DNA from: Roseomonas nitratireducens
GTDB taxonomy: Bacteria > Pseudomonadota > Alphaproteobacteria > Acetobacterales > Acetobacteraceae
Direction: 5' to 3'
DNA length: 64,000 nt
Assembly: GCF_017813355.1 (NCBI RefSeq)
Contig: NZ_JAGIYZ010000016.1
Span: 62,001 to 126,000, forward strand
In this document: positions 1 to 64,000 of the stretch, piece after piece
Layout: every line of letters starts with the position of its first letter
Position numbering within the stretch: the first letter of the stretch is position 1
Position numbers and translations under genes: made by a program
The notes under the pieces: generated by a model
What the model was told of the DNA's origin: nothing
The model's input: the letters and a program-made list of their open reading frames with translations, nothing else
Databases searched by the model: none

Positions 1-601
1 TGTGCCCGCGCTTGGCCAGCGCATCCTCGGCCGGCGCGCCCGCCGGCAGCGCGTCGAGGAAGGCGAGGAACTCAGTAGTCGCGGCAGCCGGCCAGGCGCG
101 GAGCCGCGCCAGCGTCGCGGCCGACCACGTCGCGAAATCCTGGCGCAGCAGCGGCAGGTCGAGCAGCCATTCGCCGGGATAGTCGATCAGGTCGAGCGTG
201 ACGCGCCGTTCCGGCAGCAACCCGCCGAGGGAGGTGCGTCGCTCCACGTCGATCGCGATGGACAGCGTCGAGAAATCCTCGGTCCGCTCCGGCCAACGCG
301 GCGGGTCGGCGGCAAGGGCGGCGAGATGCGCCTCGGGGTCGAAGCGCGGCACCGTCTCCGTCCCCGCGGGCTCGATGAAGACGCGGCGGATGCGCCCGCC
401 GGCGGCTTCCGACAGCGCGGGCAGCGTGCGCGCGCCGCGCCCGGCGGCGAGCAGGTTGGCGACGAGCGAGGTGAGGAAGACCGTCTTGCCCGCGCGCGAA
501 AGCCCGGTGACCGCGAGGCGGATGCGCTCGCGGCCGACCAGGGCGCGCGCGGCATCCTCGGTGGTGTCGAGAAGGCCGCGCAGCAGCGCGAGCGGGTCCA
601 T
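1..601 (-). CDS. ycjX: YcjX-family P-loop protein (DUF463), C-terminus cut by the window edge
   Basis: A frame open from an ATG at 601 to the window edge gives 200 codons. The N-terminal part reads MDPLALLRGLLDT and is followed by a Walker A loop, GLSRAGKT, at about residues 34-41. A second signature, LIDYPGEWLLDLPLL, at about residues 135-149 is typical of the YcjX/DUF463 family of predicted nucleotide-binding, stress-related proteins. The family is usually around 460-490 residues, so more than half is missing here. The start lies 14 bases after the gloA stop on the same strand, so it may be co-transcribed with the lpx cluster. The biochemical role of the family is not settled. Confidence 0.88.
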   Translation of the reverse strand, partial: MDPLALLRGLLDTTEDAARALVGRERIRLAVTGLSRAGKTVFLTSLVANLLAAGRGARTLPALSEAAGGRIRRVFIEPAGTETVPRFDPEAHLAALAADPPRWPERTEDFSTLSIAIDVERRTSLGGLLPERRVTLDLIDYPGEWLLDLPLLRQDFATWSAATLARLRAWPAAATTEFLAFLDALPAGAPAEDALAKRGH

Positions 602-615
602 CGCCCCGCGCGCGG

Positions 616-1017
616 TCAGGACATGCGCTGGATCAGCTCGATCTTGTAGCCGTCCGGGTCTTCCACGAAGGCGATGATGGTGGTGCCGAACTTCACCGGC
701 CCCGCTTCGCGCGTGACCTTCCCGCCGCCGGCGCGCACCGCCTCGCAGGCCGCGGCCACGTCCGGCACGCCGACCGCGAGGTGGCCGAAGGCGTTGCCCT
801 GCTCGTACTTCTCGACGCCGTAGTTGTAGGTCAGCTCGATCTCGCCCTGGCCTTCGGCGTTGCCCGTGCCGTAGCCGAGGAAGGCGAGCGTGTACTTGCC
901 GTCCGGCACGTCGCGCCGGCGAAGTTCCTTCATGCCGAGCAGCTTGGTGTAGAAGGCGATGGAGCGGTCGAGGTTCCCCACGCGGATCATGGTGTGCAGG
1001 AAGCGGCCTTGGGTCAT
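616..1017 (-). CDS. gloA: Lactoylglutathione lyase (glyoxalase I)
   Basis: 133-residue single-domain VOC protein. It isomerises the hemithioacetal of methylglyoxal and glutathione to S-lactoylglutathione in the cytoplasm. Four metal ligands sit where the E. coli-type (Ni-class) enzyme has them: His8, Glu61, His79 and Glu127. The [12 protein letters not shown]-terminal motif is also present. Its ATG overlaps the lpxI stop by 4 bases (ATGA), so translation is probably coupled to the lipid A genes, although the product has no evident role in envelope assembly. The length matches the family. Confidence 0.93.
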
Positions 1018-1868
1018 TGCGGTGTTCCTTCCGTGAACTGGCCGGGATCGAAGGCGAGCAGGAAGATGCCCGCCGCCTCCGCCCGCGCGATGGTGGCCTC
1101 GCGTTCCAGGAGAATGGTGGCGCCGGCCTCGAAGGCCAAGCCGCGCAGCCCGGCCGCGGCCGCGTTCTCGACCGTGCGCGGCCCGACCGTGGGCAGGTCG
1201 GCCAGCTTCGATTGGCCAGGCTTCAGCGCCTTGACCAGCACGCCGCCGGGGCCCTCGCGGCCGAGCGTGCCGGCGCGGGCGAGCATGGCGTCGGTGCCCT
1301 CGATCGCCTCGACCGCCAGCACCAGCCCCTGCTGCACGACGCAGCCCTGACCGACATCGACGGCGCCCAGCGCCCGGCACACCGCAAGGCCGCGCGCGAT
1401 ATCGGCGCGCGCGAGATCGTCCGGCGCCGGCCCCGCCAGCAGTGCGGCCGGCGGCAGCAGCCCGGCGAGGACTTGGTGCGCGCCGACCACCTCGAACCCG
1501 TCCTCGGCCAGCACCTTCATGGCCGCGCGCAGGATCGAATCATCGCCCGAGAAGGCCGCCTTGCCGATGCGCGCGAGCAGCTTCATCCCCGCCGCATCCG
1601 GCCGCAGGGACAGCAGGGAGGGCCGCGCCACGGTGCCGGCCAGCACGACCTGCCGGACGCCATGGCCCTTCAGCCATTCCAGCATCGTCGCCGCCATGCC
1701 CCAGCGGAAGGAGCGTGAAGCGTGCGCGGCGAAGGCCGCCGCATCGCCATGGCCGTCGAGCACGGCCACGACCACGGGGCGGCCGGCGGCGGCGACGGCC
1801 TCGGCGACCCGCACCGGCAGGCCGCCGCCGCCGGCGATGATGCCGAGCGGGCCTTCCGGAAGGGTCAC
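1014..1868 (-). CDS. lpxI: UDP-2,3-diacylglucosamine pyrophosphatase LpxI
   Basis: 284-residue member of the LpxI (former DUF1009) family, the alternative to LpxH found in most alphaproteobacteria. It hydrolyses UDP-2,3-diacylglucosamine to lipid X in lipid A synthesis. The N-terminal Gly-rich segment [10 protein letters not shown] and the C-terminal stretch from about residue 205, with [14 protein letters not shown], are diagnostic. The start is a GTG overlapping the lpxA TGA by 4 bases. Position between lpxA and gloA fits the pathway order (LpxA, LpxD, LpxI). Confidence 0.93.
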
Positions 1869-2713
1869 GCGCCCTCCCCGTTCTCCTCGTCGGAGCCGCC
1901 GAGCTCGGGGGCGGCCATGCGGCCCGGACGCACGAGCTGGCGCCGCCGCGTGCGGTCGCGCACGAACGCGATCACTTCCATGACCAGCGGTTCGCCGGCG
2001 AAGCGCTGCTCGGCCTCGAGAAGCCGGGCGGCGAATTCGCCGGGCTCCTTGAACAGGAGGTTGTTGGCCGCGCGCAGCGTGCGCAGCTGGTCGCGGGTCG
2101 CGCCGCGGCGGATCAGGCCGATCCGGTTGAAGCCGACCAGGCGCGCCGGCACGCCGAAGACGAAGCCGAAGGGCGGGATGTCGTTGGTCACGCCGGCCAT
2201 GCCGGAGATCATCGCCAGCCGGCCGACCCGCACGGTCTGGTGCACCGCGGCGCCGCCGCCGATGAAGGCGCCGGTGTCGACATGCACATGCCCGCCGAGC
2301 ATGACGTTGTTGGCGAGGATCACGCCGTCGCTGACCACGCAGTCATGCGCGACATGCGAGGTGGCCATGAGCATGCAGTTGGCGCCGACCGAGGTGACGC
2401 CCGAGCCGCCGACGCTCGCGCGGTGGACCGTCACATGCTCGCGGATCAGGGTGCGCGCGCCGATCTCGCAGCGCGTCGGCTCGTCCTTGTACTTCAGGTC
2501 CTGCGGCGCCATGCCGATGGTCGCGAAGGGGAAGACGCGCACGCCGTCGCCCAGCCGCGTGTGGCCGTCGACCACGACATGCGACAGCAACTCGACGCCC
2601 GCGCCGAGCACCACGTCGGGCCCCACGACGCAACCGGGGCCGATGCGGCAGCCCTCGCCGATGACCGCGCCGGCTGCGACCGCCGCGGTGGGGTGGATCT
2701 CCGCCATGCTCAC
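1865..2713 (-). CDS. lpxA: Acyl-ACP--UDP-N-acetylglucosamine O-acyltransferase
   Basis: About 280 residues. LpxA carries out the first lipid A step, transferring a 3-hydroxyacyl chain from ACP to UDP-GlcNAc. The N-terminal two thirds is a left-handed beta helix of hexapeptide repeats ([16 protein letters not shown] and onward). The conserved catalytic-His region is [11 protein letters not shown], and an alpha-helical C-terminal domain follows. Two starts are possible: a GTG overlapping the fabZ stop (GTGA, used here in line with the coupling seen across this cluster), or an in-frame ATG at 2707 two codons later. The fabZ-lpxA-lpxI neighbourhood supports the assignment. Confidence 0.95.
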
Positions 2714-3177
2714 CTGTCCAGGATCATCGCGGCGTAGGTCGCTTCCGCGACGACCTTGCCGTCCACCTTCGCTTCCGCGCTGAACTTCCAGATGTTGCCG
2801 CGCTGGCGTTCCTTCTTCACGTGCACGCGCATCTGGTCGCCGGGCACGACGGGCTTGCGGAACTTCGCATTGTCCACGGTCATGAAGTAGACGAGCTTGC
2901 CAGCCCATTCCGGGCCGAGGGTTTCCACCACCAGCACGGCCGCCGTCTGCGCCATGCATTCGATGATCAGCACGCCGGGCATCACCGGCATGGTCGGGAA
3001 GTGGCCCTGGAAGAAGTTCTCGTTGATCGTGACGTTCTTGATGCCGACGCAGGAGACGTCCTTCACCAGCTCGACGACGCGGTCGACGAGCAGGAAGGGG
3101 TAGCGATGCGGGATCGCCGTCATGATCTGCGCGATGTCGTAGGTGCCGACCTCGCCGGCCGTCGTGTCGCTGCTCAT
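2710..3177 (-). CDS. fabZ: 3-hydroxyacyl-ACP dehydratase FabZ
   Basis: 155-residue hot-dog-fold dehydratase that removes water from 3-hydroxyacyl-ACP in fatty acid elongation. The motif [11 protein letters not shown] and the helix motif [16 protein letters not shown] carry the catalytic His and Glu. The ATG is embedded in the lpxD stop (ATGA overlap) and the stop overlaps the probable lpxA GTG. FabZ competes with LpxA and LpxD for the same 3-hydroxyacyl-ACP pool, which is the usual explanation for this conserved gene order. Confidence 0.96.
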
Positions 3178-4217
3178 GGCGTCCCGCCCGTCCTGTCGTT
3201 CCCCTTGGCCGCCACCTGGCGGCGCAGCCAGGCGAAGGCCTTCAACGTCTCGCGCGCCGGCCAGGCCGGGCTGCCGACCACGTCCGTGCCCGGCGGCACG
3301 TCGTTCATCACGCCCGACTGCGCGCCGATCCGCGACTTGGCGCCGACCCTGATGTGGCCCGTCAGGCCAGCCTGCGCCGCGACCACGACGTAGTCCTCGA
3401 GTTCGGTGGACCCGGCGATGCCGACCTGCGCGACGATGACGCAGCCCCGGCCGGTCTTCACGTTGTGTCCGATCTGCACCAGGTTGTCGAGGCGCGTGCC
3501 CGGGCCCAGCACCGTGTCGCCGCCCGCGCCGCGATCGACGCAGGAATTGGCGCCGACCTCGACCCCGTCGCCGAGGATGACGCGGCCGATCTGCGGCACC
3601 GTGACGTGCTCGCCCATCGGCGTGGTGACGAAGCCGAAGCCCTCGTTGCCGATGCGCGCGCCCTGGTGGAGCACGACCCGCGCGCCGGCGATGCAATGCG
3701 CCATCGACGCATGCGCATGCACGATCGACCCGGCGCCGAGCACGCAGCCCGCCCCGATGCTGGCATGCGCGCCGAGGATGCAGCCCGCGCCGACCTCCGC
3801 CGCCGGGCCGACGAAGGCGAAGGCGCCGATCTGCGTCCCCTCGCCGATCCGCGCATCGGGCGCGACCCAGGCGGTGGGGTGGATGCCGGGCACCGGCACG
3901 GGGCGCGGGTGGAACAGGGCGGCGACGCGGGTATAGGCCAGCTGCGGCGCGTCGCAGACCAGCGCGACGCAGCCGTCGGGCACCTCGGCTTCCGCCGACG
4001 GCGCGACCAGCACCGCGCCGGCGCGCGTCTGGCGCAGCGCGGCGGTGTTGCGGCGGCCCTCATGGAAGGCGACCTCGCCCGGCCCCGCGAGCGCCAGGGG
4101 CGCGACGTCGAGGAATTCGCGCGCCCCATCGCCGGTCAGCCGCGCGCCCGCCGCCGTGGCGATCGCGGCGAGGCTGATCGGCCCGCGCGCGGGAAAGAAG
4201 CGCGGATCCGCGCCCAC
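3174..4217 (-). CDS. lpxD: UDP-3-O-(3-hydroxyacyl)glucosamine N-acyltransferase
   Basis: 347 residues, the normal LpxD length. It adds the N-linked 3-hydroxyacyl chain in lipid A synthesis. The N-terminal uridine-binding domain (to about residue 105) is followed by a long hexapeptide-repeat beta helix. The segment [15 protein letters not shown] marks repeat turns, and [19 protein letters not shown] contains the conserved His region. Translation starts at GTG, 4 bases after the skp stop. Downstream it overlaps fabZ by 4 bases. Confidence 0.95.
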
Positions 4218-4221
4218 CCCG

Positions 4222-5010
4222 TCAGTTCCGCCGCGGCTGCTGGCCCTGGCCGCCGGCCGGGCGCGCGGGCTGGGGCTGGGCGGCCTGGGCGGGTGCCGGC
4301 GCGGCCTCGGCGGGCAGCGTCACGCTCGGGATCATCCGGTTGAGCTGCGCCGCGACCTCCGTCGTCAGGTCGAAGGGCGGCTCGTTGAAGATCACGAGCG
4401 GGCGCGGCAGCACGATGTTCACGCTGCGGCTGCTCGCGACCTGGCGGATGACGGTGCCGAGCGCCTGCTCGATCTCCCGCAGCGCGCCCTGGGCCACCTG
4501 TTCGATCGAGGCCGCGCGGTCGCGCAGCGCCCGCTGGCTGTCGGTGATGCGGTCCTGCAGCTCGCGCTCACGCACGCGCAGCTGCTCGGGCGTCATCGCC
4601 CCGCGCTCGGTGGCGAGGCGCTGCTGCTCCTCCCGCCAGCGCAGCTGCTCGCGCTGGAGGTCGTCGTTCAGCGAGGCGCGGCGACGCTCGATCTCCTCCC
4701 GCACCTGGGTGAAGGCGCTCGAGACGCGCTGGATCTCGGGGACATCGACGATGCCGATGACGGCGGTCGGCGGCGGCTGCCCGGGCGCGAGCGGAGGCGG
4801 CGCCTGCACCGGGCGCTGCGCGGGCTGCTGCGGCTGCGCGGGGGGCCGCTGGCCCTGCTGCCCCTGCTGGGGCGGACGCTGCTGGCCCTGCCCCTGCTGG
4901 CCCGGCTGCTGGCCCTGGCCGGGGACGAACCACTGCTGCCCGCCCTGCTGGGCGGCGGCGGGAAGGGCAACGAGCAGCCCAGCGAGGGCCGCGGATACGA
5001 TACGGGACAT
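4222..5010 (-). CDS. skp: OmpH/Skp-family periplasmic chaperone with Gln-rich insert
   Basis: 262 residues. A signal peptide (about residues 1-20, ending ALPAAAQ) precedes a Gln/Pro/Gly-rich stretch of about 55 residues (21-80). An OmpH-like domain follows from IGIVDVPEIQRVSSAF, with a long charged helix region rich in Arg, Glu and Gln (about 105-175). The C-terminal tail is again Pro/Ala/Gln-rich. Skp proteins are normally about 160-200 residues, so the flanking low-complexity segments account for the extra length. It holds unfolded outer-membrane proteins for BamA, whose gene is immediately upstream (18-base gap). Function is inferred from family and context. Confidence 0.85.
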   Translation of the reverse strand: MSRIVSAALAGLLVALPAAAQQGGQQWFVPGQGQQPGQQGQGQQRPPQQGQQGQRPPAQPQQPAQRPVQAPPPLAPGQPPPTAVIGIVDVPEIQRVSSAFTQVREEIERRRASLNDDLQREQLRWREEQQRLATERGAMTPEQLRVRERELQDRITDSQRALRDRAASIEQVAQGALREIEQALGTVIRQVASSRSVNIVLPRPLVIFNEPPFDLTTEVAAQLNRMIPSVTLPAEAAPAPAQAAQPQPARPAGGQGQQPRRN

Positions 5011-5028
5011 GTCAGGCGGTATCCTGGA

Positions 5029-7341
5029 TCAGAAACGGGTGCCGAAGCCGAGGCGGAAGACCTGGGTCTCGTCGTAGTCCTTCTTCACGACGGCCTGGGC
5101 GAGATCGATGTTGATCAGGCCGATCGGGCTCCGCCAGGACACGCCGACGCCCACGCCCACGCGCGGGGAAGCGTCGTCGCGCACGCAGTTCGGGAAGGTG
5201 GTCGGGCAGCCCGTGCTGTTCACGCTCGACGGCAGGCCGGACAGCGAGCCGACATCGACGAAGGCGCGGCCGACGAAGCCGAGTTCGGACGGCACGGGCA
5301 GCGGGAAGCGGAACTCAGCGGAGGTCGTCCACAGCACCTCGCCGCCGAGGCTGTCATTGGTCGAGACGTCGCGCGGGCCGGCGCCGCCCAGGGCGAAGCC
5401 GCGCAGGTTCTCGCCGCCGAGGAAGAAGCGGTCGACGATGCGCGTTTCGCGGTCCCCATAGGGCGCGAGGTAGCCGCCGCCGGCCGCGAGCACGAGCACG
5501 AAGTCCGGATCGCCGAGCAGGCGCTCGAAGGGGATGTAGTACTGGGCGTCGGCGCGGGCCCGCACATAGGACACGTCGCCGCCGAGGCCGGCGAGGTCGG
5601 CGCCGACGCGGATCACGTAGCCGTCGCGCGGCTCGATGCGGCTGTCGCGGCGGTCATAGGTGATGGTCGTGGAGGCTTGGCTCAGCAGCGTCCGGCCTTC
5701 CTGCTCGCGGATGAAGCGCGAGACGTTGGGATCGACGTCGAAGATCTCGCGGTCGACGAGCGAATAGGCCCAGGACTGGCGCAGCCGTTCGTTGATCTCG
5801 TAGCCGACGCGCAGCACGAAGCCGGCGCGGCGCTCCTGGTAGCCCGAGGTGTCGCGAAGGTCGCGGTTCACGAGGAAGACGTCGGCGCCCGCGGCGAGGT
5901 TCCGCTCGAGGAATTGCGGGTCGGTCACCGAGATGTCGACCTGGCTGCGCCGCTGGGCGAGGGTCAGGTTGGCGCGCGCGTCGATGCCGGTGCCGAGGAT
6001 GTTGCGCTCGCGCAGGCCGATATCGGCCAGGAAGCCGGCATCCGTCGAGAAGCCGCCGCCGAGCGTGAATTCGCCGGTCGCGCGTTCCGTCACCTGCGTG
6101 TTCAGGATCACGCGGTCGGGCGCGGAGCCCGGGGCGCTGTTGATCTGGACGTCGCTGAAGAAGCCGAGGCTCCGGATGCGCTCGCGCGAGCGGCGCACCT
6201 GCTGCGCCACCAGCGGGTCGCCTTCCGCGACGCGGAACTCGCGGCGGATGACGCGGTCCTGGGTGCGCGTGTTGCCGGTGATCTCGATCCGCTCGACGAA
6301 GGCGCGGGGGCCGTCGGCGATCTCGAAGGTCAGGTCCACGCTCTGGCTGTCGCGGTCGCGCACCACGCGCGGCTCCACGGCGGCGAAGGGAAAGCCCCGC
6401 GTGGCGAGGATGTCCGTCAGCAGGTTGTCGGCGCGCTCCACCGCGTCGCCGTCGTACCAGTCGCCCACCGACAGCGGCACTTCCCGCTCGAGCCCCGCGG
6501 GGTCGAGCCCGCGCACCGAGCTGGTCACGGACAGGTTGCGCACCCGGTACCGCGGCCCCTCGTTGATCGTGTAGGTCACGAAGAAGCCGCTGCGGTCCGG
6601 GGCCAGTTCCGCCGTAGCACCCGTGATCTGCACGTCGGCATAGCCCTGGCGCAGGTAGAAGCGACGCAGCAGCTCACGGTCGAAGGCGAGCCGGTCGGGA
6701 TCGTAGGTGTCGGAGGTGGAGAGCAGCCGGTACCAGGCCTGCTCGCGCGTCGAGACGATCTCCTTCAGTCGGCCGTCGGAGTAGTTCTCGTTGCCGACGA
6801 AGTTGATGCGCGCGACGAGCGCGACCTCGCCCTCGGTGATCTCGAACACCACGTCGACGCGGTTCTGGTCGAGCTCGATGATCTTGGGTTCGACCGTCGC
6901 GCCGAAGCGGCCGCGCCGCGCGTAGATCTCGAGGATCCGCTGCCGGTCGGCCTGCGCAGCCGCGGGGGTGAAGACCGAGCGCGGGCGCAGCTGCACCTCG
7001 CCGCGCAGCGAGTCGGAGGTGACGCGGCGGTTGCCCTCGAATCCGACGCGGTTGACGATCGGGTTCTCGGCCACGCGCACGATGACGCGGTTGCCCTCGG
7101 GCCGGATCTCGACGTCGCGGAACAGGCCGGTCGCGAACAGCGCGCGCAGGCTGCGGTCGAGCCGGTCGGGGTCCGCCGGCTCGCCGGGCTGGACCAGCAT
7201 GTAGGAGCGGATCGTGTCAGCCTCAATCCGCTGGTTGCCCTGCACCTCGATGGCGGCGACGCGCCCGGGCGCCTGCGCGAGGGACGGGACCGCCAGCACG
7301 AAGGCGACGAGGACGAGGGCGAGGGTGCGCAGCCTGGACAA
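5029..7341 (-). CDS. bamA: Outer membrane protein assembly factor BamA
   Basis: About 770 residues. It is the Omp85 core of the beta-barrel assembly machine in the outer membrane. A signal peptide (LSRLRTLALVLVAFVLAVPSLAQA) is followed by five POTRA domains (about residues 25-410; first repeat VAAIEVQGNQRIEADTIRSY). The C-terminal 16-strand barrel ends in a Phe (LGFGTRF). I chose a TTG start at 7341 because an AGGTGG Shine-Dalgarno lies 7 bases upstream and the signal peptide begins there. An in-frame GTG at 7383 would add 14 residues before the signal peptide. Neighbours rseP and skp match the usual order. Confidence 0.94.
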   Translation of the reverse strand: MSRLRTLALVLVAFVLAVPSLAQAPGRVAAIEVQGNQRIEADTIRSYMLVQPGEPADPDRLDRSLRALFATGLFRDVEIRPEGNRVIVRVAENPIVNRVGFEGNRRVTSDSLRGEVQLRPRSVFTPAAAQADRQRILEIYARRGRFGATVEPKIIELDQNRVDVVFEITEGEVALVARINFVGNENYSDGRLKEIVSTREQAWYRLLSTSDTYDPDRLAFDRELLRRFYLRQGYADVQITGATAELAPDRSGFFVTYTINEGPRYRVRNLSVTSSVRGLDPAGLEREVPLSVGDWYDGDAVERADNLLTDILATRGFPFAAVEPRVVRDRDSQSVDLTFEIADGPRAFVERIEITGNTRTQDRVIRREFRVAEGDPLVAQQVRRSRERIRSLGFFSDVQINSAPGSAPDRVILNTQVTERATGEFTLGGGFSTDAGFLADIGLRERNILGTGIDARANLTLAQRRSQVDISVTDPQFLERNLAAGADVFLVNRDLRDTSGYQERRAGFVLRVGYEINERLRQSWAYSLVDREIFDVDPNVSRFIREQEGRTLLSQASTTITYDRRDSRIEPRDGYVIRVGADLAGLGGDVSYVRARADAQYYIPFERLLGDPDFVLVLAAGGGYLAPYGDRETRIVDRFFLGGENLRGFALGGAGPRDVSTNDSLGGEVLWTTSAEFRFPLPVPSELGFVGRAFVDVGSLSGLPSSVNSTGCPTTFPNCVRDDASPRVGVGVGVSWRSPIGLINIDLAQAVVKKDYDETQVFRLGFGTRF

Positions 7342-7418
7342 CGAATCGCCACCTGATCTTGGGGGTCTGGAAAGGCGGCGCACACTAGCCGAGGTGCCCC
7401 CCCACCGCCACCCCTGCC

Positions 7419-7438
7419 GCCGCCCGGGGCCGGGCGGC
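7419..7438. terminator. GC hairpin between rseP and bamA
   Basis: Perfect inverted repeat with arms GCCGCCCGG and CCGGGCGGC separated by two bases, in the 59-101-base gap between the rseP stop and the bamA start. There is no T tract. It could attenuate rather than end transcription, since the genes are co-oriented and normally co-transcribed. Confidence 0.35.
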
Positions 7439-7442
7439 GCGC

Positions 7443-8543
7443 TCAGCCCAGCAGGCCGGAGACCCAGCGCACGACCCCCAGCTGCGTCAGGTCGTTCCAG
7501 GTCGCGAGGATCATCAGCGTGACCAGCAGGGCGAAGCCGCCGCGGAACGCGTATTCCTGCGCCCGCGCCGTCAGCGGCCGGCCGCGAATCGCCTCGGCGG
7601 CATAGAAGACCAGGTGCCCGCCATCCAGGATGGGAATCGGGAACAGGTTGATCAACGCAAGGTTGATCGACAGCAGCGCGATGAAGGAGAGCAGGGACAG
7701 GATCCCCATCTCCGCCACCTCACCGGACAATTGCGCGATGCGCAGCGGCCCGCCGATCTCCTCGGTCCCGGTCTGGCCGCTGATCATCTTCCACACCCCG
7801 GCCAGCGTCTGGCCGGAGATGACCACCATGTGCCACGTGCCCGCGGCGACGGCCGAGAAGGGATCGAGCCGCTCGCGCTCCGGCGCGCCGCCGGTCACGC
7901 CCAGCATGCCGCGCCCATCCTCGGGCCGCGCGGCCGGGGTCGCGATGACCTTCACCTCGGTCTCGCCACGGCGGACGAGGATCTCCACGGGCTGGCCGCC
8001 GCGCGGCTGGATGTGGCGCTGCAGCTGGTCGAAGCGCGTCACCCGCTCGCCATCGAGCGCCAGCACCCGGTCGCCGGGGACGAGGCCCGCGCGCTCGGCG
8101 GCAGAGCCGGCGACCACGGTCTGGATCGCGGTCGAGCCGACGGGGCGGCCGACGGTGGCGAAGATGCCGGCGAACAGGATGGCGGCGAGCAGGAAGTTGA
8201 AGGCCGGCCCGGCGAAGACGACGATCGCCCGGTCGCCCACGCTCTTCTCGTGGAAGCTCTCGCCCGCCCGGAAGGTGCCGGCCTCGGGCGGCGTGTCATG
8301 GGCGAATTCCATCCCATGCATCTTCACGTAGCCGCCCAGCGGGATCCAGCCGATCCGCCATTCGCAGCCGCGCCGGTCCGACCAGGCGGCGATGGCGCGG
8401 CCGAAGCCGATCGAGAAGCGTTCCACATGCACGCCGCGCCAGCGCGCCGCGAGGTAGTGGCCGAGCTCGTGCACGAAGATCAGAACGCCGAGCACCACGA
8501 TGAAGGCCGCGATGCTGCGGAAAGGGTCAGGCAGGAAATCCAT
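7443..8543 (-). CDS. rseP: Site-2 zinc metalloprotease RseP
   Basis: 366-residue M50-family intramembrane protease. The zinc motif HELGH is at residues 25-29 within the first membrane segment. A single PDZ-like domain occupies roughly residues 125-200 (PGDRVLALDGERVTRFDQLQ), and a C-terminal membrane segment carries NLFPIPILDGG with the third zinc ligand. It cleaves anti-sigma factors and leftover signal peptides within the inner membrane. The gene lies between dxr and bamA, as in most proteobacteria. Confidence 0.95.
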   Translation of the reverse strand: MDFLPDPFRSIAAFIVVLGVLIFVHELGHYLAARWRGVHVERFSIGFGRAIAAWSDRRGCEWRIGWIPLGGYVKMHGMEFAHDTPPEAGTFRAGESFHEKSVGDRAIVVFAGPAFNFLLAAILFAGIFATVGRPVGSTAIQTVVAGSAAERAGLVPGDRVLALDGERVTRFDQLQRHIQPRGGQPVEILVRRGETEVKVIATPAARPEDGRGMLGVTGGAPERERLDPFSAVAAGTWHMVVISGQTLAGVWKMISGQTGTEEIGGPLRIAQLSGEVAEMGILSLLSFIALLSINLALINLFPIPILDGGHLVFYAAEAIRGRPLTARAQEYAFRGGFALLVTLMILATWNDLTQLGVVRWVSGLLG

Positions 8544-8573
8544 CGGTTCCGATCCCGGTTGCGCGCCGGCCGC

Positions 8574-9755
8574 TCAGGCCGCCGCCCGTTCCGCGGCGAT
8601 CCTCGCCGCGGTCTCGCGTGCCACGCCGTCCAGCGCCAGGATGGCGGGAAGGTCCGCCGCGTCGGGCGCGCCGAGGGCGATGAGCGTCTCCTCCACCACC
8701 GCGGCGATGTCGAGGAAGCCGAGCCGGCGGTCGAGGAAGAGCCCGACCGCCGTCTCATTCGCGGCATTCAATATGGTGGTTGCCCCGCCCCCCGCCCGCA
8801 AGGCCTCCCGCGCCAGGCGCAGCGCCGGGAAGCGTTCGGGGTCCGGGGCGAAGAATTCCAGCCGCCCCAGCGCGGCGAGGTCGAGCCGCGGCACCGAGGC
8901 CGCCATGCGCGCCGGCCAGGCCAGGGCGTGCGCGATCGGCGTGCGCATGTCCGGCGTGCCGAGCTGCGCCAGCACCGACCCGTCCGAATACTGCACCAGG
9001 CCATGCACGGTGGATTGCGGGTGGACCAGCACCTCCACCCGTTCCTCGGGCACCGGGAACAGGCGCACCGCCTCGATCAGCTCCAGCCCCTTGTTCATCA
9101 TGGTGGCGGAATCGATCGAGATCTTCGCCCCCATGGACCAGATGGGATGCTTCACGGCCGCTTCCGGCGTGACCTGCGCCATCTCGGCCATCGGCATGGT
9201 CCGGAACGGCCCGCCCGAGGCGGTCAGGACGATCTTCTCGACCGTCGCGTAGGGATCGGCCGCGCCGCCGCGCGCTTCCAGCGCCTGGAAGATGGCGTTG
9301 TGCTCGGAATCGACCGGCAGCAGCGTCGCGCCCGCCGCGCGCGCGGTCGCCAGCACGATCTCCCCCGCGCAGACGAGGCTTTCCTTGTTGGCGATCGCCA
9401 GCACCCCGCCGCGCCGCAGCGCCGCGAGCGTCGCCGGCAGCCCGGCCGAGCCGACGATCGCGGCCATGGTCCAGTCCGCCGGGCGGGCGGCGGCGGCGAT
9501 GACCGCCTCGCCCCCCGCGGCGGCCTCGATGCCCGAGCCCGACAGCGCGTCCCGCAGCGCCGCGTAGCAGCCCGGGTCGGCCACCACGGCCAGCCGCGCG
9601 CCGAGCCTGCGCGCCTGCGCGGCCAGCCCCGCGGCATCGCGGTTCGCGACCAGCGCCTCCACCCGGAAGGCGCCGGCCGGCGCTTCCTCCAGCAAGGCGA
9701 CGGTGCTGCGCCCGACCGAGCCGGTCGCGCCGAGGATCGTGACGCTGCGGGTCAT
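8574..9755 (-). CDS. dxr: 1-deoxy-D-xylulose-5-phosphate reductoisomerase
   Basis: 393 residues. It catalyses the second step of the MEP isoprenoid pathway, converting DXP to MEP with NADPH. The nucleotide-binding motif is GATGSVGRST (9-18). The conserved active-site segments are IANKESLVCAGE, LLPVDSEHNAIFQ and SIDSATMMNKGLELIEA, and the C-terminal domain contains ILNAANETAV. Its ATG overlaps the cdsA stop by 4 bases. Isoprenoid precursors made here feed UppS, encoded two genes upstream. Confidence 0.96.
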   Translation of the reverse strand: MTRSVTILGATGSVGRSTVALLEEAPAGAFRVEALVANRDAAGLAAQARRLGARLAVVADPGCYAALRDALSGSGIEAAAGGEAVIAAAARPADWTMAAIVGSAGLPATLAALRRGGVLAIANKESLVCAGEIVLATARAAGATLLPVDSEHNAIFQALEARGGAADPYATVEKIVLTASGGPFRTMPMAEMAQVTPEAAVKHPIWSMGAKISIDSATMMNKGLELIEAVRLFPVPEERVEVLVHPQSTVHGLVQYSDGSVLAQLGTPDMRTPIAHALAWPARMAASVPRLDLAALGRLEFFAPDPERFPALRLAREALRAGGGATTILNAANETAVGLFLDRRLGFLDIAAVVEETLIALGAPDAADLPAILALDGVARETAARIAAERAAA

Positions 9756-10609
9756 CGCCAGAGCGGCTGGCCCTGGCCCAGCAGGAAGGCGAGCAGCGCC
9801 GCGACCGGGGCGGCGGCGATCACCCCGTCCAGCCGGTCGAGCAGCCCGCCATGCCCGGGGATCAGCGCGGAGCTGTCCTTCACGTCGAAGCGCCGCTTGA
9901 TCCAGCTTTCCAGCAAGTCGCCCGCCTGTGCCATCACCGCCAGCATGGCCGCGACGGCCGCCGCGCGGGAAGCCCCCCCCGGCGCGACGATGGCCGCGAC
10001 CGCAAGTCCGACCAGCATGGCCGAGGCCAGCCCGCCCAGCGCGCCCGACCAGGTCTTGTTGGGCGAGATGGCGGGCGCGAGCTTCGGCCCGCCGAAGAAG
10101 CGCCCGGCCATGTAGGCGCCGATGTCGGACGCCCAGACGACCAGGAACAGGAACAGGACATTCGCCCGCCCGGCCTCGTTGTCGTGCCGCAATTCGATCA
10201 GCGAGATGCCGGCGACGCCGATGTAGAGCACGCCCGCAGCCAGCCACCCCGCCGGCTGCCCCGGCCGGTCCGGGCCGCGCAGCCGCGCGGCCTGCCACCA
10301 GGTCACGGCCCAGAGCACGACCAGCAGCGCGAGCGAGGCACGGGCATGCTCGGCGACCGCCAGCGTGCCCGCCGCCAGCACCGCGACCGGCACGGCCAGG
10401 CCCGGCAGCCGCCGCGTGCTGAGCCCGCACAGATGCACCCATTCCCAGGCGAGCAGCGCGCCGCCGGCCGCGATCAGCGCCGTCCAAGGCTCCGCCCCCA
10501 GCCAGATGCAGGCGAGCGCGACCGGCCCGAGCACGAGGGCGGAGAGGAACCGCTTGCGCAGATCCTTCCAGCGCTTCGCCTCCGCCGCAGGGGCAATCGC
10601 CTCGCTCAG
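9752..10609 (-). CDS. cdsA: Phosphatidate cytidylyltransferase with probable CTG start
   Basis: Integral membrane enzyme that makes CDP-diacylglycerol from CTP and phosphatidate. About eight hydrophobic segments are visible. The family signature at the C-terminal side reads HGGLLDRLDG. The first usual start in frame is GTG at 10534 (260 residues), but that would cut into the first membrane helix and drop the upstream basic segment KRWKDLRKRFLSALVLGP. The frame stays open to the uppS stop. A CTG there (10609) would overlap that TGA by 4 bases, like its neighbours, giving 285 residues. The extent given uses this CTG; ATT at 10597 is another non-standard option. Confidence 0.88.
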   Translation of the reverse strand: MSEAIAPAAEAKRWKDLRKRFLSALVLGPVALACIWLGAEPWTALIAAGGALLAWEWVHLCGLSTRRLPGLAVPVAVLAAGTLAVAEHARASLALLVVLWAVTWWQAARLRGPDRPGQPAGWLAAGVLYIGVAGISLIELRHDNEAGRANVLFLFLVVWASDIGAYMAGRFFGGPKLAPAISPNKTWSGALGGLASAMLVGLAVAAIVAPGGASRAAAVAAMLAVMAQAGDLLESWIKRRFDVKDSSALIPGHGGLLDRLDGVIAAAPVAALLAFLLGQGQPLWR

Positions 10610-11349
10610 GGCCGGGCCCCGTAGCGCCGTTCCCGCGCAGCGAAGGCGGCGACCGCCTCGGCCAGCGGCGCGGCGCCGTAGTCCGGCCAGAGCGTGTCCT
10701 GGAAGACGAACTCGGCATAGGCCGCCTGCCAGAGCAGGAAGTTCGACAGGCGCTGTTCGCCGGATGTGCGGATGATGAGGTCCGGGTCCGGCATGCCGGC
10801 GGTCTGGAGGAAGCCGCCGAAGGCCGCCTCGTCGAGCGCCGCCGGGTCGAGCCGCCCTTCCGCCACCGCCTGGGCCGCGCGGCGCACCGCGCCCAGGATC
10901 TCGTCGCGCGAGCCGTAGGACAGCGCGACGGTCAGGTTCAGCCGCGTCCCGCCCGCGGTCGCCTTCTCGGCCGCCTCGACCGACCGGGCGAGCTCGGGGC
11001 CGAAGCGCGTATGGTCGCCGATGACGCGCAGCCGCACGCCTTCCTTGACCAGGCTCGCGACCTCGGCGCGCAGGTAAAGCCGCAGCAGGCCGGTCAGGGC
11101 CGAGACCTCATCCAGCGGACGGCGCCAGTTCTCGGAGGAAAAGGCGAACAGGGTCAGCCAGCCGATGCCCTGGTCGGCCGCGGCCTCGATGGTCCGCCGC
11201 GCGGCCTCGGCGCCGGCCTTGTGGCCGAGCGCGACGGGCAGGCCGCGCGCCTGCGCCCAGCGCCGGTTGCCGTCCATGATGATGGCGACATGCCGGGGCG
11301 GCGCGGACGGCGCCGCGGGCATGCGGACGGGATCGGTCGCGGCGCTCAC
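10606..11349 (-). CDS. uppS: Isoprenyl transferase (undecaprenyl diphosphate synthase)
   Basis: 247 residues of the cis-prenyltransferase family. It extends farnesyl diphosphate with isopentenyl diphosphate to the C55 carrier lipid used for peptidoglycan and polysaccharide assembly. The catalytic motif MDGNRRWA (Asp26) is followed by FAFSSENWRRP and the C-terminal RTSGEQRLSNFLLWQ and YAEFVFQDTLWPD segments. It lies between frr and cdsA, the standard order. Confidence 0.96.
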   Translation of the reverse strand: MSAATDPVRMPAAPSAPPRHVAIIMDGNRRWAQARGLPVALGHKAGAEAARRTIEAAADQGIGWLTLFAFSSENWRRPLDEVSALTGLLRLYLRAEVASLVKEGVRLRVIGDHTRFGPELARSVEAAEKATAGGTRLNLTVALSYGSRDEILGAVRRAAQAVAEGRLDPAALDEAAFGGFLQTAGMPDPDLIIRTSGEQRLSNFLLWQAAYAEFVFQDTLWPDYGAAPLAEAVAAFAARERRYGARP

Positions 11350-11429
11350 GCGCCCCTCCCCCGTCGGCGATCCTGCCCGGCGCGGCCCTGCGGCAAAGAA
11401 CCCCCTCCTGCGATTCCCACCCGCGCGGA

Positions 11430-11996
11430 TCAGACCGTGCGGATGTCCTTCTCCTTGTCGGCGAGCACGCTATCCACCTGCTTCACGTACTGGTCCGTGA
11501 GCTTCTGGATCTCGACCTCGGCCTGCTTGGCCTCGTCCTCGCTGATCTCGTGCTTCTTGTCCCAGCCCTTGACCTGCTCCATCCCGTCGCGGCGCACGCC
11601 GCGGATGGACACGCGGGTGCTCTCGGCGTAGCGGGCGGCGGCCTTGGCGAGTTCGTTGCGCCGTTCCTGCGTCAGCGGCGGCAGGGGCACGCGGATCACC
11701 TGGCCCTCGGCCTGCGGGTTGAGCCCGAGATTGGCCTCGCGGATCGCGCTTTCCACGGCCTTGGCCAGGCCCTTGTCCCACACCTGCACGGACAGCAGGC
11801 CGGGGCCCGCGACCGAGATGTTGGCCACCTGGTTGAGCGGCGTGACGGAGCCATAGGCCTCGACGCGGATGGGCTCGAGCAGCGCGGGGCTCGCCCGGCC
11901 GGTGCGCAGGCCGGCGAATTCCTTCTTCAGCGTTTCCATCGCGCCGTCCATCCGGCGCGTCAGGTCCTGCTTCAGGGCCTTGAAGTCGGCGGCCAT
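11430..11996 (-). CDS. frr: Ribosome recycling factor
   Basis: 188 residues, the typical length. It splits post-termination ribosomes with EF-G. Conserved segments are LRTGRASPALLEPI near the N-terminus and IRVPLPPLTQERRNELAK in the middle. The C-terminal helix has the expected ISEDEAKQAEVEIQKLTD pattern. It begins 13 bases after the pyrH stop. Confidence 0.97.
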   Translation of the reverse strand: MAADFKALKQDLTRRMDGAMETLKKEFAGLRTGRASPALLEPIRVEAYGSVTPLNQVANISVAGPGLLSVQVWDKGLAKAVESAIREANLGLNPQAEGQVIRVPLPPLTQERRNELAKAAARYAESTRVSIRGVRRDGMEQVKGWDKKHEISEDEAKQAEVEIQKLTDQYVKQVDSVLADKEKDIRTV

Positions 11997-12009
11997 GGCC
12001 CGCTCTCCC

Positions 12010-12738
12010 TCAGTGCTGGTCCTCGTGGACGGTGGTGAAGAGGCCTTCGCCCTTCATCACCGCGGTGAAGGCGCCAGGCTCGTGGATGTTGAAGACGATG
12101 ATCGGCAGGTGGTTCTCGCGCGCCAGGCTGATCGCCGCCGCGTCCATCACCGCGAGGTCGCGCGCCAGCATGTCGAGGTAGGTCAGCGAGACGTAGCGCT
12201 CGGCGCTCGGGTTCTTGCGCGGGTCGGCGGAATAGACGCCATCGACCTGCGTGCCCTTCAGCAGCGCGTCGCAGCCCATCTCGGCCGCGCGCAGCGCCGC
12301 CGCCGTGTCGGTGGTGAAGAAGGGGTTGCCCGTGCCCGCGGCGAAGATGACGACCCGGCCCTTCTCCATGTGCCGCGTCGCGCGGCGGCGGATGAAGGGC
12401 TCGCAGACGCTCGACATCGGGATGGCGGACTGCACGCGCGTCGGCACGCCCACCTTCTCGAGCGCGGCCTGCATGGCGAGTGCGTTCATCACCGTGGCCA
12501 GCATGCCGATCGAATCGGCCTGCGCCCGGTCCATGCCGGAGGCGGCGCCCGAGACTCCGCGGAAGATGTTGCCCCCGCCGATGACGAGGCAGACCTGGAC
12601 GCCGAGTTCCACCACGCCGCGGACATCCTCCGCGATCCGGCGGCAGACGGCGGTGTCGAGCCCGTAGTCGCGGCTGCCCATGAGGGCTTCCCCGGACACC
12701 TTGAGCAGGACGCGCTTGTAGGCGGGCATGGCGCTCAT
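12010..12738 (-). CDS. pyrH: UMP kinase
   Basis: 242 residues of the amino-acid-kinase fold. It phosphorylates UMP to UDP for pyrimidine nucleotide supply. Motifs are [13 protein letters not shown], the glycine-rich [10 protein letters not shown] and the UMP-binding region around [17 protein letters not shown]. An ATG at 12738 was chosen; an internal ATG at 12729 is equally possible. Tsf lies upstream and frr downstream, as usual. Confidence 0.96.
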
Positions 12739-12844
12739 GGGCGGGAATCGGGCATCCGGTATGGAGAGGCGGGGAGGCACCATAGGTGCCGTCCCCCGGC
12801 GGCGACAATAAGGCGGGCGGGGACCTGCCCCGCCCGCGCCGGGC

Positions 12845-13783
12845 TCACCCCTGGCCGGCGGCCGCGGCGACCTCGGCGGCGAAGTCGGACTGCTGCTTCT
12901 CGATGCCCTCGCCGAGCTGGTAGCGGGCGAAGCCGGTGAGCGTGGCACCCGCCTTCTTCACCACTTCCTTCACCCGGCTCTCGCCATCGTGCACCCAGAC
13001 CTGCTCGAGGAGGACGACCTCCTCGTAGTACTTGCGGATGCGCCCCTCGACCATCTTCTGGATGACGGCGTCGGGCTTGCCGGAGGCCTTGGCCTGCTCG
13101 GTCAGCACCGCCTTCTCGCGCTCCAGCGCCGCGGGCTCGACGAAGGACACGTCGAGCGCCTCGGGCCGCGCGGCGGCGACATGCATGCCGATCTGCCGGC
13201 CGAGCGTCTCCATGACCGCCGCCTCGGAAGCGCCTTCGAGCGCCACCAGCACGCCGATCTTGCCCAGGCCCGGCTTCACGGCGGAGTGGACGTAGGTCGC
13301 GACCGCGCCCTCGTTCACATGCAGCAGCCGCGCGCGGCGGATCGACATGTTCTCGCCGATCGTCGCGATCAGGTGCGTCAGTTGCTCGGCCACCGTGCGG
13401 TGGGCGGAACCGCCCTCCACCAGGTCGACCGAACCGGGCCAGCGGGCGTTCTTCAGCGCCTCGACATCCTCGCCCACGGTCAGGGCCAGCTCGGCCACCG
13501 TCGCGACGAAGTTCTGGAACAGCTCGTTGCGGGCGACGAAGTCGGTCTCGGCATTGACCTCGACCATCGCAGCGCGCCGCGGGGCGGAGGCGACGCCGAT
13601 CAGGCCCTCGGCGGCGACGCGGCCGGACTTCTTGGCCGCGGCCGACAGGCCCTTCTTGCGCAGCCAGTCGATCGCGGCCTCCATGTCGCCGTTCGCTTCG
13701 ACAAGCGCCTTCTTGCAGTCCATCATGCCCGCGCCGGTCTTCTCGCGCAGGTCGCGGACCATCGAGGCGGTGATCTCGGCCAT
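12845..13783 (-). CDS. tsf: Elongation factor Ts
   Basis: 312 residues. It is the nucleotide exchange factor for EF-Tu. The N-terminal UBA-like domain starts [17 protein letters not shown] and continues [17 protein letters not shown]. The conserved [13 protein letters not shown] motif at about residues 77-89 contacts EF-Tu. Length is normal for alphaproteobacteria. It follows rpsB by 69 bases and is probably in the same operon. Confidence 0.97.
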
Positions 13784-13852
13784 CGGAATGCTCCGTGGTT
13801 GCCAGTTGAAAAGGGGGATCGCCGGGGCCGCACGGCCCCGGCGGAGCGGGTG

Positions 13853-14653
13853 TCAGGCCTGCGGCGCGGCGGGCTCGGCCTGGGCCGGCGCTTCCGCGGC
13901 CACTTCGGGCAGGGCCTCCGGCGCGAGGTCCTCGGCGGCGCCGAGATCGACGCCCGACGCCTGCATCTCGGCCGAGATGCCGTCCAGCACGGCGGAGGCG
14001 ATGCTGTCGCAATACAGGGTGATGGCGCGGATCGCGTCGTCATTGCCCGGGATCGGGTAGGTCACGCCTTCCGGATCGGCGTTGGAATCCACCACCGCGA
14101 CGACGGGGATGCCGAGCTTGTTGGCTTCCTCGATCGCCAGCTTCTCCTTCACCGTGTCGATGACGAAGATGATGTCCGGCAGGCCGCCCATCTCCTTGAT
14201 GCCGCCAAGGGCGCGGTCGAGCTTCTCCTTCTCCCGCGTCAGCATCAGGACTTCCTTCTTGGTCAGGCCGCTCGTGTCGGTGCCAAGACGTTCTTCCATC
14301 TGCTTCAGGCGCTTGATGGAGCCCGTGATCGTCTTCCAGTTGGTCAGCATGCCGCCGAGCCAGCGATGGTTGACGTAGTACTGGCCGCAGCGGGTCGCGG
14401 CTTCCGCCACGTAGTCGGCCGCCGCCTTCTTGGTGCCGACGAACAGCACGCGGCCGCCGGCCGCCACCACGTCGCGCACCGCGCGCAGGGCGCGGTCCAT
14501 CATCGGCACGGTCTGCTGCAGGTCCAGGATGTGGACCTGGTTGCGCACGCCGAAGATGTAGGGGGCCATGCGCGGGTTCCAGCGCCGCGTATGGTGGCCG
14601 AAATGCACGCCCGCCTCGAGCAGGGCACGCAGGGTGACTTCGCGCATCGCCAT
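13853..14653 (-). CDS. rpsB: 30S ribosomal protein S2
   Basis: 266 residues. Diagnostic stretches are [32 protein letters not shown] and [15 protein letters not shown]. The C-terminal tail is Ala/Glu/Pro-rich (from about residue 235), an extension common in alphaproteobacteria. The strong ribosome binding site AAGGAGGAT lies 7-8 bases before the ATG. A second in-frame ATG two codons later is too far from it. This is the promoter-proximal gene of the long minus-strand cluster. Confidence 0.97.
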
Positions 14654-14837
14654 GGGGCGATCCTCCTTCCTGTTAGTCCGGTTGGGCCTCCGCGGCGCAT
14701 GCCCCGGATGTCTCCCGGGGACCGGACCCTGCCTTGGTCGAGGAAGGGCGCACCGCGTGCGGATTACCGGGCGGGGCTGCCCCCGACCGGCGCGCGGGGT
14801 ATGGCCGAAAGGCGCCGCGCGGGCAAGCCCCCGGCGG
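14654..14837 (-). promoter_or_regulatory. Leader and presumed promoter region of rpsB
   Basis: 184 non-coding bases ahead of rpsB. They hold its strong Shine-Dalgarno sequence next to the ATG. A small hairpin (CCCCGG at 14702-14707 with CCGGGG at 14715-14720) may be part of an S2-responsive leader or end transcription from the gene upstream. No convincing -35/-10 pair was picked out. Confidence 0.4.
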
Positions 14838-15812
14838 CTATTCCGGCCGGATGCCCGCCCGGTCGGCGGTCGCGCGGATCGCCGCCCTCTCCCGCTCCAG
14901 CCAGGCGGCGAAGCCGTCGGGGGCCTGTTCCCGCTCGGCCACGATCTCGGCGCCGAGTTCCGCCTGCCGCGCCCGGTAGGCCGGGTCGGCCAGCCCCCGC
15001 CGCACGGCGGCGGCGAGCGTGGCCACCACCGGCGCCGGCGTGCCCGCCGCCGAGACCAGCCCCGCCCAGGACCCGCCCGTCAGGTCGAGCCCGCTCTCGA
15101 TCAGCGTCGGCACCTCCGGCGCGATCGGCATCCGCCCGGCGGAGGCCATGGCCAGGATGCGCAACTGCCCGCCCCGCCAGGTGGGCAGCACCGTCGAGAT
15201 CTCGGCCATCACCAGCGGGATGTTCCCGGCGATCACGTCCGGCACCGACATGGAGGACCCGCGATAGGGCACATGGGTCAGGCGCACATTCGCGGTGGCC
15301 ATCACCTGCTCGATCAGGAAATGCGTCGCACTCCCCTGGCCGGAGGAACCGATCGCGAGCGTGCCCGGCCGGGCGCGGGCCGCGGCGAGCACGTCGGCCA
15401 CACTGCGGTACGGGCTGTCGGCGCGCACCGCGAGCGTCACCGGGCTGCGGCTGATCATGGCGATGGCGGAAAAATCCTTCGCCGGGTCGTAGGACAGCCG
15501 CGCCTGCAGCACCGGCGCATTGGTCAGCGGCCCGTTCGAGCCGAGCAGCAGCGTGTGCCCGTCCGGCGCCGCCTTGGCGACCGCGTCCGCGCCGACAGTC
15601 CCGCCGCCGCCCGCGCGGTTCTCGACGATCACCGGCTGGCCGAGGGCCGTGGCCATCCGTTCGCCGATCATCCGCGCCTGGAGGTCGGAGGAGGTGCCCG
15701 CCGCGAAGGGCACCACGATGCGCACCGGACGGTCCGGAAAGGCCGCCCGCGCCCCGCGCGGGAGGAGCAGCAGGGCGGGGGCGGCGAGCAGCGCCCGGCG
15801 GGGCGCCCTCAC
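14838..15812 (-). CDS. Tripartite tricarboxylate transporter substrate-binding protein (TctC/Bug family)
   Basis: 324 residues. A signal peptide (to about residue 23, GARA) is followed by the family pattern [16 protein letters not shown]. Further hallmarks are the ligand-site stretch [11 protein letters not shown], the PYRG segment and [12 protein letters not shown]. Bug proteins bind carboxylates or related small anions in the periplasm; the ligand cannot be told from sequence. No TctA/TctB membrane genes are next to it, so it is an orphan of the kind abundant in Roseomonas- and Bordetella-like genomes. Its GTG start overlaps the stop of the upstream hydrolase gene (GTGA). Confidence 0.9.
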
Positions 15813-16777
15813 AGCACGGCCTGCCAGGGCGCGGCGACGAACTCGAAGCCCTCCCCCGCGCGCCGCATGCGCGCGAGGCCCGGGAAATCCAGGTGCATCC
15901 CCGCGACCAGCAGCCGGTCGGCCACCGCCATGTCGAAGACCCGCCGCCGCGTCGCCGCCGCCGTCGCCGCATCGACGTCGAAGGCGATGCCCCAGCCGGG
16001 GAAGCGCGATTGGAGGACCGGGACGTGCACCATGTCCCCGAACACCAGCAGCTGCGCGTTGCCCGACGCGATTCGGTAGATCGTGTGCCCCGGCGTGTGG
16101 CCGAAGGCGTCGATGGACGTCACGCCGGGCGCCACCTCCCGCCCGCCGGGGACGCGGCGCAGCCGGTCGCGATAGGCCGCGGCGACCTGCGCGGCATACG
16201 GAAAGCCGCCGCGCGAGCCCTGCGGCACGCGCCCGCTGTTGCCCTCATCCATCCAGAAGGCGGCCTCGGCCTCAGGCACCACGATCTCGGCGCGTGGAAA
16301 CAGTGGGCGGTTCTCCCGGTCGAGCAGCCCGCCCGCATGGTCGCGGTGCAGATGCGTCAGGATCACCACGTCGATCTCCGCCGGCGTCACGCCCATCGCG
16401 GCGAGGTTCGGCGCGAGCTGCCCCATGGTCGGGCCGAGCCAGGCGCCGGACCCGGCATCGATCAGCGCGAGCCGCCCGCCCGAATTGACCAGGAAGGTGT
16501 TGACCGCGCAGGGCACGGGGGTGGCCGCGTCGATGAAGTTCTCCGCCAGCACGCGGCGCGCATCGGCCTGGTTCGCCTCCCCGAACAGGGCGGCCGGCAG
16601 GGCGATGGTGCCGTCGGCGACGCAGGTGACCTCGATGTCCCCGACACGGGTCCGGTACAGGCCGGCGACCTGCCGGCCGACCGGCGGCGCCGCGGCCGCG
16701 GCGGGGCGCCCGGCGGCCGAGGCGAGGCCGAGGGCAGCCGGGGCGGCGAGCACGCCGCGACGCGCGATGGGGGTCAT
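15809..16777 (-). CDS. Secreted metallo-beta-lactamase-fold hydrolase
   Basis: 322 residues. A Tat-like leader (ARRGVLAAPAALGLASA) implies export. The fold's metal motif THLHRDH is at residues 141-147. Further His ligands are likely in GHTPGHT and near VAGMHLD, and a metal-bridging Asp is plausible in GDMVHVP. The substrate is unknown; relatives include lactonases, alkylsulfatase-like and quorum-quenching enzymes. It is translationally coupled to the TctC-like gene, suggesting a shared uptake/hydrolysis task. It is divergent from the PhoD-type phosphatase. Confidence 0.88.
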   Translation of the reverse strand: MTPIARRGVLAAPAALGLASAAGRPAAAAAPPVGRQVAGLYRTRVGDIEVTCVADGTIALPAALFGEANQADARRVLAENFIDAATPVPCAVNTFLVNSGGRLALIDAGSGAWLGPTMGQLAPNLAAMGVTPAEIDVVILTHLHRDHAGGLLDRENRPLFPRAEIVVPEAEAAFWMDEGNSGRVPQGSRGGFPYAAQVAAAYRDRLRRVPGGREVAPGVTSIDAFGHTPGHTIYRIASGNAQLLVFGDMVHVPVLQSRFPGWGIAFDVDAATAAATRRRVFDMAVADRLLVAGMHLDFPGLARMRRAGEGFEFVAAPWQAVL

Positions 16778-16953
16778 GCGGTTCTTCCTCCCTGCCCGGC
16801 CCTGCGCCGGTGCGGGCGCAAGGATGCCAGCCGCGCGCGGCGCTGTCAGGGGCCGGAATGAAGGCTGGCGGCACGGCGACGGGTCACGCAGGATTCATCC
16901 CGGGGCGGAACGGCGCGGTGCAGCCTGGGGGCCCCAATTCAGAAGGCCGCCGC
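16778..16953. promoter_or_regulatory. Divergent intergenic region, hydrolase / PhoD
   Basis: 176 bases between two divergent starts must contain at least one promoter for each side. I see no clear -10/-35 pair or strong palindrome. Confidence 0.3.
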
Positions 16954-18555
16954 ATGGACAGCATCCGCCGCCACATCCTCGACCTGTCGCGCCGCGGCCT
17001 GCTGCGCGGCGCGACGGGGCTCGCCGCCCTCGGCGCCGTCGCGCCGCCGACGCGGCAGGCACGCGCGCAGGCGGTGTTCCGCAGCTTCCCCTTCACCCTC
17101 GGCGTCGCCAGCGGCGAACCCGCGCCGGACGGCTTCGTGATCTGGACGCGGCTCGCGCCCGAACCGCTCGCGCCGGATGGCGGCATGGTGCGCGCGGCGA
17201 TCGAGGTGGCCTGGGACGTGGCGGAGGATGACCGCTTCATCCGCCGCGTCGCGACCGGCAACGCGATCGCGCGCCCCGAACTCGCCCACGCCATCCATGT
17301 GGAGGTCGCGGGCCTGGCGCCCGGCCGGCCATACTTCTACCGCTTCCGCGCGGGGCGGGAGACGAGCGCGACCGGCCGCTGCCGCACCGCCCCGGCAGCC
17401 GGCGCGGCACCCGCGCGGCTGCGCTTCGCCTTCGCCGGCTGCCAGCACTACGAGCACGGCCACTTCACCGCCTGGCGGCACATCGCGGCCGAGGCGGATC
17501 TCGACTTCGTCTTCCACTATGGCGACTACATCTACGAGTACCGCGGCCGCGCGCCGGGGCAGCCGGGCTGGGGGCCGCTGGTGCGGCCGCATCTGGGGGA
17601 GGAGATCATCGCCCTGCCCGACTACCGGCAGCGCTACGCGCAATACCGGCTCGACCCCGACCTGCAGGCGGCGCACGCGGCGCACCCTTTCCTGCCGAGC
17701 TACGACGACCACGAGGTCGACAACAACTGGGCCGGCACGATCAGCGAGGAGGACGGCAGCACGCGCTTTCCCATCGCCGTGCCGCCGGAGATCTTCGCCC
17801 TGCGCAAGGCCGCGGCCTTCCAGGCCTGGTACGAGCACATGCCGGTCCGCCGCGCCGCCCTTCCGCGCGGGCCGGACATCACCGCCTATCGGCGGCTGGA
17901 TTTCGGCGGCATGGCGCGCGTGCACGTGCTGGACACGCGGCAGTTCCGCGACGACCAGCCCTGCGGCGACCGCACCGGCCCGGCCTGCGCGGAGGTCGCG
18001 CGGCCCGACGCGCAGATGCTCGGCGCGGCGCAGGAAGCCTGGCTGCTCGGTGGCATGGCGGACAGCCCGGCGCGCTGGAACATCCTCGCCCAGCAGGTGC
18101 CGATGATGCGGCGGGAGCTGCGCGGCGGCGCGATCTCCATGGACAAGTGGGACGCCTACCCCGCCGCGCGGCAGCGGCTGCTCGACGGCATCGCGGAACG
18201 CCGCACGCGCAACCCCGTCGTGCTTTCGGGCGACGTGCATGTCGCGATGGCATCAACGGTCCGCGCCGGCCCGGGCGCGGCGGCGGTCGCGACGGAGTTC
18301 ACGGCGACGTCGATCAGCAGCGCCGGCGATGGCGTGGCCATGACGCCGGCGGGCGAGGAGATGCTGCGGCGCAACGGCGACATCGGCTTCTTCCACGCGC
18401 AGCGCGGCTACTGCGTGGCGGAGGCGACGGCGACGCAGCTGACGACCGAATTCGTCAGCCTGCCCTTCGTCACGCGCCCCGGCGCGCCGCGGGAGATCGC
18501 GGGGAGGTTCGTGGTGGAGGATGGGCGGGTGGAGGTGAAGGGCGGGGGAGGATGA
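16954..18555 (+). CDS. phoD: PhoD-like alkaline phosphatase/phosphodiesterase
   Basis: 533 residues. A Tat signal (SRRGLLRGATGLAALGAV) precedes the PhoD N-terminal domain (FPFTLGVASGEPAPDGFVIW). The catalytic domain carries metal-binding segments FHYGDYIYEYRG, SYDDHEVDNNW and LSGDVHVAMAS. It hydrolyses phosphate mono- or diesters in the periplasm, usually with Ca/Fe. The ATG at 16954 was chosen because the twin-arginine leader begins just after it. Regulation by phosphate starvation is expected for the family, but no Pho box was identified. Confidence 0.92.
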   Translation: MDSIRRHILDLSRRGLLRGATGLAALGAVAPPTRQARAQAVFRSFPFTLGVASGEPAPDGFVIWTRLAPEPLAPDGGMVRAAIEVAWDVAEDDRFIRRVATGNAIARPELAHAIHVEVAGLAPGRPYFYRFRAGRETSATGRCRTAPAAGAAPARLRFAFAGCQHYEHGHFTAWRHIAAEADLDFVFHYGDYIYEYRGRAPGQPGWGPLVRPHLGEEIIALPDYRQRYAQYRLDPDLQAAHAAHPFLPSYDDHEVDNNWAGTISEEDGSTRFPIAVPPEIFALRKAAAFQAWYEHMPVRRAALPRGPDITAYRRLDFGGMARVHVLDTRQFRDDQPCGDRTGPACAEVARPDAQMLGAAQEAWLLGGMADSPARWNILAQQVPMMRRELRGGAISMDKWDAYPAARQRLLDGIAERRTRNPVVLSGDVHVAMASTVRAGPGAAAVATEFTATSISSAGDGVAMTPAGEEMLRRNGDIGFFHAQRGYCVAEATATQLTTEFVSLPFVTRPGAPREIAGRFVVEDGRVEVKGGGG

Positions 18556-18570
18556 CCCTCCCCCGCACCC

Positions 18571-18636
18571 CCTCCCTTCTTTGTCTTCTGGGGACTGACA
18601 GCGGAGGTCAGTTCCCAGGTTTCAAAGAAGGTTGAG
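18571..18636. terminator. Long imperfect hairpin after phoD
   Basis: Nested inverted repeats: CTTCTTTG (18576-18583) pairs with CAAAGAAG (18623-18630). CTGGGGACTGAC (18588-18599) pairs with GTCAGTTCCCAG (18607-18618), with one G-T pair. It lies between convergent phoD and aspartate dehydrogenase genes. Confidence 0.55.
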
Positions 18637-18652
18637 GGGGGGGGAGCGGGCG

Positions 18653-18683
18653 CCCATCGGCGTTGCGCAGCAACGTCGATGGG
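18653..18683. repeat. Second hairpin in the convergent gap
   Basis: CCCATCG pairs with CGATGGG, and the inner CGTTGC pairs with GCAACG around a GCA loop. It is the middle one of three consecutive hairpins. Confidence 0.5.
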
Positions 18684-18687
18684 ACCC

Positions 18688-18717
18688 GCGGGGGGAGAAG
18701 TTCCCTTCTCCCCCCGC
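18688..18717. terminator. Perfect 13-bp hairpin after aspartate dehydrogenase gene
   Basis: Arms GCGGGGGGAGAAG and CTTCTCCCCCCGC are perfectly complementary around a TTCC loop, 3 bases beyond the minus-strand stop. It is the likely terminator of the cyanate/aspartate dehydrogenase transcript. No U tract. Confidence 0.6.
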
Positions 18718-18720
18718 CCT

Positions 18721-19530
18721 TCAGGATCCCACCTTCAAGGTGCTGGTCAGCCCCCGCAGGCACGCCAGGATCGACAGCGGCGTGATCTTCCCCGTCCGCG
18801 GGTTTTCCTCGCTCGGCACGTTCTCGATCGTCATGGTCAGGCGCGCCGAAGCGGCCTCGACGCGGATCGTGTGCTGGTTGCGCGTCTGCGCCGGGTCGGC
18901 CCAGATCTCGACCATGGTGCGCTCGGGGCCGATGCCGGCCAGCGCGAGTGCCGCGGCGACGTTGACGTTCGCCGGGAAGCCCTGCGCCGCGTCGAAGGCA
19001 TTGCCCTTGAAGATGCGGGTCGGCGTAGTGATGGCGAGCACGTCGATGGCGTTCTGCTTGAGGTAGGGCGCGCCTTCCAGCCCGCGCGGCGGCTTGCGCG
19101 TCTCGATCGTCACGCTCTCGACCTCGCCCTCGGCCGCGGCGCGCACGGCATCGAGGCCGAGCAGCGCGCCGGTGGGCACGATGATGCGCGCGCCGGTCTG
19201 CTTCGCGCGCTCCACCAGGTGCATGCGCGGCAGCAGCGCGCCGACGGAAGACGGGACGAAGATGCGCCCGGCCTCGATCGCGGCGGTCGCGATCTCCTCG
19301 AAGGCCAGGGCGGGGGCGGCCTCGACGACGACGTCGCAGGCCGCGAGCTCGGCGTTGGACACGACCATGGGCGGCACCTTGAAGCCGCCCACATTCGCCT
19401 GCGCCTTCTTGAGGTCCCGCGCGCTGACGGCGGCGAGCCGCAGGCCCTGCACGCCGGCATCCAGCGCGCGGGCCAGATGCAGCCCGATCGCGCCGAGCCC
19501 CGCGATGCCGACCGTGAGTTCCTTCGCCAT
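18721..19530 (-). CDS. nadX: Aspartate dehydrogenase (NadX-like)
   Basis: 269 residues. The N-terminal Rossmann domain begins LTVGIAGLGAIGLHLARAL. The family stretches VPSSVGALLPR, VPTGALLGLDAVRAA and VNVAAALALAGIG follow. The enzyme family oxidises L-aspartate to iminoaspartate with NAD(P), either feeding NAD synthesis or releasing ammonia and oxaloacetate. The ATG at 19530 follows GGGAGGG, a good ribosome binding site. It sits 58 bases downstream of cynS on the same strand, so a nitrogen-metabolic role is plausible. No nadA or nadC is next to it. Confidence 0.87.
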   Translation of the reverse strand: MAKELTVGIAGLGAIGLHLARALDAGVQGLRLAAVSARDLKKAQANVGGFKVPPMVVSNAELAACDVVVEAAPALAFEEIATAAIEAGRIFVPSSVGALLPRMHLVERAKQTGARIIVPTGALLGLDAVRAAAEGEVESVTIETRKPPRGLEGAPYLKQNAIDVLAITTPTRIFKGNAFDAAQGFPANVNVAAALALAGIGPERTMVEIWADPAQTRNQHTIRVEAASARLTMTIENVPSEENPRTGKITPLSILACLRGLTSTLKVGS

Positions 19531-19588
19531 GCGTCCCTCCCAACAAAGAGGGCCGCGCGTTACCACGGCCGGCGGCGGGGCAGAAGGG

Positions 19589-20071
19589 TCACTCCTCCTT
19601 GAAGCCGTAGGCCGGGATGCCCTGCTCCGCGCCGTAGTACTTGTAGGGGAGGAACTTGCCGGTCATTTCGATCTTCACGCGGTCGCCCTTCTCATGGGCC
19701 ATGCGCTCGAAATGGAAGTCGAAGTCGATGGCGGACATGATGCCGTCGCCGAACTCCTCCTCGATCAGCGCCTTCCAGGCAGGGCCGTTGACCATCACCA
19801 TCTCGTAGAAGCGGTAGATCAGCGGGTCGGTCGGCGGCATGGCGGTGCCGCGATAGGGCACCTCGTTCAGCATCCGCTCCTCGACCTCGGACAGGCCGAA
19901 CAGCGTCGCGGCCTTCTTCGCCAGCGGCTTCACCAGCTTCATCTGCCCCAGCAGCGCGCCCACGATCATGGTCGGCGCGACGCCGCCGATCTCCTCGCAG
20001 ATGTACTTCCAGGTCCAGTTCTTCTCGCGCTTGATGTCGAGGATCTTCTCCGTGAGTTGCGCACGGGTCAT
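19589..20071 (-). CDS. cynS: Cyanate hydratase (cyanase)
   Basis: 160 residues. It converts cyanate plus bicarbonate to ammonia and CO2. The catalytic triad is intact with E. coli spacing: Arg87 and Glu90 in YRFYEM, and Ser113 in DGIMSAID. The N-terminal helical DNA-binding-like domain (MTRAQLTEKILDIKREKNW) matches the family. A GGAGAG site precedes the ATG. It is the enzyme gene at the end of the binding protein-permease-ATPase array, which fixes the array's likely substrate as cyanate. Confidence 0.97.
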   Translation of the reverse strand: MTRAQLTEKILDIKREKNWTWKYICEEIGGVAPTMIVGALLGQMKLVKPLAKKAATLFGLSEVEERMLNEVPYRGTAMPPTDPLIYRFYEMVMVNGPAWKALIEEEFGDGIMSAIDFDFHFERMAHEKGDRVKIEMTGKFLPYKYYGAEQGIPAYGFKEE

Positions 20072-20097
20072 GGCGTTCTCTCCTGTGGTCGGGGTGG

Positions 20098-20961
20098 CTA
20101 TTCCGCCGCGAGGGGCGGCGGGGTCTCGATCGCGGGGCGCACTTCCGGCACGGCGCGCGGCGCCCAGCCCGCCGGCGGCGCCTTGGCGTCGAAGGCGGCG
20201 GAGCGGCTGATCAGGAAGTCGAGCACGTGGTCGCGCAGCGCGTGGTAGCCCGGCATGTGATGCAGGTTCGCCCGCGTGCGCGGCTTGGGCAGGGTGTTGA
20301 CCACCACCTCCGCGATGCGCGCGCCGGGGCCGTTCGACATCAGCAGGATACGGTCTGCGAGCAGGATCGCCTCGTCCACGTCGTGCGTGATCATGAAGGC
20401 GGTCTGCTGGGTCTCGGTCACGAGCCGTGCGACCTCGTCCTGCAGCGACCCGCGCGTCAGCGCGTCCAGCGCGCTGAAGGGTTCGTCCATCAGCAGCATC
20501 TTGGGGTTGAGCGCGAGCGCGCGGGCGATGCCGACGCGCTGCTTCATCCCGCCCGAAAGCTCCGCCGGCTTGCGGTCCAGCGCATGGCCGAGGCCGACGC
20601 GCTTCAGCGCCTCCCGCGCCGCGGCATCGCATTGTGCCCGCGACCAGCCGCGATGGCGGCAGGACAGCGCGAAGGCGACGTTCCCCGTCGCGGTCATCCA
20701 GGGCATCAGCGCATGGCCCTGGAAGATCACGGCGCGGTCGAGCGAGGGGCCGGAGATCTCCGTCCCGTCCACGATCACCGCACCCTCGGTCGGGCCTTCC
20801 AGGCCGGCGAGGATGTTGAGGATCGTCGTCTTGCCGCAGCCCGAATGGCCGACCAGGCAGACGAATTCGCCGCGGTCGATGCCGAACCAGACATCCTCGA
20901 AGATGGTGGTCGGGCCGTAGCGGCGCGCGATGGCTTCCACCGAGACGTAGGCATTGCTCAT
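20098..20961 (-). CDS. cynD: Cyanate/nitrate-type ABC transporter ATPase
   Basis: 287 residues of the NrtD/SsuB/TauB type. Walker A is GHSGCGKTT (about residues 39-47), the signature is LSGGMKQRVGIARAL, and Walker B is LLMDEPFSALD, followed by the switch His in MITHDVDEA. The tail after about residue 255 is Pro/Ala-rich. It powers the permease encoded 4 bases upstream. Assignment to cyanate rather than nitrate or sulfonate rests on cynS being next in the operon. Confidence 0.9.
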   Translation of the reverse strand: MSNAYVSVEAIARRYGPTTIFEDVWFGIDRGEFVCLVGHSGCGKTTILNILAGLEGPTEGAVIVDGTEISGPSLDRAVIFQGHALMPWMTATGNVAFALSCRHRGWSRAQCDAAAREALKRVGLGHALDRKPAELSGGMKQRVGIARALALNPKMLLMDEPFSALDALTRGSLQDEVARLVTETQQTAFMITHDVDEAILLADRILLMSNGPGARIAEVVVNTLPKPRTRANLHHMPGYHALRDHVLDFLISRSAAFDAKAPPAGWAPRAVPEVRPAIETPPPLAAE

Positions 20962-20965
20962 GGCG

Positions 20966-21814
20966 TCACTCCCGCCAGGCCACGGCCTGGGCCACGAGGC
21001 CCAGCAGCCGGTCGAGCGCCAGGCCCACCAGACCGATCATCAGGATGGCGATGACGATGTCCGCGATGGACAGGTTGTTCCACTGGTTCCACACCCAGTA
21101 GCCGATGCCCGTGCCGCCCACGAGCATCTCGGCGGCCACGATCACCAGCCAGGCGATGCCGATGGAAATGCGCATGCCCGTCAGGATGGTGGGTGCGGCG
21201 GCGGGCAGGATGACGCGGATCGCCGTCTTCCAGGTGCCCGCTTCCAGCGTGCGCGCGACGTTCAGCCATTCCCGCCGCACGCTCGCCACGCCGAAGGCCG
21301 TGTTCAGCAGCATCGGCCAGATCGAGCAGATGAAGATGACGAAGATCGACGAGATGGCGCTGTCCTTGATCGAGTACAGCGCCAACGGCATCCAGGCGAG
21401 CGGCGAGACCGGCCGCAGCACCTGGATGAAGGGGTTGAGCGCGGCGTTCAGCAGCGGCGACATCCCGATCAGGAAGCCGAGCGGGATCGCGACCAGCGCC
21501 GCGAGCCCGAACCCCGCGCCCACGCGCAGCAGCGAATAGGCGATCTGCACGCCGATCCCCTGGTCGTTCGTGCCGCGCACGTAGAAGGGGTCGGAGAGCA
21601 ATTCGACCAGCCGCGCGAAGATCGCCGACGGCCCCGGCATGGGCGTGGTGCCGCCCTGCGCGGCCGCCTGGCCGAGCAGGGCCGCGTATTCGGGGTCGAT
21701 CGCGGGGCCGCTGCCGGAGCGCGGCATCACCGCCACTTCCCAGGCGACGAGGAAGACCGCGAGCAGCGCGAGCGACAGCCCCGCCGCCCGCCAGAAGGGA
21801 ACCTGTGCCGTCAT
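20966..21814 (-). CDS. cynB: Cyanate/nitrate-type ABC transporter permease
   Basis: 282 residues with a long N-terminal periplasmic-facing segment (about residues 32-85) and about six membrane helices. The BPD_transp_1 EAA-like loop reads EWLNVARTLEAGTWKTAIRV, and GMRISIGIAWLVIVAAEML is typical of the NrtB/CynB/SsuC group. It starts 3 bases after the binding-protein stop and is followed at once by the ATPase gene. Confidence 0.9.
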   Translation of the reverse strand: MTAQVPFWRAAGLSLALLAVFLVAWEVAVMPRSGSGPAIDPEYAALLGQAAAQGGTTPMPGPSAIFARLVELLSDPFYVRGTNDQGIGVQIAYSLLRVGAGFGLAALVAIPLGFLIGMSPLLNAALNPFIQVLRPVSPLAWMPLALYSIKDSAISSIFVIFICSIWPMLLNTAFGVASVRREWLNVARTLEAGTWKTAIRVILPAAAPTILTGMRISIGIAWLVIVAAEMLVGGTGIGYWVWNQWNNLSIADIVIAILMIGLVGLALDRLLGLVAQAVAWRE

Positions 21815-21817
21815 CGG

Positions 21818-23200
21818 TCAGGCGCGGATCGCGCGCTCGGTCCAGGCGCCGGGATTCGCCGGGTCGAAGGGACGGCCCATGATCGTCTCGACGCGCAGCG
21901 GGCTCGCCGGCACCGGCAGGCCGAGGTCACGCATCGCGCGCCCGGCATCGAGTGCCAGGAAGACCTGGGAGGCGACCTGCGCGTAGTCAACATCGCGCTG
22001 CAGCTGCCCCCAGCGGCGCATCTGCGTCATGATCCAGATGGCCATGGAATGCCACGGGAAGGGGTCGAAGCCGATGCGGTCGGGCACGCGCTGCACGCGG
22101 CCGAGGCCGTCGGCGAAGGTGCCGGTCAGCACCTGCTCGACCACCGTGGGCGGCTGGTTGAGGTAGTTCTGCCCGGCGATCGCCTGCGCCACCTCCCGCC
22201 GGTTCTCGGCCTTCTGGGAGTACGCGGTTGCTTCCACGATCGCGCGCATCAGCGCGGCGAAGGTGTTGGGCGTTTCCGTGATCATGCTGCGCGGCACGGC
22301 GAAGGCGCAGCACGGATGCCCGTCCCACAGCTCCTTCGTCAGGATGTGGATGAAGCCGACGCCGTCGAAGACCGCGCGCTGGTTGAAGGGATCCGGCCCC
22401 AGGAAGCCGTCGATGTTGTCCGCGCGCAGGTTGGCGACCATCTCGGGCGGCGGCACGGCGCGGATCTGCACGTCGCGGTCCGGGTCGAGCCCGTGCTCGG
22501 CCAGGTAGTGCCGCAGCAGGTAATTGTGGATGGAGAAGTCGAAGGGCACGGCGAAGCGGAAGCCGCGCCAGTCGCGCGGGTTGCGCTTTTCCCGGTGCTT
22601 GGTCGCGAGCGTGATCGCCTGGCCGTTGATGTTCTCGATCGCCGCGACGGCGAAGGGCTGCGGCTGCGCGACGCCGACGCCGAGGCTCATCGCGACCGGC
22701 ATGGGGGCCAGCATGTGGGCGGCATCGTATTCGCGCGCGATGGCGCGGTCGCGGATCACCGCCCAGCCCGCGGTGCGGATCACCTCCACGTTCAGCCCGT
22801 GGCGGGAATAGAAGTTCATCGGATGCGCCATGATGATCGGCGTGGCGCAGGTGATGGGGATGAAGCCGATCTTGAGGTCGCGCTTCTCCGGCGCGCCGGC
22901 CGACCCTGACGCCCCCTGGGCCATGGCCTCGCGCGCGGAGGCGAGCGGGAAGACGCTCTCGATCGCGGCCATGACGGTGCCGGCGCCGAAGATGCGCAGC
23001 AGGGACCGGCGCGTCGAATCATCGGGGAAGACGGCCTTCATGACCGCGACCTCGGCCGCTTCGCCGAGCACGCCCGTCCCGTCGGCCGGCGCCGCCGCGG
23101 CGGCGGGCTCGCAGGCCAGGCCCGGCGCGTGCGCGCGGCCGCAGCCACAGGAATCGAGCCGGCTGTCCGCCGAGAAAGGGTTGTCGAACATCCGCGCCAT
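21818..23200 (-). CDS. cynA: Cyanate/nitrate-type ABC transporter substrate-binding protein
   Basis: 460 residues of the NrtA/CmpA family. An N-terminal segment holds a Cys-rich patch (LDSCGCGRAHAPGLAC, about 15-30), and a Tat-like signal STRRSLLRIFGAGTVMA lies internally at about 62-78. The binding domain follows, with hallmark stretches IGFIPITCATPIIMAHPM, NINGQAITLA and VPPPEMVANLRADNIDGFLG. The start at 23200 follows GGGAGG. The internal position of the Tat motif is shared by known NrtA/CmpA-like proteins. Cyanate is the inferred ligand, since cynS is in the operon. Confidence 0.88.
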   Translation of the reverse strand: MARMFDNPFSADSRLDSCGCGRAHAPGLACEPAAAAAPADGTGVLGEAAEVAVMKAVFPDDSTRRSLLRIFGAGTVMAAIESVFPLASAREAMAQGASGSAGAPEKRDLKIGFIPITCATPIIMAHPMNFYSRHGLNVEVIRTAGWAVIRDRAIAREYDAAHMLAPMPVAMSLGVGVAQPQPFAVAAIENINGQAITLATKHREKRNPRDWRGFRFAVPFDFSIHNYLLRHYLAEHGLDPDRDVQIRAVPPPEMVANLRADNIDGFLGPDPFNQRAVFDGVGFIHILTKELWDGHPCCAFAVPRSMITETPNTFAALMRAIVEATAYSQKAENRREVAQAIAGQNYLNQPPTVVEQVLTGTFADGLGRVQRVPDRIGFDPFPWHSMAIWIMTQMRRWGQLQRDVDYAQVASQVFLALDAGRAMRDLGLPVPASPLRVETIMGRPFDPANPGAWTERAIRA

Positions 23201-23247
23201 GGCTGCCTCCCGCTTGCCGGCGAGAGATGGCCGGCGCGCCGGGGTCA

Positions 23248-23261
23248 GCAAGCCGCGTGCC
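23248..23261 (-). promoter_or_regulatory. Sigma-54 (-24/-12) promoter of the cyanate operon
   Basis: On the minus strand the element reads CGGCACGCGGCTTGCT, giving GG-N10-GC with the extended match GGCACG-N4-TTGCT to the RpoN consensus; only the T before GG differs. Transcription would begin near 23236, about 35 bases before the cynA ATG. Just upstream, TGCGC-N9-GCGCA (about 23269-23287) is an imperfect palindrome loosely like an activator site. It suggests nitrogen (NtrC) control. Confidence 0.6.
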
Positions 23262-23358
23262 GTATCATTATGCGCATCGGAATCGCGCAGCAGGCCGGAT
23301 CACTGCCGAAGATATGAACTTTCTGCCCACGCCCTCATCAAATCGGTCGGCGTTACGC

Positions 23359-23898
23359 TCACCGCCCCCGCATGAAGGGCGTGGTGCGTCCATCGGGCAG
23401 CCAGATCGTGACCGGCCCCTCATACTCGTCGACATGCATCGGCGGGATCCGCGCCAGCCGCCCATGCGCGAGGTCGAGGGCGAATTCGCGATCCGAGGTC
23501 GCGGCCACCTGCGGCAGGACGGCTCCGACCACCTCCGCCCCGCTGGCGACGGCGAGTGCCTGGCAGAACTGCCAGCCGGCGCGGGTATCGGCCACCTGGC
23601 AGGCGCAGATCCAGATCCGGCGGATCTGCCCGTTCACCCGCGACCAGAGATGCGTGTTGCCCAGATGAAGCCCCGTGCCGAGCGCGACCCCGTCCGGGCC
23701 CCACATGCCATGGGCGTTGATGACGATTGCCGCGAGGCCGCCCTCGCCCGCCAGGCGAACCCCATGGGACACCATGGCGACGACGTTGTCGGGGCGGAGC
23801 GTGCGGTGCACCGTCTCGTTGAACCGCATCGTGTAGTGGTCCGAGACGCCGAAATCGGTCGAGTTGAGCGCAAGTGCGGGCTGCGGGATCGGGATCAT
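23359..23898 (-). CDS. Unknown 179-residue protein with a clan-CD-like His/Cys pattern
   Basis: I do not recognise a named family. A hydrophobic strand ending AAIVINAHGMW carries His63-Gly64, and a second strand, RRIWICACQVA, carries Cys98 and Cys100. Further on are FCQALAVASGAEVVGAV and a C-terminal GPVTIWLPDG. A strand ending in His-Gly followed 30-40 residues later by a strand ending in Ala/Cys-Cys is the layout of caspase/CHAT/clostripain-type (clan CD) peptidases. This is a pattern match only. No signal peptide or membrane segment. It lies upstream of cynA in the same direction but outside its promoter. It could instead be a non-catalytic DUF4347-like domain. Confidence 0.7.
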   Translation of the reverse strand: MIPIPQPALALNSTDFGVSDHYTMRFNETVHRTLRPDNVVAMVSHGVRLAGEGGLAAIVINAHGMWGPDGVALGTGLHLGNTHLWSRVNGQIRRIWICACQVADTRAGWQFCQALAVASGAEVVGAVLPQVAATSDREFALDLAHGRLARIPPMHVDEYEGPVTIWLPDGRTTPFMRGR

Positions 23899-23997
23899 GG
23901 CCTGTCTCCGGGCCAGGGGGGCCCGGCAGCATCGAGCACCCGCACGGGCCCGGGGCGCGACGAAGCGCTTCGCAGCGCCCCGCCGCCGACCTCCGGG

Positions 23998-24783
23998 TCA
24001 GACCACCGGGCTCGCCCCGCCATCCACGTTGATCGCCGCGCCGGTCACGTAGCCGCCCTGCTCGCTCGCCAGCAGCAGCGCCATCGCCGCGAATTCCTCG
24101 GCCTTGCCGATCCGCCCGAGCGGGACGGGCTTGCCCTGCTCGGCCTTCCACTCCTCCCAGGTGATGTTGCGCTTGTCCTGGGCGTGGCGGCGCACCCACT
24201 GGTCGCTCTCGATGATGCCGACCAGCATCGCGTTCACCAGCACGTTGTCGGGCGCGAACTCGTTCGCCAGCGCCTTGGTCAGGGCCATGCCCGCGGCGCG
24301 GGAGACGGAGGTCGGCGTGCTCGTCGCCTTGGGCGCCTTCGCACCGATGTTGAGCACGTTGATGATCCGGCCCCACTTCCTGTCCCGCATCCCCGGCAGC
24401 ACCAGGCGCGACAGCCGCACCGCCGCGAACAGCTTCAGGTCGAGGTCGTCCTGCCACAGCGCGTCCGACACCTCGAGGAACGGCCCGCGCTGGGAGGTGC
24501 CGGCATTGTTCACCAGGATGTCCACCTGGCCGATCGCGCGCACCGCCCCCGCATGGGCCTGGGCGCAGCCTTCCGGCGTGCGGATGTCCGCGGCGATCGC
24601 CACGACCTTGGCGGTGGGCGCCGCGTCGCGCAGCTCGGCCTCGGCCTGCGCCAGCGCTTCCGCCCCGCGTGCGACGACCGCGACATTGCCGCCGGCCTGC
24701 GCGAAGGCCTTGGCCATGGCGAGGCCGAGCCCCTTCGACCCGCCGGTGATCAGCGCGCCGCGGCCGTTGAGCGTGATGTGCAT
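23998..24783 (-). CDS. SDR-family protein lacking the usual catalytic residues
   Basis: 261 residues with the NAD(P)-binding motif GGSKGLG (14-20) and the structural NNAG (92-95). Alignment by eye with FabG-type enzymes puts Asn145 at the catalytic Ser, Thr158 at the Tyr and Arg162 at the Lys (segment PTSVSRAAGMALTKALA). It therefore lacks the Ser-Tyr-Lys triad. The C-terminal VTGAAINVDGG is normal. A subset of proteobacterial SDRs shares this form; whether they are enzymes with another mechanism is unknown to me. The start at 24783 begins with MHITLNGRGALITGG. A monocistronic gene next to tRNA-His. Confidence 0.85.
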   Translation of the reverse strand: MHITLNGRGALITGGSKGLGLAMAKAFAQAGGNVAVVARGAEALAQAEAELRDAAPTAKVVAIAADIRTPEGCAQAHAGAVRAIGQVDILVNNAGTSQRGPFLEVSDALWQDDLDLKLFAAVRLSRLVLPGMRDRKWGRIINVLNIGAKAPKATSTPTSVSRAAGMALTKALANEFAPDNVLVNAMLVGIIESDQWVRRHAQDKRNITWEEWKAEQGKPVPLGRIGKAEEFAAMALLLASEQGGYVTGAAINVDGGASPVV

Positions 24784-24855
24784 GGAACCGTTCCCCCTGG
24801 AAGAAGCCCGCTCATCCTGCCCGAAGGCCAGCGCACCGCAAGGAAGGGGGGGTAT

Positions 24856-24932
24856 GGGGCGACCAACGGGACTCGAACCCGTGACATCCAGGACCACAAC
24901 CTGGCGCTCTACCAACTGAGCTATGGCCGCCA
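24856..24932 (-). tRNA. tRNA-His (GTG anticodon)
   Basis: The 77-base cloverleaf includes the histidine-specific extra G at -1 (24932) paired with C73, and an encoded CCA. Acceptor strands GCGGCCA and TGGTCGC pair with one G-T. The anticodon loop TTGTGGT, between CCAGG and CCTGG, gives GTG. The T arm contains GGTTCGAGTCC. Confidence 0.97.
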
Positions 24933-25068
24933 CCGAGGGGGCGGGGAATAAGGCCGCGACCCCTGTCCCGTCAACCGCGGGGGCGGGGCGCATGGCAGAC
25001 CCGCGCGGCCGCCCCGGTTGTGCCCCGCCGCGCCGGTCTGACATGGTGCAGCGCGACAGGAGCCCCTC

Positions 25069-26298
25069 ATGAGCGCACCCAGCCAGACCCGCAGCCTCGC
25101 GCTACCCGCCGGCCTGCTCATCGCATGCGCGGTAGGCTGTGCAATTCTGGCCATGGGGCTGCGGCAATCCTTCGGCCTTTTCCTCGCGCCGATGACGGCC
25201 GAAAACGGATGGACCGCCTCGGGCTTCGCGTTGGCGATCGCGCTGCAGGTGCTGCTCAACGGCGTCTCCCAGCCGCTGACCGGGCAATTGGCCGACCGCT
25301 TCGGCGGGCGGAAGGTGATCATCGGCGGCGCGCTGCTCTACGCGACGGGCATCCTCGGCATGGCCTTCTCGGCCGGGCTGCCGCTCTTCACCTTCTTCGC
25401 CGGCGTGGTGATGGGCGTCGCGGTCTCGGCGGCCGGCATGCCCACCATCATCGCGAGCCTCACCCGCATGCTGCCGGAGGAGAAGCGCGGCCGCGCGGTC
25501 GGCCTCGGCACCGCGGGATCCTCGGCCGGGCAGTTCCTGATCGTGCCGTTGGCTGGGCTCGGCATCGCCGGCTTCGGCTGGCAATGGGCGCTGGTGGCGA
25601 TGGCGTTGGCGGCGCTGCTGATGATCCCGCTCGCCATGCCGCTCAACGACAGGCCGGCGACCCCGGCCGCCAACGCAGCCGCGGCGGACAACGAGACGGC
25701 GCGCGCCGCGCTCTCCCGCGCCTTCCGCGACCCGTCCTTCTGGTGCCTGTTCTTCGGCTTCTTCGTCTGCGGCGTGCATGTGTCGTTCCTGACCGTGCAC
25801 CTGCCGGGCTTCGTGCATTCCTGCGGGCTGCCGCTCTATGTCGGCGCCGGCGCCATCTCGCTGATCGGGCTGTTCAACATCGCGGGCTCGCTGATCTCGG
25901 GCGAGCTGACGCAGAAGTGGAAGCGGCGGGAATTGCTGGTGGGCATCTACGCCGCGCGCGGCGTGCTGATGACCGCCTTCCTGCTGATGGAGAAGACCAC
26001 GACCAGCGTCATGATCTTCGCCGCGCTGATGGGCATCCTGTGGCTGTCGACCGTGCCGCCGACCGTCGCGCTGTGCGCGCGCAACTGGGGCACGCGCTGG
26101 CTCGCGACCATCTTCGGACTGGTCTTCCTGGGCCACCAGATCGGCGGCTTCACCGGCGCCTTCCTGGGCGGGCTGGTGTTCGACCGCACCGGGTCCTACG
26201 ACCTGATGTGGGTCTTCGGGATCCTGGCGGCGGCCTTCGCGGCGATCGTGCACCTGCCGGTGCGCGACGGCCCGCGCCCCGCGCTCGCCGCCGCCTGA
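25069..26298 (+). CDS. MFS transporter
   Basis: 409 residues with twelve hydrophobic segments. The MFS loop 2-3 motif appears as GQLADRFGGRKVI. A hydrophilic central loop (about residues 195-218) separates the two halves, and the second half contains SGELTQKWKRRELL. The closest family in character is the MFS_1 oxalate/formate-antiporter-like group of monocarboxylate carriers; the substrate is not deducible. AGGAG lies 7 bases before the ATG. The 23-base gap to the next gene suggests co-transcription. Confidence 0.88.
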   Translation: MSAPSQTRSLALPAGLLIACAVGCAILAMGLRQSFGLFLAPMTAENGWTASGFALAIALQVLLNGVSQPLTGQLADRFGGRKVIIGGALLYATGILGMAFSAGLPLFTFFAGVVMGVAVSAAGMPTIIASLTRMLPEEKRGRAVGLGTAGSSAGQFLIVPLAGLGIAGFGWQWALVAMALAALLMIPLAMPLNDRPATPAANAAAADNETARAALSRAFRDPSFWCLFFGFFVCGVHVSFLTVHLPGFVHSCGLPLYVGAGAISLIGLFNIAGSLISGELTQKWKRRELLVGIYAARGVLMTAFLLMEKTTTSVMIFAALMGILWLSTVPPTVALCARNWGTRWLATIFGLVFLGHQIGGFTGAFLGGLVFDRTGSYDLMWVFGILAAAFAAIVHLPVRDGPRPALAAA

Positions 26299-26320
26299 AC
26301 GACGGGAAGGAGACACGCCG

Positions 26321-26749
26321 ATGCGACGCCTTGCCTGCGCGCTTGCCCTGGCGCTGGCCGCCGCCCCCGCCGCGGCGCAGCAGCCCATGCCGCATGAATG
26401 GCTGTTCGGGTCCTGGACCGGCGGCCTGTTTCCCGCGGGGGAGACGGAGGGCGCGCGCTGCACCGCCCAGCCCAGCGTCATCTTCACGCGGGAGGTCGTG
26501 CTGCGCAGCGGCATCCTCGACCCCGCCTATCGCCAGCGGCTGATCGAGACCGTCGCCGGGCGCCCGGACGGCGCGACCTTCCGCTTCGTCCCCACGCCCG
26601 GCGGCCGCCTGCCGCCCGATGCCGCCTTCGGCTGCCAGGGCGGGACGGATGTGCTCGAGGTCCGGCGCCTCGGCCCGGATGAGATCGAGTTCCCGAACTG
26701 CCGGGACTTCCCCTCCACCCTCCGCCGTTGCGGGAGCCCCAACCGATGA
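26321..26749 (+). CDS. Small secreted protein of unknown function
   Basis: 142 residues. A clear signal peptide (MRRLACALALALAAAPAAAQ) is followed by PHEWLFGSWTGGLFP. Four Cys after the signal peptide (in ARCTAQ, FGCQGG, PNCRDF and RRCGSP) could form two disulfides in the periplasm. No family recognised. The stop overlaps the ATG of the racemase-like gene, so the two are translationally coupled. High GC third positions, as in neighbours. Confidence 0.75.
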   Translation: MRRLACALALALAAAPAAAQQPMPHEWLFGSWTGGLFPAGETEGARCTAQPSVIFTREVVLRSGILDPAYRQRLIETVAGRPDGATFRFVPTPGGRLPPDAAFGCQGGTDVLEVRRLGPDEIEFPNCRDFPSTLRRCGSPNR

Positions 26750-27390
26750 GCCGTCCGAAGCGGATCGCCCTGATCCACGCGCTGCGCCACTCCCCGCCGC
26801 CGATCGAGGCTGCCTTCGCGCGGCTGTGGCCCGGCCAGGTGCTGATGAACCTGCTGGACGACAGCCTCTCGGCGGACCTCGCGCGCGAAGGCGCGCTGAC
26901 GCCGCGCATGACGGAACGCTTCCTGACGCTCGCGCGCTACGCCGCCGGCACGGGGGCGGACGGGATCCTGTTCACCTGCTCGGCCTTCGGCCCCTGCATC
27001 GAGGCCTGCGCGCGCGACCTCGCACCCATGCCCGTGCTCAAGCCGAACGAGGCGATGATCGAGGAAGCGGTGACCAAGGGCACGCGCATCGGCCTGCTCG
27101 TCACCTTCCAGGGCACCATCCCGTCCATGACGCCGGAATTCCCCTCCGGCATCACCGTGGTGCCGAAGGTCGCCGAGGGCGGGCTCGCGGCACTCGATGC
27201 CGGCGACCTCGCCACGCATGACCGTCTGGCGATGGAAGCGGCGCGCGACCTTGCCGATTGCGACGCCATCGCACTCGGCCAGTTCAGCCTGGCGCGCGCG
27301 AAGGGGCTGGTCGAGCAGGTGACGGGCAAGCCCGTGCTGACCACGCCCGACAGCGCCGTGCTGAAGATGAAGCGCCTGCTGGGCGGCTGA
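26746..27390 (+). CDS. Asp/Glu racemase-like protein missing the second catalytic Cys
   Basis: 214 residues of the Asp/Glu/hydantoin racemase superfamily. The first catalytic Cys is in ILFTCSAFGP (Cys78). Where the second Cys is expected (a GC-T motif), the protein has ALGQFS, with Gln at 179. One-Cys members of this fold include arylmalonate decarboxylase and maleate isomerase variants, so racemisation is doubtful. The ATG lies inside the upstream stop (ATGA). A hairpin terminator follows 12 bases after the stop. Confidence 0.82.
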   Translation: MSRPKRIALIHALRHSPPPIEAAFARLWPGQVLMNLLDDSLSADLAREGALTPRMTERFLTLARYAAGTGADGILFTCSAFGPCIEACARDLAPMPVLKPNEAMIEEAVTKGTRIGLLVTFQGTIPSMTPEFPSGITVVPKVAEGGLAALDAGDLATHDRLAMEAARDLADCDAIALGQFSLARAKGLVEQVTGKPVLTTPDSAVLKMKRLLGG

Positions 27391-27402
27391 GGCCGCGCTA
27401 CA

Positions 27403-27442
27403 GCACTATCCGATCAGCCGTTTCCGGCTGGTCGGATAGTGC
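27403..27442. terminator. Bidirectional hairpin terminator
   Basis: Arms GCACTATCCGATCAGCCG and CGGCTGGTCGGATAGTGC, with one T-G pair, enclose a TTTC loop between convergent racemase-like and M48 genes. The core ATCCGATCA recurs in the hairpin at 32390-32435. Confidence 0.75.
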
Positions 27443-27443
27443 T

Positions 27444-28598
27444 CTACCCGCGCGGCCCCCAGGGCGATTTCCCGCTGCCCGGCTGCGCCGGCCCCTGCCA
27501 CCAGGGGCCGCCGGGCGCCGGCGGGGCGGCGGCGGGGCCGATGCGCACCGTCTCGTCCTCCGACACCGATTGCTGCGCCCAGGGCGGGGTCTGGTCCTCC
27601 GCGATCGCCGGCGTCTCGATCGGCCCGGGGTCGCGGCCGCCGGCGAAGCGCACCAGCGCCGCGACGCGATCGGGGATCGGCGGATGCGTCGCCATGAGGG
27701 AGGAGAGCGCGGAATCCGTCGCATCCTCGAGGAACAGCGCGCGCACCTGCGGCGACACGTCCGGCATGTCGGCGCGGCCTTCCACCTTGCGCAGCGCCGA
27801 GATCATCGCATCCGGGTCCGAGGTGAGCTCGACCGCCCCCGCATCGGCGAGGAATTCCCGGTTGCGCGAGAGCATCATCCGCAGCACCGCGGCCAGCCCC
27901 CAGGCCAGCGCGATCATCAGCACGCCGATCAGCGCCGCCGCCCCCGCGTTCCGGGAGTTGCCGTTCACCCGCCAGCCGCTGTCGGAGGAGGATGAGCCCG
28001 CGCGCGCGACGCGCCGCGTGCGCGTCATCATGTCGAAGCCGAGCGAGATGACCCCGACGAAGACCGCCGCGATCAGCCCCAGCCGGGCATCGCCGTTGCG
28101 GATATGGGCGAGTTCATGCGCGAGCACCGCCTGCAGTTCGCGGTCGTCGAGCCCGTCCATCAGCCCGCGCGTGACCGTCACGGACCCGCTGTCGCGCGTC
28201 AGCCCCGCCGCATAGGCATTCAGCGCCGGCGTCTCGATGACGGCCAGCCGCGGCATGCGCATGCCGCGGGAGATGGCGAGGTTCTCGAGCAGGTTCCACA
28301 GCCGCGGTTCCTCCGCCCGCGTCACCGGCCGCGCGCCGGTCGCCCAGTCCAGGATCTTGTTGTGCGCGGCATAGGCGATGGCGAACCAGATGATCGCCGC
28401 CCCCCAGGCCATGACATACAGGCCCGGCAGGTTGCGCAGGGCATTGCCGAAGGCGCGGCCGAGGTCGCGCTGCTCGGACCCGAACACCAGGCCGAGGCCG
28501 AGCGCCATGACCGCGAGCAGCAGCGGGAAGCCCGCCAGCAGCAGCATCGACCGCCAGGCGGTGTTCCAGGCATGGGTGCGCAGGCCGAAGGCCTGCAT
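27444..28598 (-). CDS. M48-family membrane zinc metalloprotease
   Basis: 384 residues. Two N-terminal membrane segments precede the catalytic region with zinc motif HELAH (AVLAHELAHIRNGD). The third ligand Glu is probably in NREFLADAGAVEL. Another hydrophobic hairpin lies between them, as in HtpX. A Pro/Gly-rich tail (about 335-384) follows the domain and may face the cytoplasm. It starts 19 bases after the lemA stop. The lemA-M48 pair is common in bacteria and tied to envelope stress; the exact substrates are unknown. Confidence 0.9.
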   Translation of the reverse strand: MQAFGLRTHAWNTAWRSMLLLAGFPLLLAVMALGLGLVFGSEQRDLGRAFGNALRNLPGLYVMAWGAAIIWFAIAYAAHNKILDWATGARPVTRAEEPRLWNLLENLAISRGMRMPRLAVIETPALNAYAAGLTRDSGSVTVTRGLMDGLDDRELQAVLAHELAHIRNGDARLGLIAAVFVGVISLGFDMMTRTRRVARAGSSSSDSGWRVNGNSRNAGAAALIGVLMIALAWGLAAVLRMMLSRNREFLADAGAVELTSDPDAMISALRKVEGRADMPDVSPQVRALFLEDATDSALSSLMATHPPIPDRVAALVRFAGGRDPGPIETPAIAEDQTPPWAQQSVSEDETVRIGPAAAPPAPGGPWWQGPAQPGSGKSPWGPRG

Positions 28599-28617
28599 GG
28601 CGGCGCCCCCCCGCCCG

Positions 28618-29181
28618 CTAGAAGCGGACCTGCGGCGTCGCCTGCACCGCGGCCCGATCGGCTTCGGGGATCTCGAAGAAGCCGCGCTGCTGGAAGCCCA
28701 TGGACTTCGCGAAGAAGACGGCCGGGATGCTTTCCGTCATCGCGTTGTATTCGGCGACCGACGCATTGTAGAAGCGCCGCGCCGCGGCGAGCTTGTTCTC
28801 GATGTCCGACAATTCGGACTGCAGGCCGAGGAAGTTTTGGTTCGCCTTGAGGTCCGGATAGGCCTCCGACAGGGCGAAAAGCCGGCCGAGCGCCGCACCC
28901 AGCTGGCCTTCCGCGGGGCCCGCGGCGGCAGGCCCCTGCGCCTGGGCGGTGACGGCGGCGTTGCGCGCCTGGATCACGGCATCGAGCGTCGATTTCTCGT
29001 GCGCCGCGTAGCCCTTCACCGTCTCGACGAGGTTGGGGATCAGGTCGTGGCGCTGGTTCAGCTGCACATCGACATCGGACCAGGACTGGCCGGTCGCCTG
29101 CCGCAGCGCGACGAGCCGATTGTAGACCACCACCAGCCAGATGATGAGCACCGCGAGGATGCCGAGGATGACCCATTCCAT
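28618..29181 (-). CDS. lemA: LemA-family protein
   Basis: 187 residues. An N-terminal membrane anchor (MEWVILGILAVLIIWLVVV) is followed by a helical domain with the family hallmarks YNRLVALRQ, SWSDVDVQLNQRHDLIPNLV and IPAVFFAKSMGF. LemA proteins pair genetically with M48 proteases or TPM-domain proteins, and the protease gene is next in the operon. The molecular role is unsettled. Confidence 0.93.
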   Translation of the reverse strand: MEWVILGILAVLIIWLVVVYNRLVALRQATGQSWSDVDVQLNQRHDLIPNLVETVKGYAAHEKSTLDAVIQARNAAVTAQAQGPAAAGPAEGQLGAALGRLFALSEAYPDLKANQNFLGLQSELSDIENKLAAARRFYNASVAEYNAMTESIPAVFFAKSMGFQQRGFFEIPEADRAAVQATPQVRF

Positions 29182-29279
29182 GGTGCTGCGACCTTTTTTG
29201 AGCGACGGGGCGGGACTGTAACGGGCTTTTCGGCGCGCGCGAGAGGCGTCAGGTCACACCCCGCCCTACGCCTCACTCT

Positions 29280-29369
29280 TTCGTGAATTTCGTAACCCCC
29301 ATTGGCTTTGACATTTACGGTCCATTCATTTCTAAGAGAGGTCATGTCAATCCTTCGTGATTGTCGTAA
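29280..29369 (+). promoter_or_regulatory. Promoter and direct repeats ahead of the Tad-like genes
   Basis: TTGACA (29308-29313), 17 bases, then TCTAAG (29331-29336) form a good sigma-70-type promoter. It is flanked by two near-identical 16-mers, TTCGTGAATTTCGTAA at 29280 and TTCGTGATTGTCGTAA at 29354 (14 of 16 match), which may be regulator sites. The region is visibly AT-rich against its surroundings. Confidence 0.5.
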
Positions 29370-30009
29370 TTTTGAGAAGTCTCCGATGCGGCTGCGCTCT
29401 TTCGCGATGACGGCGTCTCGCACCCTGATGGCCCGCCTGCGGCGCCGTCCCGCCCCCGACGCCGCGACCCAGGCCACCGTGCAGCAGCCCCTGCTGCCCC
29501 GCGCCGCCCGCCGCCGCCGCGGCGCCACGGCGGTCGAGCTCGCCCTCGTCGGCGGCCCCTTCTTCGTCCTCATCATCGGCACCATGGAAGCCGCCTGGCA
29601 GCTGGCCACCAGCGCCGCGCTCGACCATGCCGCGCTCAAGGCCAGCCGCTTCGGCGCGACCGGCACCAACAGCATCCCGGACTGGCAGCGCGCCGGCACC
29701 GCCCCGGCCGAACTGCCGAGCTGCCGCTCGACCGGCATCGCCTGGCTCGTCTCCTCCTCAACCGGCGGCCTGATCCGCGCCGGGGCGAACCTCACCGTCA
29801 CCACCGCGACCTGGGGCAATGTCGGCAGCGTGACGGGCAACGGCACGGCGGGGGCGGGCACCGGCGGGCAGATCACCTCCTACAACATCCGCTACCGGCA
29901 GCCCTTCATCACCGGTCCGGTCGCCGCGAGCTTCTGGGGAACGAACGGCTTCACGCACCAGACAACGATCGTGATCAAGAATGAGCCCTTCGAAAACACC
30001 ACCTGCTAG
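29344..30009 (+). CDS. TadE-like pilus-assembly protein
   Basis: 221 residues from the ATG at 29344. A basic N-terminal region precedes the TadE signature RRGATAVELALVGGPFFVLI (about 58-77), a single membrane anchor with a conserved Glu. The rest is an exported Ser/Thr/Gly-rich domain. AGAGAGG precedes this ATG, but the predicted promoter would put the transcription start right at it. In-frame ATGs at 29386 or 29407 are therefore possible instead. TadE/TadF proteins are minor pilins of the Tad/Flp system. It overlaps the next gene by 29 bases. Confidence 0.85.
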   Translation: MSILRDCRNFEKSPMRLRSFAMTASRTLMARLRRRPAPDAATQATVQQPLLPRAARRRRGATAVELALVGGPFFVLIIGTMEAAWQLATSAALDHAALKASRFGATGTNSIPDWQRAGTAPAELPSCRSTGIAWLVSSSTGGLIRAGANLTVTTATWGNVGSVTGNGTAGAGTGGQITSYNIRYRQPFITGPVAASFWGTNGFTHQTTIVIKNEPFENTTC

Positions 30010-30628
30010 GCGCAGCCTTGCCCGGGCGATCGCCGGCCGCCGCGGCGTCGCGGGGTCGGAGCTCGTGCTCATGGCGCCCGTCTTCTTCCTCATCCTGCTG
30101 GCGACGGCGGACCTCGTGCGCGTCTTCCGCGCGCAGATCCGCATGGAGATGATCGCGGTCCAGATCGGCCAGATCGTGTCGCAATGCTCCCGTATCAACG
30201 CGCCCGGCGACACCTCGCAGTTCTGGGGCCATGCCGAGCGGATCGCGGGCGGCGTCGTCGACGTCAATTCGGCGACCGGCGGCGCCATGATCATCACGGC
30301 GATGAGCCGCAACAACGCCACCAGCAACCGCCTGAACTGGCAGATCCGCACCGGCAACAGCAGCACGAACAGCCTGTTCGGCACCGAGGCCGCGCCCACC
30401 CCCACCATCCGCGGCCGCAACAACCAGGCCTTCACCATCCCCGAGAACCAGACCCTGTTCACGACCGAGGTCTACGCGATCGTCGTGCCCTGGCGGATCA
30501 GCGCCGGGCTGATCGGCACCGCCCTGCCGAACACGCTTACCGGCGTGACGATGTTCCTCTCCCGCTCCCCGGAGCCGGGGCGCCTGCAGCAGCGCCCGAC
30601 CAATTCGAACGCGAGGGACTGCACATGA
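29981..30628 (+). CDS. TadE/TadF-like pilus-assembly protein
   Basis: 215 residues. The anchor GVAGSELVLMAPVFFLILLA (about 22-41) carries the conserved Glu of pseudopilin-like Tad proteins, and a soluble domain with several Asn/Thr-rich stretches follows. The start overlaps the preceding gene by 29 bases and the stop overlaps the next start (ATGA), so the three genes are co-translated. Confidence 0.83.
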   Translation: MSPSKTPPARRSLARAIAGRRGVAGSELVLMAPVFFLILLATADLVRVFRAQIRMEMIAVQIGQIVSQCSRINAPGDTSQFWGHAERIAGGVVDVNSATGGAMIITAMSRNNATSNRLNWQIRTGNSSTNSLFGTEAAPTPTIRGRNNQAFTIPENQTLFTTEVYAIVVPWRISAGLIGTALPNTLTGVTMFLSRSPEPGRLQQRPTNSNARDCT

Positions 30629-32385
30629 TGCGCCTGCCGAACCGCCGTGGCGCCATCGCCGCGATCAGCGCCGTGGTCGCTGTCGCGGTGATCGGCTTCG
30701 CCGGCCTGGCCGTCGACCTCACGCGCATCTGGATGGTGAATGCGCGGCTCAAGACCGCGATCGACGCCGCGAGCCTCGTCGCCGCCCGGCAGCTCGCCTT
30801 GCCCGAGGCCGAGCGCAACGCCCAGGTCCAGGCCATCTACTGGGCCAACATTTCGCAGAACGGGCGCAACTTCAACTACATGGGCGCGACCATCGGCGAC
30901 CCGGTGGTCGCGCTGGTCGGCACCAACCGCGTCCAGGTCACCGGCAGCGCGACCGTGCCGACCACGCTTTTCAGCATCATCAACCGCGGCAACACGCCGA
31001 TCGTCGACAGCGCCGTGGCCGAGCGCCAGGGCACCGGGCTCGAGCTCTCGCTCGTGCTCGACGTCACGGGCTCGATGGGCGTGGCCAACATCCAGGCGCT
31101 GCGCACCGCCGCGCGCGACCTGATCGACATCCTCTACGCCGGGGAGGAGCGCCAGCCGAACCTGTGGGTGTCGGTCGTGCCCTATACGGCGGTGGTGAAC
31201 ATCGGCCGCGGACGCGACTCCTGGCTCCAGCCCGGCAGCCTCAACACCACCGACTACCAGCCCACCGTCTGGCGCGGCTGCGTCGAGGCGCGCGTCGGCA
31301 ACAACTACGGCGGCGCCTTCGACGAGACCGAGACGTCGCCGAGCACGGTGCGCTTCCGGCCGCATTTCTGGGCGTCCAACCGCTACGAGTACAGCCGGGA
31401 GGTCGTGAACGGAAACCCGACGGGCAGTTTCTGGGTCCGGCGCGGCAACAACATCATCAGGACCGCGACGCCGCTCGCCACCGACGTGCCGGTCAACCGC
31501 GGCGACAACCCCTGGATCCCCGGTCCCGGCGGCAACGTCGTCTCGAACGCGACCGCGGCCTGGAACGACGCGGTGTGGGAACCGAACCCCGAGGCCCCGG
31601 GGACGGACAACGAGGACGCCGCGCGCGGCAACGAGGCGCGCGGCCCCAACCTCGGCTGCCCGCGCGCGGTCCTGCCGCTGACGCGCGACCGCACGCCGAT
31701 CCTCGCCCAGATCGACGCGCTGCGGCACACCCATCGCGGCGGCACCATGGCCAATCTCGGCCTGCAGCTCGGCTGGGGGACGCTCTCCCCGCTCTGGCGC
31801 GCCGACTGGGCGCTGACCGAGCAGCGCGAGGGCCAGCAGCTGCCGCTCGACTACGGCACGCGCGCCATGACCAAGGCGATCGTGCTGATGACGGATGGCG
31901 AGAACAACTGGTTCGACTTCCCGGACGGCGCGCCCGGCCGCTGCAACACGACGGGCGGCACGCCGCGCTGCGTGACCAACAACCCTGCCGTCGCCACCCT
32001 GCCCACCCCCGCGGACTGGCCCTGGCGCACCGTCGGCGGCGGCGGCGCGCACATCACGAACGACGATGCCGACCGCACAGCCTACGGGCGCCTGTCCGAG
32101 GAGCGGCTCGGCACGAACATCAACAACAACGCCCAGGGAACTGCCGAGATCAACGCGCGCATGGCGCGCTTGTGCACGGCGATCCGCGCCCGGGGGATCA
32201 CGATCTATACGATCGTCTTCGACCCGAACAACAACCTCCCGACGGCGACGCAGGACCTGTATCGCAACTGCGCGACCGACCCGCGCGAGAACTTCGGCTA
32301 CTTCCGCAGCCCCACCCGCGACGCTCTCAACCTTGCCTTCCGCACCATCGCGGGACAGCTCGCGAGCCTGCGGCTGGTGCAGTAG
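30625..32385 (+). CDS. TadG-like protein with von Willebrand A domain
   Basis: 586 residues. An N-terminal anchor (RRGAIAAISAVVAVAVIGFAG) and the AVDLTRIWMVNARLKTAIDA region are typical of TadG. A vWA domain has the MIDAS motif DVTGS (in LVLDVTGSMG), with the later Thr in GGTMANLGL and Asp in LMTDGENN. The vWA fold is interrupted by a long insert between the first motif and these. It is likely a surface or periplasmic pilus-associated adhesin. The usual Tad machinery (TadA ATPase, CpaB, RcpA) is not in the window. ATGATG allows a start at 30628 as well. Confidence 0.87.
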   Translation: MMRLPNRRGAIAAISAVVAVAVIGFAGLAVDLTRIWMVNARLKTAIDAASLVAARQLALPEAERNAQVQAIYWANISQNGRNFNYMGATIGDPVVALVGTNRVQVTGSATVPTTLFSIINRGNTPIVDSAVAERQGTGLELSLVLDVTGSMGVANIQALRTAARDLIDILYAGEERQPNLWVSVVPYTAVVNIGRGRDSWLQPGSLNTTDYQPTVWRGCVEARVGNNYGGAFDETETSPSTVRFRPHFWASNRYEYSREVVNGNPTGSFWVRRGNNIIRTATPLATDVPVNRGDNPWIPGPGGNVVSNATAAWNDAVWEPNPEAPGTDNEDAARGNEARGPNLGCPRAVLPLTRDRTPILAQIDALRHTHRGGTMANLGLQLGWGTLSPLWRADWALTEQREGQQLPLDYGTRAMTKAIVLMTDGENNWFDFPDGAPGRCNTTGGTPRCVTNNPAVATLPTPADWPWRTVGGGGAHITNDDADRTAYGRLSEERLGTNINNNAQGTAEINARMARLCTAIRARGITIYTIVFDPNNNLPTATQDLYRNCATDPRENFGYFRSPTRDALNLAFRTIAGQLASLRLVQ

Positions 32386-32389
32386 CCCC

Positions 32390-32435
32390 GCGCGACCATC
32401 CGATCACGCCGGATCAGCGTGATCGGATGTCGCGC
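32390..32435. terminator. Bidirectional hairpin terminator
   Basis: Stem GCGCGAC/GTCGCGC continues after one bulged C into ATCCGATCACGC/GCGTGATCGGAT around a 7-base loop. It lies between the convergent tadG-like and sensor kinase genes and shares the ATCCGATCA core with the hairpin at 27403. Confidence 0.7.
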
Positions 32436-32490
32436 CGCGGACTGGCGCAGGACATCCGGCCGGCCCATTCCCGGCCGATCGGAGATCGCT

Positions 32491-33837
32491 CTAGACCGGC
32501 AGGCTCGCCATCGCCGCGAGCCCGCCGCCCGGCCGGTTGCGCAGCACCACGTCCCCGCCATGCGCGCGCAGGATGTTGCGCGTGATGGTCAGGCCGAGCC
32601 CCGTGCCGCCCGTCTCCCGGTTGCGGCTGCCTTCCAGCCGCCGGAAGGGCGCGAAGACCGCCTCCAGCTCGCCCTCGGGGATGCCCGGCCCGTCATCCTC
32701 CACCGTCAGGCGCACGATCCCGGCCTCGGGCGGCGCCAGCACCAGCCGCGCCGCACCACCATAGGCCAGCGCATTGCCCACCAGGTTCGCCAGCGCGCGC
32801 TTCAGCGCGACCGGCCGCGCGCGGACCACCAGCCGGTCCGGCCCGGCATAGGAGATGCTGTCCGCCTTGTCGGGCTCGGCATCCGTCGCCTCGTCCGCCA
32901 CCGTGCGGCACAGCGCGGCGAGGTCGATCGGCGAGGCCGGTTCCGCCGCCGCGTCGTCGCGCGCGAAGGCGAGCGTCGCCGCGATCATCCGCTCCATCTC
33001 GTCGAGGTCGGCCAGCATCTTCCGCCGCTGCTCGTCGTCGTCCATGAACTCGGCGCGCAGCCGCAGCCGCGTGATCGGCGTGCGCAGGTCGTGCCCGATC
33101 GCGGCCAGCATCTGCGTCCGGTCGGCGACGAAGCGGCGGATGCGCTCGGCCATCAGGTTGAAGGCGCGCGCGGCGGTCGCGACCTCCGACGGCCCGCTTT
33201 CGGGCAGAGGCGTCGCGTTCACGTCGCGCCCCAGCCGGTCGGCGGCTTCGGCCAGCAGGCGTACCGGGCGCATCAGCCGCGTCACCGCCCAGATGATCAG
33301 CAGCACGGCCGCGATCGTCATCACCGCGAAGGCGGCGAGGAAGGTCCCCGAATGCCATGGCCGCGGCGGCGGCATGCTGACGCGGATATTGACCCATTCC
33401 CCATCGGGCAGGCGCAGCGCCGCCGCGAAGCCGCCCGGCGGCAGCGCGCCGATCCGCGCTTCCCGCGGCCGTAGCCGCGGCGGGCCGCTGTTCACCAAAT
33501 CGAGCCGGAACAGCCGCATCACCTCCGGCGGCGGCAGCGGCGCGCCCAGCCGCACCGCCGGGTCCCGGTCGAGATCCACCGTCAGCCCGTCCGGCAGGTC
33601 GAGATCGCCCAGCATCTGCGCCCGCCGGTCGGGCGGGGAGAGCAGCGCCGTGCGCCAGGCGCCGAAGGCACGCCCGGCGATCTCCCGCGCATGGATGAAG
33701 CGCTGCAGGTCCACGCGGTCCAGCGCATGGATCGTCAGCCCCGCAGCCTGCACCAGCATCAGCGCGAGGATCAGCCAGAAGGCGGTTCGCCCGCCCAGGC
33801 TCGCGGGCAGCCGGATCCGGCGGCGGGGCTCAGCCAC
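32491..33837 (-). CDS. Two-component sensor histidine kinase (EnvZ-like)
   Basis: About 448 residues. Two membrane segments (TAFWLILALMLVQAAGL, and FLAAFAVMTIAAVLLIIWAV at about 165-185) enclose a periplasmic sensor region. HAMP follows, then the H-box GHDLRTPITRLR, N-box NLVGNALAYG, G1 EDDGPGIPEG and G2 GGTGLGLTI. I chose a GTG at 33837 overlapping the regulator gene's end by 8 bases; a TTG at 33855 would add six residues. The signal is unknown; the adjacent regulator is its evident partner. Confidence 0.9.
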   Translation of the reverse strand: MAEPRRRIRLPASLGGRTAFWLILALMLVQAAGLTIHALDRVDLQRFIHAREIAGRAFGAWRTALLSPPDRRAQMLGDLDLPDGLTVDLDRDPAVRLGAPLPPPEVMRLFRLDLVNSGPPRLRPREARIGALPPGGFAAALRLPDGEWVNIRVSMPPPRPWHSGTFLAAFAVMTIAAVLLIIWAVTRLMRPVRLLAEAADRLGRDVNATPLPESGPSEVATAARAFNLMAERIRRFVADRTQMLAAIGHDLRTPITRLRLRAEFMDDDEQRRKMLADLDEMERMIAATLAFARDDAAAEPASPIDLAALCRTVADEATDAEPDKADSISYAGPDRLVVRARPVALKRALANLVGNALAYGGAARLVLAPPEAGIVRLTVEDDGPGIPEGELEAVFAPFRRLEGSRNRETGGTGLGLTITRNILRAHGGDVVLRNRPGGGLAAMASLPV

Positions 33838-34546
33838 GCTCGACGGTCGCCGCAAGCACGTAGCCGCCGCCGCGCACCGTCTTGATCAGGCTGGGGTTGC
33901 GCCCGTCATCCTCCAGCTTGCGCCGCAGGCGGGAGACGGCGACATCGATCGCCCGGTCGAAGGGCCCCGCCTGCCGGCCGCGCAGCAGGTCCATCAGCAT
34001 GTCGCGCGTCAGCACGCGGTTCGGGCGTTCGACCAGCACCAGCAGCAATTCGTACTCGCCCCCCGTCAGCGACACCTCGGCCCCGTCCGGGTTCAGCAGG
34101 CGCCGCCGCGCCGGTTCCAGCGTCCAGCCGGCGAAGCGGATGATCTTGGCCGGCGGTTCCTTGGCCGGGCCCTCCCCGCTCGCGCGGCGCAGCACGGCGC
34201 GGATGCGGGCGAGCAGCTCGCGCGGGTTGAACGGCTTCGCGACATAGTCGTCCGCGCCCAGTTCGAGCCCCACGATGCGGTCCGTCTCCTCCCCCATCGC
34301 GGTCAGGATCACGATGGGCACGTCCGATTGCGACCGCAGCCAGCGCGCGAAGTCGAGCCCCGGTTCCCCCGGCATCATCAGGTCCAGCACCACGAGGTGG
34401 TACCGCCCGAGCGGCCAGGCCTTGCGCGCTTCGCGCGCGTCGCGCGCGGCGGTCACGCGCATGCCCTGCTTTTCCAGGAAGCGGGAGAGAAGGTCGCGGA
34501 TCTCGCGGTCGTCGTCCACGACCAGGATGTGCGGGGCTGGCTCCAT
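33830..34546 (-). CDS. OmpR-family response regulator
   Basis: 238 residues. The receiver domain has the acidic pocket VVDDD (near residue 10), a phospho-acceptor Asp in VVLDLMMPG, and the conserved Lys in YVAKPFNPREL. The C-terminal winged helix ends RAIDVAVSRLRRKLEDDG and IKTVRGGGYVLA. It is divergent from the glycosylase gene. The same-strand kinase gene overlaps its 3' end. Confidence 0.93.
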   Translation of the reverse strand: MEPAPHILVVDDDREIRDLLSRFLEKQGMRVTAARDAREARKAWPLGRYHLVVLDLMMPGEPGLDFARWLRSQSDVPIVILTAMGEETDRIVGLELGADDYVAKPFNPRELLARIRAVLRRASGEGPAKEPPAKIIRFAGWTLEPARRRLLNPDGAEVSLTGGEYELLLVLVERPNRVLTRDMLMDLLRGRQAGPFDRAIDVAVSRLRRKLEDDGRNPSLIKTVRGGGYVLAATVERG

Positions 34547-34668
34547 GCCTGTTACAATGGGCCCGTTCCGCCGCCGTTCATCGGGGGCAACGCGTATCTT
34601 TCCGTAACCGCCGCCGCCGCTGTTGCCGAGCGTTGCAATCCCGGCCCTTTGCGGGCTTCGTTCGCCGC

Positions 34669-35409
34669 ATGCGCACCCTACCTTCCCGATCACGGACCGA
34701 TGCCCGCCGCCTCCCCCGCGGGCACGGCTTCCCCGAGGCGGCGGGCGCGCTTCCCACGGCGCCCGCCGCCTCACCCCCCGCTCCCGACTGGGCGCGCGAG
34801 GGCATCGCCGAACTCGGCCGCATGGACCCCGACTTCGCCGGCATCGAGCCCCGCGCCGGCCCCCTTCCCTGGCGGCGGCGCGACCCCGGCTTCCCCGGCC
34901 TGCTGCGGACGATCTGCGGGCAGATGATCAGCAACCAGGCCGCGGCCGCGATCTGGGGGCGGCTCTCCGCCCTGCCGGGCGCGCTCGACCCGGCGGGGCT
35001 GCTCGCGCTCGATGACGACGCGCTGCGCGGGGCGGGCCTGTCCCGCCCCAAGGTGTCGCATGTGCGCGCGCTCGCCTCGGCCGTGGTGGAAGGGCGGCTC
35101 GACCTGCCCGCACTGCGCGCCGCGCCCGATGCACAGGCCATCGCCGCCATCGCCGCCATCCCCGGCCTCGGGCCCTGGACGGCGCAGGTCCACCTGCTGT
35201 TCGGCTTCGAACGGCCCGACGTCTTTCCGCCCGGCGACGTCGCGCTCGCGGCGGGGCTGGCGCACCTGAAGAACCTTCCTGAACGGCCGAAGCCGAAGGC
35301 GCTGGTGGAGATCGCGACCGCCTGGTCGCCCTGGCGATCGCTGGCCGCACGGCTGCTCTGGCACCATTGGCGGCACGCGACGGGCCGACCGGCGGGCGAG
35401 GCGGCGTAG
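34669..35409 (+). CDS. DNA-3-methyladenine glycosylase II (AlkA-like, HhH-GPD)
   Basis: About 246 residues. The helix-hairpin-helix segment AAIAAIPGLGPWTAQVHLLF precedes the catalytic Asp in VFPPGDVALAAGL. LLRTICGQMISNQAAAAIW is the typical N-terminal helix pair. It removes alkylated bases from DNA. The N-terminus before about residue 30 is low-complexity Arg/Pro/Ala; ATG at 34669 was used, though a TTG at 34633 is in frame. The single-domain form lacks the N-terminal AlkA_N domain of E. coli AlkA. Confidence 0.87.
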   Translation: MRTLPSRSRTDARRLPRGHGFPEAAGALPTAPAASPPAPDWAREGIAELGRMDPDFAGIEPRAGPLPWRRRDPGFPGLLRTICGQMISNQAAAAIWGRLSALPGALDPAGLLALDDDALRGAGLSRPKVSHVRALASAVVEGRLDLPALRAAPDAQAIAAIAAIPGLGPWTAQVHLLFGFERPDVFPPGDVALAAGLAHLKNLPERPKPKALVEIATAWSPWRSLAARLLWHHWRHATGRPAGEAA

Positions 35410-35415
35410 GAACAT

Positions 35416-35601
35416 CGGAGGGGCGCCGCCCCTCCGAACCTCCCCGCCGAGGGGCGAAAGGCCCGAAGGTAAGCGACCGGAGGGGCGCCGCCCCTCCGTA
35501 CCTCCCCGCCGAGGGCCGAAAGGCCCGAACATGCGTGACCGGAGGGGCGCCGCCCCTCCGAACCTCCCCGCCGAGGGCCGAAAGGCCCTCGGTACCCCTC
35601 A
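35416..35601. repeat. Three tandem copies of a 62-bp palindromic unit
   Basis: Copies begin at 35416, 35478 and 35540. Each starts with the palindrome GGAGGGGCGCCGCCCCTCC (8-bp arms) followed by GAACCTCCCCGCCGAGG or a close variant. In the third copy the end forms a perfect 9-bp hairpin, CCGAGGGCC-GAAA-GGCCCTCGG. A 62-base period is not a multiple of three, so it is not coding repetition. It fills most of the 242-base gap between the glycosylase and aminotransferase genes. Confidence 0.85.
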
Positions 35602-35651
35602 CCCGCCCTCGCAGATGGACGGCGCCTGGCAGGGATGGTTCCCTGAAGCAC

Positions 35652-36806
35652 ATGCACTTCCCGCTCTCGCCGCGCATCGGCGCCACGTCAGAACCACCCA
35701 TCCCCTCCGTCCGCGCCTGGGCCTCCCGCTACGACGGCCGCGCGGGGCGCGTGCTCGACCTCACCCAGGCCGTGCCGGGATACCCGCCGCATGACGACCT
35801 GCTGGCGAAACTCGCCGCCTGCGCAGGCAGCACGGCCACATCCTCCTACGGGCCGATCGACGGCGAACCGGCACTGCGATCCGCCCTGGCGGAGGACATG
35901 TCGCGCGTCTACGGCGCGCGCATCGCCACCGACGACATCGCCATCACCTCCGGCGGCAACCTCGCCTTCACCATGGCGATGACGGTGCTCGCCGGCGCGG
36001 GGGAAGCGGTGATGCTGCCCGCACCCTGGTACTTCAACCACCGCATGGCGCTCTCGGCCCTGGGCATCCCCTGCGTGCCGCTCGAATGCCGCGCGGAGGA
36101 CGGCTTCGTCCCCGACCCGGACCGCGCGGCGCGGATGATGCAGGGCGTGCGCGCCATCGTCCTCGTCAGCCCGAACAACCCCACCGGCGCGGTCTATCCG
36201 CCCGCGGTCATCGCCGCCTTCGCCGAGCTCGCCCGCCGCCACGGCGCCTGGCTGGTGCTGGACGAGACCTACCGCGACTTCCTCGACCCCGCGCAATCCC
36301 CGCCGCACGCGCTGTTCGCCGACCCGGCCTGGCGGGACAACGTCATCCACCTCTACTCCTTCTCGAAGGCCTATTGCGTGCCCGGGCACCGCGTCGCCGC
36401 GATCGCGGCCGGGCCGGCCTTCCGCGCGGCGCTGATGAAGGCGCTCGACACCATGCAGATCTGCGCGCCGCGCGCCGCGCAGGCGGCGCTGTCCTGGGCG
36501 GTGCCGGCTCTGGCCGCATGGCGCGACGGCAACCGCGCCATCATGGCCGCGCGCGCCGAAACCTTCCGCCGCGCCGCGGGGCAATTGCCTGGCTGGCGCC
36601 TCGACGCGCTCGGCGCGTACTTCGCCTATCTCCGCCTGCCCGAGGACGCGCCGGACGCCGTCGCGATGGCCGAGACTCTGGCCGTCGAGCGCGGCCTGCT
36701 CGGCCTGCCAGGCCCCTTCTTCGGCCCGGGGCAGGAGAGGCACCTGCGCCTCGCCTTCGCCAATGCCGAGGAAGCGGTGATCGCCGAGGTCCCCGCGCGG
36801 CTCTGA
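35652..36806 (+). CDS. Class I/II PLP-dependent aminotransferase
   Basis: 384 residues of fold type I. The PLP Lys is in HLYSFSKAYCVPGHRVA, the PLP-stacking/phosphate region is ITSGGNLAFTMA, and the Asn/Asp pair lies in LVSPNNPTGAVYP and WLVLDETYRDF. The C-terminal Arg region reads HLRLAFANAEE. The substrate is not determined; it resembles aspartate/aromatic-type enzymes. The ATG at 35652 begins MHFPLSPRIG. A hairpin terminator follows. Confidence 0.9.
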   Translation: MHFPLSPRIGATSEPPIPSVRAWASRYDGRAGRVLDLTQAVPGYPPHDDLLAKLAACAGSTATSSYGPIDGEPALRSALAEDMSRVYGARIATDDIAITSGGNLAFTMAMTVLAGAGEAVMLPAPWYFNHRMALSALGIPCVPLECRAEDGFVPDPDRAARMMQGVRAIVLVSPNNPTGAVYPPAVIAAFAELARRHGAWLVLDETYRDFLDPAQSPPHALFADPAWRDNVIHLYSFSKAYCVPGHRVAAIAAGPAFRAALMKALDTMQICAPRAAQAALSWAVPALAAWRDGNRAIMAARAETFRRAAGQLPGWRLDALGAYFAYLRLPEDAPDAVAMAETLAVERGLLGLPGPFFGPGQERHLRLAFANAEEAVIAEVPARL

Positions 36807-36860
36807 TCCACCGCCGCACGGCGCGGCGGCACGCGCCCCGACGCCAGCGCGCCCGATAGG

Positions 36861-36889
36861 CGCCTCCGCCACGCCGCACGGCGGAGGCG
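36861..36889 (+). terminator. Hairpin terminator after aminotransferase
   Basis: Perfect 10-bp arms CGCCTCCGCC and GGCGGAGGCG around a 9-base loop, 54 bases after the stop. No T tract follows. Confidence 0.6.
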
Positions 36890-36900
36890 ATCGGTCACGC

Positions 36901-36929
36901 TTGCCTGCGCGCGATGCCAAACGATACAT
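36901..36929 (+). promoter_or_regulatory. Putative promoter of the GT41 cassette
   Basis: TTGCCT, 17 bases, then ATACAT lie in an AT-rich island 50-78 bases before the first ATG. A nearby TATGAT (36936-36941) is an alternative -10 without a good -35. Confidence 0.4.
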
Positions 36930-36978
36930 TTTCGATATGATCATCCCCCCGGCGCTGCCCGGCAGGCGCTGACCCGCC

Positions 36979-39363
36979 ATGCCCGCGCCTCATCGCCGCC
37001 AACTCCCCCGCCCCGCCCCGCCTGACCCGGCCGCCCGCGCCGCCGCGGAAGCCGCGCTGCGCGCCCGGATCGGGCAAGCGCCGACGCAGCCGCAGCCCTG
37101 GCAGCAGCTCGCCCTGCTGCTGGCCGAAACCGGCCGCCCGGCCGAGGCGGCGGACGCCTTCGCCGAGGCCGTGCGCCTGGGCGCTTCCGCCGCCGCCATC
37201 GCGCTGCCCCATGCGCTCGCCCTGGAAGCGGCCGGGCGGCGGGAGGACGCGATCGCCACCGCCCGCGCCACGCTCGACAGGCGTCCCAAGGATTTTCCGC
37301 TCACCAACCTGCTCGGCGTGCTGCTCAAGCGCGCCGGGCGGCTGGCGGAAGCGGCCACGGCGTTCGAGGCGGCGAAGCGGCTCGAACCGCGCAACGCCTC
37401 CCCCTGGAACAACCTCGGCAACACGCTGCACCTCGCGGGCGACTTCGCGGGTGCTGCGGCCGCCTATGCCGGGGCGGCGCGCATCGAACCGCGCAACGCG
37501 GAATTCTGGCGGCTGCAGGGAAGGTCGCTGGCCGCGGCGGGGGAGGCCGATGCCGCGCGGCGCTGCCTCGACCGCGCATTGCTGGTCGACCCGCGCAACC
37601 TCGAGGCCGGCTTGCAGCTCTCCGGCCTGCTGCTCCAGGCGGGGGACAACGACCAGGCGCGCGCGTTGCTCGACCGGCTCGCATCGATGCATCCCGGCCA
37701 TCCCGGCATCGGCGTGATGCGCGCGCGCCTCGCCTGGCGGGCGGGCGAGATCGAGGCCGCAAGATCGGGCTTCGCCGCGGTGCTCGCCGCGGCGCCGGGC
37801 CATGCGCAGGCCGCCATCCTGCTCTCCCGCCTGCATGGCGACGGCGAGCGCGCGGCGGCGAACCAGGTGCTGCGGGACGCGCTGGCGCACCGGCCGGCGG
37901 ATGCCGAGCTCTCGGCCGAACTCATCGACAGCCTCGCGCGCAGCCGATACGGCTCCGAGACCGCGCATATCGAGGAAGCCTACGCGCTGGCCGTCGCGCA
38001 TATGGACCGGCATCGCGACCGCATCGCCGAGGATGCCCGCCCGCTGCGCACCATCTTCCAGCGCTGCCTGGACGAGGCGCGGCTCGCCGCGACCGGCGCG
38101 CTGCCGGACCTCGCGCGCCGCTGGCTCGCCGATGGGCGCATCGCCCCGCTGCACTACGAGCTCGGCCAGGTCGCGACGATCGAGGACCGCATCCGCATCC
38201 TCGAATGGCACCGCGCCTGGGGCGTGCGCGCCGCACGCGGCGTGGTGCCGGTCGCACCGCTTGCGATGCCCGCGCTGGCGACAGGGCGGAAAATCCGCAT
38301 CGGCTTCATGTCGAGCGACCTGCGCAACCACCCCGTCTCCTACTTCGCGCTGCCGCTGCTGATGGAGCACGACCGGGATCGCTTCGAGGTCTTCTGCTAT
38401 TCCTTCTACGAGGGCGAGCGCGACGCGGTGCAGGCGCGCATCGAGCCATCGGTCCACGCCTTCCGCTGGTGGCCGCGCCGGCCGGACCAGCAGGTGGCGG
38501 AAGGCATCGCCGCGGACGGGCTCGACATCCTGTTCGAACTCGGCGGCAGCACCGCGATGAACAAGCTGGAGGTGATGGCCCGCCGCCCGGCGCGGATCGG
38601 CGCCTCCTGGCTCGGCTACCCGCATTCGGCGGGGCTGGAGGCGATCGACTACATCCTCGTCGACCCGCATCTCGCGCCGACCGATCCGCGGCTGCTGATC
38701 GAGCGCCCCTTCGAGATGCCGGAATCCTGGGTGGCGCTCGGCCCGCTCGGCTTCGGGCCGGAACCCATCCTGCCCGGCCTGCCGGAGGACCGCGCGGGGC
38801 GCGTCACCTTCGGCACCATGAACAACCCCTACAAGGTCACGGCGGCCTGCCTCGACGCCTGGGCCGCGGTGCTGCGGGAGGTGTCGTCCTCGCGCTTCCT
38901 CTTCGTCCGCCCCGAGGGCAATGCCGCGCCCTTCCAGGCCAATGCGCGCGCCGCCTTCGCCGCGCGCGACGTGGACCCCGACCGCATCGCCTTCGTCGGC
39001 GTGCGCGGGCGGCACCTGCAGCACTACAACGAGATCGACATCGCGCTCGACAGCCTGCCCCATGTCGGCGGCACCACCACCTGCGAGACGCTGTGGATGG
39101 GCGTGCCCGTGGTCACGCTGGCCGGCCCCGGCTTCCCCGAGCGGCTGTCGCATTCCAACCTCATCAATACCGGGCTGCCGGATCTCTCGACGAACAGTGT
39201 CGCGGACTATGTCGCGCGCGCCGCCGACCTCGCCTGCGACCGGGCGCTGCGGCTGCGGCTGCGCCATTCGCTGCGCGACCTGATCCGCGCCCGGCCGCTC
39301 GGCCAGCCCGGCCGCTTCACCAGGCATTTCTACGCGAAGGTCGAGGAGGTGGTGCGCGCATGA
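36979..39363 (+). CDS. TPR-containing O-linked GlcNAc transferase-like (GT41/SPINDLY) glycosyltransferase
   Basis: 794 residues. About eight TPR-like repeats fill residues 35-330 (for example NASPWNNLGNTLHLAGDFAGAAAAY). The GT41 catalytic lobes follow: RKIRIGFMSSDLRNHPVSYF at about 434-453, the Lys-bearing FGTMNNPYKVTAA near 615, and the nucleotide-binding GGTTTCETLWMGVPVV near 700. The family moves GlcNAc, fucose or other sugars to Ser/Thr of proteins; the bacterial targets are often flagellin or adhesins. It heads a cassette with three sugar-modifying genes, so the donor may be a modified deoxysugar. Confidence 0.9.
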   Translation: MPAPHRRQLPRPAPPDPAARAAAEAALRARIGQAPTQPQPWQQLALLLAETGRPAEAADAFAEAVRLGASAAAIALPHALALEAAGRREDAIATARATLDRRPKDFPLTNLLGVLLKRAGRLAEAATAFEAAKRLEPRNASPWNNLGNTLHLAGDFAGAAAAYAGAARIEPRNAEFWRLQGRSLAAAGEADAARRCLDRALLVDPRNLEAGLQLSGLLLQAGDNDQARALLDRLASMHPGHPGIGVMRARLAWRAGEIEAARSGFAAVLAAAPGHAQAAILLSRLHGDGERAAANQVLRDALAHRPADAELSAELIDSLARSRYGSETAHIEEAYALAVAHMDRHRDRIAEDARPLRTIFQRCLDEARLAATGALPDLARRWLADGRIAPLHYELGQVATIEDRIRILEWHRAWGVRAARGVVPVAPLAMPALATGRKIRIGFMSSDLRNHPVSYFALPLLMEHDRDRFEVFCYSFYEGERDAVQARIEPSVHAFRWWPRRPDQQVAEGIAADGLDILFELGGSTAMNKLEVMARRPARIGASWLGYPHSAGLEAIDYILVDPHLAPTDPRLLIERPFEMPESWVALGPLGFGPEPILPGLPEDRAGRVTFGTMNNPYKVTAACLDAWAAVLREVSSSRFLFVRPEGNAAPFQANARAAFAARDVDPDRIAFVGVRGRHLQHYNEIDIALDSLPHVGGTTTCETLWMGVPVVTLAGPGFPERLSHSNLINTGLPDLSTNSVADYVARAADLACDRALRLRLRHSLRDLIRARPLGQPGRFTRHFYAKVEEVVRA

Positions 39364-40610
39364 CCGTCCTCGGCGCGCTGGAAGTCACGGAATGCCGCGC
39401 CTGTGGCGCGCCGCTCGGGCCGGTCTTCTGCGACCTCGGCCGCATGCCGGTCGCCAATTCCTACGTGCCGAACGCCGAAGCGGCGCGGCGCGAGCCCGCC
39501 TTCCCGCTGCGCGCCCTGGTCTGCACCGGCTGCCGGCTGGTGCAGTTGGACACGGTGGTGGACGAGGTCGGGATCTTCGAGGACTACGCCTATTTCTCCT
39601 CCATGTCCGATGGCTGGGTCGCCCATGCCGGGCGCTTCGCGGCGGAGATGGCGCTGCGGCTCGGCCTCGGACCCGGCAGCCTCGTGATCGAGGCGGCGAG
39701 CAACGACGGCTACCTGCTGCGTCACTTCCTCGCGGCCGGCATCCCCTGCCTCGGCATCGAGCCGGCGCGCAACGTGGCGGAGGTCGCGCGCGCCGCCGGC
39801 GTGCCGACGGAAGCCCGCTTCCTCGGCCGCGCGACGGCCGCCGAGATCGTCGCAGCGCGCGGCCGCGCGGCCGATCTCGTCGTCGCCAACAACGTGCTCG
39901 CCCACGTGCCGGACGTGAACGACTTCGCCGCCGGCCTCGCGGTGCTGGCGGGCGAAGCCGGGATCGTCTCGATCGAGGCGCCGCACCTGATCGCCATGGT
40001 CGATGGCGTGCAGTTCGACACGATCTACCACGAGCACTACGCCTACTGGTCGCTGCACGCGATGGAAGGGCTGCTCGCGCGGCACGGGCTGGTCGTGTTC
40101 GACGTGGAGCGCCTGCCGACGCATGGCGGGTCGCTGCGCGTCTTCTCCTCCGCCGCGCCGCGCCGGGGCAGCGCGCGGCTGGCCGATGTGCGCGCCGAGG
40201 AAGCCGCGCGCGGCGTCGCGCGCGATGAATTCTACCGTGGCTTCGATGCGCGCGCGCAGCGCGTGGTGGCGGGCTTCCGCGCCTGGCTCGCGGCGGCGCG
40301 GGCGGAAGGCCGGCGCATCGGCGCCTATGGCGCGGCGGCCAAGGGCAACACGCTACTGAACGCCGCCGGCGTCCGCGCGGGGGACATCCTGGCGGTCGCC
40401 GACCGCAGCCCGGCCAAGCAGGGGCGGCTGCTGCCCGGCAGCCATGTGCCGGTGGTGACGCCCGAGGCGCTGCTCGCCCTCGGCCTCGACGACATCCTGA
40501 TCCTGCCCTGGAACATCGCGCGGGAGGTCGCCGGCCAGCTGCGCGGGGCGGGCTTCGCCGGACGGCTGCTGGTCGCGGTGCCGGAGATGCGGGAGGTCGC
40601 TCCGCGATGA
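39360..40610 (+). CDS. NDP-sugar C-methyltransferase (NovU/TylC3-like)
   Basis: 416 residues in three parts: a putative zinc-binding N-terminus with CRAC (12-15) and CTGC motifs, a SAM-binding core (VIEAASNDGYLLRHF, then ADLVVANNVLAHVPD), and the C-terminal domain of sugar C-methyltransferases (IGAYGAAAKGNTLLNAAG). The key YHEHYAYWSLH segment fits the catalytic His/Tyr area. It adds a methyl group, usually at C3 of a dTDP-4-keto-6-deoxysugar. ATG overlaps the preceding stop. Confidence 0.9.
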   Translation: MTVLGALEVTECRACGAPLGPVFCDLGRMPVANSYVPNAEAARREPAFPLRALVCTGCRLVQLDTVVDEVGIFEDYAYFSSMSDGWVAHAGRFAAEMALRLGLGPGSLVIEAASNDGYLLRHFLAAGIPCLGIEPARNVAEVARAAGVPTEARFLGRATAAEIVAARGRAADLVVANNVLAHVPDVNDFAAGLAVLAGEAGIVSIEAPHLIAMVDGVQFDTIYHEHYAYWSLHAMEGLLARHGLVVFDVERLPTHGGSLRVFSSAAPRRGSARLADVRAEEAARGVARDEFYRGFDARAQRVVAGFRAWLAAARAEGRRIGAYGAAAKGNTLLNAAGVRAGDILAVADRSPAKQGRLLPGSHVPVVTPEALLALGLDDILILPWNIAREVAGQLRGAGFAGRLLVAVPEMREVAPR

Positions 40611-41134
40611 TGTTCCGCCCGACCCCGCTGCCGGGCGTGATGGAGGTGCTGCCCGCCCCATCCCGGGATGCGCGCGGCGCCTTCACGCGGCTCTGGTGCG
40701 CCGAGGATTTCGCCGCCGCCGGCATCGGCTTCCGCCCGGTCCAGGCCAGCCGGTCGGACAATGCGCGGCGGCACACGCTGCGCGGGATGCACTACCAGGC
40801 GGCGCCGCGGGCCGAGGCGAAGCTCGTCCGCTGCATCTCGGGCCGGGTGCATGACGTGGTGCTGGACCTGCGGCCCGACAGCCCGGCGCATCGGCGCTGG
40901 ATCGCGGTCACGCTGTCCGCCCGGGAGGGCAACGCGCTGTTCATCCCCCCTGGCTGCGCGCATGGCTTCATGACGCTGACCGAGGATGCCGCGCTCGACT
41001 ACCTGATCGACGCGCCCCATGCGCCGGAGCTCGCGCGCGGGGTGCGCTGGGACGACCCGGCCTTCGGCATCGCCTGGCCCGCGACGCCGGCAGTGATGTC
41101 GGAGCGCGACCGGTCCTGGCCGGACCATGGCTGA
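40607..41134 (+). CDS. dTDP-4-dehydrorhamnose 3,5-epimerase-like protein
   Basis: 175 residues of the RmlC cupin family. The catalytic-His segment is LRGMHYQA, the Asp-bearing strand is HDVVLDLRPDSP, and FIPPGCAHGFMTL and the Tyr in LDYLI complete the usual set. It epimerises C3 and/or C5 of a 4-keto-deoxysugar. ATG overlaps the methyltransferase stop by 4 bases. Confidence 0.9.
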   Translation: MMFRPTPLPGVMEVLPAPSRDARGAFTRLWCAEDFAAAGIGFRPVQASRSDNARRHTLRGMHYQAAPRAEAKLVRCISGRVHDVVLDLRPDSPAHRRWIAVTLSAREGNALFIPPGCAHGFMTLTEDAALDYLIDAPHAPELARGVRWDDPAFGIAWPATPAVMSERDRSWPDHG

Positions 41135-42032
41135 ACGGGCGCTCGTCACGGGCGCGGCGGGCTTCGTGGGGCGGCAGGTGGTCGGACCGCTCGCCGCCGC
41201 GGGGTTCGAGGTGCATGCAATTCTGCATATAACGACGGAAGCCCCGGCCGGCGCGGCCTTCGGCCATCGCGCCGACCTGCTCGCCCCTGGCACCGCCGCC
41301 GCCCTGCTCCGCGACATCCGCCCCACCGTGCTGGTCCATGCCGCCTGGGTCGTGGCCCATGGGCGCTTCTGGACCGCGCCGGAGAACGCCGATTGGCTCG
41401 AGGCCTCGACCGACCTCGCGCGGGCCTTCGCCGCCGCCGGCGGGCGGCGCATCCTCGGCATCGGGAGTTGCGCGGAATACGCCGCCGCCGACCGGGACGA
41501 CGCGCTGCCCTGGCCGGAGACCCGCGCCGTCGCGCCGGATACGCCCTATGGCCAGGCCAAGGCGGCGCTCGCCGAACGGCTGATGGGCCTGGCGGCGCGG
41601 ACCGGCGTGTCCGTCGCCTGGGCGCGGCTGTTCCACCTGTTCGGGCCCGGGGAGCATCCGGACCGGCTCGTGCCCTCCGTCATGCGCGCGCTGCGACAGG
41701 GACGGCCGGCGGATGTCGCCTCCGGCACGCCGGTGCGGGACTTCTCCAGCACCTGGTTCGCCGGCCGTGCGCTGGCCGCGGTCGCGGCCTCCCGCCTGGA
41801 AGGGCCGGTGAACGTCGCCTCGGGCGAGGGGCGCGCGATCCGCGCGCTGGTCGGGGGCATCGCCGCCATCGCCGGCCGGCCGGACCTGCCGCGCCTGGGC
41901 GCCCTGCCCGACCGGCCGGGGGAGGTTCCCGTCATGGTGGCCGATGTCGCGCGGCTGCGGCGGGTGGCGGGCTTCACGGAAGCGGCGCCGGTCGAGCGTG
42001 ACCTTCGCCGCCTCTGGGCGCTCACCTGCTGA
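41127..42032 (+). CDS. NAD-dependent epimerase/dehydratase (sugar 4-ketoreductase-like)
   Basis: 301 residues of the extended SDR family. The Rossmann motif is VTGAAGFVGRQVV (GxxGxxG), the catalytic Ser/Tyr/Lys are in GIGSCAEY and TPYGQAKAAL. In a cassette with a C-methyltransferase and 3,5-epimerase, the natural role would be final 4-keto reduction or epimerisation of an NDP-deoxysugar. It overlaps the upstream gene by 8 bases and ends the cassette. Confidence 0.88.
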   Translation: MAERALVTGAAGFVGRQVVGPLAAAGFEVHAILHITTEAPAGAAFGHRADLLAPGTAAALLRDIRPTVLVHAAWVVAHGRFWTAPENADWLEASTDLARAFAAAGGRRILGIGSCAEYAAADRDDALPWPETRAVAPDTPYGQAKAALAERLMGLAARTGVSVAWARLFHLFGPGEHPDRLVPSVMRALRQGRPADVASGTPVRDFSSTWFAGRALAAVAASRLEGPVNVASGEGRAIRALVGGIAAIAGRPDLPRLGALPDRPGEVPVMVADVARLRRVAGFTEAAPVERDLRRLWALTC

Positions 42033-42223
42033 TGCCGACGGCGTCATGCCAGGGCACGCCCGGCCGGACGCGGATGATCGGGTGTCCTGTGCCCTCCATC
42101 ATCGATGCGCGGAGGCCGGCCGGATCGGCGCGGTGTGGTCGCGGATGGGCAAGGACGCCGCATGGCGGGCATGAAGCGCTTCGGTGCCGCGCGCCGCACG
42201 TGCCGGTGTAATCCTGCGCCAGA
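42033..42223. other. Intergenic spacer
   Basis: 191 bases after the sugar cassette and before a secreted-protein gene. I see no convincing gene, terminator or promoter in it. Confidence 0.3.
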
Positions 42224-42934
42224 ATGACCATCCCCCGCCGCCCGCTGCTCCTCGCCGCCCTTGCCGCGCCCTTTCTTTCGCGGCAGGCCCGCGCCGCCAC
42301 GACTGCCATCGCGCTCCGCCCCGGCGCGCCGCGCACGCGCATCGCGACGCGCACCCTGCGGGGCGAGCGCGGCGAGGCCTTCGCCATCGCCTTCGGGGCG
42401 CAGGGCGAGGTCCGCCTGCCCACCTGGTACGGCGATGGCCGCGTGCTGCGCGCCCTGCCGCTCGCGGGGCGGGAGGTGCTGCTCGCCGAATTCCAGGGCA
42501 ATCGCGGGACCGGCGTCGCGCAGCGGCTGGTCGCGGCGATCGGCTGGGACGATGCGGCGGGACTGCGCATCCTCGGCATCGAGACGCTGTCCTTCCGCGA
42601 CGCCCAGACCAGCGCAGCGTCCCGCCGCATGACCGGCACGCTGGAGGCGACGGCCGCCCGCGACGCGCTGCTGCTGCGGCACGAGACGGTGCTGCGCCGG
42701 GGCCGCGGGCCGGACCTGCGGGAAACCTGGACGACGCGCCTCGCTTGGTCCGGCGCGGGGCTGCTGGCCGCGCCGGCGACGCCGCCGCGCGCGGGAGGGA
42801 TGCAGCGCCGCGTGGATGCCGCGCGGGCGCGCATCCACGCGCTTCTCGCCGCCGCGCCGGTCACCGATGCGACGGCGCTCGACTACGACGAGGCCGGGCT
42901 CTGGGCCGTGGGCTACGCCGAGCCGGTCAGCTGA
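42224..42934 (+). CDS. Secreted protein of unknown function
   Basis: 236 residues. A signal peptide (PRRPLLLAALAAPFLSRQARA, cleaved about residue 24) precedes a mostly beta-looking domain with AFAIAFGAQGEVRLPTWYGDG and LLAEFQGNRGTGVAQRLVAA. No family recognised and no obvious catalytic motif. No membrane segment after the signal. It converges on the hydantoinase gene, and the two stop codons share an 8-base palindrome. Confidence 0.75.
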   Translation: MTIPRRPLLLAALAAPFLSRQARAATTAIALRPGAPRTRIATRTLRGERGEAFAIAFGAQGEVRLPTWYGDGRVLRALPLAGREVLLAEFQGNRGTGVAQRLVAAIGWDDAAGLRILGIETLSFRDAQTSAASRRMTGTLEATAARDALLLRHETVLRRGRGPDLRETWTTRLAWSGAGLLAAPATPPRAGGMQRRVDAARARIHALLAAAPVTDATALDYDEAGLWAVGYAEPVS

Positions 42935-44417
42935 AGGCGCGGGACGGCGCCGGGTCGAAGCCGTCCGGGGTGATGCCGCGCGGGCGGATCATCTCGTAGG
43001 GCGCGCGCGGCAGGAAGCGGCCGGTGCCGGGTTCGGCCTGCACCTTGCCGTCCTTCATCACCACCTCGCCGCGGCGGATGGTCGCGACCGGCCAGCCGGT
43101 GACCTCCATGCCTTCGTAGGGCGTGTAGTCGATCGCGTGCTGCATCAGCGCGTTGGTGATCGTGACCTTCTTCTTCGGATCCCACAGCGCGAGGTCCGCG
43201 TCGCTGCCCACCGCGATCATGCCCTTGCGGGGCGCGAGCCCCATCAGCCGCGCGGGATTGGTGCAGGTCAGGCGCACGAATTCGTCCAGCGTGATGCGGC
43301 CCTTGGACACGCCCTCGCTGAAGATGATCGGCAGCCGCGCGGCGAAGCCCGGGATGCCGTTCGGGATGTCGCGGAACACCGCATCCGACCCGTTCTGCCG
43401 CTTGCCGCGATCCCCCTCGAAGGAAAACGCGCAATGGTCGGAGGAGATGACGTCGAGCGTGCCGCGGCGGATCATCTCCCACACCCGGGCATGTTCCTCC
43501 TTCGTGCGCGGCGCCGGGCTGCACATGAACTTCGCGCCCTCGAAGCCGGGGCGATCCATGTCGGCGGCGGTGAGTGCGACGTATTGCGGGCAGGTCTCCC
43601 CCCACACCTTCACGCCGCGCGCCTGGGCGCGGGCGATCTCCTCGGCCGCTTCCGCGCAGGAAACGTGGAAGACCTGGATCGGCTGGTCCACCAGCTCGGC
43701 GAGCGCGATGGCGCGGTGCGTCGCCTCGCGCTCGACGACCGGCGGGCGCGCCCAGGCGTGGTATTTCGGCGCGGTCATGCCGTGCTTCAGCAGTTCATGC
43801 GTGCGCCAGTTGATCGCCTCGTAGTTCTCGCAATGCACGGTGACGAGGCAGCCCAGTTCCCGCGCCTTGGTCAGCACGCGCAGGTACTGCGCGTCCGAAA
43901 GGTGCAGCGGCTCATAGGTCAGGAACACCTTCAGGCTGCGCACGCCCTCCGCGACCACGCGGGGCACCTCCTGGTCCATCACCGCGTCGGTCGGGTCGGA
44001 GATGATCTGGTGGAAGGAATGGTCGAGCATCCCGCGCGCCGCCCGCGCCCGGTAGTCGACGTAGCGGTCCCAGACGCCGAAGCCCTTCCATTGCGGGATG
44101 AAGCAGACGACCGAGGTCGTCCCCCCCGCGAAGGCGGCCGCCGAGGCGGTGGCGAAGGTCTCCTCGTTCACCGTCACGGGCGGTTCGGCCGCGCCGGTGC
44201 TGGCGTATCCGCCGCGGGAAGGTTCCTCGATATGGCAATGGCTGTCGACGCCTCCGGGCAGCACGAGCAGCCCGTCCGCCTCCACCACGCGGGCGGCGTC
44301 CGCGATGCGCTCGGCCAGGGCCACGATGCGCCCGTCCTTGACGCCGATGTCGCAGCGCACCGTGCCGAAGCCCGTCGCCACCTGCCCGCCCCGCACCGCC
44401 AGGTCGAATTCCGCCAT
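42927..44417 (-). CDS. Dihydropyrimidinase/hydantoinase-family amidohydrolase
   Basis: 496 residues. The binuclear metal site is intact: HCH at residues 60-62, the carboxylated Lys (Lys163) in SLKVFLTYEP, His residues in VTVHCENYEA and VFHVSCAEAAEE, and Asp in ISSDHCAFS. It opens cyclic amides such as dihydropyrimidines or 5-substituted hydantoins. The start at 44417 reads MAEFDLAVRGG. It lies 58 bases downstream of the P450 gene on the same strand. Allantoinase or phenylhydantoinase activities cannot be excluded. Confidence 0.88.
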   Translation of the reverse strand: MAEFDLAVRGGQVATGFGTVRCDIGVKDGRIVALAERIADAARVVEADGLLVLPGGVDSHCHIEEPSRGGYASTGAAEPPVTVNEETFATASAAAFAGGTTSVVCFIPQWKGFGVWDRYVDYRARAARGMLDHSFHQIISDPTDAVMDQEVPRVVAEGVRSLKVFLTYEPLHLSDAQYLRVLTKARELGCLVTVHCENYEAINWRTHELLKHGMTAPKYHAWARPPVVEREATHRAIALAELVDQPIQVFHVSCAEAAEEIARAQARGVKVWGETCPQYVALTAADMDRPGFEGAKFMCSPAPRTKEEHARVWEMIRRGTLDVISSDHCAFSFEGDRGKRQNGSDAVFRDIPNGIPGFAARLPIIFSEGVSKGRITLDEFVRLTCTNPARLMGLAPRKGMIAVGSDADLALWDPKKKVTITNALMQHAIDYTPYEGMEVTGWPVATIRRGEVVMKDGKVQAEPGTGRFLPRAPYEMIRPRGITPDGFDPAPSRAFS

Positions 44418-44475
44418 GGTCTGCCCCCGTCTGCTGCGCCGCGATGGTGCGGCGCGGCGGCGGCGCGGACAAGCC

Positions 44476-45807
44476 TCAGCGCGGCGTGACGACGAGGTGC
44501 ATCCCCCCGCGCGGGCGCAGCGCGAGCCGGCAATTGGGCCGCGGCGTGAAGCCGGGGGCCAGCGCGAAGCGGAAGCGCTGGAACAGGGTGGTGACGAAGG
44601 TCCGCACCTCCGCCATGCCGAAGGCGGCCCCGGCGCAGATGCGCGGCCCGATGCCGAAGGGCAGGTAGGCGTAGCGCGGCCGCGGCCGCGCCTGGGGGCC
44701 GAGGAAACGCTCGGGGCGGAAATGGTGCGGCGCCTCCCACAATTCCTCGTGCCGGTGCAGCAGCCAGGGCACGGCCAGCACCACATCGCCCTTGCGGACA
44801 CGCCAGCGCCGGATGCGATCCGGCTGCGTCGCCTGGCGGGCGAGCACGGCGACGGGCGGATAGAGCCGCATCGCCTCCTGGATGAAGGCGCGGGTGTAGT
44901 CGTGGGACTTCGAGGCCCGCACCTCGATCGCGATGCGGTCGGCCGAAGGCGGGTGCAGCGCGGCGAGCATCGTCGTCCAGGTCAGCGTGATCGCGGCACC
45001 CTCGCTGCCGGCCAGCAGCAGCATCACCACCTCGTCCAGCAGCCTTTCGCCGGCGAGGATGGGCGAGCCGTCCTCCCGCCGCGCGGCGCGCAGGGAAGCG
45101 AGCAGCGGCGTCCCGCCCTCCGGCCCCGCGGCGGCGAGCAGGGCGGCGACGCGCGCGCGGATCTCGGCGGCGAGGCGATTGGCGCGCGCGCGGGTCAGCC
45201 AGCCCGCCACGTCCGGCAGGCCGATCAGGCCGAACAGGTCCACCACCTCGGCCGCGTCCTGGTAGGCGGTGAAGGTGCGCGCGATCTCGGCCGCTTCCTC
45301 CCGCGCCACGCCGGGGCCGAAGACGGCGAGCAGCATGACCCGCGTGATCGCCGCGGCATAGGCGACGGCGACGTCGACCGGCCCCTCGGCGCGGGCGAAG
45401 TCCTCGGCCAGTTCCGCGGCTGCCTGCTCGAAGCAGGGCTCGAAGCCCGAGACGACGGATGGGTGCAGCGGCGGGACGATGGCGCCGCGCTTTTCCGCCC
45501 AGTCCTCTCCGGATGCGATGAAGGCGCTGCCGCCGATCACCGGGCGCAGCGCATCCTCGAGGAAGCGGCTTTTGCGCTGGTAGGTCTCGTGACGGGTGAC
45601 GAAGACCGCCCGCACCACGTCGGGGGTATTGGCGACGAGGATCAGCCGCCCGGGCAGGCGGGCGGAGAAGACCTGCCGGCGATAGGCGTCCTCGGGGAAG
45701 ATCGAGAGGACGTCCCGCCGCGCCTGCAGCAGGCCGGCGAAGGCCGAGAGCGCGCGCCCGACCGGCGGCGGCATCGGCGGGACGAAGTCGGCGGCGCTGG
45801 CATCCAT
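44476..45807 (-). CDS. Cytochrome P450
   Basis: 443 residues. The heme-thiolate motif is FGIGPRICAG, with Cys the iron ligand. The ExxR motif is in FIQEAMRLYPP. The PERF-like segment is FRPERFLGP. In the I helix the usual acid-Thr pair reads AGSEGAAITL, so the alcohol residue is shifted or absent, which can alter oxygen activation. No redox-partner gene is adjacent. A perfect palindrome lies immediately upstream of the start and probably regulates it. Confidence 0.92.
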   Translation of the reverse strand: MDASAADFVPPMPPPVGRALSAFAGLLQARRDVLSIFPEDAYRRQVFSARLPGRLILVANTPDVVRAVFVTRHETYQRKSRFLEDALRPVIGGSAFIASGEDWAEKRGAIVPPLHPSVVSGFEPCFEQAAAELAEDFARAEGPVDVAVAYAAAITRVMLLAVFGPGVAREEAAEIARTFTAYQDAAEVVDLFGLIGLPDVAGWLTRARANRLAAEIRARVAALLAAAGPEGGTPLLASLRAARREDGSPILAGERLLDEVVMLLLAGSEGAAITLTWTTMLAALHPPSADRIAIEVRASKSHDYTRAFIQEAMRLYPPVAVLARQATQPDRIRRWRVRKGDVVLAVPWLLHRHEELWEAPHHFRPERFLGPQARPRPRYAYLPFGIGPRICAGAAFGMAEVRTFVTTLFQRFRFALAPGFTPRPNCRLALRPRGGMHLVVTPR

Positions 45808-45810
45808 TGC

Positions 45811-45827
45811 GATACCATAATGGTATC
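45811..45827. promoter_or_regulatory. Operator-like perfect palindrome before the P450 gene
   Basis: GATACCAT-A-ATGGTATC, an 8-1-8 perfect inverted repeat, ends 4 bases before the P450 ATG, in an AT-rich patch. Its size and position fit a dimeric repressor site overlapping the ribosome-binding region. No matching regulator gene is next to it. Confidence 0.55.
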
Positions 45828-45844
45828 CCGCGCCGCGGGGCTTG

Positions 45845-46534
45845 TCACCGCCGGTCGGCGGATTCCGTCCCGTAGCCGCGGCCGTAGCGGCGTTCCAGGC
45901 GCCGCTGCACCACGTCCCACAGCGTCGTCATCAGCAGGTAGTAGAGCGCGGCGACGACGAACAGCTCCAGCACCAGGAAGCGTTCCTGGATCAGCAGCTG
46001 GGTCCGGCGCAGCAATTCGTCGACGCTGATGACCGAGGCGATGGACGTCGTCTTGAGCAGCCCGTTCACCGAATTGCCCAGCGGCGGGATCATGACGCGG
46101 AAGGCCTGCGGCCAGGTCACCAGGCGGAACACCTGGCCGCGATGCAGCCCGAGCGCGAGCGCGGCTTCCCGCTGCCCCTTCTGCACCGAAAGGATGCCCG
46201 AGCGCACGATCTCGGACAGGTAGGCGCCCTCGTTCAGCGAGATGCCGATCAGGGCCGCTTCCCAAACGTCGAAGCGCAGCCCGATCAGCGGCAGGCCGGT
46301 GTAGATGATCAGCAGCTGCACCAGCAGCGGCGTGCCCCGGAAGAACCAGCAGTAGAAGGCCGCGAAGGCGGACAGCGCGCGGTGTTCCGACAGCCGCGCC
46401 AGCGCGATCATGATGCCGATGACAAGGCCGAAGACGAGCGAGCCCGCCGTCAGCCCCACCGAGATCAGCGCGCCTTCTAACAGGTAGGCGTTGAAGAGCG
46501 AATCGAAGAAGCCGTCCCAGCGCCATACCTGCAT
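45845..46534 (-). CDS. Amino-acid-type ABC transporter permease (HisM/GlnP family)
   Basis: 229 residues with about five membrane helices and the permease-ATPase contact loop NEGAYLSEIVRSGILSVQKG followed by GQREAALALGL. PLGNSVNGLLKTTSIASVI is typical of polar-amino-acid permeases. It follows the binding-protein gene by 26 bases. No ATPase gene is next to it, so it probably uses one encoded elsewhere. Confidence 0.9.
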   Translation of the reverse strand: MQVWRWDGFFDSLFNAYLLEGALISVGLTAGSLVFGLVIGIMIALARLSEHRALSAFAAFYCWFFRGTPLLVQLLIIYTGLPLIGLRFDVWEAALIGISLNEGAYLSEIVRSGILSVQKGQREAALALGLHRGQVFRLVTWPQAFRVMIPPLGNSVNGLLKTTSIASVISVDELLRRTQLLIQERFLVLELFVVAALYYLLMTTLWDVVQRRLERRYGRGYGTESADRR

Positions 46535-46560
46535 CGGTCAGGACCCGCGGGCGCGGCGCG

Positions 46561-47388
46561 TCAGCTCGGCCCCACCACCTCGAAGGGCCCGTCATAGGCG
46601 GTGACGCCGAAGCGGCCGAGCAGAGCATCGAAGGACCCGTCCGCCTTCATCGCGGTCAGCGCGCGGGCCACCGCCTCGGCCAGCGGCCTGGAGCGGAAGC
46701 CGAAATTGATCGGCGTGCCGTACAGGCCGGAGATGGCGCGGGTGAATTCGCCGCGGTCGTCATATTCCTTGCCCGTGCTGTCGATGGAGATCGCGGCGTC
46801 GAGCTGCCCCGCGCGCAGCGCCTGGAACGATACGGCGAAGTTGTCGAAGGCGCGGATCGTCAGCGGCGCGAGGTTGCGCGCGCGCAGGTCGTTCGACATG
46901 TCCGTGGTGCGGCGGAACTCGAAGCCGCCCTGCTCCACGCCCACGCGCAGCCCGGCGAGGTCCTCGATCCGGCGGATGTTGCGCGGGTTGCCGCGCGGGA
47001 CGGACACGCTGATCGCCTGCTGCTCGTAGCGCACCAGCCACATCAGGCGCTGGCGTTCCTCGGTGTAGAACATGCCGGTGTTGATCATGTCCCACCGCCG
47101 CGCGGCGAGGCCGGGGATCATGGCGGCGAATTCCACGCGCACATGCTCGACCTGGAGGCAGAGCCGGCGCGCGATCTCGGCGCCGAGTTCCACGCGCATG
47201 CCGCGCAGCACGCCCTGCCCGTCCACGAACTGCATCGGCGGCAGCGTCGGGTTGGTCGACAGCGTCAGCGTGCCGGCCTTGACCAGCTCGCTGTTGGGCA
47301 CGGCCTGGGTGCAGGCGGGCGCCTGCGCCAGCGCCGGGCTCGCCAGCAGCGAGGTGCCGGCGGCGAGGAAAAGGCGACGGTCCATCAT
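46561..47388 (-). CDS. Amino-acid-type ABC transporter substrate-binding protein (SBP family 3)
   Basis: 275 residues. A signal peptide (MMDRRLFLAAGTSLLASPALA) precedes the family 3 domain with LSTNPTLPPMQFVDGQGVLRG and IARRLCLQVEHVRV, then LAGLRVGVEQGG in the second lobe. The ligand is probably an amino acid or small amine. It lies between a DapA-family gene (13-base gap) and the permease, so the ligand may feed the DapA-family/dehydrogenase pathway. Confidence 0.9.
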   Translation of the reverse strand: MMDRRLFLAAGTSLLASPALAQAPACTQAVPNSELVKAGTLTLSTNPTLPPMQFVDGQGVLRGMRVELGAEIARRLCLQVEHVRVEFAAMIPGLAARRWDMINTGMFYTEERQRLMWLVRYEQQAISVSVPRGNPRNIRRIEDLAGLRVGVEQGGFEFRRTTDMSNDLRARNLAPLTIRAFDNFAVSFQALRAGQLDAAISIDSTGKEYDDRGEFTRAISGLYGTPINFGFRSRPLAEAVARALTAMKADGSFDALLGRFGVTAYDGPFEVVGPS

Positions 47389-47401
47389 GGTGCGCTCCCT
47401 G

Positions 47402-48313
47402 TCATTCCGCCGCCTGGGCGGCGACGCTCATCAGCCCGATGCCCTGCAAGACCTGCGCCAGCGCGGGCATGTCGGCCGAAGGCAGCGGCAGGCGCGGCGG
47501 CCGCGGCGGACCCATGTCCATGCCCATCAGCCGGAACGCCGCCTTGGTGCCCGACACGTAGCGCGGCCCGCCCACCCAGGGCAGCAGCGGCGCCAGTTTC
47601 CGATAGAGCGCGAGCGACTTGTCGCGGTTCGCCTCGAAGGCGGCGGCGTCGAACATCTCGCTCGACAGGCGGGGGGCGACGTTGCTGCACACCGCGACCC
47701 AGCCGATCGCGCCCAGCCAGGCGCTCTCGTAGCCGAGCACGCCGGCGAAGACCTCCATCCGCTCGCCGCACAGCGCGATGATGTCGCGCACGCGCGTCGC
47801 CTCCAGCGTGCTTTCCTTGACGTAGCGGCAATTCGGGATGCGGCTGATCTCGGCCAGCATCGCCGGCGTCATGTCGACATTCGCCGTGGCCGGGTTGTTG
47901 TAGACCATGATCGGGATGCCGATCGCGCGCGCCACCGTGTCGTAGTGGTGCACCAGTTCCGCCAGCGTCGGCACCGAATAGAAGGGCGGGATGATCATCA
48001 CCCCATCCGCGCCCTGGGCCTCGGCTTCCTTGGATGTCGCGACGACCTCCCGCGTATCCTCCGCCCCCGTGCCGACGACGACGGGCACGCGGCCTTTCGC
48101 CGCGCGGATCACCGTCTCGACGATCGCCGCGCGCTCCTCGCGCGAGACGGACAGGAACTCGCCGGTGGACCCGAGCGGGATCAGCCCGCGCACGCCCTCC
48201 CGCACCTGGTATTCGACGAGCCGTGCGAGCGCCGCGTGGTCCACCGCCGATCCGTCGGGCGTGAAGGGCGTGATCAGCACCGTGTAGGTGCCGCGGAAGG
48301 GCTCTCGGGACAT
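47402..48313 (-). CDS. DapA-family aldolase/deaminase, possibly hydroxyproline-pathway type
   Basis: 303 residues of the N-acetylneuraminate lyase/DHDPS superfamily. The carboxylate-binding GSTGEF (49-53), catalytic Tyr138 in MVYNNP and Schiff-base Lys166 in RYVKEST are all present. True DapA is unlikely given the setting. A member of this family, pyrroline-4-hydroxy-2-carboxylate deaminase (LhpC/HypD type), works after a ferredoxin-FAD D-hydroxyproline dehydrogenase, and a fused homologue of that enzyme is encoded divergently. That link is inference; other aldolases of keto acids are possible. Confidence 0.85.
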   Translation of the reverse strand: MSREPFRGTYTVLITPFTPDGSAVDHAALARLVEYQVREGVRGLIPLGSTGEFLSVSREERAAIVETVIRAAKGRVPVVVGTGAEDTREVVATSKEAEAQGADGVMIIPPFYSVPTLAELVHHYDTVARAIGIPIMVYNNPATANVDMTPAMLAEISRIPNCRYVKESTLEATRVRDIIALCGERMEVFAGVLGYESAWLGAIGWVAVCSNVAPRLSSEMFDAAAFEANRDKSLALYRKLAPLLPWVGGPRYVSGTKAAFRLMGMDMGPPRPPRLPLPSADMPALAQVLQGIGLMSVAAQAAE

Positions 48314-48386
48314 GCGGCCTCCGGGGATGGACGCGCGCGGGGCGCGTGCGATGATCGGAAACTCTTTTCTCCTTCCCGGCAAGGGC

Positions 48387-51284
48387 ATGCGACTCACCTC
48401 CCCCGCCATCACGCGCGCCTCGGCACCCATCCGCTTCACCTTCGAAGGGCGGGAGGTCGAGGCGCTGCAAGGCGAGTCCATCGCCGCCGCGCTCTCGGCC
48501 GCCGGCATCCTCGCCTTCCGCGAGACAGCGAAGGGCGCGCCGCGCGGCCTGTGGTGCGGCATGGGCGCCTGCTTCGACTGCGTCGTCACGGTGGATGGCC
48601 GCGCCGGCCAGCGCGCCTGCCTGGTGAAGGCGGAAGCCGGCATGCGCGTGGACGGCGCCCCGCCGGCGGACCCCGCGCCGCTCGCCGCGGCAGCCGAGGC
48701 ATCGCGCGAGGAAGCCTGCGACATCCTGGTCGTCGGCGCGGGTCCCGCGGGGCTTTCCGCCGCCATCGCCGCCGCGCGGGCGGGCGCGCACGTGGTCGTG
48801 CTGGACGAACGCGGGGAGGCCGGCGGCCAGTATTTCAAGCCGCTGGCGAAAAGCCACGCGCACGCGGCCCCCGACGCGCAGTTCCGCCAGGGCGCCGCGC
48901 TGCTCGCCGAAGCCCGCGCCGCAGGCGTCACGATCCACCATGGCGCCACCGTCTGGGGCGGCTTCGCGCCGGAGGAGATCGCGGCCCTCGTCGACGGCGC
49001 GGCCACCACCTTCCGCCCACGGCGCCTCATCCTCGCCCCCGGCGCGCATGAACGGCCCGTTCCGGTGCCCGGCTGGACGCTGCCGGGCGTGATGACGACG
49101 GGCGCGATGCAGACGCTCGCCCGCGCGCAGCGCGTCAGCCCGGCCGATCGCGTGGTGATCGCGGGATCCGGCCCGTTGAACCTGCAACTCGCCTACGAAT
49201 TGCTCGCCGGCGGCGTGCGGGTCGCCGCGGTGGTCGAAGCCGCGCCGAAGCCGGGCCTGGCCGCCTGGCGCGACCTGCTGGCGCTGGCGAGATCCTCCCC
49301 GGATCTCGCCTGGGACGGGCTGCGCTACATCGCCACGCTGCAGCGCGCCGGGGTGCCGGTGATCTGGGGCGGCACCATCCTCGCCTGCGAGGGCACGGAC
49401 CGCTTCGAAGCGCTGCGCATCGCGACACCATCGGGCGAGCGCCGCATCGAGGCCGGCGCCGCCGCGCTCAACATGGGCTTCCAGCCGGAAACCGGGCTCG
49501 CCCGCGCCCTCGGCTGCGCGCAGCGCTTCGCGACGGACGGACCCGGCGCGGAGATCGGGCGGCTCGAGACCGAGACGGATGAAGAAGGCCGCAGCAGCGT
49601 CGCGGGCGTCTTCGCCGTGGGCGACGGCGCGGCGATCGGCGGGTCGCGCATCGCGCTGGCGCGCGGGCGGCTCGCCGGCCTCGCCGCGGCGCGGGAGATC
49701 GGCCTCGCCGCGCCGGAGGATTCTGGCGCGCGGCGGGACCTCGACCGCGCCGTCGCCTTCCAGCGCGCGCTGTGGCGCATCTTCGCCGCCCCCGCCTTCG
49801 ACGTCGCGGCCATCGCGGATGCCACCATCCTCTGCCGCTGCGAGGAAGTGACGGCGGGCGACCTCCGCGCCGCCATGGCGGGCGGGGCGCGTACGCTCGC
49901 CGCGCTCAAGAAGGAAACGCGCGCGGGGATGGGCCGCTGCCAGGGGCGCATGTGCGCGGCCGCGGTCGCGCGGCTCGCCGGCGCGCCGGCGGCCGAGGCC
50001 GCCTTCGCCGCGCCGCGCGCGCCGATCCGCCCCATCCCCGCCGCCGCGCTGATGCGGGAGGTGCCGGAAGCGCAGATCGACGCCCCCGTCATCGAGGCCC
50101 CCGCGCCGATCGCCTGGCGCAGCCCCAGCGTGCCGCTCGCACCCGCCGACCGGGCCTGCGAGGTGCTGGTGATCGGCGGCGGCGTGCTCGGCCTGTCCAC
50201 CGCGCTGTATCTGGCGCGCGAGGGCGTCGACGTGCTGGTGGCCGACCGCTCCGAACCCGGCCTCGCGGCCAGCACCGCCAATGCCGGCAGCCTGCATGTG
50301 CAGCTGCTGCCCTATGATTTCGGCGACAAGGCGGAAGCGCTCGGCACCGCGGGCCCCGCCGCCGCGACGCTGCCGCTCGGGCCGCGCTCCATCGATCTGT
50401 GGAAGGAGATCGCGCGCGACGCGGGCGAGGCCTGCGGCATCCGCACGGAAGGCGGGCTGATGCTCGCCGAGACCGAGGCCGAGTTCGAATGGCTGCGCGG
50501 CAAGACCGCGGTCGAGCGCGGCGCGGGCATCGAGACGCATGTGCTCGGCGCGAACGAGTTGCGCGACGTCGCCCCCTATCTCGCGCCGCGCTTCATGGGC
50601 GCGGCTTTCTGCCCGGCGGAAGGGCAGATCGACCCGCTGCGCGGCACGGCGGCGCTGCTGGCGCTGGCCAGGCGGGCGGGCGCGCGGGTCGCGGGCGGCG
50701 TCGCCATCACCGGCATCTCGCGCGAGGGCGCCGGCTTCGCGGTCGCGACCGAAGGCGCGACGATCCGCGCCGGGCGCGTCGTGGTCGCGGCGGGGCCGTG
50801 GTCGGGGCAGATCGCGGCGCTGGCGGGGGTGCGGCTGCCGGTCGGCGGGCTGGTGCAGCAGGTGATCGCGACCGAGGCGACGGGGCCGCTCATCCCGCAT
50901 CTGGTCGCCCATGCCGGGCGGCATCTCTCGCTCAAGCAGGGGCCGCACGGGCACCTGCTGATCGGCGGCGCCTGGCCCGGCACGCACGACCCGGCAACGG
51001 GCGCCACGCGCAACCGGCGCACCAGCATCGAGGGGAACCTCTGGGTCGCGGGCCATGTCGTGCCCGCCGTGGCCGGGCTTTCGGTGCTGCGCGCCTGGAC
51101 GGGGATGAACGTGCATATCGACCGCGCGCCGATCCTGGGCGAGGCGCCCGGCTGCCCGGGGCTCTTCGCCGCCGTCACCTCCTCCGGCTACACGCTCGGC
51201 CCCGTCTGCGGGCGGATGACGGCGGATGCCGTGCTGGGGCGGGAGAGGATGCCCGCGGACTTCGCCATCGCGCGCTTCGGTTGA
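48387..51284 (+). CDS. Single-chain fusion resembling HcnA-HcnB-HcnC (opine/hydroxyproline/glycine dehydrogenase type)
   Basis: About 965 residues. Order: a 2Fe-2S ferredoxin domain (Cys57, 62, 65, 78); an FAD/NAD-linked oxidoreductase with GAGPAG at 117-122; a BFD-like region with Cys483, Cys485, Cys518 and Cys523 (ILCRCEEV and GRCQGRMC); then a second FAD domain of D-amino-acid/glycine-oxidase type (GGG at 597-599, C-terminal SSGYTLGPVCG). HcnA, HcnB and HcnC, OoxA/B and D-hydroxyproline dehydrogenase subunits are normally separate. Starts at 48351 (ATG) or 48387; I used 48387 (MRLTSPAITR). Divergent from the DapA-family gene. Membrane association is expected for the family; no anchor is seen. 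Confidence 0.9.
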   Translation: MRLTSPAITRASAPIRFTFEGREVEALQGESIAAALSAAGILAFRETAKGAPRGLWCGMGACFDCVVTVDGRAGQRACLVKAEAGMRVDGAPPADPAPLAAAAEASREEACDILVVGAGPAGLSAAIAAARAGAHVVVLDERGEAGGQYFKPLAKSHAHAAPDAQFRQGAALLAEARAAGVTIHHGATVWGGFAPEEIAALVDGAATTFRPRRLILAPGAHERPVPVPGWTLPGVMTTGAMQTLARAQRVSPADRVVIAGSGPLNLQLAYELLAGGVRVAAVVEAAPKPGLAAWRDLLALARSSPDLAWDGLRYIATLQRAGVPVIWGGTILACEGTDRFEALRIATPSGERRIEAGAAALNMGFQPETGLARALGCAQRFATDGPGAEIGRLETETDEEGRSSVAGVFAVGDGAAIGGSRIALARGRLAGLAAAREIGLAAPEDSGARRDLDRAVAFQRALWRIFAAPAFDVAAIADATILCRCEEVTAGDLRAAMAGGARTLAALKKETRAGMGRCQGRMCAAAVARLAGAPAAEAAFAAPRAPIRPIPAAALMREVPEAQIDAPVIEAPAPIAWRSPSVPLAPADRACEVLVIGGGVLGLSTALYLAREGVDVLVADRSEPGLAASTANAGSLHVQLLPYDFGDKAEALGTAGPAAATLPLGPRSIDLWKEIARDAGEACGIRTEGGLMLAETEAEFEWLRGKTAVERGAGIETHVLGANELRDVAPYLAPRFMGAAFCPAEGQIDPLRGTAALLALARRAGARVAGGVAITGISREGAGFAVATEGATIRAGRVVVAAGPWSGQIAALAGVRLPVGGLVQQVIATEATGPLIPHLVAHAGRHLSLKQGPHGHLLIGGAWPGTHDPATGATRNRRTSIEGNLWVAGHVVPAVAGLSVLRAWTGMNVHIDRAPILGEAPGCPGLFAAVTSSGYTLGPVCGRMTADAVLGRERMPADFAIARFG

Positions 51285-51349
51285 CCCACATCACCACGCC
51301 CGGCGCCGGATATGCTGTAGTGCGCGCACGAAGTCTGGAGGTCGCCCCC

Positions 51350-51907
51350 ATGCGTGCCCCGCTCCTTGCCCTGCTCGCCGGGCTGTCCGCCCTGCCCGCC
51401 GCCGCCCAGGCCCCGGCCGCGCCGGACCCGATGGCCGACAGCATCGTGCGCAACCTGACCCGCGGCATCCGCATCCCGGGGCGGGAGGCCGACGCGGTCA
51501 CCGCCCCGATCACGCCGAGCGGCCCCGTCCAGGCCGCGACAACGGCGCCGCCCGAGATCCCCGCCGTGTCGCTGATGGTCACCTTCGCCACCGGATCGGC
51601 GACGCTGACGCCGCAGGCCGACGCCGTCGTCGCGGCGCTGGCCCGCGCGCTGGCCGCGCCGGAACTGGCGCGCTCGCGCATCCGCATCGAAGGGCACACC
51701 GACACGGTCGGCGACGGGGCGATGAACCTGCGCCTGTCCGAACGGCGGGCGGAGGCGGTGCGCACGAGCCTCATCACGCGGCACGGAATCGCGCCGGGCC
51801 GCCTCGAAACGCTCGGGCTGGGCGAGACACAACTCCTGGTAGCAACAAGCGATAATGTTCCGGAAACCCGCAACCGGCGCGTGCAGATCCTGAACATCGG
51901 CGAGTAG
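51350..51907 (+). CDS. OmpA-family peptidoglycan-binding protein
   Basis: 185 residues. A signal peptide (MRAPLLALLAGLSALPAAAQ) and a linker rich in Pro/Ala lead to a C-terminal OmpA domain with IEGHTDTVGDGAMNLRLSER, the peptidoglycan-contact Asp/Arg region. No barrel or lipobox, so it is a soluble periplasmic wall-binding protein. GGAGGT lies 8 bases before the ATG. It precedes the two-partner secretion genes in the same direction. Confidence 0.9.
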   Translation: MRAPLLALLAGLSALPAAAQAPAAPDPMADSIVRNLTRGIRIPGREADAVTAPITPSGPVQAATTAPPEIPAVSLMVTFATGSATLTPQADAVVAALARALAAPELARSRIRIEGHTDTVGDGAMNLRLSERRAEAVRTSLITRHGIAPGRLETLGLGETQLLVATSDNVPETRNRRVQILNIGE

Positions 51908-52000
51908 CCGGGGGCTTCAACCGTTGCGCGCAAGTGACGCCCGGCGCGGAATTGCGCTGTGTCAACGTATCGTGTTTAGAAATCGGGCTAACGGTCGGTA

Positions 52001-52026
52001 GACTCACGAAAACCGCTTCGTGAGTC
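52001..52026 (+). promoter_or_regulatory. Hairpin before the tpsB start
   Basis: GACTCACGAA pairs perfectly with TTCGTGAGTC across a six-base loop and ends 3 bases before the GTG. Strong enough to mask initiation at the GTG or act as an operator. The arm contains TTCGTGA, also seen twice near the Tad-like promoter. Confidence 0.5.
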
Positions 52027-52029
52027 ACC

Positions 52030-53805
52030 GTGGCGCAGTTCCGCTCTCATTCCGGTATGCGATGGGCCGTCGCCGGCCTGATCCTCACGCTGCCGGCGCT
52101 CGCCGCGGCGCAGGCGCCGGGCGGCATCCCGCGCCCGCCCCCGCCGCCGTCCCGCATCATCGAGCGCGTCGCGCCGCCCGACGCCCCGGTGCTGTCGCCG
52201 CGCGCCGAGCCGCCCGCCGAGGCCGCGCGCCGCGGGCCGGGCGAAGGCCGCATGGTCGCCATCTCGACCGCCACGGTGCAGGGCAACACGGCGCTGCGGG
52301 AACGGCGCATCCGCGCGGTCGTCTCCGGCCTCGAAGGCCAGACCGTGGCGCTGTCGCGGATCGAGGAGACGCGGCTCGCCCTGCTCGGCGCCTATCGGCG
52401 GGCGGGCTACCCCTTCGTCTCGATCGCCGCGACCCTCGTCCCCGGCCCGGGCGGGCGGAACGAGGCGCGCTTCACCGTCACCGAGGGCTATGTCGCCGAT
52501 GTGCGGCTCGATGGCGACATCGGGCCGGCCGGCACGCAGGTGCTGCGCTTCCTCGAACGCGTGAAGGACGTCCGGCCGATCTCGACCGCGGCGGTCGAGC
52601 GCGCGCTGCTGCTCGCCTCCGACATCCCCGGCGTGCGCGTGCGCGGCGTGCTGCAGCCGATCCAGGGCGAACCCGGCGCGCTGCGGCTGGTGGCGCAGAT
52701 CAGCCGCTCGGCGCTGTCGGGCTACTTCAACCTCGACAACCGCGGCTACCGGCTGACCGGGCCCTGGCAGGGGCTGCTGGTCGCCGGGGTGAACTCGATG
52801 ACCGAGTACGGCGAGCGGACCGAGGTCTCGATCTTCGGCGCCGAGCAGTCGACGCAATGGTTCGTCCAGGGCGGCGTCGAGACCTTCATCGGCGGCTCCG
52901 GCCTGCGCGTGCGCGTCTATGCCGGCATGGGCAACACCACGCCGTCGGGCCAGTTGGAAGCCATCGGCTATGAGGGCGAGACGCGCATCGCGGGCGTCGT
53001 CGCGACCTACCCGATCATCCGGTCCCGCCCCGCCAACCTTTGGGCGATCGCGCAGTTCGACATCTTCGACAGCGACGTCTTCACCGGCGTGGGCATCTTC
53101 GGCGGCGGCGGGCGGACCATCGCCGGGCGCGACCGCATCCGCACCGGGCGCGGCGGCTTCGACATGCAGGCGCTCGACGAATTCGCGCCCTTCCTGCCGG
53201 CGGCGACGAACCAGGGTTCCGTGCGCATCCACCAGGGCCTGTCGGTGTGGGACGCGACGGCGAGCAACGACACGCAGGCGACACGCATCGGCAGCGAGTT
53301 CGACTTCACCAAGATGACGGCGGAATACCAGCGGATCCAGCCGCTCTTCGCCCCCTTCGACGGGGCGATGGTCAACGTTCAGGCGTATGTGTCGGGGCAA
53401 TACTCATCATCGGTACTCCCACCCGCCGAGAAATACTACCTGGGCGGGTCCCGGCTCGGCCGCGGCTACTATTCGGGGCAGGTGACCGGCGATTGGGGAT
53501 ACGGTTACGCAGTGGAATTGCAGCTCGATCTGGCCTACGAAATACCGGCCGAGCCCGCGCTCGGGAACAATCGGGGCTCGACGCAGCTGTACGTCTTCCG
53601 CGACATGGGCTGGGCTTACCAGAACCTCGACACCGATGCCGATCGCCGGCTGTCCTCCTGGGGCGGCGGCGTGCGGACGGTGGTCGCCGACACCGTGCAA
53701 CTGGACCTTGAACTGGCGCGCCGCCTGACGACGCGCCCCGAGGGCCTGGCCGCCGATCCGCTCCGCGCAACGCAGCTCATTTTCCGTACGCTTGTGAGGT
53801 TCTGA
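52030..53805 (+). CDS. Two-partner secretion outer-membrane transporter (TpsB, ShlB/FhaC family)
   Basis: 591 residues from GTG, 582 from an ATG at 52057 that starts directly on the signal peptide (MRWAVAGLILTLPALAAA). A Pro-rich linker (about 30-65) leads to POTRA domains (ISTATVQGNTALRERRI near 78, a second to about 235) and a 16-strand barrel ending LIFRTLVRF. The VRIHQGLSVWDA and YYLGGSRLGRGYYSGQ stretches are typical of the barrel. It exports the TpsA encoded next, 3 bases downstream. The POTRA domains recognise the TPS domain of the partner. Confidence 0.93.
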   Translation: MAQFRSHSGMRWAVAGLILTLPALAAAQAPGGIPRPPPPPSRIIERVAPPDAPVLSPRAEPPAEAARRGPGEGRMVAISTATVQGNTALRERRIRAVVSGLEGQTVALSRIEETRLALLGAYRRAGYPFVSIAATLVPGPGGRNEARFTVTEGYVADVRLDGDIGPAGTQVLRFLERVKDVRPISTAAVERALLLASDIPGVRVRGVLQPIQGEPGALRLVAQISRSALSGYFNLDNRGYRLTGPWQGLLVAGVNSMTEYGERTEVSIFGAEQSTQWFVQGGVETFIGGSGLRVRVYAGMGNTTPSGQLEAIGYEGETRIAGVVATYPIIRSRPANLWAIAQFDIFDSDVFTGVGIFGGGGRTIAGRDRIRTGRGGFDMQALDEFAPFLPAATNQGSVRIHQGLSVWDATASNDTQATRIGSEFDFTKMTAEYQRIQPLFAPFDGAMVNVQAYVSGQYSSSVLPPAEKYYLGGSRLGRGYYSGQVTGDWGYGYAVELQLDLAYEIPAEPALGNNRGSTQLYVFRDMGWAYQNLDTDADRRLSSWGGGVRTVVADTVQLDLELARRLTTRPEGLAADPLRATQLIFRTLVRF

Positions 53806-53808
53806 GAC

Positions 53809-56800
53809 ATGGCCCGTCGCGCGCCTCGGGGCCAGGCTCGCGCCGGCCGTACCCCCGCCCCGGCGCCGGCGCGCGCATCGATCCGTCGCAAGCCCGCGCG
53901 CCTGTGGCTGCTGGGCACCACGGCGCTGCTGCCGGTCGCGGCGGGGCCCGCCCTCGCCCAGCCCGCGCCGGGCCAGGGTCCGACCGGCGGGCAGGTCGTC
54001 GCCGGCCAGGCCGGCATCGCGCGCACGCCCGGCCGCACCACCGTCACCCAGTCGACCAACCGCGCCGCGATCGACTGGCAGCAGTTCAACGTCGGCAGCC
54101 AGCACACGGTGCAGTTCGTCCAGCCCTCCCAGGGGTCCTGGACGCTGAACCGCGTCGTCGGGCCTGATCCGTCGGTCATCGCCGGGCGCGTGCAGGCCAA
54201 TGGCGGCGTGGCCATCGTCAACCAGTCGGGCATGGTCTTCGCGCAGGGCGCGCAGGTGGATGTCGGCAGCCTGATCGCCTCGGCCGCCGGCATCACCAAC
54301 GAGAACTTCATGGCCGGGCGCATGGCGTTCGACCAGGCGCCGCGCCGCGGGGCGCGCGTCGAGAACCACGGCAGCATCACCGTCGCCGATCGCGGCCTCG
54401 CCGCGCTGGTCGGGCCCAACGTCTCCAATTCAGGCGTGATCCGCGCGCGGCTCGGGCGCGTGGCGCTCGGCGCGGCGGAGACCTTCGTCCTCGACCTCGC
54501 CGGCGACGGCCTCATCGGCATCGACGTCACCCAGGCGGTGCGCGAGGCGCCGCAGGGTGGGGCCGCGCTCGTCACCAATTCCGGCACCATCGAGGCGCCG
54601 GGCGGCTCCGTGCTGCTGACCGCGCACGCGGCCTCCGACCTGGTCGAGGACCTGGTCCGCCAGACCGGCCGCATCTCCGCCCCCACGGCGGATGGCCGCG
54701 CGGGCCAGGTGGTGCTGCGCGCCGAGGGCGGGTCCGTCCGCGTCGAGGGTACGATCGACGCCACGGGTGGGGCCGGCGCGCGCGGCGGCGCGGTCGCGAT
54801 CCAGGCCACCGAGGGCGTCACCGTCGCCGCGGGTGCCACGGTCGATGCCTCGGGCGCGGCGGGCGGCGGGCGCGTGCTGGTCGGCACGGCGGGCCGCGGC
54901 CGGCAGCAGCCCATGGCCCGGCGCACGACGGTGGAAGCGGGTGCGACCATCCGCGCCGACGCCACCACAGCCGGCAATGGCGGGGAGATCGTCGTCAACA
55001 GCGCCGATCGCACCGAGATGCGCGGCACGCTGACCGCGCGCGGCGGCGCCACGTCCGGCAATGGCGGCTTCATCGAGGTGTCCGGCCAGGGCGCCTTCGT
55101 GCTGCAGGGGATCGTCGACCTGACGGCGGGCAACGGCGCGCTCGGCGACTTCCTGCTCGACCCGCAGAACATCATCATCTCCTCGAGCGGCACGCCGACC
55201 GTGCCCTTCGGCACGGTGACGGATCCCTCGGGCACCATCGGCGCGGGGGGCACGTTCAGCGCCGCGACGGGCAACGCGAACGACTGGGTCCGCATCGACG
55301 CCGCCGCGCTCGCGGGGTTCGCCGCCGGCAACGTCACGCTCGAAGCCAATCGCCAGATCATCGTCGACAGCACCGTCAACCGCACCAATGCGGGCAATGT
55401 GACGCTGCGCGCGGGCGTCGGCACCGGCGTGACGGACGGCAACATCGTCCAGCGCGCGGGCGCGGATTTCTCGGTCAACGGCACGCTGACGCTCGAGACG
55501 AACCAGGGCGCGATCAGCCTCGCCGCCAATGTGCGGGCGACCGCCGTCGTGCTCTCGGCCAGCGGCGACATCGCCCAGACCGGCGGCAACATCCAGCACC
55601 GCACCAGCGCGACGACGCAGTTGCCGCTCTCCGCCATCTCCTCCGCGGGCAACGTCACGCTGGCGCAGTCCGGCAACGGCAATTTCGCCCTCGGCGCGAG
55701 CGGCGCGACCGCCGGCACCTTCACCGTCTCGGCCAATACGCTGCGCGTCGGCAGCAGCCTGACCGCGAACGCGACGAGCCTGACCGCCGCCACCGGCACG
55801 CTGACGCTGGCGGGCGACATCCGTGCGACCAGCCTCGCCCTGTCCGGCGCCACGGGCGTCACGCAAAGCGGCGGCACCATCGCGCACCGTGATTCGACGC
55901 CGGCCACGCCCGTCGAACTGCCGCTGACGGCGAACACGACGAGCGGCCCCGTCACCCTCGACCAGACGGGCAACGGCCCCGTCGAGCTCCGCGCCAGCAC
56001 CGCGGCCGGCGACTTCACCCTGACGGCGGAAGCGATACGCACCACCGGGGCGCTGACCGCGAATGTCGCGACGCTGACGGCGGAGACCGGCGCGATCGAA
56101 CTGGGCGCCAATGTGCGCGCGACCGACCTCAACCTCGTCGCGCAGACCGGCATCAGCCAGAGCGCCGGGACCATTGCCCATCGCTCCGGCGCGAACACGC
56201 CGATCGACCTCGCCGCCAGCCTCGCCGCCGCGGGCAACATCACGCTCGGCCAGGCCAATGGCGAGATCAACCTGCTCACCGGCGGCACCTTCGCGGGCAA
56301 CTTCACCCTCGCCGCGACGGGCGACACGACGCTCGCCGCGGGCCAGACGCTCTCCGTCGCCGGGGAAGCGCGGATCACGCTGACCGGCACCGCGGACCTC
56401 GCGCTCAACGGCACGCTGCAGGCCAACAGCGCCGTCCTCCAGGCGCAGGGCGACATCACGCAGGCGACGACGGCGGTGCTCGCGCCGCTCTCGGCCGCGC
56501 CCGGCGCCGCGCTTGACCTGACGGTCGCGGTCACCGGCAACAACAACAGCGTCGACCTGCTCGGGGCGAACGGCGTCATCCGGCTTGTCGGCGGCTCGAC
56601 CCAGGGCGAGGCCTTCGCGCTGCGCGGCACCTCGCTCAGCGTCGCCGGCCCGCTCAGCACGGCCGATGGCGCGACGCGCGGCAACGTCACGCTCGTCGCG
56701 AGCGGCACGACCGGATCGATCGCGCTCGGTGGCGCCGTCACCGCCGCCGGCGCGACGCTGCGGGCGAATGGCGCGGTCACGCAGTCGGCGGCGCTCGACC

Positions 56801-59800
56801 TAGGCGGCACGCTGACCATCCGCGGCCAGGATGGCACCCCGACCAGCGGCGCCGGCTCCGTCGCGCTCACCCTCGCCAACCAGGTGACGACGCTCGACGC
56901 GCGGGCCACCGGGGCGCTCGCCTTCACCTCCGGCGCTGCGGCGCTGAGCATCACCCAGGCGCGCGGCAACGGCGTCGCGATCACGGGCACGGGTGTCGCC
57001 GTCGCCGTCGGCGGCGGCGCGAGCGGCGTCGTCGGCACGGGCACGGGCGCCATCAGCGTCGTGGCGAACAGCCTGACCTTGTCCGGCGGCATCGCACAGC
57101 TCGGCGGCGGCAGCATCTCGCTGCGCACGGACGCGATCACCACGGGCGGCATCATCTCCGCGCCCTCGGCCACGGTGGAGATCGGCCCGCGCACGGCGGG
57201 CCGCGGCGTGCTGGTCGGCGGCGCCACCGATGCCACCCGCCTGCGCATCACCGAGACGGCGCTGAACGCCGTCACGGCCGGCACCGTCCGGCTCGGCAGC
57301 ACCACGATCGGCGCCTCCACCGTCACGGGCGGCGCGGTGGAGATCGCGGGCGCGGTCTCCCTGCCCGCCACCACCACCTTCGAGGTCGCGGCCGGCGGCG
57401 ACATCACCCTCGGCGCCGCGGTCGAGGCGGGGCGCGTGCGGCTCGGCGCGACCGGCAACATCGCGCTCGGCACCTTCGACGTGACGTCGGACGGCGCTTC
57501 GGGCGGGATCGAGCTGCGCGCCGGCGGCACCATCACGCAGGGGACGGGCAGCGAGATCATCGCCAGCGGCGCGACGCGCGAACTGGTCGCCCAGGCGGGC
57601 GCGGGGAGCCTCTCGCTCACCGGCACCGGGTCCTTCCGCGTCGCCGATGGCGGGGCCGAGCCGCGCGGCCTGTTGGCGCCAGGGGACATCACGGTCAATC
57701 TCGGCACGAGCGGCGCGCTGACCATCGCCGGCGCGGTGCAGGCCGGCGGCACGGCCAACCTGACCGCGCGCAGCATCGCGCTCCAGGCCGCGCTCACCGC
57801 GCCGACGGCGGTGAACCTGGCCGCCTCGGGCGGCGGTGCGGCCAGCACCATCACCCAGACCGCGTCGGGCACCATTTCCACCGCGCTGCTCACGGCCAAT
57901 GCCACCGGCGCGGTCAGCCTTTCCGCCGCGCCGAACCAGGTCGCCAACCTCGGCACCTTCTCCTTCAACGACGCCTTCCGCTTCCGCACCAACGCGGCGG
58001 TCACGGTCTCGGGCGCTATCGCGCCGACGACGGTCGGCAGCAACGCCGACATCACGCTGATCGCGAGCAGCGTCGACGTGAACGCGGCACTGGCGGCGGG
58101 CACCGGCACGGTCACGCTGCAGGCGACCGGCGGCAACGTCTCCCAGACCGCGACGGGGACCATCACGGCCGGGCGGCTCGAAGCCTCGGCCAGCGGGTCC
58201 GTGCTGCTGGACACCGCGCCCAACGCGGTCGGGACCTTCGGCGCCGGCGGCGCGGGCGGCACCTTCGCGCTGCGCAACGGCCGGCCGCTGACGATCGACA
58301 GCGCGCTGACGCAGGGCGCGGGCGGCGGCATCCTGCGGCTGACGACCGATGGCACGCTGACGGTCGCCAATGGCGGCTCGATCGCCTTCTCCGACATCAC
58401 GCTCGCGGCGGCGAGCGGCATGACGATCTCGGGCAATATCGGCCAGGCGGGCGCGACGGTGCGGCTCGGCGCGGGCGGGGCGATCACCCAGACGGCCACG
58501 GGCGGGATCACGGCGGGCACGCTCGGGATCTACGCGCCCGGCGACATCGCGCTCACCGCCGGGACCAACGCGGCCGGCGCCATCGGCGCCTTCACCCCCG
58601 GCGCCTTCGGCTATCGCGGCAGCGGCACGGTCCAGACGACGACGGTCGCCGACGTGATCCGGCCGTTCTTCAATCCGCTCCTGCCCGGGGGCTTCATCTT
58701 CGGTTCCGAGACCGTCTCGGGCATTCGCGCGGCCTCGGTCGACATCACGGCCGACAGCCTGCGCGTGCGCAACGCGACCGGCGGCAGCGCGCTCGGTGAA
58801 GGCGTCGCGGCCACGGCGACGACGGGGCTGGTGCGCCTGCGCCTGGACGGCCTCGCCATCGATGCCGACAGCGCCATCACGGCGGGCGCCAACCCGACTT
58901 ATGGCGGCAGCATCGACCTCGCGACCCGCACCGCGGGCCGGAACATCGTGATCGGCGCCGACCAGGCCGGCACGCTCGCCCTCGGGCCGGGCGTGCTCGG
59001 GCGCCTGTATGGCGAGACGGTGACGATCGGCGCGGCGGGCGCGGGTGCGGGCACGCTGACGGTCGCGGGGCCGGCGAGCAGCAACGCGGTCAACGAACTC
59101 GCCCTGCGCGGCGCTTCCATCGGCATCGACGGCGCGCTGTCCATGTTCGGCACGGGGCGCGTCAGCCTGACGGCCGCGACGGGGGACATCACGCAATCCG
59201 CCACGGGCTCCATCTCCGCGCCGAACCTCGTCGCGACCGCCACGCTCGGCGACGTGCGGCTGGATGTCGTGGGTGCGGCGAACAACATCGCGCCCGCGTT
59301 CGTTGGCGGCCTCGCAGTCCCCGGCACCGGCACCGTCTCGGGCAGCGCCGGCGGCGGCGACTTCGCCTTCCGCAACGCGGGCAATGTCAGCGTCGCCGCC
59401 CCGGGCATCACGGCGACGGGCGGCACCGTCACGCTGGTCTCGACCGGCGGCGCGATCAGCCAAGCGGCCGCAGCGCCGATCACGACGGGCACGCTGGTCG
59501 CGAACGCGCTGGGCACGGTCACGCTCGACCTCGGCACCAACGCCGTCGCCACGCTCGGCGCGGGCTCCGCGGGCGGGGCGGGCTTCACCTTCCGCACCAA
59601 CCGCGCGCTGACCGTCGCGGGCGTCTCCTCCTCCTCGGGCGGCATCACGCTCGAAGCGCCCGGCGGGATGACGCTGTCAGGCAACGTCTCGGCCCCGAAC
59701 GGCCGGGTGGTGCTGCGCACGGGCGCGACGTTCGACACGCCGGGCGCGGGCGACATCACCCAGACGGGCGGCATCATCGCCGCGGCGAACCTCTCGGCCT

Positions 59801-62800
59801 CGGCCGGGGGCGACGTCGCGCTGACCCGCGCGAACGAGGTGCAGGTGCTCGTCGCAGGCCTGAACGCGGACGGCCTCACCTTCGGCACGCGGTCGATCCT
59901 CGCCGGCGGGAACGTCACCTTCAGCAACGCGCTCTCGACCCTGTTCGTCGTCTCCCCCGTCGTCGCCGGCACGAACCGCACCGCGACGATGCTCACCAAC
60001 GGCCTCGCTGTCCTGCTGCCGGGAACCGCCTTCCTCGCCCCCGGCGGCGTCGTGCGCTTCGCGCCCTTCACGAATGGCCGGACGATCGACGTCGGCGGCG
60101 TCACGGCCGGCGCGACGAACCTCGCCACCGGCACGCTGCAGCAGGTCTCGGCCAATCGGCTCGTCATCGGCGGCACGACCGGCCAGGGCGGGACGAGCGG
60201 CAACATCGTCTTCAGCGCCCCCGTCGCGCTGCCCGGCGTGAACGCGCTGGAACTGCAGAGCGGCGGCGCCATCGTGGGCAATGCCCAGGCCATCACGGTC
60301 AACCGCGTCAGCGCCTTCGCGACCGGCGACATCAGCCTGGGCGGCGCGGCCGGGTCCATCGGCGGCGTCGCGGCGGGCAGCGGGCGGCCGGAAGGCATCG
60401 CCACCGACGGGTCCGTCAGCATCGTCGCGGGCGGCACGGGCACCTTCGCCGTCGATGCGGCGATCCAGGCCGGCGCGGGCCGCACCATCGCCCTGCAGGC
60501 GGCGGATTTCGAACTTGGCGCGAATGTCGGCACCGCCACGGGCACGCCGGGACGGATCGAACTCACCGGCACGCAGACGGTCAGCCTCGGCGGCACCGGC
60601 CCGATCGGCGCCACGGCGCGGCTGGAGGCGGCGGAACTCGCCCGGCTCGACGCCGCGGGCGGCACCATCCGCATCGCCGGCCCGGCGATCCGGCTCGACG
60701 GCACCTGGACGCTCGACCCCGCCGACGCGGCGCGGCTCGAGATGCTGCTGACGACGGGCGGCGCCGGCACCATCGCGCAGAATGCCGGCACGCTCTCGGC
60801 CGGCACGCTCGTGATCGATGCGCGCCAGACGCCGGGCACGGTGCAGATCGACCGCGCCGGCAACGCTATCGGCACGCTGGACGCGCAGACGGGCGGCGCG
60901 CTGTCCGTCGCGACGGGCGGCGCGCTCTCGGTCCAGCGCGCCGACGCCACCGCGGGCAACATCACCCTCTCGGGCGGCAGCATCACGCTGGCCGACACGC
61001 TGGGCCTCGCGGTCCCCGTGGTCCGCGCGCAGGCCGGCAATGTCGCGCTGACCGCGACGGCGGGCGACATCACGGGCACGACGCCGCGCGCGGCGGTCAG
61101 CGGCACGGCGCTGACCGCCAATGCCCTGGCGGGCGAGGTGCGGCTGACGGGCAACAACAGCGTCGGCACCTTCACCGCCACGGCGCGGGACGGCGTGCTG
61201 TTCCGCAACACCGGCGCGCTGACGGCGGGTGCCACGGGCGGCGCCGGCGCGGCGGTGGCGGGCAATGTCGACATCCGCGGCACCGCGCTGACGCTGGGCG
61301 ACATCCGCGCCACCGGCACGGTCACGCTCGATGCAACGACGGGCGACATCCTCCAATCCCCCGGCGCGACGCTCGCCGCCGGCACGCTGTCCGCGACCGC
61401 GACCGCCGGCAACATCCGGCTCGACGGCGCGAACCTCGCGACCGGCGTCGCGAACAACGCGATCCAGGACCTGACGGCGCTGTCGGCCGGCGGCGACATC
61501 ACGCTGCGCAACGGCACGGCGCTGACCATCGACCTGCCGCTCTCGGTCGGGACGAACCGCACCCTCACCCTCGAGGCCGCGGGGCTGACCATCGCCGGCA
61601 ACCTCTCCGCCGCCGGGCCGGCCGGGCAGATCATCCTGCGCACCGGCGGCTTCACCGGCGGGGCGAATGCCGGGGACATCACGCAGCAGGCCGGGACGGC
61701 GATCAGCGCCGCGCGGCTCGCCGCGCTCGCCGGCGGCACCATCACGCTCGACCAGCCGGGCAACGCCATCGGCACGCTCGCCGGCGGGCGCAGCGCGGCG
61801 GGCACGGCGCTCGGCCTCGGCCTGTCCGCCGGTGGCGACGCCACGCTGCGGATCGGCACCGGCGCGACGCTGACGGTGGGCGAGGCGCTGCAGGTCGGCA
61901 CCGGCCGGACGCTGACGCTGCGCGCCGACGACCTCGCCATCGCCGCGCAGCTGCGCGCGCCGGGCGGGACCATCGTGCTGCTGCCGGCGACGGCGAACGG
62001 CACGTTCGGCTACGTCCTCGGCGGCGCGGCCGGCAGCGTGAACGCCGGGCGCATCACGCTCGATTCCACCGAGCTCTCCTTCCTGCCGGCCGTCACCCCG
62101 GCGGCGACGCTCTCGCTGGGCGATGTCGCGACCACGGGTGCGGTGACCATCGCCGGCACGGTGGACCTGGTGGATGGCGCAAGCCCGCGCGTCGGGCTGC
62201 TCTCCCTCGCGGGCATTGATGGCCTCACGCAGAATCCAGGCAGCGTGCTCGACGTCGCGGCGCTGCGCGCGATCTTCACGAAGGGCGCCGTGCTGCTCGA
62301 CCCGGGCAATGCGGGCAACCGCATCGCGGCGCTGGAGGGTGTCACCGCCGGCGGCGACGTGGTGGTGCGCGGCGGCGCGGGCTTGATGACGCTGCGCGAC
62401 GGCGGCGCGGGGACCTCGGTCGTCGCCGGCACCGGCGCGCGCATCGTGCTGCGCGCGGACGACCTCGACATCCAGGCCGCGCTGCGCGCGCCAGGCGGGA
62501 CGGTGAACCTGCTGCCCGAAAGCCTCGGCCGGACGGTGACGCTTGGCGGGACGGGCGCGGGCACGCTCGCGCTCGACGCGGCGGAAATGGCGCGGATCGG
62601 CGATGGCGGCCCGGCCGCGGCACGGCTGCGCATCGGCTCGGACGGCACGCTGCGCAGCGCGGGGGACATCCGCATCGTCGGCAATGTCGCGCTGCGCGAC
62701 GGCGGCGGGGATCGCGTGGGCCAGCTCGACCTGGTGGCGGGCGGAACGGGCATCGCGGGCGGCGCCGTGGTCCAGACCGGCGGCGTGGTCGACGTGGCGA

Positions 62801-64000
62801 CGCTGACCGGCACCGCGCAGGGCGATTTCGGCGCGAATGGCGCGAACCGGATCGACGCCTTCGCCGGCATCACCGCCGGGCGGCTGGCCGCGGGCGGCAC
62901 GGCGCCGGCCGATGTCGCGCTGCGCAGCACGATCGACGCGCGGATCGCCGGGCTCGACGCCACGCGCGACCTGACGGTGACCGGCGGCGGCACGCTGACA
63001 GCCACCCCGGTGACGATCGCGACCGATGCCGGGTCCGCGACCATCGCCGCGGCACTCACCGCCGGCAGGAGCGCGACCCTGACGGCGACAGGGGCCCTGG
63101 CCGCCGGCCCGGTCACCGCCGCCAACATCACCCTCCAGGGGGCGAGCATCGACCTGACGGGGCGGATCGGCGGCAACGGCGCGAACGCGACGAGCGCCAC
63201 GCTGAGGGCACCCGGCGGCAGCATCACGCAGGATCCGGGCGCGATCATCGCCGCGAACCGGCTGGCCGTGACCGGCGGCACCGTGACGCTGACCGAGGCG
63301 AACCAGGTCTCCGAGATCACCGGCTTCGCGGCCGGCGGCGCGGTCGGCTTCACCACCGTGCTGCCGCTGCTGGTCAGCGGCGCGGTCTCGGCGAACGGCA
63401 CGCTGGCGCTGACGACCTCCGGCACGCTGACGGTCAGCGGCGCGGGCTCCCTCGCCGTCGCGGGCGGGCCCGGCACGGCGAGCCTCTCCTCGGGCGGGGC
63501 GATGAACGTGGCGGGCCGCCTGACCTCGAGCGGCGACGCGACGCTGGCGGCCCGCACGGGCGGGCTGTCCTTCACCGGCAACGGCACGGTCGGCGGCACG
63601 GCCCGTCTGACCGCGCCGGGCGCGATCACGCTCGGCGGCTCGCTCGTCGCGGCCGGCGGCGTGCAGGCGACCGCTGGCGCGGGGCTGAGCGCGACCGGCA
63701 CGCTGCGGGCCGGCGGCGACGTGCGGCTGCAGGCCGGCGGCACGCTGACCCATTCCGGCGTCACGCAGGCGGGCCTCGGCCTGACCTTCGGCTCGAGCAG
63801 CGCCATGACGCTGGGCGGCAGCATGACGGCGGGCACGGATGTCACGCTCACGGCCGGCGGCCTCGCGACGCTGGCCAACGGCAAGATCGGCGCGCCGGGG
63901 ACCATCGCGCTGCTCTCGGGCGGCGGGCTCGTGATGCAGTCCTTCGCGATCGACCCGGCGATCATCCGGCTCGAGACCGCCGGCCCGCTGACCGCGACCG
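53809..64000 (+). CDS. Giant filamentous haemagglutinin-like exoprotein (TpsA), truncated by window
   Basis: Open from the ATG at 53809 through the window end (3,397 codons) with no stop. A long N-terminal leader has a basic stretch, then ARLWLLGTTALLPVAAGPALAQ. The TPS secretion domain (about residues 50-300) contains TTVTQSTNRAAIDWQQFNVG and IVNQSGMVFAQGAQVDVGSL; the usual NPNG/NPNL reads NQSG. The rest is a Gly/Ala/Thr-rich beta-helix array of degenerate repeats with almost no Cys. It is secreted by the adjacent TpsB. Long antisense frames here are shadows. Confidence 0.93.
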   Translation, partial: MARRAPRGQARAGRTPAPAPARASIRRKPARLWLLGTTALLPVAAGPALAQPAPGQGPTGGQVVAGQAGIARTPGRTTVTQSTNRAAIDWQQFNVGSQHTVQFVQPSQGSWTLNRVVGPDPSVIAGRVQANGGVAIVNQSGMVFAQGAQVDVGSLIASAAGITNENFMAGRMAFDQAPRRGARVENHGSITVADRGLAALVGPNVSNSGVIRARLGRVALGAAETFVLDLAGDGLIGIDVTQAVREAPQGGAALVTNSGTIEAPGGSVLLTAHAASDLVEDLVRQTGRISAPTADGRAGQVVLRAEGGSVRVEGTIDATGGAGARGGAVAIQATEGVTVAAGATVDASGAAGGGRVLVGTAGRGRQQPMARRTTVEAGATIRADATTAGNGGEIVVNSADRTEMRGTLTARGGATSGNGGFIEVSGQGAFVLQGIVDLTAGNGALGDFLLDPQNIIISSSGTPTVPFGTVTDPSGTIGAGGTFSAATGNANDWVRIDAAALAGFAAGNVTLEANRQIIVDSTVNRTNAGNVTLRAGVGTGVTDGNIVQRAGADFSVNGTLTLETNQGAISLAANVRATAVVLSASGDIAQTGGNIQHRTSATTQLPLSAISSAGNVTLAQSGNGNFALGASGATAGTFTVSANTLRVGSSLTANATSLTAATGTLTLAGDIRATSLALSGATGVTQSGGTIAHRDSTPATPVELPLTANTTSGPVTLDQTGNGPVELRASTAAGDFTLTAEAIRTTGALTANVATLTAETGAIELGANVRATDLNLVAQTGISQSAGTIAHRSGANTPIDLAASLAAAGNITLGQANGEINLLTGGTFAGNFTLAATGDTTLAAGQTLSVAGEARITLTGTADLALNGTLQANSAVLQAQGDITQATTAVLAPLSAAPGAALDLTVAVTGNNNSVDLLGANGVIRLVGGSTQGEAFALRGTSLSVAGPLSTADGATRGNVTLVASGTTGSIALGGAVTAAGATLRANGAVTQSAALDLGGTLTIRGQDGTPTSGAGSVALTLANQVTTLDARATGALAFTSGAAALSITQARGNGVAITGTGVAVAVGGGASGVVGTGTGAISVVANSLTLSGGIAQLGGGSISLRTDAITTGGIISAPSATVEIGPRTAGRGVLVGGATDATRLRITETALNAVTAGTVRLGSTTIGASTVTGGAVEIAGAVSLPATTTFEVAAGGDITLGAAVEAGRVRLGATGNIALGTFDVTSDGASGGIELRAGGTITQGTGSEIIASGATRELVAQAGAGSLSLTGTGSFRVADGGAEPRGLLAPGDITVNLGTSGALTIAGAVQAGGTANLTARSIALQAALTAPTAVNLAASGGGAASTITQTASGTISTALLTANATGAVSLSAAPNQVANLGTFSFNDAFRFRTNAAVTVSGAIAPTTVGSNADITLIASSVDVNAALAAGTGTVTLQATGGNVSQTATGTITAGRLEASASGSVLLDTAPNAVGTFGAGGAGGTFALRNGRPLTIDSALTQGAGGGILRLTTDGTLTVANGGSIAFSDITLAAASGMTISGNIGQAGATVRLGAGGAITQTATGGITAGTLGIYAPGDIALTAGTNAAGAIGAFTPGAFGYRGSGTVQTTTVADVIRPFFNPLLPGGFIFGSETVSGIRAASVDITADSLRVRNATGGSALGEGVAATATTGLVRLRLDGLAIDADSAITAGANPTYGGSIDLATRTAGRNIVIGADQAGTLALGPGVLGRLYGETVTIGAAGAGAGTLTVAGPASSNAVNELALRGASIGIDGALSMFGTGRVSLTAATGDITQSATGSISAPNLVATATLGDVRLDVVGAANNIAPAFVGGLAVPGTGTVSGSAGGGDFAFRNAGNVSVAAPGITATGGTVTLVSTGGAISQAAAAPITTGTLVANALGTVTLDLGTNAVATLGAGSAGGAGFTFRTNRALTVAGVSSSSGGITLEAPGGMTLSGNVSAPNGRVVLRTGATFDTPGAGDITQTGGIIAAANLSASAGGDVALTRANEVQVLVAGLNADGLTFGTRSILAGGNVTFSNALSTLFVVSPVVAGTNRTATMLTNGLAVLLPGTAFLAPGGVVRFAPFTNGRTIDVGGVTAGATNLATGTLQQVSANRLVIGGTTGQGGTSGNIVFSAPVALPGVNALELQSGGAIVGNAQAITVNRVSAFATGDISLGGAAGSIGGVAAGSGRPEGIATDGSVSIVAGGTGTFAVDAAIQAGAGRTIALQAADFELGANVGTATGTPGRIELTGTQTVSLGGTGPIGATARLEAAELARLDAAGGTIRIAGPAIRLDGTWTLDPADAARLEMLLTTGGAGTIAQNAGTLSAGTLVIDARQTPGTVQIDRAGNAIGTLDAQTGGALSVATGGALSVQRADATAGNITLSGGSITLADTLGLAVPVVRAQAGNVALTATAGDITGTTPRAAVSGTALTANALAGEVRLTGNNSVGTFTATARDGVLFRNTGALTAGATGGAGAAVAGNVDIRGTALTLGDIRATGTVTLDATTGDILQSPGATLAAGTLSATATAGNIRLDGANLATGVANNAIQDLTALSAGGDITLRNGTALTIDLPLSVGTNRTLTLEAAGLTIAGNLSAAGPAGQIILRTGGFTGGANAGDITQQAGTAISAARLAALAGGTITLDQPGNAIGTLAGGRSAAGTALGLGLSAGGDATLRIGTGATLTVGEALQVGTGRTLTLRADDLAIAAQLRAPGGTIVLLPATANGTFGYVLGGAAGSVNAGRITLDSTELSFLPAVTPAATLSLGDVATTGAVTIAGTVDLVDGASPRVGLLSLAGIDGLTQNPGSVLDVAALRAIFTKGAVLLDPGNAGNRIAALEGVTAGGDVVVRGGAGLMTLRDGGAGTSVVAGTGARIVLRADDLDIQAALRAPGGTVNLLPESLGRTVTLGGTGAGTLALDAAEMARIGDGGPAAARLRIGSDGTLRSAGDIRIVGNVALRDGGGDRVGQLDLVAGGTGIAGGAVVQTGGVVDVATLTGTAQGDFGANGANRIDAFAGITAGRLAAGGTAPADVALRSTIDARIAGLDATRDLTVTGGGTLTATPVTIATDAGSATIAAALTAGRSATLTATGALAAGPVTAANITLQGASIDLTGRIGGNGANATSATLRAPGGSITQDPGAIIAANRLAVTGGTVTLTEANQVSEITGFAAGGAVGFTTVLPLLVSGAVSANGTLALTTSGTLTVSGAGSLAVAGGPGTASLSSGGAMNVAGRLTSSGDATLAARTGGLSFTGNGTVGGTARLTAPGAITLGGSLVAAGGVQATAGAGLSATGTLRAGGDVRLQAGGTLTHSGVTQAGLGLTFGSSSAMTLGGSMTAGTDVTLTAGGLATLANGKIGAPGTIALLSGGGLVMQSFAIDPAIIRLETAGPLTAT
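55570..56448 (+). repeat. Degenerate ~96-residue repeats in TpsA
   Basis: Three successive units begin with IAQTGGNIQHRT (55570), VTQSGGTIAHRD (55858) and ISQSAGTIAHRS (56152), spaced 288 and 294 bases, all in frame. Looser versions (ITQ-A-GTITAG followed by a Val/Leu strand and a turn) continue to about 59.7 kb. Confidence 0.65.

Follow-up and report, generated by a model that had tools for sequence, protein, structure and literature searches.

Hydrogen cyanide synthase, HcnABC, is encoded by genes lying in the order hcnA-hcnB-hcnC. According to the available portion of PMC4575208, the known heteromeric members of the Hcn/opine/D-hydroxyproline type consist of separate subunits, and the characterised opine enzyme is a tightly membrane-bound 1:1:1 complex. 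A relative described there carries two FAD, one FMN and [2Fe-2S] per alpha-beta-gamma unit and acts as a dye-linked dehydrogenase, not an oxidase. The FMN sits between alpha and beta, and an Arg-x-Trp motif is proposed for it. The same portion of PMC4575208 counts one [2Fe-2S] cluster, in gamma, yet marks two Cys motifs.

The window analysed here is a stretch of 64,000 nucleotides from Roseomonas nitratireducens. Its first-pass annotation had reported HcnA-, HcnB- and HcnC-like modules joined in one chain, and the kinship it proposed with these multi-subunit enzymes is borne out by their description in the available part of PMC4575208. The subunit types are already known; what appears to be new is the single-chain form and its conserved gene cluster.

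A single open frame with three modules

The fused frame starts with an ATG at 48387, contains no internal stop and ends with its stop codon at 51284, so that the plus strand, coordinates and length of 965 residues first assigned to it are correct (Table 1). The mechanical open reading frame begins at a GTG (48288) within the divergent gene 47402-48313, while the Met-Arg-Leu start at 48387 is conserved, with R2 and L3 nearly invariant in 39 fused rows; for both reasons 48387 was taken as the start. The Pfam domains Fer2_4, Pyr_redox_2, Fer2_BFD and DAO follow one another in this order, every score being above its cut-off, and the frame runs through both joints without a break. The A-B-C order, the iron-sulfur cysteines, both FAD motifs and the DAO identity of the C-terminal module (216 bits) are thus as first described.

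Table 1. Features of the fused gene and its neighbours in the window
Feature	Position	Strand	Evidence
Fused gamma-alpha-beta dehydrogenase gene (P0001)	48387..51284	+	open frame, domains, conserved start; 965 aa
Module A (gamma, HcnA-like), Fer2_4, residues 13-89, Cys 57/62/65/78	48423..48653	+	PF13510 85.1 bits
Module B (alpha, HcnB-like), Pyr_redox_2, residues 112-420, GAGPAG at 117	48720..49646	+	PF07992 101.1 bits
BFD-like [2Fe-2S] domain of alpha part, Fer2_BFD, residues 481-530, Cys 483/485/518/523	49827..49976	+	PF04324 40.7 bits; SO_alpha_A3 30.2 bits
Pro/Ala-rich B-C linker, residues 541-588	50007..50150	+	in frame, less conserved than the modules in five relatives
Module C (beta, HcnC-like, presumed catalytic), DAO, residues 593-947, GGGVLG at 597	50163..51227	+	DAO 216 bits
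Putative FMN motif Arg902-Ala-Trp904	51090..51098	+	aligns with R-T-W of 1y56_B; invariant in 39 aligned rows
Divergent DapA/DHDPS-family lyase, 303 aa (P0002)	47402..48313	-	PF00701 206.9 bits
Amino-acid ABC transporter substrate-binding protein	46561..47388	-	SBP_bac_3 87.6 bits
Amino-acid ABC transporter permease	45845..46534	-	BPD_transp_1; TIGR01726 over cut-off
Cytochrome P450, neighbour only in close relatives	44476..45807	-	PF00067 171 bits
D-hydantoinase/dihydropyrimidinase-type amidohydrolase (start set by eye)	42927..44417	-	TIGR02033 485.8 bits vs cut-off 393.25

The cysteines of module A (C57-x4-C62-x2-C65-x12-C78) follow the superfamily pattern C-x4-C-x2-C-x11-12-C, and those of the BFD-like domain (C483-x-C485-x32-C518-x4-C523) the second alpha motif C-x-C...C-x4-C, the x32 spacing exceeding the x15-20 that the available portion of PMC4575208 gives for the alpha subunit. 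Both ADP-binding GxGxxG motifs are kept, at residues 117 and 597. The two Cys sets, R902 and W904 form invariant columns in the 39 aligned fused rows. Moreover, a regular expression applied to each module found the Cys, GxGxxG and R-x-W motifs all kept in 61 of 61 complete fused frames, comprising 51 scan loci (from the best 80 of 575 stretches), six plasmid loci, three survey loci and the locus of the window (L001). The earlier cofactor account holds for the Fe-S and FAD motifs; it missed FMN, though the Arg-x-Trp motif is kept in the fusion.

Compared with five relatives, the third codon position changes most in each module. The A-B and B-C linkers are in frame and less conserved, and the third-position bias is not always seen in them. 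Of the NCBIfam models listed for the fusion, the 25 best all stayed below their cut-offs; sarcosine oxidase subunit alpha (TIGR01372, soxA), for instance, scored 140.8 bits against a cut-off of 1164.

The AlphaFold model of the whole chain has a mean pLDDT of 86.2 and a pTM of 0.88, with pLDDT below 50 at residues 58-61, 146-150, 220-226, 232-238 and 645-654, the first Fe-S loop being among them. The solved relatives are both chains of archaeal L-proline dehydrogenase (1y56) and of heterotetrameric sarcosine oxidase (2gag/1vrq). Module B matches 1y56_A and 2gag_A by sequence; 1y56_A aligns with the fusion at a TM of 0.76 by target over 572 columns, and the alpha chain of 2gag matches residues 13-566. 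The structural rows of VIA-align cover residues 584-965 only.

Distribution and origin of the fused form

How often the three modules are fused had been raised by the first-pass annotation as a point for survey. A scan of one genome per species gave 77 loci from the best 80 of 575 confirmed stretches, a selection in which split forms are undersampled. All modules lie in one frame at 51 of the 77, nine are cut by a contig end and 17 are split, including one (L069) with no C gene seen. In the bacterial family of the window, 48 of 200 sampled genomes and 31 of 102 genera match at E 1e-100, which rules out a rare oddity for this family. In 40 of these 48 genomes, the own genome among them, a single open frame covers 900 or more aligned residues; the remaining matches are pieces, mostly at contig ends. 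In the phylum sample, five of 398 genomes match, again with the own genome included; as one of them (G541) has A and B fused and C in the next gene, the full fusion occurs in 4/398. Fused copies are also found on plasmids of Azospirillum, Aureimonas, Rhizobium, Agrobacterium vitis and Variovorax, where the annotated ones are named merely 'FAD-dependent oxidoreductase'. The fusion is common in one bacterial family and scattered outside it.

Roseicitreum has A and B fused and C in the adjoining gene, the two genes overlapping by 14 bases. With such an overlap a single indel could join or split the genes, and an assembly error or frameshift might in principle have created the long frame of the window. 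However, this explanation is practically negligible, given the single frame at 51 of 77 scan loci (best 80 of 575 stretches) and nine plasmid or survey loci, together with the third-position bias in all modules against five relatives. Independent genomes carrying the same single frame rule out an assembly artefact; the fusion is a real single-chain protein and not peculiar to one genome.

Module trees were computed with 52 rows for module B and 55 for module C. The fused rows and the two-gene AB+C forms group together in both, as 29 rows with support 100/99 for module B and as 30 rows with 96/93 for module C, the latter including a lone Roseicitreum C gene. OoxA/OoxB fall outside this group, as do the two split systems of the window's genome. 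The AB+C forms are nested inside the fused group or lie close to it. For the 27 fused rows, a single clade is compatible with the module B data (p-AU 0.298), but the support of 56/58 in module C falls short of establishing it; long branches occur, and the tree program flags possible false joins for module C. Owing to this nesting, these values and the warnings, two routes fit the trees: the fused form may have arisen by one fusion with later splitting, or by fusion through an AB intermediate.

The genome of the window holds two further split systems, one on contig C12 and one at the end of contig C9, and the fused form is therefore probably an additional specificity there. The C12 paralogue (L090 8369-10578 and surroundings) has its own DapA-family gene and an SBP_bac_3 gene at 12972-13796. 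Some Roseomonas relatives (L011, L012 and L016, at about 0.4-3.6 kb) carry a split A/B/C system on the contig of the fused gene, roughly 6-7 kb away from it. Another locus (L103, G158:C7) shows two AB-type matches about 5 kb apart by a DapA-family gene, with a TAG inside one match. In Roseicitreum, a lone C-type gene (L089 1884-4006) lies by its own DapA-family gene and groups next to the fused C modules.

No description of the fusion was found among the matches listed in the open-licence literature (titles and abstract openings). In the available portions of PMC4575208 and PMC4113996, the words 'fused' and 'fusion' are absent or unrelated to this fusion, and PMC8097209 holds nothing on this dehydrogenase family.

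Gene neighbourhood and the partner lyase

The neighbourhood is the best functional clue for the fusion, and it was left unused in the earlier functional reading. Neighbours were counted at 71 loci with a whole or partial fusion, 66 of which have at least 1.2 kb upstream; 47 loci have at least 4 kb on each side and 42 have flanks of 6.5 kb. A DapA homologue (at least 50% identity) is present at 59 of the 66 loci, within 1.2 kb at 55. Among the 47 loci, DapA occurs at 43, the substrate-binding protein and the permease at 42 each, hydantoinase at 18, an ABC ATPase at nine, P450 at seven and DUF3830 at four; with 6.5 kb flanks, hydantoinase is found at 22 and DUF3830 at six of 42. On the Azospirillum, Aureimonas and A. 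vitis plasmids the set adds GntR genes, an ABC ATPase, hydA and DUF3830, the plasmid neighbours being annotated as 'dapA' or 'dihydrodipicolinate synthase family protein', and as 'hydA'. In the genome of the window, DUF3830 lies on another contig, and the literature search found no paper on it. The nearest solved chains to the substrate-binding protein are the resurrected ancestor AncQR and general amino-acid binders.

Seven of the 66 loci have no DapA partner, so that a two-step pathway is not universal. Three of them (L005, L030 and L046) retain hydantoinase, three (L035, L057 and L056) have an S58 or M20 peptidase near the fusion, and L038 is the seventh. The DapA homologues of the six genomes other than that of L038 reach 32-35% identity at most.

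Directly downstream of the fusion, a small OmpA-family gene (51350-51907, plus strand) has homologues in 7 of the 60 loci L005-L064. It is followed on the same strand by a two-partner secretion pair. The first gene (52030-53805) encodes a ShlB/FhaC-type transporter; the second (53809-63999) is still open where the window ends and encodes a giant exoprotein that carries a TPS secretion domain and is 3397 aa long or more. Long antisense open frames over this pair are probably high-GC shadows.

The partner lyase was aligned with its homologues of at least 50% identity (n=63, P0002 included). The Tyr and Lys which we take to be catalytic are kept, Tyr138 in 63/63 and Lys166 in 62/63 with one gap. 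The Arg to which we ascribe a functional role in DHDPS, two residues past the Pro of Y-N-x-P in the synthases 4i7u and 6xgs, is absent (0/63), its position being occupied by Thr in 59, Ala in three and Val in one. Since this Arg is replaced, the partner is unlikely to be a lysine-biosynthesis enzyme. A housekeeping lysine DapA is likewise disfavoured by its TIGR00674 score of 195 bits, below the cut-off of 206.15.

A lyase of this kind is also in keeping with a fused D-hydroxyproline dehydrogenase acting in a hydroxyproline pathway. As the available portion of PMC4113996 describes it, that pathway has transport genes and combines a dehydrogenase of the DAO family with a deaminase of the DHDPS family, and the heteromeric D-HypDH is a relative in the corresponding portion of PMC4575208; the DapA partner without the DHDPS Arg fits as well. 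This role is nevertheless rather unlikely. The own genome (G000, 99.5% complete) has no proline-racemase-family (PF05544) gene, which weakens the D-hydroxyproline candidate of the first-pass annotation and a hydroxyproline operon with it; 3 of 14 control genomes match this family. Within 9 kb of the fusion, the incomplete gene table for four annotated plasmids lists neither an aldehyde dehydrogenase gene nor one of the proline-racemase family, and the hydantoinase neighbour does not fit. On two of the four plasmid records, proline-racemase-family genes do occur at other sites, where no FAD dehydrogenase is listed in the surrounding 22-25 kb.

The amino-acid ABC partners and the homologues on Agrobacterium and Rhizobium plasmids also recall opine catabolism. 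A fused opine dehydrogenase for octopine- or nopaline-like N-carboxyalkyl amino acids would share its cofactor architecture with the enzymes described in the available part of PMC4575208. Such a function is improbable, as OoxA and OoxB (one annotated Oox pair used) fall outside the fused group in both module trees. In addition, arginase, ornithine cyclodeaminase and RidA, which are present by OoxAB, are not listed by the fusion on the four annotated plasmids. It is very improbable indeed that the chain is HcnABC in one piece, producing HCN from glycine. Its module order is that of hcnA-hcnB-hcnC, and HCN synthase is grouped with this dehydrogenase family in the available portion of PMC4575208, but the transporter, lyase and hydantoinase neighbours would point to catabolism, HcnABC being compared here by description.

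Proposed function and comparison with known systems

With a probability of roughly 0.7, the fusion is a single-chain gamma-alpha-beta flavin/Fe-S amino-acid dehydrogenase linked to respiration, whose substrate is imported and whose product passes to the DapA-family lyase where one is present. The best reading of its specificity is a small D-amino, imino or N-substituted amino acid, oxidised by a dye- or respiratory-chain-linked dehydrogenase. From the motifs, relatives and neighbours we infer its cofactor loading, electron route, acceptor, substrate class and reaction order. The substrate would be taken up by the adjoining amino-acid ABC proteins; roughly every second locus has a D-hydantoinase-type hydrolase, which may first open a cyclic precursor. 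The DAO module C (beta), using its own FAD, would then oxidise the amine next to the carboxylate of a D-amino acid, a cyclic imino acid or an N-substituted amino acid. Electrons would pass from this FAD to FMN at the B/C interface and through Fe-S (Fer2_4, perhaps also BFD) to an acceptor that is presumably respiratory rather than O2 or NAD(P)+. By analogy with the related enzymes, electron flow through the Fe-S centres, as first proposed, can soundly be expected. The resulting imine or 2-oxo acid may be handed to the divergently encoded DapA-family Schiff-base lyase, where present. The further suggestion that fusion fixes the stoichiometry brings nothing new, because the characterised opine enzyme is already 1:1:1 in the available portion of PMC4575208 and no new stoichiometry is created.

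More tentatively, these genes might form an undescribed catabolic route common to Acetobacteraceae, Azospirillum, Rhizobiaceae and Variovorax, a possibility to which we give somewhat less than even odds. In it, a hydantoinase-type enzyme would open a cyclic ureide or imide and so release a D-amino or imino acid; the fusion would oxidise this acid and deliver the electrons to the respiratory chain, and its product would be cleaved by a DapA-family lyase with a new specificity. The conserved neighbourhood is a concrete candidate catabolic pathway, and the interest of the locus lies mainly in pathway discovery and in a one-chain model enzyme. A natural single-chain version of the three modules may be easier to express and solve, and the FAD-FMN-FeS electron route could be studied in one polypeptide.

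Among the known systems, OdhABC and OoxAB/NoxAB share with the fusion a Fer2 gamma, a Pyr_redox alpha with a second Cys motif, a DAO beta, the GxGxxG pair and R-x-W; unlike it, they have separate subunits and the gene order beta-gamma-alpha (available portion of PMC4575208). The Oox pair used here belongs to another group in both module trees, and its neighbour genes differ from those of the fusion. The heteromeric D-HypDH, by its description in the available part of PMC4575208, has the same three modules but in separate subunits. The D-hydroxyproline pathway has a DHDPS-family partner, like the fusion (available portion of PMC4113996), whereas its epimerase family is absent from the fusion's genome. 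Sarcosine oxidase (2gag/1vrq) has an alpha chain matching the fusion and a beta chain of the DAO type, on separate chains. HcnABC, by description, resembles the fusion in module types and gene order, but consists of three proteins and is cyanogenic. Archaeal PDH1 (1y56) matches the fusion with both chains and shares R-x-W, having two chains against one; its gamma part is already joined to alpha, according to the available portion of PMC4575208. The fusion is a one-chain variant of the type to which opine dehydrogenase, D-hydroxyproline dehydrogenase, HCN synthase and archaeal L-proline dehydrogenase belong.
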